A stretch of 64,000 nt of DNA, from contig NC_080589.1 of the NCBI RefSeq assembly GCF_029962835.1, forward strand, positions 17,939,586 to 18,003,585, written 5' to 3'. The notes under the pieces were generated by a model. It searched no databases, had not been told where the DNA came from, and saw only the letters and a list, made by a program, of their open reading frames with translations. Every line of letters starts with the position of its first letter. Position 1 is the first letter of the stretch. Made by a program: the position numbers and the translations under genes. The stretch is from Magnolia sinica. Its lineage: Eukaryota; Streptophyta; Magnoliopsida; Magnoliales; Magnoliaceae. This document shows positions 1 to 64,000 of this stretch, piece after piece.

Positions 1-510
1 CTGGGTGAGCATTTCACCATACATACACGTGTGGTCCAGCCGATGAGCGGATGGAGCTGATTTGTTGCATAAGGTGATTCTCATTGTGGGGAAAACCCAT
101 TGGACGAATTGGATGTGTCACATAAATGATACAGAGGAAGTTATCTGCTTGAGGGTAACTTCTGTCCAACAGATTGGATGTGAGCATTTCTGACATTTCT
201 GCCTCTTAATTTCGTTTTTAATTATTATTATTTTTTTAAAATTTAATGATAATTATATGGGGAGATGGTTTTGTACAAATCAGGTCATCCACATACAAGG
301 ATATTACATAGATTGGGTTATTTTTTGGTGATATGAACCATGATCTGATAAGCGACCCATATGATGGTGGTCACCTTGAAACTTTTCTTAGTTTGAAAGA
401 TCCAAAACTTTTGATCAATGGCCCAAAAATAACTGCTAAGAAATCCACATTCAAAAGAAAATTGCTAAATGATGAAATTTTTTTATAGCGTAGGCCCTAC
501 TACTGTTGAC
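1..510. other. AT-rich intergenic, no gene seen
   Basis: No coding signal or clear repeat boundary was found. Short dispersed-repeat vocabulary (ACAAATCAGGTCATCC, ATATGATGGTGG) suggests old MITE debris. Confidence 0.4.
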
Positions 511-697
511 TAGAGCTGTACGTGAGTTGAGTCTAATCGAGCTTGGCCCAGCTTGGCTCAGCTTGGCTTGGTCAAGAACTCGGCTCAACTCGATCATTGA
601 GCCTAATTGGCCAGCTCAGCTCAGCTCGGTCAGGGCCTTGGGCTAACTTGAACCGAGTTCGAGTTCCAGCGAGTTGAGTCCGAGTTTAGTTTTTAGA

Positions 698-703
<6 letters not shown>

Positions 704-757
<54 letters not shown>
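704..757. repeat. (TA)n microsatellite
   Basis: Uninterrupted AT dinucleotides. It flanks the left side of the nested MITE. Confidence 0.95.
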
Positions 758-759
<2 letters not shown>

Positions 760-1101
760 AAAACGCTCACTTGCGAATCGTACGCACTACGTACGAACTT
801 TTGTGCGAACCCATCCTCCGTGATGTGGATCCAAAATCTGACCCGTTCATGTGAAGCCGCACCTCGTGAAACCCCCCGGGTTCAAGTTTTACTTTGATCT
901 AACACTTTAATAGGCCATGAAAAATTAAAAGAAGTTTACTCCCTTGATTTGCATTGCTCTTTGCTAAGGCCCACCAGAATTTTAGATCAGGATGAAAATT
1001 TGTCACATGAGATTTCATGGGATTCCGCATCACATGGACCGTTCAGATTAGACATCCATGGCACGTGTGCAAAAGTGCGCACGTGCGTAGGTGCGGGGAG
1101 C
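758..1101. mobile_element. MITE with long imperfect terminal inverted repeats, inserted in (TA)n
   Basis: The left end (GCTCACTTGCG then GTACGCAC and ACTTTTGTGCG) pairs with the reverse complement of the right end (GCTCCCCGCACCTACGCAC, GCGCACTTTTGCACACG). It is about 344 bp with no coding capacity and has TA repeats on both sides, which hide any target duplication. Confidence 0.6.
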
Positions 1102-1130
1102 ATATATATATATATATATATAAATAATAT

Positions 1131-1167
<37 letters not shown>
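1102..1167. repeat. (TA)n microsatellite, interrupted
   Basis: Two TA runs separated by AAATAATATATCA. It flanks the right side of the MITE. Confidence 0.9.
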
Positions 1168-1172
<5 letters not shown>

Positions 1173-1290
1173 TTATATTAAGTGAACTTGATATGAGTTA
1201 AGTCGATCTTGGTCTAGCTAGTACTCAACTTAAAATTTTTTCGAGCTCAAAAAAATCAGCTAGTGTTGAGTTGAGCATTTCCAAGTCGAG

Positions 1291-2882
1291 CATTGAGCCG
1301 GTATTTGTGTTTTCCTTTATACATGCCTGTGTGTAACGTTGTGAATGGATTAGATGACAAATAAACATCAATGTGGGCCCAAGGAATAAAACAGCTTTCA
1401 GTGGTGGACATTTCATAGACCGCTGTTTCCTATGGTATGGTCCACCTGAGCTTTGGATCTGCTTCATTTTCGGGCTCATGCCCTAATATGTTTTAGTAGA
1501 TCTGATGGACAGCGGGATAAGTCACATACATTACAGTGGGACCACTATTTTAAATAAACCCTTCTCGGCAGGAAGAATTTCGTATCCTTTCAAACATATG
1601 TTGCATGTAAGGATTTGTAAAATCAAACACCCCCTTTCCAAAATTCAGACCATCCAAATTGTTAATTCAATTATAGATGGATTAAACAAAACTCACACCC
1701 CCTTCCAATTTGGAGCGGTCACTATTTTATTTTTTAACCATCCATTTCATAATCATCAACTGGATGGTTAGAATCAATTGATGAATGTAATTATTAGTAA
1801 ATATATGCTCCATCCAAAACTTGCCCCACATTTTGGACGGTCATGGATTCAAAACCATGCTCCCACTTGTTACTAATTATAATAAAAAAGCAATACAGCC
1901 AGAGCTCTCTCACTGAAAGCAGATTAAAATCCTAAATGGCTAGCAATCATCAAATCAAATTCTCTCTGGGTTAAGATTCTCACAAGCATGCACAAGGCAG
2001 CTCAGGTACACTCCACACATCCTACCAGCACAGCACATCGGTATGAGATCCAATCCATTCATCAGAGGGTAACACTGTATATGTTCTTGCCCACAGATCA
2101 AATTGGAATAGTCAGGTGGGCCACAGTTTATGAAATAAATACACAGCTGAAAAAAAACTTGGCTGAACCGTTTTTTACCCGTCCAAATCTTCTAAAATTG
2201 TGGTCCACCTGCTGAACGGACCAGATTTCTTTTCACTGAATCATGCTTCTAAAACTCACTGATTCGAGTCGAAACATGGCTTAGTCAATTAGACATGATA
2301 GCGACCTGAGTGACTGCAAAATCGCCATAATTTTTATTTATGCTATATCAACTACTTCAAATATCTATAATTTATTATTATTATTTTAAATATCAACTCC
2401 AGTCAACTAAAAACTTGCCTGAGTCTTCGAGTCGGATACTCGGCTGAACATCGAGTTGAGTTGAATCGAGTTTTTCGGTTTTTAAACAATGCATGCAAGA
2501 ACATATAGTCAAATGCAACATCTACATGTGTGTGGGCTTAGTAAAGCACCTGAACATATGGTTTCTTTCCACGAATGGACTACACAAACCCTTGGCTACC
2601 TAGAAGACCCAAGCAACATAATTCCCAGACCTTCAATGTACATGTGGCCTGCCTGAAGTGTGGAGTGAACCTGAGTTTTTGCCTGACACGCATACACAAT
2701 GGGGCCCACCTGATGAGTGGCATAGATATTGCACACGTGGCATGGGCTTGCGCAAAGAACTCAGCTTCTGGACATTGTCTCTATCCCACAACTACATTTT
2801 CTTACAATTTCTTTCTTGCAGATTTATAACAAATGACTAATGCAATTGGTGTTTAAGATGATGAATGCCCAAAAACTGCATT
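1291..2882. repeat. Dispersed short-repeat copies, no gene
   Basis: Contains partial copies of the genome's short interspersed family: 'GTCCACCTGAGCTTTGGATC...GGCTCATGCCCTAA' near 1440-1490, and the related 'GTGGGCCACAGTTTATGAAATAAA' type near 2040-2215, also found near 33670-33900 on the other strand. Open frames here are short and repeat-derived. Confidence 0.5.
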
Positions 2883-3179
2883 TTAATTTGCACCGCGCCT
2901 GATACTTTCTAAGAGATGCTCAATTCTGTATTTCATGATGGGCTGACCATGCTGGGTCCTCTTGAACATCTTCCCTCTCAGCTCCTTCCGCTGTGCTTCG
3001 GCCTTTTCCCTCTCTTCCCTCTTTGCTTGAATGATGGCTTCTCTTTCCACCCTTGCATTCTCTTCCTCCTCGCGCTTCTTTTCATACTCTTTTCGCAAAC
3101 CCTGCAGACTGTTCTTGTTCTTTTTCTGCTTCTTCATCACCATTTTTCTATCATTTGGAGCTTCATTATTTTCACCATC
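2883..3179 (-). CDS. Exon 3 (last) of FYV7/TAP26-like gene
   Basis: It opens directly after the acceptor GTGACAG with DGENNEAPNDRK, continues through a Lys/Glu/Arg-rich helix, and ends in the conserved QPIMKYRIEHLL motif and TAA. There is no intron within the 99 codons. Confidence 0.88.
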   Translation of the reverse strand, partial: DGENNEAPNDRKMVMKKQKKNKNSLQGLRKEYEKKREEEENARVEREAIIQAKREEREKAEAQRKELRGKMFKRTQHGQPIMKYRIEHLLESIRRGAN

Positions 3180-3428
3180 CTGTCACAGCATTCCGAAATG
3201 AGTTGTAATGGTCCACTTTCATTGAAAGGATAGGATCATACATTACAAGATAGTAAACCTATAATACATGCATGTAGAGGGAGTGATTCTCTACCGCGTT
3301 GTTTCTCACCATCTGTATGTAGTTGAAAAAACCTATAAAGCATGCATGTAAATGAGACGCATGCATGACTTCCCATGGTAGCATGCAAAAAGTGCACTCC
3401 TTTGTAATTTATTGATAGAAAAAGATTT

Positions 3429-3468
<40 letters not shown>

Positions 3469-6400
3469 CCAGTCCTCTAAGAGCACTATTAGTTACAGTG
3501 ATCCTAGTTGCACGGGCCCACTTGGAGAGTCCAATTCATTGATCCAGCCTGTTAATTAGGTCCAGTACGCATTTCATGGACTACAATGCAGACACCACAA
3601 CTACCCAACAAGTATTAACCATTGATCAATGGCCTTTAATATGGAGAGTCACGATTGTTTACAAACAAAAAAAAGTCCAATCAACAATTTGATCCATCTA
3701 TTTGTAAGGGCCCATGATGGACTGCTTATGACTCTAAAGGATAGAATCACTTCTGTTAGGAAATCACAACCATCCCATTCATAGCTTGGAAAAAAGATGG
3801 CTATAGAAAATAAAGCCAAATCAAGGTTGTATTAGATCATCAGATCAGTGGGATTTTTGCAAAGCAGTCCATGAAATGTGTTCTAGAGTTAATAGACAGT
3901 TCAGGTCAATCGGTTGGACTGTCTAAGTGGGCCAATGCAACTATAAGAGCACCAGAGCATTGCACAAGACAATGCTCATTTTTATTGTCATGAAAAACAC
4001 CCATGATTTCTCTCCTTGTTCTCTTTCCTCCACAAATGATCAGGTGTAAAATACCGTTAAAGACAATGGTGTGAGTTCAGAGCCGCATGATCTTTGTTTA
4101 ATGGCTGTGATAATCTTTCACACTGCATTTCAATGTGAACATTTCACACCCGATAATTCTGCTTTCCTTCTTGCTGAACAGTTGAATCTAAGTTGCTTTT
4201 TGCTGCCCAATATAAGCTAAAAGGAAGGGAGGCTCATTAACCTTGCTAAATGCTTGCTCATTTCCAGCATCTCCACCACACATAGCATAATTACTAGGGC
4301 AGTAGGAACCATTGTTCTAATGGGCCAACAGATGGACCACAGTGATTTTGACATCCTGCCCATCCGAATGGTGTAACTTTCACCTATTATAAGTAGCCCA
4401 TCAATGCTCAGTTCTCTCAACATATATTTTCTTGACGCTAGTCAACAGGAAAGATTATGTGATTTTTTTCATGTAATGGCCCCCTCAAAATCATTACCCA
4501 AGAGATTGATGGTTACGATTGCCCTAGAAGTGTGCTATATGCATGGCTGATATGTGCCATCCTCCTAGAAAACCTCCATACAGTACTGAATACGTCCATT
4601 CTCTAAACTAGAAACAAGTAAAAAAGCAATTGCACCTCGGAATGCTGTGCAGCAGTTTGAAGAATATTCTGCGACTTGTTTGGTTGCTTCAGTGTCTTCT
4701 TGTACTTGTTTATACACTTGGCATTTTTGTAGAACTCCCTCTTCTTTTCTGAAATCCCAGAGAATCTTAGTCATGACAATAATGTAAAGTGGAAAAGGAA
4801 AAAATAGAATAGAATATAATAAAATCTTACAAACCTTACCTAGTATCCTATGCACAAAGGGAGATTTGCTAATCCTACACGCATGTATATAAAGCATCTC
4901 ACCAACATACCAACATGAACCATTGCAGCACACAGGTACAATACAAGATCCACGCCATTCATCAGGTGAAACCCACCATCTGGATGCCCTGGCCAGAAAC
5001 CAAGCTGGTTCACTCATCATGTCAGCCACAATGTTTGAAACAAATAGATGATTTAGAAAAACTACGCCATGCTTATTTTATGCATCCATTGATTTCATAT
5101 ATTGTCACCCACCTGATCAGTGAACCAGCCTAATTTTATGCCAGAGAATCTACATGGTGTGAACCACCAAATAGACTGGTTAGATCTTGTGCCCGCTTGC
5201 CAAATTGGCACACATGATGACATGTTGCAGTGGTCATAATGCATGGATTGAGCAAACTATCACAAGCATTCAAACATTGGCACGTGGGTTAAAAAAAAGA
5301 AGAAGAAGAAGAAGAAGAAGAGGAGTTTCCAACATAGTAATTCATGGATTACCCTACTAAAATAATAAGAGAGCTTTTTTTTTTTGAATGGTAACATAAC
5401 TTTTATTAAACCAAACCAAAGGAGAAAAAGAGGGTGCAGAAAGGGGATGGTACGGAGCCAACCCCAGTCAGCAAACACAAAATTTCAATAATAAACTACT
5501 CAAGAAGTCTTCCCTCTTACATAACATGGGGCCCTCTGCCCAACAGAACATATGGCCCTTAGTGTTAGTGCACTGATTTGAGCACCTTGTTTGTCAATCG
5601 CGTGAGTCATTGTGTTGGAGAGTCGGTTGAGCCCTCGGAAGCTGAAGACTGAAGACCGAAGACACAAGTGAAGGTGGAGCATTAAGCAGTAAAGAACATG
5701 TATACGAGATGCCTTGATTACCTTAACCCTTGACCCAAAATAACCTAAACCTCTAGATGATCTTAAGCTTAATAAGTAAACCCTTTATTGATAATCCCTT
5801 TAGCCTTAGGAGCCTCAATTGAACATTCTTAGATAGGCTTTAGAGGTCTTGAGTTCCTGGAAAAACTGCACACTTTCAGCAACCTTCAGTCCCACCGAAC
5901 CCACCTTTTGTCCCACCGAAATCGGCTAAAACAGTTCAGCGTGCTTGGACAGAAATCAGGTAATTCAACTGCAGCTGAATACCACATTCGGTCTGACCAA
6001 AGACCACATTCGGTGCGGCTGAAAGTGCCAAAATCTGTCCAGCGGCTTTCCTGTCTAATATGATACGACTGAAGTTCTATTTGGTGGGACCGAAGACTAG
6101 CCGTTTCTACCTATTGGAATCGATTCCTTTATATAGATCATCTGGTCTTCAAGCATTTTGATGGATTTTTAGTGCAATAGAAGCTTAGGTAAATCCCCAC
6201 TCATATCCCACACCCTAAGCCTCAAATCCCATGAGATTTGATTCATCTTATTGAGCTTTACCACTCTAATGAGGATTGTTATCAAATGAGATCACATATG
6301 CGCATATTGTTGATCAAATCACATATGCCATGATGGCATATGCGATCCTAGCAAGTATGCCATCGCATACTTTTATATGCGATAAATATGCGATCGCATA

Positions 6401-9400
6401 TGCGAGTATGCGATCATATGCGATCGCATATTTCCCAATAGCCAAGAGCGGAAGATTTTTATTTTTTCAAATTGGAGAGCTTTTGCCTATAATTAGGCAC
6501 TCATATCCCCTCCATTTTCACTATTCTTTACTCCACAGCTCTAAATCTCTTACACTTTCTCTCTTACACCTCTTTCTTTCTTACTCCAATCTCTCTACAA
6601 TTATTTCAATTATGTTTATTTTTTGTATTTTATAAATTGTGCTTACTTTTTGTAAATTAAGTTGTAAGTTATAACTCGTAAGTTGTTTCAAGTTATCCAT
6701 TTATCATTAAAATTTATTTGTTCGAAGTTTATAATAATTAGTTATCTTTTAATGTAGCTTGTTGATTGTTTTGTTAAAATTTATATAATATAATATAAGT
6801 AATTAAATATATCACTTAATGAAACACTCAAACTATAATGAAATAAGTAAAATAACCCAATCCAATCATGTGTACTAATTAGACGAGTTTTTCCCTCCTT
6901 TTTTTTTTTTATAGAATTTTTAGAATTTTTTTTTTTGAAAAAAAAATGCCATGACATATGCGATTGTGCGAACAGCATATGCTGATCACATGCAATCGCA
7001 TATGCGATTTGACAACATTGGCCGCAAATATGAGGTAATATCCTAATCATTGGTTTGTGTAGTTTGAAACTTGATTGTATTTAGAAGGGATCCTAAATTA
7101 AATTCTAAATTTGGAATTTTTGCAAAGTTTATCTCCTAGGAATTACTATCTTCCATTAGCTGTAGGAGATTTACCCAACCTCCCATCACCTTGGTCACCG
7201 CATTGGAGCATCGCATGCAATGTGTTTGATCTTGGAACTAAAGCATTGGCATCAACGATCGGGGGATCATTTGAGGAGTAAATTTAAGCATGGAAAAGCT
7301 TTGAAAAAGCAACTCAAGATCAGCGTATCAACAGGGCTCAATCCAACAAGTGAGTTGTCATTTAGTGAGTCCATACTCCCTTTCGCTAAGTAGGATTGAG
7401 GATAAGAGTTTGTGACCCAAACTTGAATAGGTTCTTGTGTAGGGTCGAATTCACCAGACACAAGTGTGTACATATTAGTCTTCGTGGGAGCCTCCGGAAG
7501 GAGTAAACGCAGGTCCTTGCACTAGGATCGAGGTTGTTGTTTAGCCGATAGAAAATCAACTTAAGTCTCTTGTGAGAGCCTGCGGCAGGAGTGTACGTTA
7601 GGTAGGTCCATGTGTAGGACCACGGTCCTTGTGTAGGGCTGTAAAGGTTAGAGGTGAACTTGATTTAAAACATCTGATAATGAAATCCGGTACACTGATG
7701 GGATGAGTGCATTCGTCGGGAATGGAATAGGGAAATCGAACCACCATACATGCTTGTGTTTGGGATTGTTATTTGACTACTTGTTTAATTATATTTATGT
7801 GATTAATTGATAAATCATATGCATGCATAATTAAATGAATGTTAGGATTTGAGAATTAGCACACATCCTACACATGCATGTACATTATCATGTTTATATA
7901 CTAGTTACTTCATAGGAATGTGATTTATAGTTTGTGTGATGGACCCTTGCCTTGGTTTAATTGAAATTTAGTTTCAGCAATGGTGTGTTTAATATGCATA
8001 AATTTTAATTAGTCCTAATCACCTCTCCTCTAGAACATAGCCGTCATTCCATAGCCCCGCCAAGCTTCCGCACATATAAACTGCGGGCTCACTACCTCGT
8101 GCAATTTCACTTAGCTCTTGCAAAAACCATCTCAGGGAAGGAAGATCTATTGTTAAATAATGATTTTTTCTCACTCTTCATATAGACAACAAGACTGTGC
8201 CAAGGAAAGACACCACAACTCTTTTTTTCTTGCTAACCTACATTTCGTTCCAACTTTTAGCCAAGGGGAGAAAAGAAAAAAAGAATCATTCATTGAAGTC
8301 GACATCACTCAACTTGTTTCAAAGAGTTCAAGGAAATCACTCTAGATCTTCCCAGAAGAGTGGACAAAGAGATGATCTTTGATGCTTTTAAGGCACATAA
8401 TACAAACATTAGTTATCATCATCCTCCTCTTTCTCAAGTTATCGAGTATAAGGGTAAGCCCCCCGAAGGAAATCACTACTCGGACCCTTGAAGCTCCAAC
8501 TATGATTTCTTACTTGCGAAACCAATTCAAGGCGATCGGCAAATTTCTTTCTTTCTTTTTTTTTTTTTTTGGAAGAATATTCTAAGTTTAATGTTGTGCC
8601 CACATACTAAAGATGATTGTACAAGACAGGCTAAAATCAATTGACCCCACAATAGAGAATATAAGAGAGAGCGTTAAATATATATGGGAATCACCTTCAA
8701 GACTTGGTGTCTATAAGCAAATTTGTTTCTTCCCTCCCTTTGGAAGATTAGTGAAGCTCCACATAGAAGTGTCATCATAGGTCCAGAATTTTTACAGACG
8801 ATGGCTAAAGGTATGCAAGTGATACTCAAAAGTGCTAGTCTGAATGCCATTTGTTAATGGCCTTAGCTGTTGTTCTTGATCCGTGAAGCAAGATGAGGAT
8901 GGTTAATGCAGGGGAATTTTCACACTGGGTTGGAGTGGGGTGGCCTGTGGGATGCGGGGACACACTTGAGGTGGGCGGCCCGTGTGAGGTGGGTGGCTCG
9001 AGAGAGGTGGGCCCATATGAAGTGGGGCACACAAGGAGGGTTCGGCCGACGTCCTAATCCATGTGATGTGGGGCCTGGGATATGAGATAAAGGGAGTGAT
9101 TTGCCACTCTCTATTAGTTCGAGCTTTTAGAACAAGTGGCTAATTATCCCGCATCAAACTGGTATCAGAGAGAGAGGTCTTGTGTTCGAGACTCCTCATT
9201 GGGGGTGATTAATGCAGGGGCATTTTCGCACCAAGCTCATTGGGGTAGGGGTGGGCGGCCCGCTTGTGTGAAGTGGGCCCCACGAGGAGGGTTCAGCCGA
9301 TGCCCTAACCCATGGGATGTGGGGCATGGATGAGATAAAGGGATTGATTTGCCACTCTCTATCAGTTCGAGCTTTTAGAGCAAGTGACTAATTGTCCTGT

Positions 9401-11027
9401 ATCAATTGTTAGTTTCATTTTCAAGAAGATTTATTTGCCTGAAAAGGCAATAAAAGAATCAACCAATGTTTGTGCTATGATTAAAAAATTGTACAGTTTG
9501 TATGTTGGTAATTGGCCATAACACTAGACATGGAACTTAAACAACCTGAAAGTGGTTTAATCGAATTTGGTTAGTACAATAGAAATGCTAATTCTTCCCT
9601 CAAGCTTCAAGGTAGATTTTATTTATTTATTTATTTTATTTATTTTTTATTTTATTTTATTTTATTTTTCTGTTGGTTAGTTATTCATTTCTATAAGTCT
9701 TCCAACCTATTTCATAGGTTTTATAAGTGGATGTTCGGTTGCTGGTGAATTTATTCCCTGGTGTTTATTTTTCCCTTGGAAACCCAGCAAAGGGCTAATG
9801 TTTTAGGGGACCAGTTGAAACCTGTCTGGTTGAGACCCTTTGGTTTCCTAGGAAAACTTTGAAATCTTTTTGGCTAGCAGGGAGAAGTTAAAAATTAATA
9901 TTTAAGACATCCATTATACAAGTAGGACACATGTGAGATACATCCAAGCCATTCCTCAAGTGGGTCACATGATACATGGATCATTGTAGTTGGTTTGTAA
10001 CACCATAAAAGTCCATGGAAAGAAAAAGAAGCACCTGTGAATGGAAACCATGAAAATTTACTTGATGGATGGTCTGGATCAAGGGGCATGGTGGCACGTG
10101 CCAATAGACAGTGTCCATCCATGTTGCAATCCACTTGATGGATGGTTTGGATCAAGGAATGTAGTGGCATGTGTCCAGTTCAAAAGTAGCTAAAAATCCA
10201 ATTCCCTCCCTATCCCTGGGATGCGAATTGCATACTGACACTGCCAATAGTCAGTCACTACTGGACGGTGCTCTGTGGGCCCTAATATGATGTATGTGTT
10301 ATATCCACTGCCTCCATCCATTTTTCCAGCTCATTTTATGGCATGAGTCCAAAAATGAGGCAGATCCAAATCTCAGGTGGACCACACCACAGGAAAAAAG
10401 TGATGATTGAAATCCCACTATTAAAATCTTCTTGGGGGCCACAAATGTTTTGGATCAATATGATATTTGTGTTTTCCGTTAATCCAGCTCCTTGTGACCT
10501 AATCAGAAGCTTGGATGGCAAAGAAATATTACAGTGTGCCCTAAAATTTTTTTAATGGCGGGTGTTCAATCACCACTGTTTTCCTGTGTTGTAGTCCACC
10601 TGAGATTTGGATCTGCTTCATTTTTAGGCACATGCCCTAAAATAGTGATCCAAAATGGATGAACGGCATGGATAAAACACATACATCATGGTGGGGCCCA
10701 CAGAGCACCGTCCAGTAGCGTCGTGGTTACTGGATGTTTCACGATCCTATCACTGAGGTTCCACCAAAACCCTGATATCGAACGAACATGAACCAGAACA
10801 GGGAAAGAGGATCCTGACCGTATAAAAATGAAGGGATGGGAAAAGAACGGCTTACTAATGAGGTAAGGATTGTAGTCAGTTATATTAGATGAAGAATTGG
10901 AGTTGATAAGGGCGTGTATTGAGAAAGGCTGCTTCTTCCTTCTCCTTCTCTTCTTCGATATCGCAGGCGACCCTTCTTCGATTCTTTTACTGTGGTCGCT
11001 ATCCTTCTGCTGTGGGCGATTCTTCAT
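2883..11027 (-). CDS. FYV7/TAP26-type rRNA-processing protein, complete three-exon gene
   Basis: Exons 11027-10856, 4748-4636 and 3179-2883 join in frame (172+113+297 nt) into 193 codons plus TAA. Residues 1-57 are basic (KKRRRRKK run) and end in DYNPYLI. Residues 58-95 hold KKREFYKNAK and KYKKTLKQ. The C-terminal exon is a charged, probably coiled-coil segment ending in QPIMKYRIEHLLESI, the signature of the FYV7/TAP26 (CCDC59) rRNA-processing family; yeast FYV7 acts in nucleolar 18S rRNA maturation. Introns start GT and end AG, and their phases match (phase 1, then phase 0). Intron 1 is 6.1 kb and transposon-filled; intron 2 is 1.46 kb. I see no frameshift or stop, so this is probably the only functional host gene here. 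The family call rests on recognised motifs, and the function is inferred from homologues. The start is the first ATG of the exon, just downstream of a leader with telo-boxes. Confidence 0.85.
3434..3464. repeat. (GA)n microsatellite in intron 2 of the FYV7-like gene
   Basis: Perfect GA dinucleotides of about 31 bp. Confidence 0.95.
4636..4748 (-). CDS. Exon 2 of FYV7/TAP26-like gene
   Basis: The acceptor is TTTCAG and the donor is GAG followed by GTGCAA, so the donor is weaker than consensus. It reads KKREFYKNAKCINKYKKTLK and onward without stops once the two leading bases complete the codon begun in exon 1. The match to the family core is the reason for choosing this frame. Confidence 0.85.
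4880..5250. repeat. Dispersed MITE-like copy inside intron 1
   Basis: Shares the GATCCACGCCATTCATCAGGTGAAACCCACC type of wording seen in other copies of the family. No coding content. Confidence 0.4.
5299..5322. repeat. (GAA)n microsatellite
   Basis: Eight or so AAG/GAA triplets following an A run. Confidence 0.9.
5375..5480 (-). mobile_element. LINE 3' tail (minus orientation)
   Basis: In minus orientation the sequence runs GGTTTAATAAAAGTTATG and then ACCATTC followed by a poly(A) run (plus-strand T run 5375-5385). This is the usual 3' end form of plant L1-type LINEs. Only the tail is recognisable. Confidence 0.5.
5560..8000. mobile_element. Probable LTR-retrotransposon LTR remnant in intron 1
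   Basis: Recurrent phrases such as CACATTCGGT, CCACCGAA and GAGAGCCTGCGGCAGGAGTG, with GGGAGCCTCCGGAAGGAGT as a second near copy, resemble long plant Copia LTR sequence. No coding region, primer site or target duplication was found, so the class is a guess. It is interrupted by the element at 6268-7020. Confidence 0.3.
6268..7020. mobile_element. Non-autonomous element with ATATGCGATCGCATATG-rich inverted termini
   Basis: The left end TTGTTATCAAATGAGATCACATATGCG pairs with the reverse complement of the right end (CAATGTTGTCAAATCGCATATGCG). Near both ends the palindrome CATATGCGATCGCATATG and its variants recur (6285-6435 and 6950-7005). The CAATGTTGTCAAA terminus is hAT-like. About 750 bp, no transposase; target duplication not identified. 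Confidence 0.5.
8001..8900. other. Intron 1 sequence with no recognised feature
   Basis: Low-complexity T runs near 8550-8570. The short open frames at 8160-8585 have no recognisable domain. Confidence 0.35.
8903..9405. mobile_element. TRIM-like miniature LTR retrotransposon
   Basis: Two direct repeats, 8903-9157 and 9209-9405, both begin TTAATGCAGGGG and end TATCAA/CATCAA, giving TTRATGC inverted ends. Immediately after the first is TGGTATCAGAG (9160-9170), complementary to the 3' end of initiator-Met tRNA and so a primer-binding site. Only about 50 bp separates the two repeats, with TTGGGGGTGA as a possible polypurine tract just before the second. The repeats differ by indels, so it is not recent. 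Confidence 0.6.
9617..9668. repeat. TTTA/TTTTA-rich low-complexity tract
   Basis: Runs of TTTATTTA and TTTTATTTTA repeats. Confidence 0.8.
10258..10718. mobile_element. 461-bp foldback MITE adjacent to exon 1 of the FYV7-like gene
   Basis: The first ~55 bp (CTACTGGACGGTGCTCTGTG, then GGGCCC and ATGATGTATGTGTT) are the near-exact inverse of the last ~55 bp. The complementarity runs on inward through the GGCATGAG.CCAAAAATGA/GGATCTGCTTCATTTTTAGG blocks, so most of the element could fold on itself. It contains the core words shared with dozens of shorter copies in this window. No coding capacity. Confidence 0.75.
10856..11027 (-). CDS. Exon 1 of FYV7/TAP26-like gene
   Basis: It encodes the basic N-terminus (57 codons plus one base). 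The exon ends CTC ATT A followed by the donor GTAAGC. The last residues correspond to the 'YNPxLI' segment that precedes the KREFYKNAK block in the family. Confidence 0.85.
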
Positions 11028-11110
11028 CTTTCAGAGACAGAGAGAGATTGGAAACCCTATCTGGAGGGAGAAGGATTCGAAACCCTAGCCTGGATAGAGA
11101 GAGCGGAACA
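11028..11110 (-). promoter_or_regulatory. 5' leader with two telo-boxes upstream of the FYV7-like start
   Basis: AAACCCTA occurs at 11052-11059 and 11080-11087 on the plus strand, that is, TAGGGTTT in the gene's orientation, about 25-60 bp upstream of the ATG. Telo-boxes are frequent in leaders and promoters of plant ribosomal-protein and ribosome-biogenesis genes, which fits the product. The leader is also CT-rich in the sense direction. No TATA box was assigned. Confidence 0.55.
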
Positions 11111-11204
11111 CGTGCAGAAACAACAAAGGGGTTTTCACTCAGCCACTCCGCCCTTCGTTTCCCCCCTGTTTGTACAGAAAAAGTACGATGTTGCCCTTTC
11201 TAAA

Positions 11205-11765
11205 GGAAGCGGACTGGCTGGGGTACCCAACATCAGCTATATGTTATATCCAAACCGTCCATCCATTTTTCGAGATCTTAGTAAGGCTTGTGACGAAAAA
11301 TAAAACATATCTAACGATCAAGTGGACCACACTGAAAAAAACAGTAGGGGATTGAACATTTGCCATTGAAACCCTTTCGGGGTTCACGGAAGTTTTGGAT
11401 CAATATAAAATATTTTTTTTTCCATTTTATCCAGGTCTTTGCGACGTTATGAACAGATTGGATGGAAAATAATCGTTATGATGGTCCGAAGAAAATTTTA
11501 ACGGTGAAAATCATTATCTCGGCTGCTGCTTGTGGTGTGGTCTAGTTTATATTTGGATATGATTCATTCTTTGGATGATACTCTAAAATGATCTCAAAAA
11601 ATTAATGAACAGTGTGGATATAAATAAACCATTGTGGGACCATGTAACTTTGATCTCCTTTGAACCGTTTGTGCAACTCCGACCTCGAGGAGCTTCAGCG
11701 TTCGTCTTCGCACGACACGTACCTACACTATATAGCTGGTGTGTAGTACACCAGCCAATCTGCTT
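11205..11765. mobile_element. MITE of the same dispersed family upstream of the FYV7-like gene
   Basis: The left end GACTGGCTGGGGTACCC pairs with the inverse of the right end (GATTGGCTGGTGTAC). The internal body has the family core GTCCATCCATTTTTC and TTTGGATCAATAT. No protein potential. Confidence 0.5.
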
Positions 11766-11937
11766 CCGTTTCAAGAGGGGATTGTGTTCCACCATGATGT
11801 ATTGATTTTATCCACGCCGTTCAACCATTTTTCCAGATCATTTCAATGTACGCACCCAAAAATGAGCCAGATCTAAGCTGAAATGGACCACAAAGTGAAG
11901 ATTTAAACACACACCATTAGAAACTTCTTGAGGGCCA

Positions 11938-12180
11938 CTTGGGCTTTGATCTACCTTATTTTTTTTTTAAGCTTATACTCTAAAATGATATTGATCATCC
12001 ACTTAGGCCTTAGAACTACCTTACTTTTCAGCTTATACTCTACAATGATATTGATCATCCACTTAGGCCTCGGAACCACCTTATTTTTTAGCTTATACTC
12101 TAAAATTATATGAAAAAATAGATTAATTGTTCATTTGGGCGTTAGATCTACCTTATTTTTGAGCCCATGCTCTAAAATGT
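11938..12180. repeat. 60-bp tandem repeat, about three copies plus a degenerate fourth
   Basis: The phrase GCTTATACTCTAAAATGATA followed by TTGATCATCCACTTAGG recurs with an exact 60-bp period (11941, 12001, 12061). Because 60 is a multiple of three, the repeat reads as a 20-residue peptide repeat; I regard that as incidental. Confidence 0.85.
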
Positions 12181-13208
12181 TTCGGAATAATATATTGAAC
12201 GCTAAAAGTAAACTAATACATCAAAGTGGGCCCCATGTAGCCCCTGCGGTGGACTGATTTCTTTCCAGCCGCTTCCCTCTCCGACCAAGAGGAGAAATGA
12301 TCATGCTCTCAAAGCACTTTTTAATTTATAGTGCTCTTAGTCTATAGTCTATTAGGAAGCCTCTGTTCAACTGAAAGCTGATATTTATGTTTTCCCTTCA
12401 TCTAGATTTGTGTCACATTAAGAAGAGGTTACATGACAAATAAACCTCACCATAGACCTTGACTAGAAAGGTTTCAACCATAGCTATTCAATCCTCACTG
12501 ATTTTTGTGGTGTGGTAACTTAAGCTCTGAATGTGCTTCATTTTTTTTTTTTTTTTCATGTTCTAAAATGATTTGAAAAAAATTAATGAAAGGTATGGAT
12601 CTAACACATGAATTATTGTAGGGCGAGAAAAGTTTCACAAATAGATGTGTTTTGTGAGCTGGTGTAATTGGGATGACATGTTCTGGGGACAAATGATGGC
12701 AAAAATTTAGAGTGCCTTCAGCACTCTCGTGGGAAACTGAAATCCTGGATTTGGGTTGAACTTCATGAGGATTTTAATTGGGACATGTACTTCCTTAAAA
12801 ATAATTAAAAAAAACATACATGGCCAGGAGAGATATACTTGTGCATGGGGTGATATGTAGTCCACAGATATGCCTGTGACAAATTCACTCCGTCGGTCTG
12901 TCCAAAAAACCACAATACCATAATAGGATAGGAAACAAAAATCAGGCAAATCCAAAACTCATATGGGCCACATCAAACTAAAAAGCAGAAATGAAAACCT
13001 CCACCCTTGAAACCTTCCATCCAAACCGTTCATAGGGTTATTACCACTCATGATAAAATGTAGGCACAAATATTAGCCTGATACAAAACTTTTGTTACCT
13101 TCAGGCACTCAATCCCCACTGTTTCATGTTGTATGGCCCACATGAGTTTTGGATCTGTCTCATTTTTAGATTCAAGTCTTACTATTGTCTTGCAAAATAG
13201 ATGGACGG
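12181..13208. other. Intergenic with dispersed-repeat pieces, no gene
   Basis: Copies of the GGATCTGxxTCATTTTT / CATATGGGCCACATCAAA family are visible at about 12490-12560 and 12950-13210. No other feature was recognised. Confidence 0.4.
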
Positions 13209-13450
13209 TGTAAGACCCGTATCGTAGCCCGTACTGTTCTGTAGGCTTCCGAGGTCCTCCCAATCAAATTCCGGCGACTCGCGATCTATAACCGATGTTT
13301 GCGCGTGACCCTGAGTTGCTTCTTATCGATCTGAGTCGGCTCAACCCGAGACTTGTATCCTTGTGACCGCGCCGTCGCTGCGGTTCCGATGCCGTGTCTT
13401 GCGCGCTAAGGCGATACCCGGGCCAAGAGATGTGGGCCTGTGTTCAGTTC
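13209..13450. mobile_element. GC-rich LTR terminus remnant
   Basis: Begins TGTAAGACCCGTATCGTAGC and is markedly more GC-rich than its surroundings. This start resembles Gypsy-type LTR ends in plants. It stops abruptly near 13450; no partner LTR or coding region is present. Confidence 0.35.
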
Positions 13451-14313
13451 GAGAAAAACACTGTGCATTGCAATCCTAAGAGAATCCATCACATCAAATG
13501 TCAAGTACATACAGAATGGTTTAGTTTGAGAAAGTAAAGTTGGAGAGCATTTAAAAAAATGGTGGGTAAAAGGTGGAGTTTATGGTTGTAAATTTCTCGG
13601 CATTGCCAGGTAAGACATAAAATTGAGAAATGTGAGCACTATAAGTTATAGGGTGCCACTACTTGCATTATTTTAATTGGACAATCCAATTGATTGATCA
13701 AGCTCTAAGAGCAAGGAAACAGTTCTTCTTCTTCTTCCTTTTTATTTATTTATATATTTATTTATTATTATTTTTTGTAGCTACGGAAAAAAAAAAAAAA
13801 CTCAATGATTTTATGGTGCGTGATTGACGTGGCCTTATTTTCTATAACCATTCTTTTCTTTCTTTCTTTTTTTTTTTCTAAGCAATCCATGATGGGTCCT
13901 AACAGATGATGGTTACCTTGAGGCCCTTGCATGAGAGGGCCTTGGAGAGGTCCAGCAAAGGGCTGGTGTGGTCCTTAGCCATGAATGGGAAAATGGCTAC
14001 ACGGGGCTCTTTGGAGTCCATGGGAAATGGGGTGTGTCAGTGGAGGTTGATTTGAGGTGACGGATATGTGAGGTTTTTATAGGGTTTAGCGGGTCATTAA
14101 GAGAAATTTATGACTGTGGACTCCACCTTTTATCCAGCGATTTTTATGAAGCAATACAAACTTAACATACGAACTCAGACCTGCTCGTACACGCAACGAA
14201 TTTGAGGACGAAACTACGCCTCCTCTCCACTGCGTTGCTTTCAGTCCCGTTTCTTTCACCCCTTTCCACTGCGTTGCTTTTACTATTGATTTCACTACCG
14301 TTTGGCCCACTAA

Positions 14314-14674
14314 AGGCTTGTTTGGCCAAGCAAATCCCATGGAATTAGGAGGGATGGGATGGATTGTAAGGTAATAATGGTGGTGTTAGTGGATTGGAAA
14401 AAGATCCAAGGGATTGCTATATCCCGGGACAAGTTCACTGGGTCTGTTTGGCACACCTGGCATATCCTGGGATTTTACCTTCCAATCCATCCAACCAAGG
14501 GATGGGATCAATTTTAAGGTAATGATGGTGATGTTAGTGGATTGTTTTAAGATCCATGGGATTGCTTATATCCCGAGACAACTTCAGCGGTCTGTTTGGC
14601 TCGTCATGCATATCCCGGGATATCGCGATCCCATCCCTCCTAATACCGTGGGATTGGTCCGGCCAAACAGGCCC
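14314..14674. mobile_element. Tourist/Harbinger-like MITE with TAA target duplication
   Basis: Termini AGGCTTGTTTGGCC and the inverse of GGCCAAACAGGCCC pair, and the similarity extends inward over ATCCCATGG.ATTAGGAGGGATGGGAT. TAA stands on each side (14311-14313 and 14675-14677). Internally there are two diverged direct copies of a GGGATTGCT.TATCCCG.GACAA block. A partial relative lies at 17000-17105. Confidence 0.65.
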
Positions 14675-15351
14675 TAAGAAAGATAAAAAAACCCATTTTC
14701 TGGAGCCCCTTTCCTTATCACTATTGGATTGCATCCTCTCCGTACATCAACATTTTGTCTTCTTTTAAAAATGGTCAGTCTAGTAAAGAAAGCACACACC
14801 ACAGGTATATTTTAAGCTTGCATCTGGGCTTTTAGTTCATCTATGTATACATCATCCGATGAACATGATGGATTACAAATAAAACATCATTGTGGGGCGT
14901 AACAAGCGAAATCGGATTGTATACTAAGTTACTCAGTATGTTCCTATTGTAGTGAGTAAACTCAGTTGGGCCCACATTGAATTTATGTAGTATATCCACA
15001 CCGTCCATCCATTTTTCCTTCTAATTTAAGGGGTTGAGCCCCAAATTGAAGCATATCAAAAGATCAAGTGGATCATACCACGGGAAACAGTGGGGATAAT
15101 GATTTCCACCATTGAAACTATAGTAGGCCTAACAGTGATGTTTGTTTATTATCAAACCTCTTCATAATATCATACAGACATGGATTAATAGAAAACACAA
15201 TTATAAGCTTGATCCAAAATTTCTGTGGCCCCTAAGAAATGATCAACAGTAGAAGTTTAATTCAAAATTATCATGTGGTGTTGTCCATTTGAACATTGGA
15301 TATGTTTAAATTATTATGTGGTGTTGTCCATCATGAAATTATCTGTTAAGT

Positions 15352-16085
15352 TTGCCCCTCCCAATTTCATGTTTGCCCCGCAGATTTTCTAGTTTGCCCC
15401 ACTCAATTTCATGTTTATCTCGCTTATTTTCTACTTTGCCCCACTTAATTTCATGTTTGCCCTGCTGAAATTCATTTTTGCCTCGCTTAATTTCATGTTT
15501 TCCCAGCTGAATTTCATGTTTCCCACGTGGAATTTCATGTTCCCCCCTTGAATTTATAGCTTGCCCCGCTCAATTTCATGTTTACCGCGCTGGATTTCTA
15601 GTTTGCCCCGCTGAATTTCATATTTGCCCCACTGAATTTCATGTTTGCCCTGCTGAATTTCATACTTCCCCCGCTAAATTTCATATTTGCCCTGCTCAAT
15701 TTCATGTTTATCCTGCTCAATTTCATGTTTGCCCCGCTGAATTTCTAGTTTGCCTCGCCGAATTTCATATTTGCCCCATTGAATTTCATGTTTCTCCTGC
15801 TAAATTTCATGTTTCCCTGCTCAATTTCATGCTTCCCTCGTTCAATTTCATGTTTCCCCTGCTCAATTTTTAATTTGCCTCGCTTAATTTCATGTTTGCC
15901 CCGCTCAATTTCATGTTTGCCTCGCTGATTTTCTAGTTTGCCTCGCTCAATTTCATGTTTGTCCTGCTGATTTTCTACTTTGCCCCGCTCAATTTCATGT
16001 TTGCCCCACTGAAATTCATGTTTGCCTCGCTGAAATTCAAGCTTCCCATGCAGAATTTCATGTTTGCCTCACTTATTTTCTAGTT
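15352..16085. repeat. 21-bp minisatellite block 1 (TTTGCCCCGCTCAATTTCATG type)
   Basis: About 35 diverged units of 21 bp. Variation is concentrated at CTCAA/CTGAA/CTGAT and CATG/CTAG. The unit length is divisible by three, so several frames stay open by chance. Confidence 0.92.
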
Positions 16086-16331
16086 GCAAGGTAATAGTGT
16101 ATGATAAATATGAAGTGATATGCATTCCTCTAGCCTTTGGTTTTAAAGCTTGGTGTTCAATCGAAAACCTGCATTTGTTTGTCAGATTATGAATGTTGTG
16201 TTCATTACTGTTCGTAGAGTGACAAACATACTGAATTTAATATTATATCACGTTTTTATGTTTATCGGTTTGCTGGACATGTAATTGGATGAAACTTTCT
16301 TAGTGACTCTGATAGTGTTTTTCCTATGCAG

Positions 16332-16590
16332 TCCCATATCCGAGTACTTGAATCAACTCCAGAGAACAAATCTGCACTTCTAATGGGTCTTGAATATCTA
16401 ATTGGCATTTCTTATGTTGATGACACTGAGGTTTTTAAGGTAGTCATGTTAACTGCATGCCTTCTTTTCTTTGTAATTGAGTTTGCATAGAGTCTTACCT
16501 TGTCTGCGTCAAATGCATGGATAGGTATGCTTGGATTACTGGAACTCTTTAGTCCTTGAGCTGTTTGAGGCACATCATAACCTTGACAAG
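16332..16590 (+). pseudogene. XPO1: Exportin-1 (XPO1/CRM1) gene fragment, two exons
   Basis: Exon A (16332-16439) follows a good acceptor (CTATGCAG) and reads HIRVLESTPENKSALLMGLE and then YLIGISYVDDTEVFK. Exon B (16525-16590) follows ATAG and reads VCLDYWNSLVLELFEAHHNL. These are consecutive segments of plant exportin-1, the nuclear-export receptor of about 1,075 residues. The frame is intact and the intron is kept, so this came from genomic DNA, not from an mRNA copy. Nothing else of the gene is visible and the match stops after EAHHNLDK. It is therefore a non-functional captured or relocated fragment, lying between two blocks of the same 21-bp minisatellite. Confidence 0.85.
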
Positions 16591-17214
16591 GGTCAGCTTT
16601 ATGAACCCTGTTTCACCAATTCATTCCTAACACCCTAGCCTTTGAAATGAGAATTCTCCTGATCACTTTATAAATGCTAATGTTCTAGTCAATCATCACC
16701 GCTATTGTGCCTAGAGTTTGGATACCACCATATGAGCTAATCAGCCAAGGACTGAAATTCAATTATCATTTCAATCCTTCCAGATTGTAAATGTGATTAT
16801 AACTCTCTACTTCCATGCTTTTAAGAAGAGAGTTCCATGCTGGTGGATTGAAGAGCACGAAGATCCTGCCTTAAGTTCCAACCATCTGTGTTGAAGATTT
16901 GGACTATCTAGTTGTCTAGACTGGATATCTGGGCCATATCAGGGATGCGGATTGATTTGAGGAAAGGTCAGGACCTTCTCAATGCCTGGATCAAAGGTCA
17001 GGACCTCCATGGGATTGCTATATCTCGGGACAGGTTCACCGAGTTTGTTTGGCATGCCCGTCATATTTCAGAATTTTACCTTCTAATCCCTTCCAATCCG
17101 TCCTACCAGTAAAATAGAGGCATAAGAATTACTAGTAATCATGTATGTGGACTAATAATCAATCATGTATGTAGACAAATAATCAATCATGGATAAGCTG
17201 AAATTGACTCGAGA

Positions 17215-17330
17215 AAGTTCTAAGTTTCCTCGCTGAATTGCAAGGTTCCCTCGCTCAATTTCTAGGTTCCCTCGCTCAATTACTAGGTTCCCTCACTCAA
17301 TACCTAGGTTCCCTTGCTGAATTACTAGGA
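17215..17330. repeat. Variant 21-bp minisatellite, about five units
   Basis: Units of the type TTCCCTCGCTCAATTTCTAGG, a derivative of the block at 15352. Confidence 0.8.
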
Positions 17331-17914
17331 AGGTTTTGATGATAAAATAAATAAAGAAGCTCCAGTGGTAAAGTAGATCACGCCACATGGTGGGGCTTGA
17401 ACACAACTTGCTAAAAACCTCTTTTAGGGGCTCAAGGAGTTTTGGATCAAGCTGATATTTTTATATTTTCCTTTTAACCAGGTTTACATTATTTTATGAA
17501 TAGGTTTAATGACAAATATATATCACAATGGCCTCTAAGAAGGTTTCAACAACAATATCATCATCATTACTGATTCTTGTGATGTGGGTGTGATTTACTT
17601 GTGTTTTTAATCTGCTTTCTTTTTAAGCTTGTGTTCTAAAATAATTTTCAAAATGAATGAACAACTTAAATAAAACACACATATTATAGCGGGCTTTATA
17701 AAAGTCCCTATTTGTTTGTTATCAAACCTGTTCATAAGATCATACAGACATGGATTAATAGAAAACACAATTACAAGCTTGATCTAAAACTTCTGTGGCC
17801 CCTAAGATTTGATCAACAGTAAAAGTTCAATTCAAAATTTTCATGTGGTGTGGTCCATTTGAACATTGGATACGTTTAGATTTTTGGGCTCAAGTCATAA
17901 AATTTTCCGTTAAG

Positions 17915-18360
17915 TTTACCTCGCTGATTTTCTAATTTGCCCCGCTCAATTTCATGTTTGCCCCGCTGATTTTCTAGTTTGCCCCACTCAATTTCATGTT
18001 TGCCCTGCTCAATTCCATGTTTGCCCCGCTCAATTCCATATTTGCCCTGCTGAATTTTATACTTGCCCCGCTCAACTTTCAGTTTGCCCCGCTCAATTCC
18101 ATGTTTGCCCCGCTCAATTCCATGTTTGCCCTGCTGAATTTCATGTTTGTCCTGCTCAATTTCATTTTTACCCCTACCTGACCCAAATACATGTACATGT
18201 GATTATTCTTACCCCGCTCAACTTTCTGTTTGCCCCGCTGAATTTCTGTCAGCCATTAACAGTAGGGCCCATTGGATGCTCCCTCCCTCCCTCTCTCTAT
18301 ACAAGACTATTGTTTGGATGCTTGCCCCGCTCAATTTCATGTTTACCCCACTCAAGACCA
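17915..18360. repeat. 21-bp minisatellite block 2
   Basis: About 17 units of the TTTGCCCCGCTCAATTxCATG type, interrupted near 18175-18320 by unrelated sequence. Confidence 0.88.
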
Positions 18361-18975
18361 TGACAACCTAAGTGAACTAACCCCATCTCAAGTTGGGCCA
18401 GTTGATCCAAACAAAAGTTGTAGTGAGGGGTAGGTTGGGTTGGGTTGAGGGCAACCTGAGCCCAATATGACATCTAGATAACCCAACATATAAGTTGTGA
18501 AACCTGAAGAGAAAAATTACAATGATTTGTAAATCAGTTGTTTTTGTCATTCCTTTGAATTTCAGATGTTCCAATTGTGCAACTATACAGTTCCTTGTTT
18601 GATATTTATTTGTCAACACATCAACGAACAATATCTTCAATAGGATGTATCAGCGATACAAGTAGGCACTAATTTTAAGTAGGGAGGTGGACCCAAATTT
18701 ACAAATGTCATGTGAGACTCAACCATGGATAGACTTTCAACTAGTATCAAGTTCAATTTTCGTGTTGTAGAAAGTCACATGATCCACTACTTCCAACCTC
18801 TTGTGATGAGTGCAATCAAACAATCGATGAACTGATCTTCTATTGAGCTGTGTACTTCGTATTTTCTGCAAATGTTTAATGTGGTTAACTGCTCAATGTG
18901 TGTTTAATGTGGTTAACTGCTCAATCTATACAACGTTCTTCAATTTTCTTTTATGGTTGTTGGTCTCTCTTGTAG

Positions 18976-19447
18976 GAATACTTGGTTCCTTAAAAATACG
19001 TACAAACAATGAGACAGTCCATGCTAAATTGATGTCTGGTTTCTTCTTACGATCAAGTTTGTGAAGTGTTCATGAAAGAGATTGGAAGTATGCCACACGA
19101 ATTATGTTCTTTTTCTTTCATTGTTTGTTAAATTCTTTATTCATATCATCATGCGTACATGAGAGTTTCTTCGTTAATATTTTTTTCTCACCAAAATACA
19201 TAGCCAAAACTTCCCTGTTCTTGTCTTTGATCTTTTTTCCTTCTTTTTATTTATTTATTTATTTATTGTGAAGAGTAGTTTTATAGATTGATTAAATGCT
19301 CAATTGGTGCAAAACTTGCCAGCTGAATGAAGCAATCTTTTTACGAAATTGATTTTTGTTGAGTTTGATCTTGTTCCACTAGCAAGTGCTTCCCTCACAA
19401 AGGTTCATGTTACTCACATGTATGATGGCAAAAAAATTGTTGTAAAG
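18976..19447 (+). pseudogene. ABC1/UbiB-family kinase (ABC1K) gene fragment, two exons, broken
   Basis: The segment from 18976 (after the acceptor TTGTAG) reads EYLVP, stop, KYVQTMRQSMLN, stop, CLVSSYDQVCEVFMKEIG. The second, from about 19352 to 19447 before GTAATT, reads IFVEFDLVPLASASLTKVHV and THMYDGKKIVVK. This matches the N-terminal kinase region of plant ABC1 atypical kinases, including the Ala-rich loop that replaces the glycine-rich loop (ASASL.KVH) and the VxVK lysine. Two in-frame stops (TAA, TGA) and the absence of the remaining exons make it a pseudogene. Introns are retained, so it is a DNA-level fragment. Confidence 0.78.
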
Positions 19448-19639
19448 GTAATTTTTTGGCGTTCTTCCATTTGTGTAAGAAGATGTTGCCCATGAAGCTC
19501 AGATGGGCAAAACATTGCCTTTTAAGGTTACGTTCTTTATGGTGTCCTAATGCTTTGTTTCTTTGTGCTTTTTTTTTTTTTTTTTGGTTTTGTTTTGTTT
19601 TATTTATTTATTTTTGCATTAGGTGTGAAGAAGAAAGTT

Positions 19640-20640
19640 GATAAAGAAATAGTACTTGTTGGGAAAAGAGAGGAGAAAATGATCGTAGACCTATGGCTAC
19701 AGATTATAACCGTAACGATAGATTATTGATAATATCGAAGATGAATGCCACATTGTCTAGCAACAAAATCGAAAAATGGATGAATTTTCGATAATATCGA
19801 GATATGTTCGATAGTATCGAGCACAAGTTGTGACTATTGGGTTTAAACCCAATTGGTGCGACCCTTGGGCTTCAAAAGATACAGCTTTTCAAAATAAAAT
19901 ATGAAATGATGCAATCTTTCAGACTTAAATGAAAAGAAACATCCATAGGGCACCTATGGCCACAGTTATAGCCCATCCCAATGGATATTTTGAAATACTA
20001 AATTATTTTAAAATAATTTAAAATACAACAAGAAGTCCGTGCGGGTCAGGAGTATTTTGGGAAGGTAAAAAGAAGTGAGTTTAAGCGGGTAAATGGGCCA
20101 TAAATGGGTCGTACAGTTGGAAATTTCTCCTTAGAATATTTAAAATAGAAATGATTTATTGGGCTGTATGGGAACCTTCCGATGCACCTAGTTTAATTTG
20201 TATTCATTGGCATCCGCATTAACAATCTGAACCGTCCATTATGTTCAGTCCACAAAATGTCCTTCATTTTGAAGATCTCACGTCAATCCAACGGTCGTGA
20301 GAATTCTCATATAGAACTATCTCTTCTAACAATCATGTACATTCTTTTTCATGCCACTAACTGGATGGTTTGGATCATCTGATCAGCATGATTTTTCAGG
20401 GCAGCATATGGAGAGTGCACTGGACTCAATGGACGGTCCAAATAGGTGATATGGATGCTACCGAGTCCTGACAAAGAAATATATTTACGGAAGAAGCATA
20501 AAGTGTACGTTATTCATCGAGCACTGTATCTCCGCACAAGTGGCACATGTATATTACATCTGGACGGTTGATCTGTTGAGCCCTACCATGGATTGAGCAT
20601 AACCCAAAATTCACACTATTTCAGTTGATCCTTACCCCTA
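19640..20640. repeat. Repeat debris including a foldback MITE near 20205-20460
   Basis: GCATCCGCATTAACAATCTG and AACCGTCCAT pair with the inverse of ATGGACGGTCCAAATAGGTG/ATATGGATGC. Upstream, ATCGATAATATCGA-type repeats occur at 19720-19830. No gene recognised. Confidence 0.45.
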
Positions 20641-20939
20641 GCTGGTGTACTTCTTACGGTCCTGCTTGGATTATTTGTGGAAAGCATTGGAAAGGAATTA
20701 TTATTTTTCGGACATCTTAATTCCAAAAAATTAATGAAAATTGGCTTTGTTTTTAAATAAAATTTTCTTTAAAATTTTAAATAATTTCTGCAAATCATCA
20801 AAAGCTAAAATTTAAAATTTTCTTATTTTCTATGTTTGTTTTTAAAATTAAGATCTATTTTAAAATTTATTGCTTGGTAAAATTAAAAAAATTCTTGAGA
20901 AAATTTTTATACCAGATTGCTCTTGTTCGATTACATCAG

Positions 20940-21093
20940 CAATGGGAGTTTGGCTGGATTGCTGGCACATGTGGGTGGTTAAGTTTAATGGTGTTACACA
21001 TGACACATTAGCACATTTGACACATGTGAGCACTTGAAGGAGATGGTGGCACATGTGCATATAGGCACATTGGCACATGTGGCATGTTGTCAC
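20940..21093. repeat. CACATGTG-rich degenerate repeat, left part
   Basis: Repeated GGCACATGTG/GCACATTTG words, directly continued at 24831 on the other side of the hAT-type element. Confidence 0.7.
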
Positions 21094-21364
21094 TAGGGCT
21101 GTACACGAGTCAAGCCGAGCTCGAAAAGCTCGCTCGATTCGACTCGATTTAGCTCTTATTGACTTGGCTTGAAAGGCCGATTCAAGGCAAGTCAAGCTTC
21201 TTATGAACTAACTCGTTTTGAAAACGAGTTGAGTTCGAGCATAGTGCATATCAACTTTGACTCGACTCGAACCCGACTCGACTCAAAGCTCGAGCTCGAG
21301 CTCCACTCGACTTGACTTAAACCCGACTCAACTTGAGGCTTGAGCTCAAGCTCAACTCGACTCG

Positions 21365-21389
21365 ATATATATATATATATATATATATT
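21365..21389. repeat. (TA)n microsatellite
   Basis: AT run at the junction between hAT and Gypsy-derived sequence. Confidence 0.9.
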
Positions 21390-21403
21390 AAAAATTACTT
21401 AAC

Positions 21404-22633
21404 TGATTGCTTACCTCAAAGTGCAGAGGTTCGTAAGTAATATCCTGTGAATACAGGGTCGATCCCACAGGGAGATGAATTGTAAGAATGAGAAAATCAA
21501 ATGTAAAATTAATTAAGTAATGGAAACTAAATAAATGAAATGATTTTGAAGGTTTTGAATGTATGAAATTCAATTAATTTGAAAATAACACCCAATCTTC
21601 AAAGTTTCACACATAGGTTAATATTCCAAAATCATGATGACTTGGATAACACAACTAAGATCCAAGCACTATGGTCGGCCTAATCGGAAAATAAAACAAT
21701 TTAAATATTTTAAATAAATGATATAAAAGATTAGAAAATCATGGATCTGCACCATTGATATATATTCTCAAGCTCCAGTGATTTTAAGCATTCAATATTT
21801 ATGACATAATGAATCAAAAAAATGTAACAGGTTGAGAACCTCTCCTATCTAGGAAATCTAATTGATCCAGGGTAAGCCTATCCATCAATGTGGATCTCAT
21901 ATGATGGAAACATATGGATCTCATAGTACGATTAAAAAAAACTAAACCTAAACAATTGATAACATACATACACCATTCATATCATCATTAAAAACAATCA
22001 ATCATTAATACTTAAAGAATTATTAAACCCATGTGCTTCCCTTCTAACTTGGGCTAGAGGGAACTTAGAAAAATATAATTAGAATAGAGAAAGAAAGCAA
22101 CCAGAAATAAGTAAATGCAAATAGAAAAATCTAAAAGAAAAAAATAATTTATAAAATTTAAATAAAATTGAAAACCCTTTAAAAACCCTAAATCTTGCTC
22201 TTGGATGCTTTGAATGATGCTTAGGAAAGTCATGGGAAGTCCTATTTATAAATGGGGAACTCCAATTTTTGTACAACATTGGAAAACTCTAGAAACTGCC
22301 TCAAATTTACATAGTTTCCTAAAATAGACTTATCGCTGCACATTTTGTTTAAAATAGATTTTCCGCTGCGCAGTTTTCCAAAATAGACTTCAGAACTTCA
22401 TAATACACTTTTTTAGGACGAGTTTATGATTCTTCAATCTTGGTCTCCTAAGATCTATTCCTTGCCTTGGTGATTCTTAAGCATCAAATCCATGCTTTTA
22501 TCACCCTTTTTCAATCCAAGCTCTTAAATTCATCTTGCAACACATATATGAGTAAAATAAAATATTAAGCTGATTCATGTTCATAAAACCAAGATATAAA
22601 TGGGAGAAATTATGCAATATTTAAGTCTCAACA
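21404..22633 (-). mobile_element. Gypsy-type 3' LTR nested in the hAT element
   Basis: Plus-strand TGATTGCTTACC to CTCAACA forms the TG...CA ends. It contains the GGTCGATCCCACAGGGA phrase typical of plant Gypsy LTRs. Immediately beyond 22633 is a CCCCTAACCAGC tract, a polypurine tract on the minus strand. The closely similar junction at 62708 supports the boundary. The left boundary is less certain. Confidence 0.55.
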
Positions 22634-23946
22634 CACCCCTAACCAGCATTTTGCTAGTCTCAAGCAAAATAAGCGAAGAGAAATAAAAATAAGAATAAAA
22701 ACTAATTTTAGAAAAAATGAAAAAAATGCTAACTACACTACTTTCGCAGGTAATCTCGATTGCATTTAGCATATGCAACAAGCCTTTAAACCCTTAGGTC
22801 TCTCCTAGTGAATGAGTTATAGTCTCGTGAGGGTTTTCAGAAATGTTACCCATAAACATTTAAAACATGAAAAATAGTTCAACACTCAGAAATTTATACA
22901 ATTATGCTTCCATTCATCATATGAATTCTAAAACAAAATAATACTCACCTTAAGTCTGAAGTTATTTAGAATCTCAATTTCCTAATCCATTACATCCTTG
23001 AGTTCAGAGACCTAATCAAAATTTAGAATAGTTATGATCCAATATACTTAGGTGCTCCGTAACACTAGTCTAAATTTGAGAAATATGTATATTCCCTATC
23101 CTAACTCCTTTCAATCATCCCAAGAATATGAAATATCTAGTTATCTCATTTTCTTCATGACATTTCTTCTTTTATTATCATATCCTCATTATTATAGACC
23201 CCCCTTAGATGAAGATTCCCATCAGGTTTGGTTCATAACATAAGGTATCGTACTTGTAATGGTAATAGTAATGTATACTTAGGTATCCTTACTTCAGATT
23301 ACTGACACAATTGTTATAGTCATTGCATTCATGCTCTATAATAAAATTTTCTTTTTCCACCACTTTTTTTTCTTCAATATTATCTCTTATAAGCATATAT
23401 CAATGTTACTAGTTCATCGAACCTTGTTTGAATCAAAATTTGTTATTCTAGTTCACATATCACATTCCTCACTTAGTTAGCTAGGGTGTATTGTGAATTC
23501 AGTACATCAAATTACAACTCACTTTAAACTAGTGATTAGATAATTGAACTCAAGTCTATAATTTTCAGTTATCAGAATTTTGACTACTGTCAACCTAGAC
23601 TAAGTATTAATTTTGCCTTTGGAATTCGCATAATATCATGTTCACATTCTTGTATATAAATATATTATTTTGAAAATGTTGAAAAAAATTCCCCATAAAC
23701 CTAAAAAAAACAAAGGAAATAAATTGAATTGAATTTTTTTTTTAAAAAATCACATGGATAACTATCTACACCTCCCAACCTAAAATCTATATTGTTCCTA
23801 ATGTCATGATAATGTAATGCAGAGAACAATAAAAATAAAAGAAAGGGTGGATAGTACCTACTATGAAGAACTCACTTGCTAGGTGACACTAAAAAAAATT
23901 GAATATGATACAAATCCTACATAAATGCTCTATCAGACTAGGAGAA

Positions 23947-24237
23947 TCAATCTGAATATTCTGGCTCATGAAGAGGGACAGACTCCTCTCCTAAATGAAA
24001 GTTTTCCACATAAGGCTTCAATCTCTGACCATTAACCTTGTACATATTGTCATTATGTAGATTCTCAATTTCAATAACCCCATGAGTATAAACATTCTTT
24101 AGAATGAAGGGGCCTTTCCATCTTGATCTTAATTTTCCTGGAAAGAACTGTAGACGGGAACTATACAATAGGACCTTTTGCTGAGGTTTGAAATTCTTCC
24201 TCATGATGTTTTTATCATGAAAAGCTTTAGTCCTCAT
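23947..24237 (-). pseudogene. Ty3/Gypsy polyprotein C-terminal fragment (end of integrase)
   Basis: The open frame of 96 residues reads KAFHDKNIMRKNFKPQQKVL and LQFFPGKLRSRWKGPF, ending in KVNGQRLKPY. This is the conserved tail of plant Gypsy integrases after the catalytic core. The catalytic core, reverse transcriptase and protease are missing because the element is cut off near 24240. Residues HDK...GPF...LKPY are well kept, so truncation was probably not ancient. It shares non-coding 3' sequence with the Gypsy element at 62709-64000. Confidence 0.75.
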
Positions 24238-24255
24238 CTATTGAGCGAGCACTCA

Positions 24256-24280
24256 TCTCTCTCTCTCTCTCTCTCTCTCT
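24256..24280. repeat. (CT)n microsatellite
   Basis: Perfect CT run at the Gypsy/hAT junction. Confidence 0.9.
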
Positions 24281-24690
24281 TTGATTTGGGATGGGTTGAG
24301 TGTGTGGGTTGAGTTGGGTGGGTTGTGGGCTGGGTCGGGTGTGGGTTGGTTACTAGGTTGGGTTAGGTTGGTTTGGTGTTGGGTTGGGTCGGTTCGAGCG
24401 TTGAGTTAGGCTGGGTTGGGTGCTGGGTCAGGTGCGTGTTGAGCAATACCCACAAAGGTGACACCCAAACTCATTAGTTATCATCTATTGATTATTTGAT
24501 TTATCTAATTTTTAAAAATATTTTATTATTTGTTTGATTTGGGATGGGTTGAGTCGGGTGGGTTGCGGGCTGGGTCGGGTGCGGGTTGGTTGTTGGGTTG
24601 GGTCGGGTCGAGCGCTGAGTCGGGCTGGGTTGGGTGTTGGGTTGGGTGCATGTTGAGTTGTGTCGGGTTGAGTGCTGAGTTGGGTGAGCT
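24281..24690. repeat. GGGTTGGGTCGGGT-type G/T-rich repeat, two diverged copies
   Basis: TTGATTTGGGATGGGTTGAG starts at 24281 and again near 24534. The G/T-rich body (GGGCTGGGTCGGGTGxGGGT) is repeated in each. Confidence 0.8.
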
Positions 24691-24830
24691 CCAATGTTAA
24701 GCTCGAGGGCAAGCAGAAGCCAACGGAACGGTACGGACTAGGGTACAAGTCTTACACTTAAGCTCGAGTAGAGCACGGACAAGTCAAGTCGAGCTTGGCC
24801 CACCTCGACTCGACTTGATGTACAGCTCTA

Positions 24831-25330
24831 GTTGTCACATGTGGCATAATTAGAGTAATTGAAGATAGAGAATAGCATGTGTGGCATAGAGGCACATGTG
24901 AGGTGCAAGTGAAAGATGGTTGGTGGCACTAAGAAGTATAGTGGCACATGTAATGTAGAAGGACAATGATAACTTGACACAAATAGCACATGCGAGGCAC
25001 TTTGTACATGTGAGGCCTAAGTGAAGATGAATGGTGGCTCTTGTGCTACATACTAGAAGATGGACATTTGGGATGCTTTGTACATATGGGACATTTGAGT
25101 CGCTTTGTACATGTGGGACCTAAGTGAAGATGGATGGTGGCACATATGGTATACTGTCATGTGTGCTTCACAACAAAAGATGGACAATGGAAAGTTGGCA
25201 CATGTAGCACATTTGAGGTGCTTTGTACACATGGGGCCTAAGTGAAGATGGATGGTGGCATGGTGGCATAGTGGTATTTGTGTGGCATGATAAAAGATGT
25301 TTGGTGTAATATCCACACATGTAAGATAAT
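24831..25330. repeat. CACATGTG-rich degenerate repeat, right part
   Basis: Several diverged units contain TTTGTACATGTGGGxCCTAAG and GAAGATGGATGGTGGCACAT. It is continuous with 20940-21093 once the hAT element is removed. Confidence 0.75.
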
Positions 25331-25935
25331 GTGGTTGTTGAAGGTGGTGTCACTTGTGTGTTTAACTCTTGAGAAATTCATTTTCCTTTGATTATGAGAA
25401 AATTTCTTTGTTAAGGGAGGTAGGAAAATAAATTTGTTGATTTTCCAACAAAAGAAGGAAACATGAAATGGTGTTTCCTACTCACTCCTAGGGAAAAAAA
25501 AAGAGTCTTCACAAACAATAGAAAAGTAATTTCATGAGATATGATCTTTCCTTTTATTTCATTTTCATGAGTTTAAATAAGCCATATGATTAAAAGTGGA
25601 TAAGGAGTTTTTTGCCATATACACTCCTCTCTCTTTCATATACTGCAAAAATGTCATCCATGTCTGTATTTGTAAAATCCCCTTTTACTTTTTCCACCGT
25701 TAGATAAAACACTGTTACTTTTTTCTATGGTTGCCTACTGTCACTTAACTATAGTTAGTTAGCAAAGTGAAATGACCAAATTACCTTTACAAAACCCTAA
25801 GCAACCACCAAACTTACATCGACGACAATAGATTGGAAATACTAGTGAAGTTTATTACAAGTGAGAAGTTTGTTTGATATACAATATTTCTCAGGCTTTT
25901 TATTACCTGGTGATTAGTGAAGTTTGGGCAGTTGT

Positions 25936-26110
25936 CACTACAGAAAAAAAAGGAGCAAAAGCCACAGACTATGGGGATATTTTTATATGGTTTTAATATG
26001 TAGCTATATTGCTACGGATTTAAACCATAACATAAAACTACTACCCTACTGGACCGTAGTTAGAGACTCACGTCCTATAACATGTTATTATGAATATTTT
26101 TTTTTACACC
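25936..26110. mobile_element. Possible CACTA-type left terminus
   Basis: CACTACAGAAAAAAAAGGAGC followed by GCTATATTGCTACGGATTTA and GGACCGTAGTTAGAGAC-type repeats resembles a CACTA end with subterminal repeats. It does not match the right terminus at 58018 beyond CACTAC...AAAA, and the 3-bp flanks differ, so I do not pair them. Confidence 0.35.
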
Positions 26111-26174
26111 ATTTGAGAAATTAGTCTTCAAGTGAAAGAATGTTAAGGTGGTGGAGCATTTTCTTGCAATAGAC

Positions 26175-26180
26175 ATCTCT

Positions 26181-26211
<31 letters not shown>
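26175..26211. repeat. (CT)n microsatellite
   Basis: CT run with one CG interruption. Confidence 0.9.
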
Positions 26212-27085
26212 ACGCCTATTGTACAGAAATGTTTTCTCTCTCCCACACTTTTACTCTTTTGTACATATGTATGAAGGTGTGAAGCTTAGTCACATTGGGT
26301 TTTGTCACATGCTTTCTCTATGTGATCTATATGAGGAGTACAAGTAAAAATAAGTGCATTCTTTTAAGGTATTTTTTAGTGAGAGTGTTCTTGTATTGTA
26401 AAAGAGTGTGAGAGAGGTAAGCCTCAGATTTATTTATTTTATTTTAGTGAAGAAGAAAGTTTTGTGTTACTACCTAATGGACGTAGGTATATTGATGAAC
26501 CATGTAATCTTTGTGTCTCTTATCTCTTATTTTTTGTTTTAGATTTTAGCTTTGGTTAGGTTCTTTTTCTTTTGTGGCTTTACTTTGCCTACATTGATCA
26601 TATGCATTTTTTTTTACAACAATTAGGACCTAATACTTCTATGATAATTCACCACTACTTTTAAAAATGATGATGACTCTTTAACTATACAAAATAGTAT
26701 AAGTATATGATAATTTAATTTACTACATGAAAAAGTCCTTAAATTGGCAGGAAAATTCGATAACACTTACTGGTGAATTAGTTTTTAATTATTTGACGAC
26801 AAATGCCACAAAAAATTGAATATAAGTATATAAAAAAATCAAGCGAATGGATCCCTAACCCTCTCGATCACCCCCTCTCTCCCTCCCCCCCTCTCTCTCT
26901 TCCTCCCTCCCTCTCGCCGTCTCAAACTCCCAATCACCAGGATGCCCAGAATCATGGAACCGATCCGGAACCGAACCGCCCCGCCTGAATGGTATGGATC
27001 ATCGGTTTGATCCTGACCATGATAGTCAAATAGCTTGGAACGTCCGCTTTTCTCTAGGTGCTTTACGTGTGTAACATATGCGGTG

Positions 27086-27117
<32 letters not shown>
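27086..27117. repeat. (GT)n microsatellite
   Basis: Perfect TG dinucleotides of about 32 bp. Confidence 0.95.
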
Positions 27118-27119
<2 letters not shown>

Positions 27120-27150
27120 GCCCTAACCCAATATCATAATTGGCCCAGGT

Positions 27151-27575
27151 GTTGGAGTCCATTTGAACCTTAGATCTGCACCATTTTGGAGGTAATATCC
27201 TGATGGGTGGTGGGGTCCACTTAAGCCGTAGATCGGCCCCATTTTCAATGTTATGTTCGACCCCACTATTGGACAATATGAGTTTTAATACTCTAATCTG
27301 TGTAAAAGGTGGGCCCTTTTTATCTCTTTAGATTTTATTTTTATATCCTAAAATAATCAATATGTTGGGGTTTATTTGAACCTTAGATCTGCCCCATTTT
27401 GGATGTAATACCATGATGGGTGGTGGGGTGCACTTGAACCTTAGATTTACCCTATTTTCAATGGTATGTTCGACCCCATTATTGGACGGTGTGGATTTTA
27501 ATTATCTAATTTGTTCAAAATGTGGGCTCATTTTCGTCCTTTTAGATTTCATTTTTATATTCTAAAATGATCAAG
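27151..27575. repeat. 213-bp tandem duplication of a dispersed-repeat segment
   Basis: GTTGGAGTCCATTTGAACCTTAG at 27151 recurs as GTTGGGGTTTATTTGAACCTTAG at 27364. The body (GGTGGTGGGGT..., CATTTTCAATG.TATGTTCGAC) repeats in the same order with about 10-15% change by eye. Confidence 0.85.
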
Positions 27576-27579
27576 CATT

Positions 27580-28762
27580 TTTATTGGCTATGATTGGCTA
27601 TAGAAGTGATTCTTTAAAATCATATTCAATCCGTGATTGATCCTAACAGATAGATGTATCAAATTGTTGATTGGACCTATTTTGTATAAGCAAACAATCT
27701 ATATTAATCTAATATATACCACTATTTTGACACCAAAATTTGTCTCAAATATGGAACTTTGATTAGTCATCCAAAGTATGTACATTGTTCACCATGTTAT
27801 GTACACAAAATCTTGCACTTGTCCACTAGTTTTTTGTACATTTAGATCATTAAATCTATCTAGATCTTAAGTTACATAAGATAAGCTACTTATGCCTTAA
27901 ATAGCTTATCTTGATTTCTAATTATTAAATAGAAGTGATGAAGTAACTTTAATAAGAAAGCTACTTATCATTGATTATAAACCAAACTTACTTTTTTCTT
28001 TACTTGCATATTTATATGTGAAATGGTGATGTATAGAGCAATAAAATAATAATAAGTATATATCTTATCCCAAAATATTTATTTTATATGAGGATATGAT
28101 ATTGTTGTAACCTATGGTATGGTGCTCCAATATTGCTTGTATGTTACTAGTATGTATTAAATATCAGTAGGTTATTTGTTTTAGTATAACTTAATATTAT
28201 TTGGATGATAAATTATACTTGTCTTCATGTATAAATTTGTTATAATATATCATAATCAATTATCCATTCGAGGATTTTTATGTTGCCAAACATAGATAAA
28301 TATACTTTTAGAGGCATAAAAATTCTCAAATTATTCCACGTTTGGACAATTTAAGGTTGGATAGATTAGAATGCTTTCAGTTCTTTAATTTAAATGCACA
28401 TGCTTATTCTGTATGATATCTCTCATTTTTCTTTAGATATGTTTCTTATATTTATTTCTAATGTTAAATATCCACACTTTGTATGGATACTTGATGTGAG
28501 AATCAAATACAAGAATAACATATTTGGAGAGACATGGGGAGATGCTTCCGAAATTTTAGCGTGAAAATTTAAATGAGAATATGAAAGCATTACAATCTAT
28601 CTGATCCTGAATGAGTGTCTAATTTAGTCAGGTAGATATACGGTTAAGAGATGTTGTAATCATTTATAATTCTCCAGTTTCTCAATTCCCTTATTTTTCT
28701 AGATTCGTATCTCTCAGCTCATAAATGATGTTTTTGTGTCTGCACTTTCAAGTAAAGAGTAG
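27580..28762. other. AT-rich sequence left of the outer CACTA transposase
   Basis: No coding signal. Probably the 5' part of the outer CACTA element, but its left terminus was not identified. Confidence 0.35.
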
Positions 28763-30408
28763 ATGATAAAACCCAAGTCATCAGGAGATTACTTAAATGG
28801 TGTATTGTCATTCTTTACCCATGTGACTAAAAATCATGATTACTTGGGAAGTGATGACCATTGTTATTGTCTTTGTGTCAAATGCTGTAATATGATAGGA
28901 GGGAGGAAGAAATTTGCCAAAGTTTTTAAACATTTAATTTATGATGGTATTGACTCATCTTACACGATATGGATTTACTATGGAGAAGAGTGGGTTGAAA
29001 GTCGATTAACCATTAAGGCTAGTATATTGAATGCGAATTGTAACAACGATGCGTTCCCAAGGATGATTGAAATCTTAAATGACACACTTGGGCAGTTTAA
29101 GAATGAGGAATATACTGAAGCTATAAGCATAGATGAATCCGATGATGGAAATGATATCTAAGTTTTGGATGATTCGGTAAATGATATTTGATACATAAAT
29201 CCGTCTGTCTTGTTGAGAAGGGGATATAAAATTCTCAATTACAGTTGAGTTGTTGAGTTTAAAGACTAGATATCAGTGGTCCCATAAGAGTTTCGATAAG
29301 TTGTTACGAATGATGAAAATGATACTGTTAAGTGATAACGCTTTACCAGATAACACATACATTGTGATCAAGTCTGTGCGAATGGAGTGTCAGCTTATTC
29401 ATACATGTAATAATAATTACATATAGTACTTAAGAGATTATGAACATCATGATAATTGTCCTAAGTGTGGTGATAGTAGATGGAAACCAATAAATAAAAG
29501 GAAGTCGATAAGCATACGTATACCACATAAGGTACTAAGATATTTTCCACTTACAATGCGGTTAAAGCGATCGTGGAATATTCTAAAGAAAATAAGATGA
29601 CATGCGAGTGTAACTCAATATGGAAACACAATATTAATGCGTCATCTGATGTATTATATTTGTTAGAGAGTGGATTGTAAATTCTCAGACTTTACTATGG
29701 ATGCACGTAATGTTCGGTTAGGACTTGTAATGGATGAATTCAATCCTTTTGGTAACAAGAATAATGCACACAATTGTTATTCTGTTATAATTATTACGTA
29801 TAATCTACTACCGTCTTTATATATGCGGAATGAGTTTATGATGTTAACACTATTGATTTTTTTTAAAAAAGGTTCAAGACATAATATTGATGTCTGCTTG
29901 CAGCTGTTTATTGTAGAGTTGAATAATTTATGGTTTATCGAAACCGAAACAAGTAACTATAATAATAAAAGTATGTTTACTATAAGAGCAATCCTTTTTA
30001 TGGGCTATTCATGATTTTTTAGATTATGAACATCTGTGGCATTATAGGACTGTAAGAAAGTATAGTCGTCTTGTATGTAACAAATGGATAGAGTTAATAT
30101 GGTAAAATATGAAGAAAAGTTTACAAATATGAGGCATACAAAATACTTAATAGACCCAAAACATCCTTTTATAATTCGAAAATCACAATTTAATGAAGAG
30201 CAAGACCACAAGAAGCCAAGTTATTGTTTGAGAGGTATTGAATTATTATCTAAAATTGAAATTATTGAGACTTTTTTTAGAAAGGCAGCAGGTAACAAGA
30301 GTAAAATGTCTGTAAACAATGAGACTCCATAATCGAAGAAATCAATCTTCTTTGATTTTCCATACGAGAAGTTACGTAAGTCCACATTATACTTATTATA
30401 TATGATAT
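28763..30408 (+). pseudogene. Outer CACTA element transposase (tnp2 type), N-terminal half, broken
   Basis: 28763-29161 encodes the transposase-associated domain (SSGDYLNGVLSFF, C-x-C-x-x-C like cysteines, HLIYDGIDSSYTIW). About 29440-29570 reads YEHHDNCPKCGDSRWKPIN and then KVLRYFPLTMRLKR. 29670-30014 reads ARNVRLGLVMDEFNPFGN and, further on, NIDVCLQLF. Around 30330 comes SKKSIFFDFPYEKL. These follow the order of the plant tnp2 transposase family, which cuts and pastes CACTA transposons. Several stops and frame changes separate them. The coding order continues at 53972 on the far side of the Copia insertion. Confidence 0.8.
30242..30408. repeat. 167-bp target duplication, left copy
   Basis: Identical in length to 53805-53971 and differing at only about three positions. 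It lies in tnp2 coding sequence and abuts the truncated Copia LTR on its right. Confidence 0.9.
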
Positions 30409-30953
30409 CCTAGATCCAATCTCAGGCCTCACCCACAAATGATAAATATGAAGAAATATAAACTAGAAATAGATCAAAGCATTGAAAACAAATCATAAGA
30501 CAAGATATACGTGGACAAACCCTAAACTAGGGTAAAAAGCCACGGATGCAAACTTTCACTATGAGAAACGACGATTACAAAGCAATATGCTAACCTCTCC
30601 CTTGGAAGCATATAGAAAACCTTTTGCCCACACCTTAGAATAATTTTTCCTTACTTTTTTCTTACTATGAAAAATCCTAGGAACCCCTGTTTTTAGTTTA
30701 GGAAACTCCCATTTCCGTATCCCAGTTGTGAAAGGACTTGCGACACGAAATCCACGTAAAAACATGGAACGAATCTGCGTAACCGGTCGAGACGACCCCA
30801 CGACCGGTCGAGACGACCCCACGACCGGTCGAACACCTCGGGATAAAAAACAGTGCTCGATGGACTTTGAGTCGAACCGGTCCACGACCGATCGAGCTGG
30901 ACCCTACGACCGGTCGAGCATGGCTCACGACTGGTTGAGGACGGTCCCAGATA
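30409..30953 (-). mobile_element. Copia 3' LTR (left side), lacking its outer 30 bp
   Basis: Shares CCTAGATCCAATCTCAGGCC and the following ~390 bp with 53371-53804. Inside (plus left to right) it carries an array of CGACCGGTCGA palindromes. It ends at the inner boundary next to a polypurine tract (AAGTGGGAGA on the minus strand). The first 30 bp of the right copy, 53341-53370, are absent here. Confidence 0.8.
30780..30945. promoter_or_regulatory. Array of ACCGGTCGA palindromic repeats in the Copia LTR
   Basis: GACCGGTCGA or one-mismatch forms occur six to seven times in 160 bp (from 30782 onward), twice within a tandem GACGACCCCACGACCGGTCGA unit. The position in U3 suggests enhancer-like sites. 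Function is inferred only from location and palindromy. Confidence 0.5.
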
Positions 30954-31023
30954 ATCTCCCACTTGGAGACACATCGCCATAAACCTTTGTCTTCTTCATC
31001 CGGAGTGCACCACCTCCCCGTCT

Positions 31024-32727
31024 TCAAGCCTTGAGACCAATCAAAGCTGAACAGAACTTCAGCTTCTCCCATGTGACCGCCTTGATCAACATATCCGTAA
31101 GATTCTCACTTGTATGAATCTTCTCTAGAGCAATCGATCCATCTTCTAGTAACGAACGTATGAAGTGATATCTGATGGCAATATGCTTGGTCCTTGAATG
31201 AAAGGCTGAATTCTTAGCCAAGTGTATTGCACTCTGACTGTCACTGTACAGCTTGCAATCTGCTTGCTTCTTACCCAACTCTTCCATGAAACCTTACATC
31301 CACACCATCTCCTTGTACACTTCTATAGCTGCAACATATTCTGCTTCCGTTGTACTGATAGATACTATCTTCTGTAACTGAGAGACCCAACTGACTGCAG
31401 CACTACCTAGAGTAAAGACATAACCTGTAGTGCTTCTTCTGCTGTCAATATCTCCTACCAAATCTGAATCCACGTAGCCTTGTAGCTTGATTTTCGATCC
31501 ACCATAGCACAACCCTACATCCTTAGTACCTACCAGGTATCTAAGAATCCACTTCACAGCTTCCCAATGTTCCTTCCCGGGGTTGTTCATGAACCTGCTA
31601 ACAACTCCCACTGCTTGAGCAATGTCTGGCCTCGTGCTCACCATAGCATACATGAGACTCCCAATAGCTGACGCGTATGGGACTTTAGCCATGTAGTCTC
31701 GTTCCTCCTGCATCTTTGCACCTTGCTCCTTAGATAGCTTGAAGTGGTTGGCTAATGGAGTGCTAACCGGCTTAGCACCTCCCATATTGAATCGATCAAG
31801 TACCTTGGCTATGTACTCTGCCTGTGACAAAACCAGTTTCTTGTTTTCCCTGTCACGCTTTATCCTCATGCCTAGGATTTGTTTTGCAGCTCCTAAATCC
31901 TTCATGGTAAATTCTCTAGACAGTTGTCTTTTGAGATCTGAGATGTCCTTTATGCTTGAACCGGCCACAAGCATATCATCAACGTACAGAAGAAGGATGA
32001 TGTATGATGTATCAAACTTCTTCAAATAGCAACAATGGTCTACATGACATCTCCTATAACCGTTTCCCGATATGAAACTGTCGAATTTCTTATACCACTG
32101 CCTTGGGGCCTGCTTCAGGCCATATAGACTCTTCTTCAATCTGCACACTTTGTTCTCCTTTCCTGGTGCCACGTATCCTGTCGGCTGATGCATATATATC
32201 TCTTCTTCAAGGTCCCCATGAAGAAAGACTATCTTAACATCTAGCTGCTCTAGATGTAAGTCCTCTGTAGCCACTATACTCAAGACCATACAAATCGTAG
32301 ACATTTTCACCATAGGTGAAAATATTTCAGTGAAATCAATACCTGCCTTTTGTTGAAAACCTTTTACAACCAATCTAGCCTTGTACCGTTTTGAACCATC
32401 GTGCTCCTCCTTCAATCTTTAAACCCACTTGTTATGAAGAACTTTCTTACCCATAGGTAGGGTGACTAGCTCCCATGTACGATTGGACTTAAGGGAGTCC
32501 ATCTCCTCATCCATGACCTGCTCCCACTTAACCCGTGTATCTATCTTTAATGCCTCTTCAAAACATTCTGGTTCACCATTATCTGTCAGCAGTAGATAAT
32601 ATAAGGAGGGTGAGTATCGGACCGTGGGTCTCCTCTCCCGAGTAGACCTCCTCACAACCGGTGTATGCGGCTCTGCCTCATAATGCTCCTGTGCATGATC
32701 ATCCTGTGGCGCTGTAACACCTGTATC
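31024..32727 (-). pseudogene. Copia polyprotein: reverse transcriptase and RNase H, broken
   Basis: Reading down from 32727: a linker (RRSTRERRPTVRYSPSLYY), then the RT domain with LDVKIVFLHGDLEEEIYM, SLYGLKQAPRQWYKKFD and the catalytic YVDD, then RNase H (GYVDSDLVGDIDSRRSTTGY, ISTTEAEYVA, CKLYSDSQSAIHLAKN, SRTKHIAIRYHFIR). Stops interrupt at about 32416 and 31291. The sequence looks like the Tork/Tnt1 branch. It is the C-terminal part of the same polyprotein whose N-terminal part lies at 51130-53400; the 18.4-kb CACTA element separates them. Confidence 0.9.
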
Positions 32728-33380
32728 CTGTAAGCTACGGCTAAAATCCGTCAGAAAAAAGCCGTCGGCGAAAATAATAATCCGTCAGGAAAACCTCAAT
32801 TTTGGATGGTGGACGTCCAACCGTCTACTGTTTTCCCATTTTGTGGTCCACGTAAGACTTATTTAATTCTCATTTTTGGTGATCTATCCCAAAATAATGT
32901 TGAGAAATGGATGGACGGCGTGGATGAAATATATCCATCATGGTGGGGCCCATAGATCCCTCCCCTTTCCAAAGGTATGTTTACCTTTTTTTTCTGTAAA
33001 AACTGTGAGTTTTAAGTAGAATGTAAAATAGTGGTGACTCCTTTATGAAAATAATGGTAATGATATAGAGTTATCAAGACCATTCAAATAATCCGTTTGG
33101 TTGTAAGTGTTTAATATTTGTAATGTTGTTATATAATACAATTTTAGCCATCCAGAAAATGGTCCCTCTTGCATGTACGACTATTAATAGACGTTTTGTT
33201 ATAAACAATGGTAGACGCACACAGTATCAGATTTGAACTGTTTATCCGATTTAGAAGAGGAATTCCGAAATATCGAGCGCTCGTTTGCTCTTTTTGCCAT
33301 TTTCATCGAGCGGGTCCCTCTTAGACCTGCTTTCGTTTCTATCTTCCAAATGTGATCCGAATCTCAACAATGGAAGCGTT

Positions 33381-34221
33381 AGATCAAAGATTGAAGATCT
33401 AAACTGGGATCTGTGCGGTTGTCGGGAGATTCACGGACTGATGCGATTCCCCGGCAGGTTTTTGCTTTTCACCCACGGACTTCTTTGATAGGTTTCTAAT
33501 TTCATCAGGAAGTGGGCTTCCTGACATGGAGGGCTTGTGTTTGAGCTTGTTGGCTGTATTTCTAGCTTAGTGTAGTCTTTTCTCTTTTCAGTTGCTTTTG
33601 TTTTTTGTTTTTTGTTCCCTTTTGGCTGTTGTCTAATAAAATCGTCACCTTTCAAAAAAAAAAAACTATCATGTGGGCCAGAATGTTAGAAAGTAGCAGA
33701 CAGCGTAGAAAAACTTGCTAAGTTTTTTTTTCCCTGTGACTTTCCATTTGTTTCATAAACTGTGGCCCACATGATCAATCTAGTAGCCTTGAATTTGGGT
33801 GAGGGCATCATATCTTGTGGGATCCACCTGATGGTCGACTTGAAATTGGGTGGTGCACATATACATCGAAAACAGGCTGTTGGTTGGCCCCTTTTAACCG
33901 TCCACTGTCTTGTACACATGCTGCTTGATGATCAGCAGGCAAAAATTTGAGCTACGAAACATTCATTATGGGCTGGCATGATGAATAGCGTGGAACTACA
34001 TGTAGGTGTTGTTGTAGGCATGGGTGGGATAGTTGTGCATATGCCAATCTGCGGCTAGGAATATTTATCCTCAATGACCTGACTTGAGAAACCTGACTGA
34101 TGTGTTGGTGTTATTTTATTTTGGTTTGCAGGTGAATCTTGCCTTCTGCTAAAGTGGAGAACCCTGAACTTGTGGAGTGGTCAGAACCAGTTGCTGAGTT
34201 GCTTGATTTGGATCTGAAAGA
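33381..34221 (+). pseudogene. Selenoprotein O (SelO/YdiU family) gene fragment, two exons with intron
   Basis: Exon A (33381-33457) reads KIEDLNWD and then, after a small frame-shifting deletion, SVRLSGDSRTDAIPRQ, before a GT donor. Exon B (34132-34221) follows TTTGCAG and reads LPSAKVENPELVEWSEPVAE and LLDLDLKE, ending at GA before the consensus donor GTAAGT. Both match the N-terminal part of plant SelO, a pseudokinase-fold AMP-transferase of plastids and mitochondria (family knowledge). Part of the segment between the two is missing (about seven residues around HACYTK). The rest of the gene is absent. The intron has gained a LINE tail and dispersed repeats. The fragment lies inside the inner CACTA, upstream of its transposase. 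Confidence 0.72.
33490..33665 (+). mobile_element. LINE 3' tail with poly(A)
   Basis: Ends TCTAATAAAATCGTCACCTT then TC and a poly(A) run at 33654-33665, preceded by T-rich GTTTTTTGTTTTTTG. This is a typical plant L1-type 3' end. Only the 3' end is present; it sits within the SelO fragment's intron. Confidence 0.55.
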
Positions 34222-35693
34222 GTAAGTGACTTCGCTTGTGGATAGTGTTGCTAGCCCTTTGGTTCTATGTACAAAGCAATTTAAATTGCTAAAACCTTCA
34301 GAATCTCTCTCAGCTTGTTTACCCAGAGCTTCCATGTGAATAACCAAAACCCTGTGACCTCACCTTTTTGCACCATTGTTTACTTTACTTTTGATTTGAT
34401 GGAACATGGGCTTTTCCATCTTTGGGAAATTGGGTCTCTCTGTAGATGTGGTTGCAACTAGTGAAGTCAGTATTTTGTTGGCATTGGATCCCTCAAAGAA
34501 TTTTCACAAAGAATCAATTCAGTAGCAGGCAAGCATAGGAGCTTAAGATCGTGACATTTCATTGAGCTGGTTACTTTCTGTCATCACTTATTGTTGTGTC
34601 CAGCATTTGGTATATTTGCATTCTGTGAATAGATTCCGGCGCCGATGCTGTAATTCACTAGTATGTAGCCAAGTTTGCTATCATTAGCTAAATATAGCTG
34701 TGAGGTTTGTTGAATGAGGAAAATATGCAGGCCTCACCATGGATGGCCCATGGGATAAAAATCCGTAGAACTATGTTATTTGGCCCTTTTTGTGGTTGAA
34801 TGTGAAGGATAGTAGTAATTCTTTCTTGACTACCTATTTGTTGGCAACTACTACAAGGGTTGGGATTTCTCCAATCTGGGAGATTTGCTGAATGGGGCAT
34901 CCATAGTGCAGCCCCTGATTTCGACTATTGGGATCAATGAACTAGGGACCACATTTTAGCACTCCTACAATCTGAAAACTTGAAACAGTTTTGCAACACT
35001 CGGCCTGCCACTTCAAAATTGTTGTAATCTTAATGTTGTTTCAACCATGTGTCTTTTCCTTTGGGATTAGATTGCTACAGTATGAGGATGTATTAGATGT
35101 TAAACGCCGAATACGAAATTAGTTATTCAACCTTTAATCACCACACACATGGTAGGCATATAAAAGATTCTGAATCTTGACTGTTCATCTTTTTTAGAAT
35201 ATGTGTAAATTTATTTTTATTTTTTTGAGCAGGCAACAACATAGCCATTAGCCAGAGCATGGCATCTGTGTAGGAAGGTGTACAACCATGGAAAATAAAA
35301 TGATTTCCCCTGATATGATAGTTTCCCTGTTTGGGAAACCAAAAAAAAGGGGGTAATCAATTTTGTTTCCTAGATTTTCTAAAAAAAATGAGTAAAATCA
35401 TTTCCACACACAAGCGAAAAAAGAAAAAAAGAAACCATTAAATGTAGATTTTCAAATGTCATATTGACTTAGAGAAACATCAAGGAAACATGGAAAAAAT
35501 GGTGGAATTTTTCAATGATAGTTTAGGAGATGCTAACATACACATTTGCATATTTAAGAGTCGAATAATAGCAAAAAATAAGTAAATTTGTATATTTAGG
35601 GATCAAATGATAAATTTCCCTTTAATGGGGGGAGTAAAAGCATGCGTCTTTGATTCGAGGAAACATTGGGGAAACATGGGAAAATTGGTGGAT

Positions 35694-35880
35694 CCATCCA
35701 TACATCCAACGATGCATGCACATGCATAGATACAAACACACATTCATGATCAATCCATCCATCCATACAATCATTCATGCATGCATGCATACATACAATG
35801 ACACATACATATATATACACATGCATGATCCATTCATCCATGCATACACACATACACACATCTATACACATGCATGATCC
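35694..35880. repeat. CATCCATACATxCATGCA-type compound microsatellite
   Basis: Tetranucleotide-like ATCC, ATGC and ACAC tracts, with CATGCATGATCCATTC repeated near 35820 and 35870. Confidence 0.85.
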
Positions 35881-37317
35881 ATTCTTTTCTATGGTTAGCA
35901 TGAATTTTATTTAAAGAAAAAGAAGAAAAATATCATACAACATCCATCAAGTAAATGGAGAAGAATGCCTAGATGAACATAGTTGAGATGCACCTTATTT
36001 TGCTACCCTATTTGCCTGATCATTAGCCTCCCAGGGAATGAGGTTAAATTTGGTGCTTACCTAAGCTAACAATTCTCTAATCTGCTTTGGCTGTTCTTCT
36101 TTTTTCTTTCATGCCAAGGAAATTGCACTCCTTGAATCACCTTCTACAATCAGTTGATGGTTCTCAATCATTCTCCTGATGTGTTTAACGAATTATCCTT
36201 TCTCTTCAACATATTAGTAGAGTTTGACTCTTTTCTTGGCAAAAAAATTTCTGCTAACAAAACTTCTAGAAATATAATTTTCCAGTGTTAAAGAAAGGGC
36301 AACTTGGACGACCAAGCCGCTTTTTTTCTTTGGGTTCAAATAAGAACCCATATTGAGTTACAAAAAGGAAAAAAGGTAAATCAAGAAAGGAAAATGCAAA
36401 TATGGTACCCAAAAACCTTTAGGGGTTATAATTATTCTTCGACATCATGGTTTTGTTTGATACTTGGAAATTGTAACAAGGTTTTCCTAATATCTGTTCA
36501 CATGTTAACACAGACAGCTCTCCTTTTTTTTGGTATATGGTACACATGTATTTGATTATTTCCATTTAACATTCGTCAATAATAAGACTTGGATGATTTG
36601 GTAAGTGGACAATTTGAGTTGATCTTTTAACATTTCCATACAAAACAACCAAACAATGGAATTAGTATTGGAAACTGTTAAATGTAAATTTTCACTTGTT
36701 ATATAATTTGAGTTGACCTTTTGACACTTTCATAGAAAACAACCAAACAATGAAATTATTGATAGATTTTGCAATTTTCTATTTCTTGAAGATTTCATAG
36801 GGGTTTTCAACATCCATATTTTGAATTCTCTCTACCCAAACAGGTTTGGATAAACCAGTTTTCCCCAGTTGGTATTTAAAATTTTACTTCCTTTTGGAAG
36901 GCTAACTTGGGTCCCTTGGGGTCTTTTCCACAGTAGAGGTTTTCAAATCATTGTACCAACAACATGTGATCTTAGAAAAGGCTAGTTTGCCCTTTCCATT
37001 TTCCTTCATTAAAGTCCATGTGCATTGGTTGAAACTAAAAGGGAAATGCTTTGCTAGAGGGATTCATCCAAACTTTCTCACTGGGTAGGATGGTAAAAGG
37101 GAAAAATATCAATGGACCTCATTTAAATGCATGGTTCTTAAATCATAGAGGGACTTTTTGGCATCAAATCTTATTTCAATCATGACATGTACATTTATAT
37201 TGTCGAAAAACAAGTTCATTCAAGAAATTCATGCTAAGGGAGAGAACCCTTCCTCCAAGAGTATTACATCCTATTTTTGTTTGAGGCCTTCTGTTTTAAG
37301 GTGTCTAAGATGTAGTG

Positions 37318-37320
<3 letters not shown>

Positions 37321-37354
<34 letters not shown>
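37321..37354. repeat. (CT)n microsatellite
   Basis: Perfect CT run. Confidence 0.95.
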
Positions 37355-37357
<3 letters not shown>

Positions 37358-38190
37358 CCAAGGGTTGTCGGCTGGATTGCTTGGGCAAGCAACATACACA
37401 ACAACACGACTTGGGTCATTTAGGTGAAGCTCTTACACATGAAGTACAAATATGTTAGACTGTGAATGATGTTTTTGAGGTAAAGATGTTTTCTGTACTT
37501 ATTTATAGTTATGCTTCAAAAACTATTGAAATAATTGATTGTGTTTTACTATAACCCATTTCTTCTTAGATGTTCCATCATGATACAATTACAATTAGTA
37601 TTTATGCCAACTAGTGATTTACAATGTATCCTCCCTGTTTAGGAATTTACATTGAACAAATATATTCATTTGATTAAATATGCTTGTTCTTTATGGATTC
37701 CTAAATTGTCCCATTTTGGACAGTTCAGTACCATACCATGTACTTAGGTTGTCATCATTTTCAGTTTACATGTAGTTGGAAATTTGGTAGTGTCTCCTTA
37801 TATTTTCTCTAGATATGTGGTTCTTTACTAATCGGTTTCCTCTATCCATGTGTAATAGATTACATGTGGCAACTAGTTAGTATTGAATTTTACATATATC
37901 TGAAGAAGATGGGGAGGTGCTGCTGAAATTTCGACTCGCATGTAATCTATATGAGGACAGTACATGGTATGTTATCGAATGAGATAGAAACAATTAACAC
38001 CTCTAGATAGAGACAATTAGCTCATCTAGATAGCAGAGAAGTATGATCAGCAATTTATTGATATGCACAAAAAGATAGGGAGAGTACAAACTTCTTTTCT
38101 AACTTGAGAAGATAACAGAAATATGTATTCTTTTACTCAATGCCCTTGTGACTAGTATTTATTCCATGATTGTATTTCTTTTAGCTCACA

Positions 38191-38400
38191 AAAAGAAATC
38201 ATCCCTAATTCTTTTCTTTTTAGCAAAGTGGCCAACTTATTTCAGATATTAATGATGCATTTTGACAACGCAATGGATTATATGGTGCAACTTCTTTAAA
38301 AAAAAGAAATCATCCCTAATTCTTTTCTTTTTAGCAAAGTGGCCAACTTATTTCAGATATTAATGATGCATTTTGACAACGCAATGGATTATATGGTGCA
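38191..38400. repeat. 99-bp identical tandem duplication (period 111)
   Basis: 38191-38289 and 38302-38400 read identically by eye (AAAAGAAATCATCCCTAATT to TATATGGTGCA), separated by 12 bp. Confidence 0.92.
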
Positions 38401-38589
38401 TTAAATGCTTTCATAGAATGCTAAATGTCTCTTTAATCAAATCAACCATATATCTGTAATGTTTTGATATAGCTTGAATTTGAAAGATGGTGCTTGTTTT
38501 GTTTCAGGAATATAATCCTATTTTTTAGAAGTCCACTTCTCTTGCTGCAGATAAGAACTTGCTTCATTAGGTATAATTTGTATTAATTC

Positions 38590-39221
38590 AACTTGTAACT
38601 CCTCAGAACCCGCTATGCCATAAGATATTATGGTGCATGACAGTTCCCAGTAGGTTAAGTTGCAAGTTGTCACATAAAGTTGGTTGGATATCTTTTATTT
38701 TTATAAATGTTGTCAATAGTTAGTTGGATGATGAATTAGGTGTATAAATGTGTACCTACCTACAGTCTTGCTTAATTTATATTTATATTTCTTTATTTAT
38801 ATTCTTTCGTATAAATCCAACTTGTAACTCCTCAGAACTCGCTCTGCCGTAAGATTTTACAGTGCATGACGGTTCCCAGTAGGTTAAGTTGCAAGTTGTT
38901 ACATAAAGTTGGTTGGATATCTTTTATTTTTATAAATATTGTTAATAGTTAGTTGGATGATGAATTTGGTGTATAAATGTGTACCTACCTACAGTCTTGC
39001 TTAATTTATATTTATATTTCTTTATTTATATTCTTTCGTATAAATCCAACTTGTAACTCCTCAGAACCCGCTCTGCCGTAAGATATTATGGTGCATGACG
39101 GTTCCCAGTAGGTTAAGTTACAAGTTGTTACATAAAGTTGGTTGGATATCTTTTATTTTTATAAATTTTGTCAATAGTTAGTTGGATGATGAATTAGGTG
39201 TATAAACGTGTGTCTACCCAC
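38590..39221. repeat. 229-bp tandem repeat, 2.75 copies, directly upstream of the transposase
   Basis: ACTTGTAACTCCTCAGAACC starts at 38590, 38819 and 39048, an exact 229-bp period. The copies differ at a handful of positions. Each carries CTACCTACAG or CTACCCACAG before the unit's end; in the last copy this becomes the splice-acceptor-like CCCACAG just before the transposase ATG at 39234. Confidence 0.92.
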
Positions 39222-39233
39222 AGGTGGTATCCA

Positions 39234-42200
39234 ATGGACTCTAGGGAGTGGATTACTTTACATTACCCAGACCCACAATTTATAGATGGTATGATGAGCT
39301 GTGTGAAGTTCGTAAAAGAACATCTTCCTGGTAGAGAAACCATTCATTGTCCATGTACCAGATGCAGATGTCTACGTTTACCCTGCACAATTGATGATAT
39401 GGTGATAGATCTGATTAAATATGGATTTAATCCAACATATGGGGAGTGGAACATGCACGGTGAGCATGCATCACCTAAGTATACCGAACGCACTTCTCAC
39501 CAGTACCATAGTGTGGCAGACATAAATAACATTGTCAATGTCGTTGTTGAAGACCTCGTTGTAATAACCTGGACCAAGTTATTCAAGATGAACCCAATGT
39601 AGCCCCCGAAGCTGAAAACATTGTTGGAGATGCTTCAACCAATGAGTTTAAAGCAAATGTACGAGATGTGATGACTAAGCTCTATCCTAGTTATCACAAA
39701 TTCACTGTGTTAACTTTCATTATACAACTTTTTAAATTAAAGGTGAACCATAGATGGAGTAAACAAAGCTTTACGGCTCTTCTTCAACTACTCCAGAATG
39801 TCTTACCATCCGGTAATAAGAGCCCAATTCATACCTACCAAGCGAAGAAGATCATTACAAAGCTGGGTCTTGATTACCAGAAGATTCATGCATGTCTAAA
39901 TGACTGCATGTTATACTAGAGAGAGTATGAGACGAAGATGAGTTGTCCAAACTGTGGTACTTCTAGGTACAAGACAGATCTTGATTCGAAGTTGAAACGA
40001 GCTCAAGTACCTGTGAAGGTGTTCAAGTATTTCCATTAACACCAAGGCTATAAAGAATGTATAGTGTGTCATGGGTGGCAAAGGAGATGACCTGACACTC
40101 AACCGAAAAAATGCAGAGTAGAAAGATGGGGCATTCGGTGGACTCCAACACATGGAAGTTTCTTGACAACAAGTATAAGAAATTTTCAATAGTCTCTCAA
40201 TTTTTGATAGGGTCTAGCTACAGATGGGTATAACCCCTTTGGCACTTTCAACACGTCGTATAGTTCCTGGCCTGTTATGTGTGTGACATATAACCTTCCA
40301 CCAAAGTTATGTATGAAACCGCAGTTTACTATGCTCACTTTACTCATTGAGGGACCACAATAGCCCTGGAAGGATATTGATGTTTATTTGGAGCCATTGA
40401 TTACTGAGTTACTAGACTTGTGGCGGAAAGGGATCACGACATTCGACACATACCATGGAAACATGTTCAACATGCGTGCCATCTTACTGTGGACAATTCA
40501 TGACTTTCCCGCATATGATAATGTTTCTGGTTGTAGGACTAAGGGTAAGTATGGTTGTCCTGCATGTGGTCCCCACGCAGATTCCTTATAATTACACCAT
40601 AAAAAGAAACACGTTTATATCGGTCACAGACGGTGGTTGCCTCTAAACGATAAAGCCAGAAAGGATACAAGTGCAGGCACCTTCAATAAGAAGGTAGAGT
40701 TGCAACCATAACCGATTCGTCTGACTGGAATTGAGGTCGAAAGTATCGTTTCGAAACTAAATGTGCAGTGGGGCAAGATCGGAAAGAGGAAACAAAGTGG
40801 TACAAAAGGAGGACGGGAACAAAATGATGATGCAGAATCAACAGGCTGCTTGAAGCGATCCATATTATATGATCTGGAGTACTGGAAGGATATTCCCATA
40901 CACCATAACCTTGATGTTATGTACATCGAGAAGAATGTATGTGAAATCCTTATTGCATTGATGTTGAACACAACGGGCAAAACCAAGGACGATGCTAACG
41001 CACGCAGAGACTTGAAGCAGCTAAGAATTAAGAAGCGTTTATGGTCAAAAAATACTGATGGCAAGGTCATCTAAAAATGAGGTCCTTTCTTCCTTCAAAA
41101 ATAAGAAAAAAAAACTTTTTATCCAGACTTTACGTGAGCTTCATGTTCTAGTTGGTTTTAGTGGGAATTGGAAGAACATTGTAAAGGAAGACAGTGTCGA
41201 TTTAAAGGGAATGAAGTCTCATGATTACCACGTGTTAATGCAACATCTGCTTCCAATTTTGATCCAATATGCATTCAGGGATAGTAAGCTTATGCGCACT
41301 CTAATTAGAAGCTTTAGTACATTCTTCAATGCCCTATACTCATGCACTATAGATATTGAAATGTTAATTGCTCTCGAGAAGGGCATGGCTAGGACTTTAT
41401 GTGAGCTCGAGATTACATGCCCTCCTTCAATTTTTGTTGTGATGATGCATCTGCCTACCCACTTGGCTTGCGAGGCTCGCGTATGTGGTCCTGTCTACTA
41501 TTGATAGATGTATTCATTCAAAAGGTATGATATGATTTTAATGTGAATAAACCAACCCAACATCTGTAATTACATTTTCTAATGTGTCGTTAACTCTTTT
41601 AGGTTCATGAAGATGTTTAAGGCATACGTCTGCACTAAGACACGACCTAAAGGTTGTATAGCAGAATGATACATTCAAGAGGAGACACTTATATACTGCA
41701 ACCAGTATAGAGGGAAAAATAATACAAGCCTCTTGGAGAAACTGGAAAAGCGGTTTGACGGATCAATTTCACTCACGCCAAAGTTACAAGATATTGTTGA
41801 CGACTTCGATGTTGACGTGATCGGCCCAGTTGGCCTTGGGAAAAGTATCGTTTTAGAAGGTATTGAGTATGAATAGGCTCGCACCTGGCTATTGAAGAGT
41901 CATCCCAACTATGAGACATGGCAAGGGTACGAACAAGACTTAGCTTGTATGTATATGTCTTCTTCATTTTTTTTTTCAAATTTGATTCAATAACATTGTA
42001 ACAACATTTATGAAAAAAATTGTCAATTTTGTAACAAATTTCTTAACTTGTAGGAAATATGCTAATTTCTTAAAGCAACGAATGATGATGAGTTCATACC
42101 TTGGTTGAAGAAATAGCTAGACTTGAATGAATAAGTAATGAAGTCTTCAGAGATATAGTTAGGGGACCAAAGGCTTTTGTGATGCAGTATAATAAGTATT

Positions 42201-42785
42201 GTATCAATGGTTTCCTCTTCGTCACCAAGGAATACGAAGAGAATAAAGTGAACCAGAACAGTTGGGTTAGCATAGAGTATGACCACCTTCGGATCTAGTG
42301 CTAAGGACAAGAATCCAGTGGATGAATCCGTACCTTATTACGAAGTCCTTCGCAAAATCATCCAACTGGAGTACCAAGATGGTTACAAGCTAGTCCTACT
42401 AAAGTGTGATTGGGTGAAGGTGATGCACCAAGGTGTTTCTTTCTATGCGGAAGGGAATTTGAGACTAGTGAATTTGTCTAATCTTCTTAGTTCAGACCAA
42501 GTGGGTGATGAGCCATTTATTCTTGCAGAGCATGCCGTGCAGGTTTTCTATTCTAGGGATCCAAAAAATCTTGATTGGCATGTGGTCTTGGAGGTTTTAA
42601 GAAAGATTTTCGTTGAAGATGAGACAAGCCTTTTATCAGAAACACGGGTTGTAACTAAGGTTGAAGTAGGACCTGATCTCACCGAAGTAGACATGGGTGG
42701 CGAGTTGTTATTAAATGACATTGAAGATATTTGTGTGGTTGTTGAAAAGAAAAAGAAAAGAAAGAGAGCAAGGAAAAAAACCTAA
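39234..42785 (+). pseudogene. Inner CACTA transposase (tnpD/tnp2 type), broken
   Basis: Domains in order: transposase-associated domain at 39234-39600 (MDSREWITLHYPDPQFIDGM, CPCTRCRC); 39668-39960 (LYPSYHKFTVLTF, KKIITKLGLDYQKIHACLND, CPNCGTSRY); the tnp2 core at 40200-41070 (GYNPFGTFNTS, FNMRAILLWTIHDFPAYDNV, GKYGCPACG, HHNLDVMYIEKNVCE); DUF4218-like at 41058-41690 (FFNALYSCTID, HLPTHLACEARVCGPVYY); and DUF4216-like at 42279-42785 with a basic tail. Stops at about 39917, 40037, 40589 and 41070 and several frame changes show it is dead. The start is the first ATG after the last 229-bp repeat. Confidence 0.85.
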
Positions 42786-42959
42786 TTTGTTGGTTATATT
42801 ATGCATGTAGCGAAACGATTTTAATTTATGCCCTTTTTTATTTTTCCATTATCATATTGATATGATAGAAAAAATTTACGAATTAATTTACTCGTCTCTT
42901 TATTATACTTGGTACTTTGCTATTTGGATAGAAATTTTTCTAGTAATTACGTTACAAAT

Positions 42960-45125
42960 TAGATCTTAAAGATGGATCTAGAGGCAGAACCGCTCGGGGA
43001 TGCATCCCATAAAGATGTCACGGGTAATAACATAGCTCTCGTTAGCTATTTAGATTTAAATTTTCTTTTAAAATGATCTTTCACTTAGAGGTAGTGTCAT
43101 TCGACGCAGAGCTGCTAGGGGATGCAGCGCCTGAAGATGCAGCCCCTAAAGATGCTAGTGGTAATAAGATAGCCTTCCTCAATTGTTTAGATTTAAAATT
43201 TCTTTTATATTGGCGATGATGAAACATGTGTGTAGCTATTTTTCTTTTTATGCCAGGGGTAATAGCATAGCTCTCGTTAGTTGTTTAGATTTAAAATTTC
43301 TTTTAAAATGATCTTTCACTCAGAGGCAGAGCTATTCGGCGCAGAGCCACTAGGAGATGCAGCTCCTGAAGATGTAGCCCTTGAAGATTCTAGAGGTAAT
43401 ATGATAACCTTCCTTAATTGTCTAGATTTAAAATATCTTTTATATTGGCGATGATGAAACATGTGTGTAGCTATTTTTCTTTTTATGCAGGCAGGTCGTC
43501 ATCTTCATCGTCTAAGAAGAGAGGTCCTATGCGAGGTTCATAATTAAATGAAAAGACTTCATTGAAAAGGGTCATTAGGATTAATGAATTTCGGCAACCG
43601 AATGCAGGGGATGCAAATCAGATCGCATTCAATTCAAGCATTGATGTTCGCACCCGTGCACACATTCCGATCACCTACATAGACTTTCGGTTGGTGTCTC
43701 TACAGTATATTCAGAGGGTCAGTGATATCCTAACGTGTAGTTATGAATTTCAGGATAACCAAGAAGCGTGGCCACAATACGTTCGTGATCACTGTAAGGC
43801 CGCTTGGAGAAATTTTAAGAACACTTTGCATACGAAGTATGTTAAGGACAAGGATCCTGCAGTTGTGAAATCGTATCCCGCCCCTATTGGTGTCCCTATT
43901 GAGGATTGGATGATCTTCATGGATTATTGTAATACTGATAAATTCAAGGAATCAAGTGGAAGAAATGCATCCAATTGGGCCAAACAAGTTAGCCCTTCTA
44001 CACTTGGTCGGCGTAGCATGGCTGGCACATGTCATGAGATGGTACATGTCCTAAAATAACATAGCTCTACTTTATTTATGATGATTATTTCAATTTATTA
44101 GTCGTTTAATTCCATTATTTATGTGTTTTGGCATGGATGTTATGGGGAAAAGGCAATTGAGAGGAATCTTACTACTGATGTTGAGGTTGGTAGGGCTAAG
44201 GTGTACATCCGAGCCCATACAACGAAGGATAACAAAGTGTAGTTTCCAGAAACATTTGTAAGTGCAACCCTCGTACATCCTTTCATTATCCATGTGAATT
44301 TTAAATATATGCTTCTTTCCCGCACTATAAATTTTCTTTTGGATGTTGTCATAGGAAAAATTAAAATAGATTTAAAGTAGTAATCCTGCATCTCGGATGA
44401 CCAGTGTAGATGATGCCCTTACACAGGTATATATGCTTGTCCCTCAAATACTTCATTTTATTTAGACTTATGCATTCTTTGATAAATCTAATTGTAATTC
44501 TGTTTACAGTCAATTGAGAGTGATAATAGAGGGCACATGCGGGGGATAGGTGGAAATGTAGGCAAGACTGCATTGAAGAAGACAATGCCTATTGTACATA
44601 AGCTCGGTGCGCTATCGCAGGAATGAGATAATTTGATAGATGAATTAAGTTAAGTGAAGAAAAGCCTAGGAGATCTCCACTAGAAGGTTAATTGCTTTGC
44701 AGATAACTAAGGGGAACAAAGGGATGTGGCTCCACCGACAATACCTCCACTTAAATCTAGTCATGCATCGTCAGTATGTATGCATTTCTCCAATACTAAT
44801 TTAAGCTTATGATTATATGCACCTCTATCTAAAAATACTAATGACATGTTATATGTGTACATGTAGCCTGATTTAGTAAATCTTGGCAAGAGATGTGATC
44901 TTTGCGATTGGAAGAAACAGGTAATTGCTCGTGCTGAGGTGCATGCAGTTGATCTAAATACTTGTGTCCATGGAGCAGAAATGGGCGATGAAAATTTTAG
45001 TGTCATCCTGATAGAGATTATAGCTCTACAATCATAGTTATGGAAGGAAGATGGTTATCATGATACACTTGGAAGTGTAGGAGGATTTTTCATCTGGCCC
45101 AAGCTATTTCTAACCATCTATCCAT
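42960..45125 (+). pseudogene. Inner CACTA second gene (tnpA / Transposase_24-like), broken
   Basis: The upstream exon-like blocks encode acidic repeats (AEPLGDAAPED type). The main exon, 43562-44059, reads RVIRINEFRQPNAG, then TSYIxF-like strand sequence, DHCKAAWRNFKNTLHTKYV, PIEDWMIFMDYCNTDKFKE and RNASNWAKQ, characteristic of the En/Spm tnpA-like family that binds element ends. About 44150-44240 reads AIERNLTTDVEVGRAKVYIR. About 44880-45110 gives the C-terminal end (GKRCDLCDWKKQVIARAEVH, LWKEDGYHDTLGSVGGFFIW). Stops (44240, 45037) separate parts. Confidence 0.7.
43023..43495. repeat. 235-bp tandem duplication of a tnpA exon plus intron
   Basis: GGTAATAACATAGCTCTCGT at 43023 recurs at 43258, and the second sub-block (GGTAATAAGATAGCCTTCCT at 43161) recurs at 43396, both 235 bp on. 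Each unit holds a short acidic-repeat exon followed by a GT-started intron. Confidence 0.85.
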
Positions 45126-45393
45126 GATGTTTATGAATATTAGACATTACAATAACTAACACAATTAACTTTTGTTTTTAAACTATACAGTAACATAGAC
45201 AAATGCATGCATATTATGGAATCGAATGAATTTAACACTCACGTCAGATTACACCCACATATATTGAATGGAATGGATTTAACACCCACATTTATACATT
45301 GATATGTTTGGTTGGTATTTCAATTGTCAACCTCCATTTGAGGAATTGAAAGATTTGTAATAATTTTCACTTCTTTAAGTGTAATTTGCACTT

Positions 45394-45395
<2 letters not shown>

Positions 45396-45454
<59 letters not shown>
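45396..45454. repeat. (GA)n microsatellite, about 58 bp
   Basis: Perfect GA dinucleotides, the longest such run in the window. Confidence 0.95.
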
Positions 45455-45459
<5 letters not shown>

Positions 45460-45664
45460 GGGGTTTTCGTTTTTGAACGGGCGCTGTTGCAGAGAATGCG
45501 CCACCAGCAGGTGTACAGAAATTACACCTCAAACAAAGTACCATCTGTTGTAAGTTACTTCAAGGGTAAATGGTTTTACTCTGGCTATCTTAAAATCATG
45601 TAAATAGCAAGATGCTGATGCCAGAGGTACTCTTATTTGCAGGATATGGTTTTGAGTGTTGCAG

Positions 45665-45983
45665 GATCATCTGCTGAAGCTACACTGGCTGGTTCTCACC
45701 CTAAAGGTACTCTTACATTTTTTTGATGCCTTGATTGCTAAGTACACATTTGGGACTGATCTGGTTTCTGTTGTTGCAGGTTGGTATAGGTGTCACTTCA
45801 GGGGGAGTTAACCAGATAAGTTTATATTTTTCTTTTTGGTTGCATTTGAGTGTCTAATTACCTGCTAGCCTTCTTTTCTTTTCTTTTTTCTTTCTTTCTT
45901 TTAATTGTAATTCTCTTTGACTGTTTTAGATCAATAAGGGACGTCCCCGTATTCAAGGAACGGTTTCAACATGACAATGACGG
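45665..45983 (+). pseudogene. Unidentified exon-like blocks (three) in inner CACTA
   Basis: 45665-45706, 45780-45819 and 45931-45983 each follow a pyrimidine tract plus AG and end before GT (GTACTC, GTTTAT, GTAAGC). Possible peptides include SSAEATLAGSHPK, VGIGVTSGGVNQI and RDVPVFKERFQHDNDG, without a frame that joins all three. I do not recognise the gene. They look like captured host exons, because neighbouring segments clearly are. Confidence 0.35.
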
Positions 45984-46069
45984 TAAGCTTAACTCTAAAT
46001 ATCACCTTTATAATCAGAATTTGTGCTCTTTATTGTCTGCTTTTGAACTATAATTTTTTATATAATTGA

Positions 46070-46228
46070 CACCTTTTATCTCGGAATATGATCTATGAAG
46101 TAGCATATGAACGCAATCCCCATCAAAATCCACACCTAGGGGAGTGTAAATAAGAGGATTGATCTTAACAGTATGGTCGTCATGCACATAGACAGAAAAT
46201 GCTTGCAATGAATGTTTATGAGTACTCG
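46070..46228 (-). pseudogene. Fragment of RNA polymerase IV/V largest subunit (NRPD1 or NRPE1), catalytic-site region
   Basis: On the minus strand from 46228 the frame reads PSTHKHSLQAFSVYVHDDHT, then VKINPLIYTPLGVDFDGDCVH. This is the segment of the large subunit around metal-binding motif A (DFDGD). The wording (SLQAxSVYVHxDHTVKINPL) is that of the plant-specific Pol IV/V subunits rather than Pol I-III. Pol IV and V make RNAs for RNA-directed DNA methylation. The frame is open over the homologous part, but the match ends after CVH and no other exon was found nearby. Its orientation is opposite to the transposase and VPS2 pieces. Confidence 0.75.
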
Positions 46229-47315
46229 GTAATTTTGGAGTCCTTCTTGGTTAGGGTTTGGGCTGAAAGTACGAGTGTTGGAGCCGATGCTTTGAGTCCG
46301 AACTCATTCTTTTGAAAAATAGAAAAATGGGAATATTAGTAAATATGGATTTTCTTGTTAAGAAGAAAATGGAAGATGGATTGAAAAAACATCCAGTAGA
46401 TTTTTTCTTCTTCTTCTTCTTTTTTGCTTCAAGAGAGAGAGATAGAGAGGTAAGAGTGGGGAAATCGAGGGAGAGAGTGGGGGATTGAAGTAGCCGCGTG
46501 AGATTTGAAAATAGCAAGTGTAGTTTGGTTTGAAAATGATATTTCACATGCGTGGCGTGCGTGTCCATGAGATGTGTTTGTGTCCAGCAGATTACTTTTA
46601 GATTGTGTTTGTGTCCAGCAGATTACTTTCTTATTATTTTTAGCACAGATCTACTGTTGTGGGCCTCTCTCTCATTTGATGATTGCAATCTATACCATGT
46701 GCAATTCAAATGGTAGTGCGCTATTACAGAATGTGTTGCACGAGGTTCCTAGAACTACGGTGACCTTTTGTCCAAGGCAGGTAATGTCTATCTATGCCAT
46801 CCAATTCTCAGATGAGGGGAGTGGCACATCATGAATTTTCTGTAGCATGGAGCAGTTTCCTAAGCTTATCACTGGGAGGGAGCTGGTTGATCTCCCCTTC
46901 CTGAGATTTGCTTCAGAGTTCAGACAAGGTTGGTATGTGGAACACAAGTGCAAGATCCAAGTTGTCCACCAATTGAGTACCAGCTTGCAAATGTCCTATC
47001 CTAACATTCATGCTGCTCTATTCTTGTTGACCATAACATTTGAAATAGGGAAATTTAGCAACCTGTTTTTTTTTTTTTTTCTGCCCATCCATTTCTCTGT
47101 ATCTTGAACTCATGTCAATTTGCCATATGTGGTTGCATGAAGGAGCTTGGGTTGTACACACATTTGGGATTAGAAAGACCTTGTTAGCAGAAATACTAGT
47201 TATTAACCTACATTGAGCTATCTATTTTTTGCCGTCTCTCTTCATCACTAGAGTAATTCTACCCTTTTTTGAGTATTGAAATCCTTGTCATGCTATTTGG
47301 GTTCCCTTTTTGCAG
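46229..47315. other. Inner CACTA, no recognised gene
   Basis: Contains a short direct duplication (GTGTTTGTGTCCAGCAGATT near 46576 and 46606). The open frames at 46574-46834 and 46847-47107 have no domain I recognise. Confidence 0.35.
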
Positions 47316-47375
47316 GTGCAACCTGGTCTTTCTGCACTTGAAGATGCAATGGAGGTAGGATATGAAGATTTCAAG
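47316..47375 (+). pseudogene. Unidentified 60-nt exon with canonical splice borders
   Basis: TTTTTGCAG precedes and GTAATC follows. The single open frame reads VQPGLSALEDAMEVGYEDFK. Family not recognised; probably another captured exon in the inner CACTA. Confidence 0.35.
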
Positions 47376-49203
47376 GTAATCAACCCAATTTCTCAAAAAT
47401 CTACAATTTTTTAATCGTAAGATTGATGTTAGCAGAATGTTTTCATTCAAACAAGACCAATGTAATCTGCTTGAGAGTTTTCAATGGCGAGAGTTTAGTC
47501 CCCATTGTGTAGTCTGCTTGATCCTTGTATCTGGCTGATTTTTGTTTTTATATCCTAAAATGATACTAAACAATGGATGGACAGTGTGGATAGGACACAT
47601 ATATCATGGTGGCCACTCAAAGCTGCTTACTGTTCTAGTTGGAGATGCGCCCGTCTGTTTTGTTAGCTTATTTTAGGACATGGGATAAAAAATGAGCAGA
47701 ATCTAATATTCAAGTGGGCTGAAAAATGTGAGGATTGAACGTCTGCTGTTGAAATATTCATGAGGCTGCTGAAGTTTTGAATTAGGGTAATATTTGTGTT
47801 CTCATTTCATCCCAATGGAATTGAGGTTATGAACTGTACGTGTGGCATTTAAACATCACTGTCGACGGATCCTTACTCTTGCTCGAGGTAGTCTCTCGGG
47901 AGTTTGGTTTAAGATTACTTAATCACTTCAGCTTAAAAAGTAGAAACCAAGATAAGCAGTCATGTTTGAAACAAGAGTCATCACTCATGTAAATATGCAT
48001 TTCTTTTAAGACAGTGATTTGATTTTACTGAAGACAATTGAGTTACATAGGTATTTAATGTATAAGTGGCTATAGGATGAAGGAATGACAAAATCAGTGT
48101 TAGGTATTGCTGTTGCATACTTCTTAAATGCTTTTGAATTGTGTTGAAAATTATTTTCCAGCAGGCTTATTACTATATTTATGTTGAATGAAAGTAAATT
48201 GACTGGATAATTATTTAGGGGTGGTTATGGGCCAGGTTTGGGCCATGTCAAGGTCATCCTGAATCTAACCTATTTACTAATTGAGCCAAAATCAGACTTC
48301 ACATACATTATTTTAATGCAAGCCGAGGTTAAACATCTTATGCTAGAAGTAAGATTCATTTTTCTCTACTTGTTACTTTATTAAAAGCATGCCACCATTT
48401 TTCTCTTGTCCAATCTATTGATATGATGGACTCCCTGTAGATGGGAGATGCACCAAAAATTTGCCAAATTGGAGGATCCTAACAATTATTCTTAAGAGCA
48501 GTAACAACCCATATTCTGAGATTTGTTTTGGGAGATGAGTGTTTGATGATGCAGGCTGAAGTGTATCATTCGTACATGGAAGTGTTACAAAAAAGTTTAT
48601 GACTCTCTGACTCGATTTGAAACTGGTAAAATTCAAATCTTAAGAGTGGCTAGGCTCTGATACGATTGAGTCGCGGACCTCTGTCACAGGTGCACACTCA
48701 ACCAGCAAGCTATGCAATTGTTAATTGTTAATTGTTAAATCAATAGTCATTTTAGACCTTTTTCCATATGGTAAAAGAAACATCATCAGAACAGGAAAGA
48801 GTTTGCTTATTTATCATTTGGATGTAAAACACCAAAATAGTGGTAGGGCCGGACTTCCCACCCAACTGCTATTTTTTACATTTGGGGTGGTGTGAAAAAC
48901 TGAACCCATATGAAATCATTTTAAACCCATTTACTTCATGGTAAAAGAAATGGTATTTCGGCAAAAGTTAATTATTAATCATTCGGATAGCGTCGAAATA
49001 GTGATTGGCGGGACTTCTGATCAAACTAGATGCAATTTTTGCATTTGGGGCGGTGTGGAAACTGAACCACATAAAGCATGCTTCTATTTCTTGCCTTTCC
49101 AACTCAGAAGTAAGAGATGTATGGTTTTGGCTATTGAAGGGAACACGTATGGCCTGCATTTTTAGCTTTTCACACCATTATGTGATCATATTGCATCCAC
49201 CAG
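47376..49203. other. Inner CACTA, dispersed repeats, no recognised gene
   Basis: 47520-47860 is a copy of the ATGGATGGACAGTGTGGATA dispersed family. Near 48770-49130 the GGTAAAAGAAA...TCATTTGGAT...CATTTGGGG block occurs twice (48774-48900 and 48942-49070) as a diverged direct repeat. Confidence 0.45.
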
Positions 49204-49804
49204 GCTGCCACTAGAATCTTGGCCCGTCAACTCGTCCGTCTGAGGCAGCAAATCACCAACTTGCAAGGGAGTCATGCACAGATCAGAGGGGTAGCAACTC
49301 ATACACAGGTCTGAATTTCTAACAACAACACAGCGTGGTTATTTCTCTGTAATTGGCTCTCAGTTATCTACTTCTATAAACAGCATTTGATTTTATTTTT
49401 ATTTTATCTTTTCAGGCCATGTATGCTAGTACTTATCGTAAAGGAATGAAAGGTGCAAGCAAAGCAATGGCAACTATGAATAAAGTATGTACTTTTGCTT
49501 ACATGTAACGGACCATTAGATGTGATTTAACTTTTATTGTCAATGTCCAAAAATCAAATGTAGAGTTCAGGTGTACAACTTCCCAAGCTTACCAATGCAT
49601 GTCATCTGTGTTTATTGCATGATCATTTACCTTGCCTTTTCCTCTCTAAGTAGTGAAGAATACTGTTTCTCTTAGGGTAGTAGAATGTTTCTTGTACATT
49701 CTCTTATGACCTTCCAAATACATTGGTATTTTTAGCGAATGGCACCAGCAAAGCAGGCCAAAGTGATGCAAGAATTCCAACAGTCAGCACAAATGGACAT
49801 GACG
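49204..49804 (+). pseudogene. VPS2/CHMP2-type ESCRT-III subunit fragment, three in-frame exons
   Basis: 49204-49308 (AATRILARQLVRLRQQITNL, QGSHAQIRGVATHTQ), 49416-49484 (AMYASTYRKGMKGASKAMAT, MNK) and 49736-49804 (RMAPAKQAKVMQEFQQSAQM, DMT) each have AG before and GT after. All three are in phase 0 without stops. Together they are the central helices of a plant VPS2.2/VPS2.3-like protein, part of the ESCRT-III membrane-scission complex on endosomes. The N-terminal exon and the C-terminal exon with its MIT-interaction motif are absent. The intact frame and splice sites suggest recent capture or that the exons still join into transcripts. Confidence 0.82.
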
Positions 49805-50636
49805 GTAATTTTTGTTGATACTAATTCCTACTCGAGCTTTCAATACTCATTATATTTATTAGCTTACACTGCATTTCGATGCACGTGCAAATTGAATTGT
49901 GAATATTTCATTTAGTACTCACAGCGAGGAAACTGCCCTCAAATTTAGAACATGGTACATCCCACATGGATACAACATACACGTCATTTGCACGAGGAGT
50001 GGAATGATAAAATAGAAAGTATGCATATTGACACAGGTATAAAAAATCTCAATGGATGAAGTGTCCATAAGCTTTTGACGCTTTATAATATATACGCATT
50101 ATTCTGGAGACATTTTGTGGAAATATAGAAATATGAGAAATATGAAAAGAAACAGATATGTGGGTTATCAGAATCAAAGTGTCCATGAGGTTGTCGAAGT
50201 TTAGTAGAAATATTTAAGAAATGAAAATGCATGTATTGTGACACATCACAGCCTAATTGTCCCTGAGGTTTTTGTGATGTCCATGTGGTCATCATATCAA
50301 TGCTCCAGATCACTTAACCATCTGTCCCACTTGCATAGATCATTAGAGTTGAAGTGCCTGGAAGGTTCTTGCAGTATGCATGGTGGGTCCATCAGATCAA
50401 CTGCACGTCCCTAAAATTATGGGCCCCCCACTTGTACTCTTTGTATCAGAATTGAAGCTTATGTGAGTTTTTTGTGGCATCCATGTTAGGGCCCATCAGT
50501 TGAATGTGGACTACATTTCTAGATTTAAAGCCAAAGACTTCAAGAAAACCCCCACAGGTCAGGTAGCAAGAAAAACAAAGACTTAAATGATATGTGGTTT
50601 CTTTTTTTTAAAGCATATATCCAATCCAAATATTTG

Positions 50637-50884
50637 GAATTTGGATGACATATTTAATTTTGATTTCTTCCTTTTCTATTGTGTAAACTTACCTTCTCAA
50701 ATAGGTTGGGTCGTTCAAAGCTTTAGAGAAATGGGTATATCTAGTTTTGGATGTGTGCGTTGATTAATACACATCCATAACTAGATATACCAATTTCTCC
50801 AAAGCCCCAATGAACCATCTTATTTGAGAAGGAAAAGTCTACACGAAAAGGAAGAAATCAAAATCAAATATATCATCCAAATTC
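50637..50884. repeat. 248-bp foldback with ~118-bp arms
   Basis: The left arm (GAATTTGGATGACATATTTA to TTTTGGATGTGT, 50637-50757) is the near-perfect inverse of the right arm (ACACATCCATAACTAGATAT to TCATCCAAATTC, 50770-50884). The 12-base loop is at about 50758-50769. No terminal repeat typical of a MITE family in this window is evident, and no protein is encoded. Confidence 0.9.
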
Positions 50885-50914
50885 TTATTTTTTTCTTTTT
50901 AATTAATGAGAATC

Positions 50915-51128
50915 GCCGACGGTTTTTAGCCGTCGATTATGCCGACGGATTTTAGCCACCGACAACGCCGACGGTTTTTAGCCACCGACAACGCCGATGT
51001 TTTTTAGCCGTCGGCGAGCAACGCCGACGCATCCTTTACCGACAAACCTTGTGACCGTTAAAAGCCATTGGGGAAGGTCATTGCCGACGGTTTTTGGCTG
51101 TCGGTGTTGTCCTGTTTTTTTGGTAGTG
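50915..51128. repeat. Inner CACTA right terminus with subterminal repeats
   Basis: At least seven copies or half-copies of GCCGACGG(T)nAGCC(G/A)(T/C)CG-type words precede the terminal GTTGTCCTGTTTTTTTGGTAGTG. Such clustered short motifs are the binding sites for the tnpA-type protein in CACTA elements (family knowledge). Confidence 0.8.
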
Positions 51129-51129
51129 T

Positions 51130-53400
51130 TTCTTCTCATTGTGTTTTTGGATTGGGCTGACGTTGGGATAACCTAGCCTCTTCCTCCATAAGGTGTGACT
51201 GAATTCTTTGAATTGAAAATTACGTCCTTGCTTCTTATGATTTTCTTATTTTCTGCATCCCAAAACCTGTAGCCAAAATTATGCTGCCCGTAGCCTATAG
51301 ACGTGCACCTCCTGGACTTCGCATCCAGATTGTTTCTGTGCTCTGCATCAATGTGAACATATGAAGTGTAACTGAACACTTTGATATGTGCAAGGTTCAC
51401 TTCTTTCCCAGTCCACTTTTCTTCTGCTAGCTCACCATCCAATGGTGCTCAGGGACTTCTATTGATGAGATATGCGGCAGTATTCACAGCATTTGCCCAA
51501 AAGGTCTTGAGCAACCCTGTATTTAGCCTCATGCTCCTAGCACACTCAAGGATGGTCCTGTTAATGCGCTCAGCCACACTGTTCTGCTAAGGTGTCCCTG
51601 GAATCATTTTCTGATGTTTGATTCCATTTGCTGCACAATACTCCTCAAATTTCTTATCACAGTACTCTTCCCCATTATTAGATTTGAGACATTTTACTAT
51701 TTTACCTGTCTCATTTTCTACCATAACTTTTCACTTCTTAAATACATCAAATACATCAGATTTGTGCTTTAAGAAATAGACCCACAGTTTTCTACTAGCA
51801 TCATCAATAAAGGAAACAAAATAACGTGAGCCACCAAGAGATGATACTTGTGCCGGTCCCCACACATCAGTGTGTACAAGCTCCAACAGATGCGTCTTTG
51901 GAGCGCGTCTTGTCTTCTTGAAACTTACCCTCTTCTGCTTGCCATACACGCAGTCCTCGCAGAATTCTAAGTCAATAGACTTCAGCCCTGGTAGCTTCCC
52001 TTTTGACAATAGCACTTTCATCCCTTTCTCACTCATATGTCCCAACCTCTGATGCCATAACTGCCCATTCACTCCAGTTGATGCGACTGAGAGTGAACAA
52101 TACGATCCTGAAGTCACGTATAAAGTACCTTCCTTTTTCCCTCGAGATATCACCAAGGCACCTTTTGTGATCTTCTAGGAATCACTAGTGAATGTCGTCA
52201 CATAACCAGTATCGGCCAATTACCCCACTGAGATCAAGTTACGTTTCAAACTCGGTACATGTCTGACATCCTTCAATTTCAAAACCGTTCCGTCTTTCTG
52301 ATTGACATGAACGTCTCCCTTTCCAACAATACTGCACGGCTCATCATCACCCAGGTAGACTCTCCCAAAGTCACCTGACACATAATCACGCAGAACTTCC
52401 TTACATGAAGTGGCATGAAACGAAGCACCCGAGTCTATAACCCAAGACTCATTCCTCGCATCAAGAGACAAGATCAACGCCTCTGTGTCACTCTCCTCAG
52501 ATAGATTCACTGAATCCTTCCCGCCTTGAGAGCTTCCTTCTTGTTTCTTGAGCGCCCTGCAATCACGTTTCATATGCCCCTTCTTGCCGCAATGCCAACA
52601 CCCGTCTTTGTCTTTCGGTCCCTTGGACTTCTTCCTCGACTTAGAACGCCCGTGTTTATTGCCTCCTTTGTTCAGCGATCTTCCTCTTCCTTCAACGTTT
52701 AGAGCATTCCCTGAATCCCCTGAAACTCCTGATGCCTTTCTTCTAGATTCTTCGCTGAGAATTAGACCGGCCACATCATCAAATTTCAGCTTTGTCGACC
52801 CTGAAGAATTGCTCACAGCAATCACCAAACCATCCCAACTGTCTGGCAAACTGGACAAGATCAATAACGCCCTGACCTCATCCTCAAAAATAATGCCAAC
52901 GGATTCCAACTGGCTCGTGACTGTATTGAACTCGTTTAGATGTTCAGCCACGCTCCCACCATCTGACATCTTCATGTTGAATAGTTGTTTCATAAGATGA
53001 ACCTTGTTGGATGCTGAGGGCTTTTCATACATGGTGGCTAGGGCTTCCATTAATTCTTTTGTAGTTTTCACCTTGGATATGTTGAAGGCGACGCTCTTAG
53101 ACAAAGAGAGTCGGATCGTTCCTAAAGCCTTCCTATCCAGTAAAAACCATTCATCATCTGTCATCTTTTCTGGTTTCTTCTCTTTTCCTCCTAGAGGAAT
53201 ATAGAGGTCCTTCTGATAAGATAATCCTCCATCTGCATTTTCCAGAAGATAAAGTTTGAACCATCAAACTTCTCAATTCTAGTTTTCCCTTCTTCCGTCA
53301 TCGCTCCCAATAGAACTAAACCAATAGCTTTGATACCAGTTGTTGCGCAGCACGCCAACAACGCAGTGAGCCTAGATCCAATCTCAGGCCTCACCCACAA
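51130..53400 (-). pseudogene. Copia polyprotein: gag, protease and integrase, broken
   Basis: Down from 53400: gag start (RIEKFDGSNFIFWKMQMEDY), a frame change near 53190, then 53164-52220 with the gag domain, zinc knuckle CWHCGKKGHMKRDC and protease WVIDSGASFHAT. 52156-51731 carries the pre-integrase HxxxH/CxxC region (LWHQRLGHMSEKGM, CEDCVYGK) and the integrase start (HTDVWGP, FVSFIDDAS). The integrase continues to about 51170 with stops (51728, ~51588, 51170). The Copia sequence runs to the CACTA junction at 51129. It connects with the RT region at 32727. Confidence 0.88.
53326..53337 (-). other. Copia primer-binding site (initiator-Met tRNA)
   Basis: The minus strand reads TGGTATCAAAGC, one mismatch from the complement of the initiator-Met tRNA 3' end, three bases inside the LTR edge at 53341. 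Confidence 0.75.
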
Positions 53401-53804
53401 ACGATAAACAGGAAGAAATATAAACTAGAAATAGATCAAAGCATTCAAAACAAACTACATGACAAGATATACGTGGAAAAACCCCAAACTAGGGTAAAAA
53501 GCCACGGATGTAAACTTCCACTATGAGGAACGACGATTACAAAGCAATATACTAACCTCTCCCTTGGAAGTATATAGAAAACCCTTTGCCCACACCTTAG
53601 AATAATTTTTTCTTGCTTTTTTCTCACTATGAAAAACTCTAGGAACCCCTGTTTATAGTTTAGGAAACTCCCCTTTCCGCATCCCAGTTGCGAAAGGACT
53701 TGCGACACGAAATCCGTGCAAAATCGCGGAACGAATCTGTGTAACCTCGACTGGTCGTGCAGCCTGCACGACCGGTTGAGAGGACCCCACGACCGGTCAA
53801 ACAC
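53341..53804 (-). mobile_element. Copia 5' LTR (right side), lacking its outer end
   Basis: The inner edge is complete (TGTTGCGCAGCACGCC, i.e. ...CAACA on the minus strand) next to the primer site. It aligns with 30409-30830 but stops at CGACCGGTCAAACAC, so about 120-150 bp of the U3 end present in the left copy is missing. tnp2 sequence resumes directly at 53805. Confidence 0.82.
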
Positions 53805-53971
53805 ATTATTATCTAAAATTGAAATTATTGAGACTTTTTTTAGAAAGGCAGCAGGCAACAAGAATAAAATGTCTGTAAACAATGAGACTCCATAATCGAA
53901 GAAATCAATCTTCTTTGATTTTTCATACGAGAAGTTACGTAAGTCCACATTATACTTATTATATATGATAT
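53805..53971. repeat. 167-bp target duplication, right copy
   Basis: Same 167 bp as 30242-30408, with about three substitutions, abutting the truncated right LTR on its left. Confidence 0.9.
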
Positions 53972-55960
53972 TTTACTATACCTATTTGTTTTTTTCTAAT
54001 TCTTTAACAATTATATATCATATCACTTTTATATGATCTGACCATTCGCCATAATCTAAATGTGATTCATGTTGAAAAAACGTGGTAGAAAACTTGATTA
54101 CAATAATCATGAACACAAAGGATAAGACTAAGGATGATCATAAAGCCCGCTTGGATATATAAGAAATAAAGATTAAAAAAATAGTTGTGGTCGGTGGATT
54201 GAAACAACACTAAATTTTTTACCCAAAGCTATTTATGAATTCCATTGGCCGAAAAAAAAATTAATCTACAAAATCTTATATAATTTGAAGGTTCCGGTTA
54301 GGTATAGTTTAAACTAGAAACGTAATGTGAGCTTACAAAAACTTCCACCGAAAAACTGAAAGTCACATGAGTACCACATCCTGATGTAACAACTACTATC
54401 GGTATTACTAATGCATGCTTTCAAGTCACCCAAGCAAAAGACATTACGTGTTGCTATTTTACAACTTTCGATATTTTTTAATGTTTTGTACTCGAAGGTT
54501 ATTAACTGCATGGAGATGCAAATGATCAAGGACCGCATTACAGAAATGATTGGTGTCTTCAAAAAGAACTTCTCTCCTACATTTTTAATTTCCATAATAC
54601 ACATCCTTATACACTTAGTGGAGGAGGCGCTTATATGTGGACCCGTCCGATATCGATAGATATATTCTTTTAAGATTTAATTAAAAAAATACATCAATAT
54701 TTCGTGAATTATTTTAAACACAATTTGATTATTATGATTCATATTATGATGATGAAGAGTAATAAATGGTACGTAGTAAATCAAACATTTCTAGAGAATT
54801 TTATCACTAAATACTATCTTATAGAAGAACTAACGATGTATTCTATACATTACTTGTTGGATGGTTTACGTAAATTAAAAAGTCATCAATGAGGATGTGG
54901 AACATTCATGGATGATGATAGTGAAGTTATATACCTTGTCGATAAAAGTAAAAAGTCCTACATTTGTACTTTAGTCCAGTACCAACAAGTGCACAAATAG
55001 GTACTCAAGTAGTCTCCTTCGGATTTCTAATGGGAAAAGTATGTTGTTATTTAATCTTTCTCATTTATATTAAATTTATACTTGCATGTATATATAGTTA
55101 AGTTTACAAAGCGCATTTACATTATAATTCACAGGAAGTATGAAGAATACATTCAAAGTCTTGTGCTTTAAAGTCATACATTAAGGAGTTATAATTGAAG
55201 TGCCACTTCATGATCAAAGAAGCCAATAGATTACGTTCCATGGATTAGACAACAACTACACGATGAATTTAGTACTTTGATCATAAAGCGAATTATCGAT
55301 GATCACAATGTTAATATCATTTCATACAACACTTATACAGCTATTGGATGTATTTTGTATATATCGGAATATGAAATGAACATGTTGACACAAAACTCTG
55401 GAATCTCTATGAAGGCTGTAACTAGTTTTAAGGCAAGTGTTAGGTATACCAATTTGGTGTATGAAGAAGTTAGTTATTGTGGCATTGTCAAACAAATACT
55501 TGAATAAAACTACATTTATACCCTGATCCATAGCTCAAGTGGTAGACTGAGTGAAAGATACCTCGTTTCAACACTGAGGTCTTGGTATCGATTCCCTAGT
55601 GGGGGTAGCTAATAGTGAAGTGTGAATTGACAATGGGGTGTACTAACAAGCTAACAAAAAAAAAGAGAAACGATCATGCATTGTGATTTTGTGCATATAA
55701 AAAAATCGTATGAGTATTATGTTGATTCAACGTTAAATTTGATATATGTGAACCTAGAAAGATTAATGAAAAATACTAAAGAAAAAGACATGCTTTTTAT
55801 TCTTACATCACAAGCAATCTAAGTTTTCTATATATTATGAGGATCATTGTAAACCTATGGTTGTTTGGCATGTTGTCTTATAAGCTCCAAAGAGATTGAA
55901 TTGGGATGTTGAAGATATGTTAGTTTTTGGCGGTATGGATGAATGCAAGTCCTTTAACAT
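53972..55960 (+). pseudogene. Outer CACTA transposase, C-terminal half, broken
   Basis: Around 54110-54180: MNTKDKTKDDHKARLDI, the tnp2 'GKTKDxxxARxDL' block. 54411-54659: LSIFFNVLYSKVINCMEMQM and SPTFLISIIHILIHLVEEAL, ICGPVRYR (DUF4218). 55277-55507: EMNMLTQNSGISMKAVTSF and YCGIVKQILE (DUF4216). The frame resumes after a SINE with DSTLNLIYVNLERLMKNTKE and ILTSQAI. Stops and indels are frequent. It continues the pseudogene of 28763-30408. Confidence 0.78.
55524..55664 (+). mobile_element. tRNA-derived SINE nested in the outer CACTA transposase
   Basis: Pol III box A (TAGCTCAAGTGG, 55531-55542) and box B (GGTATCGATTC, 55584-55594) are spaced as in a tRNA. They are followed by a GTGGGGGTAGCT body and an A-rich end (AACAAAAAAAAAG). 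It interrupts the DUF4216-like frame. A target duplication is not obvious. Confidence 0.72.
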
Positions 55961-57590
55961 CAACACTATGAGAAGATGTCATAGAAGACAATGATGAAAT
56001 TTAATGTGTTGTGTCAAACAAGTTAGATGATTTAATTAAAAGAGGGATGCAAAAATGAAGATGAACTACAGTGACATGATCTTATCTACTTGATAAGTAT
56101 GTAGACAACTTTCTCGTGAGTTATGAAGAATTCGATAAAAAAAACTCAAATCATTACCACTTGAATGATTGAATTTTTCAAGGTATTATTGTTAAGAATG
56201 CATGTTTTATCTACCGACTCTTATTGCCTCTAAAGTAAATGGTGCTAATGATTTCTTTTTTTCACGTAATCATTTTAAATGGGTAGTGTTGGAAAAAAAC
56301 TCAAAGAAGTCGATTTTCTTCTCTTCACTTTTATTGTCATAGTTGACCTGGAGAGTAAGTTCAATTGTTCTTTATTAGATATTTCTTATATGAAATTTTA
56401 TATATTTTTGGTTCATATTACATTGATCCAAGCCACTAGCCACATAATATGGTTGTACATTGTTAGGGTTGGAAAAATCTTCAAAGCAAGTATATAATCC
56501 AGCGTTGATTTTATTCAACCAGTCATTAAAGGATTGCTGCATGGCATCTTTAAGTCTACTAGACTTTGACAAATGAATATCGACCCATATGTATGGACCA
56601 AAAATGGTTTAAAAAGAGCACTATGTGCATATACTGCCTGTAAGTCTATGAAAGAAAATGAACATGTCATAATTTCAATATACTTTAATTGTATTGTATT
56701 TTATTTGATTTGAAAAAGAAAAAAGAGTAGATTATGGTGATTTTAGATTATATAAAATGTATTTATCACGTATATGGTGGATTATAGATTTATAGATTTA
56801 TGATTAAATATATTTCAATTTTTTCTTTCTCTTTTGCTAGACATGTCTTTGAGTTTTAAGTTGACATTTCAAAATCGAGTACAATTTATTTTGATGGTGA
56901 ATGTGTGGTTGATGATGTTGATCATGATCTTTTGTTGACGTCTTGTATGAAAATTTACAAATCATTAGTTTATTCATCAGAAGATGGTCGAAGCCTTTCA
57001 CTACAGATTTGCTGTTGCCATTAACTGTAACTGGCTTTGAATTGACAACCGAAAAATCTGGAGGTACGTCTAAAAAAGAGAAACATGAACTACAGTGACC
57101 TGATCTTATCACGATGATAAATATGTAAATAACTCTCTTGTTAGTTATGGGAGAGTCCAATCAAAACAAAAAAATTAAAACTTAAACCATCGCTATGAAC
57201 TAGTTATAGTGAAATCACCCGTCTTTTCAATTGCGCTTGGATGCATTATTTAGATTGAATTGCATTAATTAATTTATGAAAATGCATAAATTATAATTAC
57301 TCAAGCATTCTTATTATTGGACACTTTAGTTTATATTTAAGGCCTATTTGATGATTTTGTTATATTATCTATTTCACCTTTAAATCACCTTAAAAACGAT
57401 GATTTTGTGTCATTTATGAGTATCTAATAATATATGAGTTTGCATTATCTATCGATGTCCATGAAATAAAAAAAACTTTCATGATTTGATTATACTTTAA
57501 TTATATTGTATTTTATTTGATTTTAAAATTAAAAAAATAGTGGATTATAGTGCTTTTAGATTGTATAAAATATATTTATCAGTTGTGGTA
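55961..57590. repeat. 3' non-coding part of the outer CACTA, with two diverged direct duplications
   Basis: GAACTACAGTGACATGATCT at 56063 recurs at 57087 (1024 bp on), including ATGTAGACAACTTTCTCGTG/ATGTAAATAACTCTCTTGTT. CTTTAATTGTATTGTATTTT at about 56687 recurs near 57490. No gene. Confidence 0.6.
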
Positions 57591-58018
57591 GCCATAGCCA
57601 TGAAGCTCTAAAATTTATGTTTTTTTTCGTATCCAAATAAAACTTGATGGCCTTGGACTATTGAATATTTAAATAACTAAGCCAGAACGATGGTTCTAAG
57701 TCATTGAATAATATTCCTAGAATGACAGTTAAGAACCATTGAATTTAGCACCGTTGGAAAACTTATTTGATGGTTCTCTCTAAACATCTGAAAAGTTATT
57801 GCAGTGTTGTTTGATGGTTATGGATCATCGAATTTTTTCTCTATTGAAACTCTTATTTAAAAAATTGACTGGACCGATGAAAACCATTTGACGGTTTTGA
57901 ATTGTCAAATTTTGTTTTTAACATTGAAATTTTTAATTTTCTTGATGCTCATGTCTGTCGAATTTTTAAAAATTTGACTGTTATGAGCTGTCAAATTAGG
58001 GCCCCTTTTCACGTAGTG
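57591..58018. repeat. Outer CACTA right terminus with subterminal repeats
   Basis: The end reads, inverted, CACTACGTGAAAAGGGGC. Inside it are repeats such as TTTGACGGTTTTGAATTGTC, TTGACTGTTATGAGCTGTC and GATGGTT.T.AxTCATTGAAT. The 3-bp flank is CAA; the left terminus of this element was not identified. Confidence 0.75.
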
Positions 58019-60499
58019 CAATCTTTTTTTTTCCCTATTCAATGAATGGTTAAATTTGCATGTTTAGCTTTATTTTAGTTTTCATAAACTATCCACATTA
58101 TGTTGTGCTATTTGGATGGTTTGGATAGCTGTATACAAGTGTTGTGTGTGAGGAGGATGAGTCACTACCATTTGCAAAATTGGTATAATCTATCTCAGAG
58201 TCTAGCCAAAGTTCATATTAACACATCTGTAACATGGAACACATGTGCTTCTACACCATTCATCATGTAGGGCCTAAAGAGAACATGCTGAATAAAAAGT
58301 TTTGTATATATGTACTCACATTTCGAGGCCAGGTGAGGAAACTTGATCCCGGGTCATGCTTTGTGTGAGCGGGAATACAACGAATGTGGGGCCATTACAT
58401 GGAATAGCTTGTATACTACTAGCTCGACTATGGAACTAGGTGTACGTATGACAAGGTTGTAGGATCTCAAAGAAATATATTAATTGTGCAGACAAATACC
58501 CTTGGGTTCATGCCCAAGATCTCCCAAGCAAGTCCGTTTTGTAATTTACGTGCTTAAAAAATTGTATAAATAGCTTTTGATTAAATAAGATTTTTTAGAG
58601 AATAAGTTGATATAGGTAAAATAATTCTATGATTTTACAAGGAAGGTAAAGTTAAAAACCATACAATTCATTAAAATACGAATACAACCCTTCACTCTAT
58701 CAGGGGTCGCTTTCTGTCGCTTTCATTTTTTTCCCTTCTGTGTAGGTGGTGATGACGTATGCTGGCGTCATGCCCAATCTAGGTAAGTGATGATGGTGGA
58801 GGAGGATTTCGTAGCGATGGGTTCTACAATAATGATGACTATGGAGGGAGATATAGTTGCAATGATAAACAAGATCATGGCTAAGATGGGTCAGACGAAG
58901 GATCTTGTTATTGCAGCAGTGTTGCTTCAGATGACAACTGGAGGAGCTAACCGTTACCATAAGGGTGACTGTGGTGCCTCATATGGCAATAGGAGTAACT
59001 TAGTACTACTACTGGTAGATGACAACCATGATTGGATTTTACTTACATAAATTGGTGTGTGGAGGGGATGGGTTATCTTCTCTTGTTATAGTTGATATGC
59101 TCTTGTTATGTTTTGTTTTAATCTTCCAAAAATCACAAGGAGTGACTCAGGCAGTTGTGGTTTAAATAAAATATTTTCTTCTTGTTGAACATGCTACTAA
59201 TGCAAGCCTTATATATTGAGGATTTCTTAGAAAAAAAAAATGCATACATGTTAATGTAAAATTAGCGTGGTTAAAAATTTGATGTATAAGATTCCCTCTT
59301 ACCCATACCATTTAAAAAAATCATATGTAATAATGTATCTTACTCATTTAGCATCTCCTTATGTTTACTATAATGTTGATAATACTGATATTCGTTGGAT
59401 AACATAAAATTTTTCATTATCTTAAGATGCTTTTAGTAAATATTTATCATCACATGGTCCCATCAACTTTGTCTATTGTATACAAACTTCATCTATGAAT
59501 CTGTCTTTGTCATCAAGCATTAAAAGAATTTACCTTATACCTTCTTGAACTTCTTCTCCTAATCCACTCATATACATATATTCATAAATTCTTTGCCACT
59601 TTTTCTCTCTCGAAATTTGTCCCAATCTTGATATTTTTCTAATTCTCAATCCCAAACACCTCCCAATCCATCCAGCTTGATAAAATTTCGTGTACATAAT
59701 TCATGGTATATATTTTATTTGTTTCCTCCAACATCTCATATTGTGTTGCAGTGTACCACATATGAAAATAGGGATACATTGTTGACTTAATTTTAAATAG
59801 AAAACATACACCAAATAATGCATGTGTGTCCATCTTCTTCTAATCAAAACCTGCCAAACACCCAAAAACCCTATAAGATGACATTAATGGTCTACTTTGA
59901 TCCTGATATGAAACATGTTGTTCTTATCTATTTCCATAAGATGGCTAGGATCATTTATCAGGGGAAAATCATGGCATGTTCGGTCTTAGTATAAGGCTAA
60001 CTAGATCAATGGCTTGCATTATAGATTGGTCAAGCAAAACATTGTTTACTATAGCCAAGCATCCTATATTACCTCCATATTAAATGACTTGCTTTATTTT
60101 ATAAAATAAGAATATTAACCAATATCAAGAAATAAATTTCTAACCTCAAGAACATGTGAAAGTTCCACGTAACTCGTTTTTTGGACTAGTTTGTAAACTT
60201 CATAACATGTAAATGTATATACATGCACGAATCATTTGGAAAGAATGAGATGATATCTCTGTGTCACAAGTAATGCATTCATCCATCAACAGAATTTTCT
60301 AGTCATGAAAAGTGTTGAATGAAATATCTTTAGACATGCCAACATATATATGGCATACGTGCATGGAATCCAAGCTTTTACATCATGTGGGTCACGCTGG
60401 TTAGATATTGTAGTTGGAAAGTCAGTCTGATAGTATTCAACCAGATGGACGGGTAAATAAGTTTTTTAGTCGTTTATGTATTTCTGTATGTGGTGTGGC
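58019..60499. other. Intergenic, no recognised gene
   Basis: An open frame at 58787-59050 and its shadow on the other strand have biased codons (ATG/GAT runs) but no domain I can name. 60350-60480 contains a dispersed-repeat piece. Otherwise AT-rich unique-looking sequence. Confidence 0.4.
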
Positions 60500-62708
60500 T
60501 GTTCACTCCCCAAGTATAGGGTTGTGATGTAGTAATAAACTCGGTAAGACCGAGGTCGAATCCACAGGGACTGATACCTGTACGTTATCTGAAACCAAGT
60601 AGAACTAGAACTAGACTAAGATGCGATCTAAATAAAATAGAATTTAAGAAATAATTGTGGAATAATTATCTAAAACTTTAAGGAATTCAGAGGAAGGAAA
60701 CTAGGGATTCAGAGGATCTACTTGTAGGGATCAGGGAGATCTTTTGCCTGCATCAGGAATCATGGAAATTAAATTGAATTTCCTCTGATATAACTTTAAA
60801 GGGATGAAAGGTATTTGAATCAGAATGGATTCCATCATCAAACCATGCCCAGGAGACAGAGCAAATAATAGAATTAAACTAATTACCAACCAATCAGATG
60901 ATTATGAAGGTTAGGAAGGGTATCGACATCCAACCATGCCCAAGAGATGATGGCGAACAACAGGGCTTCCTGACTTTATAATCAAAATAAGGGAAGAGGA
61001 ATACTCAAAGCCATTGTAATTTCAGTCACAACAGGCCATTAAAAACTAAAAATATTCCCATAATAAAATTAAATCAAAAGCCTCTTCAATCTAAACAAAA
61101 GGCACAAGCAACATCTCTCCCCTCAGGCTACAAGCTTCACCTCTTAGCCCTAGCTAAGAGGATTAGCTACACATGAATGGGCTGATTAAAACAACAAAAT
61201 AAAAATAAAAAAGAAAAGAACAAGAAGGAAAGAGAGAAAAAACCCGCTCCACGCTTCTTCCTTTCTTCCTTCAATGCTAAGCCAGCCACGTCCCAAAACA
61301 ACTCCTCACGTACCGTAGCTGCCCTTTCTCTCTCCGTCACATGTGCCAGCAGCCACACACGCTCCTGCAGAAAACACCCAGCAGAAAACGTCTAGCCTTC
61401 CTCCGTTTTCTTCTTTCACTTTTCTTCCTTTCTTCCTTTTCTTCCTCACGTTCAAAACCCAAGCCCCAGCACACCCCTCTTCTCTTTCACACGCTCCTTA
61501 TAGAGCTGTCCTCCGAGAGTCCTACCGGAAATAGGGTGCGGAGATACTCCCTACGCAGCCAGGATGCAACAGCGTGCGCAGCAACGCAAAAGGCGTTGGT
61601 TTGGCCTCAGTTTGGGAGGCTTGCCGTCCAGTAAACTCAAAACTGACTTCTTAGCTAGGGTCATCCCTGGCTTGGTCATCATCTAGACGGTTTGGATCAC
61701 CAATCCGATCACAGGCAGTGGCCCACAATCGGCCGGAAATTCCAGATTTCCCGGACGCGAAAACAGGGTGCGTAGTACTTACGCTGTACTGATGGTAGGG
61801 CCCACTTCACTGTCTTTTTGGAAAATCCACTCCGTTATTTGGATTCCTGACGAAAAACTGGTCAGGAAGGGTGGGTTTTCTTCAAATTATGCACGGCCCA
61901 TTGGACCAGATCCATTCACCGTCTATCTTTCTTTTAAACGATCAAAAATGAATCTCCGGGACCTTTTGAGAATTTTCCACCTAGGCATGCATGATATGGC
62001 CCTTGTGATTCACATGGACGGTCCAGATCTATCATCTGGAGGGCGAGTGGGGCCCACTACCGAAAAACGGACGGACGCTGTCCGTCCGCTGTTGCTGCGG
62101 GCGAAGAAGGCGGGTCAGCCCTGTTTTGACTGGGCTGACCGTCCGGTGCGGCTCGGCTGGTGTGTGTGCTGTGCACATGCACTGTATGATGTGGGTCCCA
62201 GGTGATGTATTCGAGAAATCCACTCCATCCATCCACTTCCTCCTTTAAATTAAGACGTTGAGCCCAGGACTGAAGCGTATCCAAAGATCAGGTGGGCCCC
62301 ATATCACTATTTTATAGGCTGATCTGTCCATTGGGGCACTTTCACAGTGATCCAGGAGCTGCCATTTTACGTGTACGGTTCATTTATGGTACTCGGGCGA
62401 TGTATGAATTTTCGAGCTGAACGGATGGTGGGAACCCTGCGATCTTGCATTCTGGACACTTTTCAGGCCACTTGAGCTTCAATTTCTCGATTTTCTTGGA
62501 TCTCTGGCGTTGATCTTGGTCCCCTGGAGTCCATCCCATGCTTTGGTGTCATCAGAGCGTTAAATCCATGCTTTAAGCATCCTTTTTCAGTCTATGCTCG
62601 TAAATACACTCTGCATCACAAACACAATTAAATCAGGCCATTAAACGGTATCATGCTTGTAAAACTATGCAGCAACTGGGTCTAATATGCAATATTTGAC
62701 CCTCAACA
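60500..62708 (-). mobile_element. Gypsy-type 3' LTR, about 2.2 kb
   Basis: Ends TGTTCACTCCCC...CCCTCAACA (TG...CA). It contains the GACCGAGGTCGAATCCACAGG phrase (60549-60570) common near the end of plant Gypsy LTRs. Beyond 62708, ACAACCCCCAACCAGC is a polypurine tract on the minus strand, so this is the 3' LTR of an element that extends rightward. Dispersed MITE-like sequence (about 61640-62470) lies inside. 5-bp flank: GTGGC. Confidence 0.62.
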
Positions 62709-64000
62709 CAACCCCCAACCAGCATTATACTAGTCCCGAGCAAAGTATGCGAAAAATAAGTTGAGAAATACAGGACAATTTTTATGAACTCAAGCGATTT
62801 TTTTTTGTATTACTATATTCGAAAATTCTAAGATGCATGAATGTTGGATATTACTTCCTCCTGAAATCAAGTGCACAACAAATTTCATAATCAACTTTAA
62901 AGTATTTATGCATTAATTAGAACAATTCTAAACAATGAGTATCATGAGTGTATAATAAAATCTCGGCTTATCATCATTAAGAAATCCAATGGATAATTTT
63001 TATGATAACATTGATAATCAAAACAGTATTTAGGACACTCAAAACTTAAACCAGAATTTGCCTTTCAGTTCCTTTTTTTTTTTTTAAAAAAAAAAAAAAT
63101 TTATCGAGGGAGAAGAGAATTGAATCCGCACCTATAGGGAGCAAACCTATGGTGAAAATTATTCGCCTAACCTTTTCCAAAGGTATCTCTCTCTCCTTTT
63201 TTTTCTTTTTTTCTTTTTTTTTTTAAATTGACAGGCAAATTTTCCAAGCTGGTTCCTTACATGCTTAGTGATTAGAAATCTTAATGTGAAAGCGAGATGT
63301 GACATGTGAACTCATAACTCAATCAATATTTAAAACTTCCAATTATAGATTAATACTTCAAACTTAACTGTGAAATCTAATATAATAGATAACTGAATCT
63401 AAGAGTCATAAATTACCAACTTCACTTATCTTGTAATTTTAAATCCAAGATGGTTGTCAAAATCACTTCAAATTCAACAAAATGTCAGAAAAAAATTTTA
63501 AAACTTTCACAACTTTTGTTCAAAACCAAGAAAATGCTGATTAGGTGACCTAATCTCCCACCCCCAACCTAAAATCTACATTGTCCTCAATGTAAAAGAA
63601 ATAAGCATGCGATGCACATGGGACAAAAAGTAAATGAGAAGTGATGGAAAGATAATACCTGGATGAAAGAATCAAGAGGCTTTCCAAAGATTTCTACGTA
63701 AGAGCGGTCAGCACAAGAGAGAAACCAGCAGAAGTAAAATAAAATAACAAAAATACAATCCTACCTATACCACTTTCGTAGGTGCTCTCGATTGCATTTA
63801 GCGTATGCAACAAGCCTTTAAACCCCTAGGTTACCCCTAGTGGACGAGTTGTAGTCTCGTGAGGGTTTGCAGTAATGTTACCCACAAACATTGAACTGAC
63901 TAATGAAAAAATGACATGAAATGAAGAACTGGGTTGCCTCCCAGGAGCGCTAAGTTTACCGTCTTCAGCCAGACAAATAAAGCAACTACCCTAGTCCTAA
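62709..64000 (-). mobile_element. Gypsy internal 3' non-coding region, runs off the window
   Basis: Shares blocks with 22634-23830: CTCGATTGCATTTAGC.TATG and the following ~110 bp (63789 versus 22757), and CCCAACCTAAAATCTACATT (63563 versus 23777). The coding region would lie beyond 64000. Low-complexity T/A runs at 63072-63100 and 63198-63225. Confidence 0.6.

Follow-up and report, generated by a model that had tools for sequence, protein, structure and literature searches.

An apparently single CACTA insertion with pieces of unrelated host genes in a plant Ty1-copia polyprotein gene

CACTA transposons that capture pieces of several host genes together with their introns are established, and a paper on bean treats CACTA elements of more than 20 kb, as well as the capture of host genes, as known (PMC4938662). 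The soybean CACTA element Tgm-Express1 in the wp allele is described as carrying sequence of five donors with introns kept (PMC1947982), and the Tpn1 family of Ipomoea nil comprises En/Spm-type elements that reach 40,619 bp and contain genic regions captured from the host in their interior (PMC5105172). Pack-TYPE elements of maize often contain more than one locus, Pack-CACTAs most of all (PMC8903248), and both grape Cactavine-5 (PMC2528002) and CACTAs of Chenopodium (PMC8978399) are reported to combine a transposase with captured host gene pieces.

The element described here differs from these relatives in degree. Tgm-Express1 is 5.7 kb long and made up of fragments of host genes that are flanked by the Tgm ends (PMC1947982), whereas the present element is 18.4 kb long, truncated on the left and equipped with transposase remnants. 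Most Tpn1 copies are described as having apparently functional ends and an interior replaced by host DNA, unlike the present element, while TpnA2 of the same family is likewise truncated and carries TnpA and TnpD sequences (PMC5105172). With the Pack-CACTAs of Arabidopsis and maize it shares the presence of coding sequences that stem from more than one locus, given the pieces of VPS2, NRPE1 and SelO between its two ends, but that class is defined by the lack of a transposase match and the present element contains Transposase_21 (PMC8903248); it works like a Pack-CACTA and is not filed as one. Cactavine-5 and the Chenopodium CACTAs are described with one donor gene per element, compared to at least three here (PMC2528002, PMC8978399), and one Chenopodium quinoa CACTA also holds a tandem array as does the present element (PMC8978399). 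An earlier note on this DNA had called the combination of many donors with transposase genes unusual, which appears less so in comparison to Tgm-Express1, the maize Pack-CACTAs and the elements of grape and Chenopodium. What this locus adds is a multi-donor case with captured exons, introns and transposase remnants together in one long CACTA.

The whole stretch of DNA that we analysed (the window, 64 kb) is, from its content, probably plant nuclear DNA with many nested transposons. One of them, a Ty1-copia element in minus-strand orientation, spans 30409-53804 and is found in two parts. The left part (30409-32733) comprises a truncated LTR and the reverse transcriptase/RNase H side of pol (RVT_2 at 3.3e-66 in ORF 31297-32418), and the right part (51129-53804) comprises the SH3-like end of the integrase (SH3_retrovirus, 6e-23), the pre-integrase region (gag_pre-integrs, 1.8e-18, accompanied by a sub-cutoff match to rve), gag (Retrotran_gag_2, 2.2e-31) and again a truncated LTR, with the LTRs recognized as repeats and the domains by Pfam. 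Four of the 5 scanned Copia pieces gave Pfam matches, all on the same strand and in the expected order, and the remaining one (32422-32739) gave no match in the Pfam scan. These halves are a single, interrupted polyprotein gene. Since Copia domains lie on both sides, the 18.4-kb interval splits this gene, with the integrase region on one side and the reverse-transcriptase region on the other, and is best read as one CACTA (En/Spm-like) insertion of ca. 18.4 kb (32734-51128) into the linker that connects them. The proposal of a single 18.4-kb CACTA with at least 3 unrelated host gene pieces therefore holds as the best reading, with the Copia halves forming one polyprotein and no convincing other ends in between. 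The surrounding Copia element can also serve to bound the age of the CACTA insertion.

The right end of the element is sound. Repeat and motif scans delimit a region on the plus strand (50914-51128) in which 26-bp tandem units (50914-51009) precede a terminus that reads ...TTTTTTTGGTAGTG, comes with 5 subterminal units and ends in GGTAGTG at position 51128 (...CCTGTTTTTTTGGTAGTG), i.e., in the TAGTG of the CACTA...TAGTG pair; a fold-back, MITE-like inverted repeat found by the repeat scan (50628-50893, without assigned strand) adjoins this subterminal region. Units inverted to this right end were recognized at 32734-32810 (annotated on the plus strand) by motif scan, alignment and flank check. 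At up to 4 mismatches, the 17-mer GCCGACGGTTTTTAGCC occurs 7 times in the 64-kb window, 5 times on the plus strand at 50915-51099 and twice on the minus strand at 32739-32769, and nowhere else in the window; a second motif, a 19-mer, occurs 5 times on the plus strand and once on the minus strand at the same two places. When aligned to the reverse-complemented right end, the left 77 bp score 38 compared to a best score of 30 among 1000 shuffles (reached by 0/1000) and to 24 in the same-strand control. Inverted subterminal repeats as expected for the CACTA superfamily are thus found at both ends, in line with what had been claimed for them.

By contrast, the left terminus that the earlier note had wanted to see defined is absent. 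The flank ...ATCCTGTAAG joins directly to CTACGGCTAAAATCCGTC (CTACGGC...) with no CACTA, and a target duplication (3 bp, rarely more) is missing, with TTT in the right flank and ...GTAAG in the left. We read the missing CACTA as a truncation in which the left end was lost. With the left end deleted, a missing target duplication is expected and bears on the completeness of the element, while its family assignment follows from the transposase and the subterminal units. The lost terminus measures at least ca. 25 bp as judged by eye and up to ca. 170 bp if the left units truly correspond to the right-hand unit that matches best, and what marks the left border is a few dozen bases of subterminal units.

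The interior contains a transposase of the TnpD/Tnp2 type, which is another hallmark of the CACTA superfamily. Its gene (39201-42785, plus strand) matches Transpos_assoc (2.4e-12), Transposase_21 in 2 pieces with a stop between them (1.6e-20 and 2.2e-27), DUF4218 (3.2e-12) and DUF4216 (3.3e-16) in Pfam and is disrupted by frame changes and by in-frame stops. It is followed on the same strand by a tnpA-like remnant (43544-45034) with a partial match to Transposase_24 (5.7e-4, profile positions 5-51 of 138) and a weak one to Transposase_23 (0.022), both below the curated cutoffs. Repeat scans further found a 229-bp tandem repeat of ca. 3 copies on the upstream side of tnpD (38577-39263) and a 235-bp tandem duplication between tnpD and tnpA (43015-43484), both on the plus strand. 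The element had been said to keep its own tnpD and tnpA, and tnpD is indeed present, and tnpA probably so, but as remnants that, judged by their sequence, are now broken and dead. That the transposase was already dead on arrival is only suggested by the 9 stops in 507 codons of the tnpD frame at 39551-41071 compared to 7 stops in 1267 codons of the Copia frames (5/696 and 2/571; Fisher p = 0.023), a comparison in which the ranges were picked by the author once the open pieces had been seen, a Copia-frame stop beside the junction (51173-51175) lies outside the count and some of the counted tnpD stops may fall in introns. For 40211-41071 alone (3 stops in 287 codons), the difference to Copia vanishes (p = 0.41).

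Among the captured genes, VPS2 and NRPE1 are well-supported donors, and SelO is less strongly supported. The VPS2/CHMP2 fragment (49204-49804, plus strand) consists of 3 exons (49204-49308, 49416-49484 and 49736-49804) with their introns, matches Snf7 in Pfam (4.9e-12) as well as human CHMP2A (4.9e-8) and has AG/GT borders at all 3 exons, exactly as had been proposed. These exon borders make it the best reading that introns were kept and that genomic DNA was captured, again in agreement with the earlier note. A second fragment on the minus strand (ca. 46083-46232), antisense to the transposase genes, matches RNA_pol_Rpb1_2 (1.1e-7) and, at residues 415-464 and including the DFDGD motif, the largest subunit of Pol V (2e-17). 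It had been assigned to NRPD1 or NRPE1; the match to Pol V is better than that to Pol IV (8e-5), so the fragment is NRPE1 and an identity as NRPD1 is rejected.

The SelO cargo on the plus strand consists of a piece of exon 1 with an internal frame change (33384-33457, donor GT at 33458) and the exon 2 piece PSAKVENPELVEWSEPVAELLDLDLK (34132-34221) with an acceptor AG before 34132 and a donor GT at 34222, which lacks some start residues relative to bacterial SelO. Searched with a SelO HMM built from 56 loci (L003-L058, kept from 80 with the 24 weaker ones dropped), the window ORF 34136-34222 ranks first among 3431 frames at model positions 37-61 with an E-value of 0.012, which is below the HMMER inclusion line. 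Against the first 70 residues of the 56 SelO proteins, the score of exon 2 was reached by 0/500 shuffles, in a test that is somewhat biased because the query behind these loci combined residues from the window with residues of plant SelO, and 1 of the 6 search patterns (ENPELVEW) was derived from the window. In exon 1, the score of the second part was reached by 3/500 (mean) and 9/500 (maximum) shuffles and that of the first 9 residues by 48/500 and 49/500, respectively. Direct searches for SelO in Pfam, PDB and NCBIfam gave no match (PDB returned 4 designed proteins), and tblastn with the window residues alone gave no SelO and 7 Sulfitobacter records, of which the 6 annotated ones are all efflux adaptor proteins. 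Exon 2 scored 50 with a plasmid SelO-like protein in an unannotated record (shuffle maximum 40) and 34 with a second plasmid protein annotated as YdiU family (shuffle maximum 38), and the exon 1 pieces gave no score with either of the two. The pieces follow each other in SelO order, but residues are missing between them compared to homologues, and this together with the frame change in exon 1 means that the SelO copy cannot be a working gene. The proposed SelO fragment, with its two exon pieces, is upheld on weaker evidence.

Two further exon-like groups lie on the plus strand. Group A (45480-45982) has AG/GT borders at 3 of its 4 pieces (A2, A3 and A4) and only a donor at the first, and in group B (46690-47375) such borders were checked for the last exon (47316-47375). 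The claim of at least two additional splice-bordered exon groups therefore holds in part, for pieces A2 to A4 and for the final exon of group B. No credible homologue was found in Pfam, NCBIfam or PDB for group A, with chance-level PDB matches to glucanase (E = 0.86 and 0.92), or for group B, with a chance-level PDB match to DotB (E = 1.4), and tblastn of group B in plasmids gave no match.

Could this cargo have been carried in by nested gene-carrying elements such as a Helitron, Pack-MULE or Pack-hAT? Maize Helitrons contain several unrelated gene pieces in both orientations, and the cluster at 45.4-50 kb with its several unrelated pieces in both orientations resembles them. In a scan of 32601-51300 for the ends of elements between 150 and 12000 bp long, each type was represented by a single simple model, and shuffles in 50-bp blocks served as controls. 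MULE-like pairs were found 8 times in the 10-bp scan and 8 times in the 9-bp scan, numbers each reached by 1/10 shuffles, but the best MULE-like inverted repeats match at only 15 of 24 bases. The 9 hAT-like pairs were reached by 2/10 shuffles, and Helitron-like 3' ends (a hairpin with a perfect stem of 6-8 followed by CTRR, with insertion at AT) had 0 candidates on either strand. Since hAT-, MULE- and Helitron-like ends are no commoner in the interval than in at least one shuffled control, we regard delivery by nested elements as unlikely.

Slightly less likely still is that two related CACTA elements with host DNA between them make up the interval, as in the hybrid-element model reported for Arabidopsis Pack-CACTA (review PMC13317346). 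Such a composite could account for cargo to the left and right of the transposase genes, and an aberrant excision would fit the absent left terminus. However, the interval holds a single set of transposase remnants, and the motifs scanned revealed no subterminal units inside it; two internal sites that match the terminus pattern (ending at 37792 and 49655) have no such units adjoining them. That the fragments are host gene remnants which predate the transposons at this locus and are no part of the element, as the imperfect left boundary might allow, is highly improbable because both flanks belong to one Copia polyprotein gene and the DNA between them must have come with or after the insertion.

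We therefore favor, with a probability of roughly 80%, a history in which a CACTA element captured genomic pieces of host genes, then jumped into the Ty1-copia gene and later lost its left terminus. Such an En/Spm-like transposon would have acquired chromosomal pieces of VPS2, NRPE1, SelO and perhaps two more genes, likely while its own breaks underwent error-prone repair and the copying jumped to genomic templates at unlinked sites; introns would have been retained because DNA was the copied template. Gap filling with template switches has been described for animal Pack-TIRs (PMC8277862). With this cargo presumably already inside, the element would have moved by cut-and-paste into the polyprotein gene, possibly with transposase provided in trans, and the later loss of its left terminus would have left it immobile. 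Several separate captures, as the earlier note had concluded, are plausible because the cargo flanks the transposase genes on both sides, though one template-switching repair could also deliver several pieces. If other copies of the element exist, the comparison of common and private cargo would reveal whether it was gained stepwise or jointly.

The oddest detail of this CACTA element is that its antisense NRPE1 piece covers the active site of Pol V, which is a curiosity and probably a coincidence. It is conceivable, but in our view extremely improbable, that this piece benefits the element through transcripts or small RNAs that would dampen Pol V, which helps to silence transposons, and would thus act as a nucleic-acid counter-defence taken from the silencing machinery itself. 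Among the literature matches listed, no title or abstract start reports an NRPE1 piece in a transposon, which does not establish its absence from print. Judged likewise by titles and abstract starts, the only work found on CACTA, NRPE1 and captured sequence concerns ONSEN.

The minus-strand Ty1-copia element at 30409-53804, itself interrupted by the inner CACTA element (32734-51128), is surrounded by the remnant of an older CACTA tnpD gene that lies in two parts at 28763-30241 and 53972-54656. Domain matches to this outer remnant were obtained in 3 of the 8 pieces scanned, with Transpos_assoc (2.3e-12) and Transposase_21 (9.5e-27) on the left side and DUF4218 (2.8e-10) on the right. The nesting order is therefore inner CACTA within Copia within older CACTA.

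In place of a short target duplication, the edges of the Copia block show a direct duplication of 167 bp (30242-30408 and 53805-53971) with 164 identical positions. Side-by-side comparison of the two Copia LTRs indicates that both appear truncated at their outer ends, and their shared part differs at 28 of 352 positions compared to only 3 of 167 in the flanking duplication (Fisher p 0.005). This greater divergence of the LTRs suggests that the 23.4-kb block, CACTA included, reached its present site later and via a non-canonical route, e.g., break repair.

Inside the inner CACTA, the transposase region with its tnpD (39201-42785) and tnpA-like (43544-45034) remnants is bracketed, possibly by chance, by two mutually inverted simple-sequence runs, (TC)n and (GA)n (37320-37354 and 45396-45454). 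Two further segments resemble a dispersed repeat around 10.3-11.9 kb: 32827-32956 (blastn, 75.6%) and approximately 47425-47848, the latter only by translated comparison, among the 30 matches listed. Long tandem arrays of 21-bp units are located beyond the limits of this element (15350-16068 and 17936-18174).
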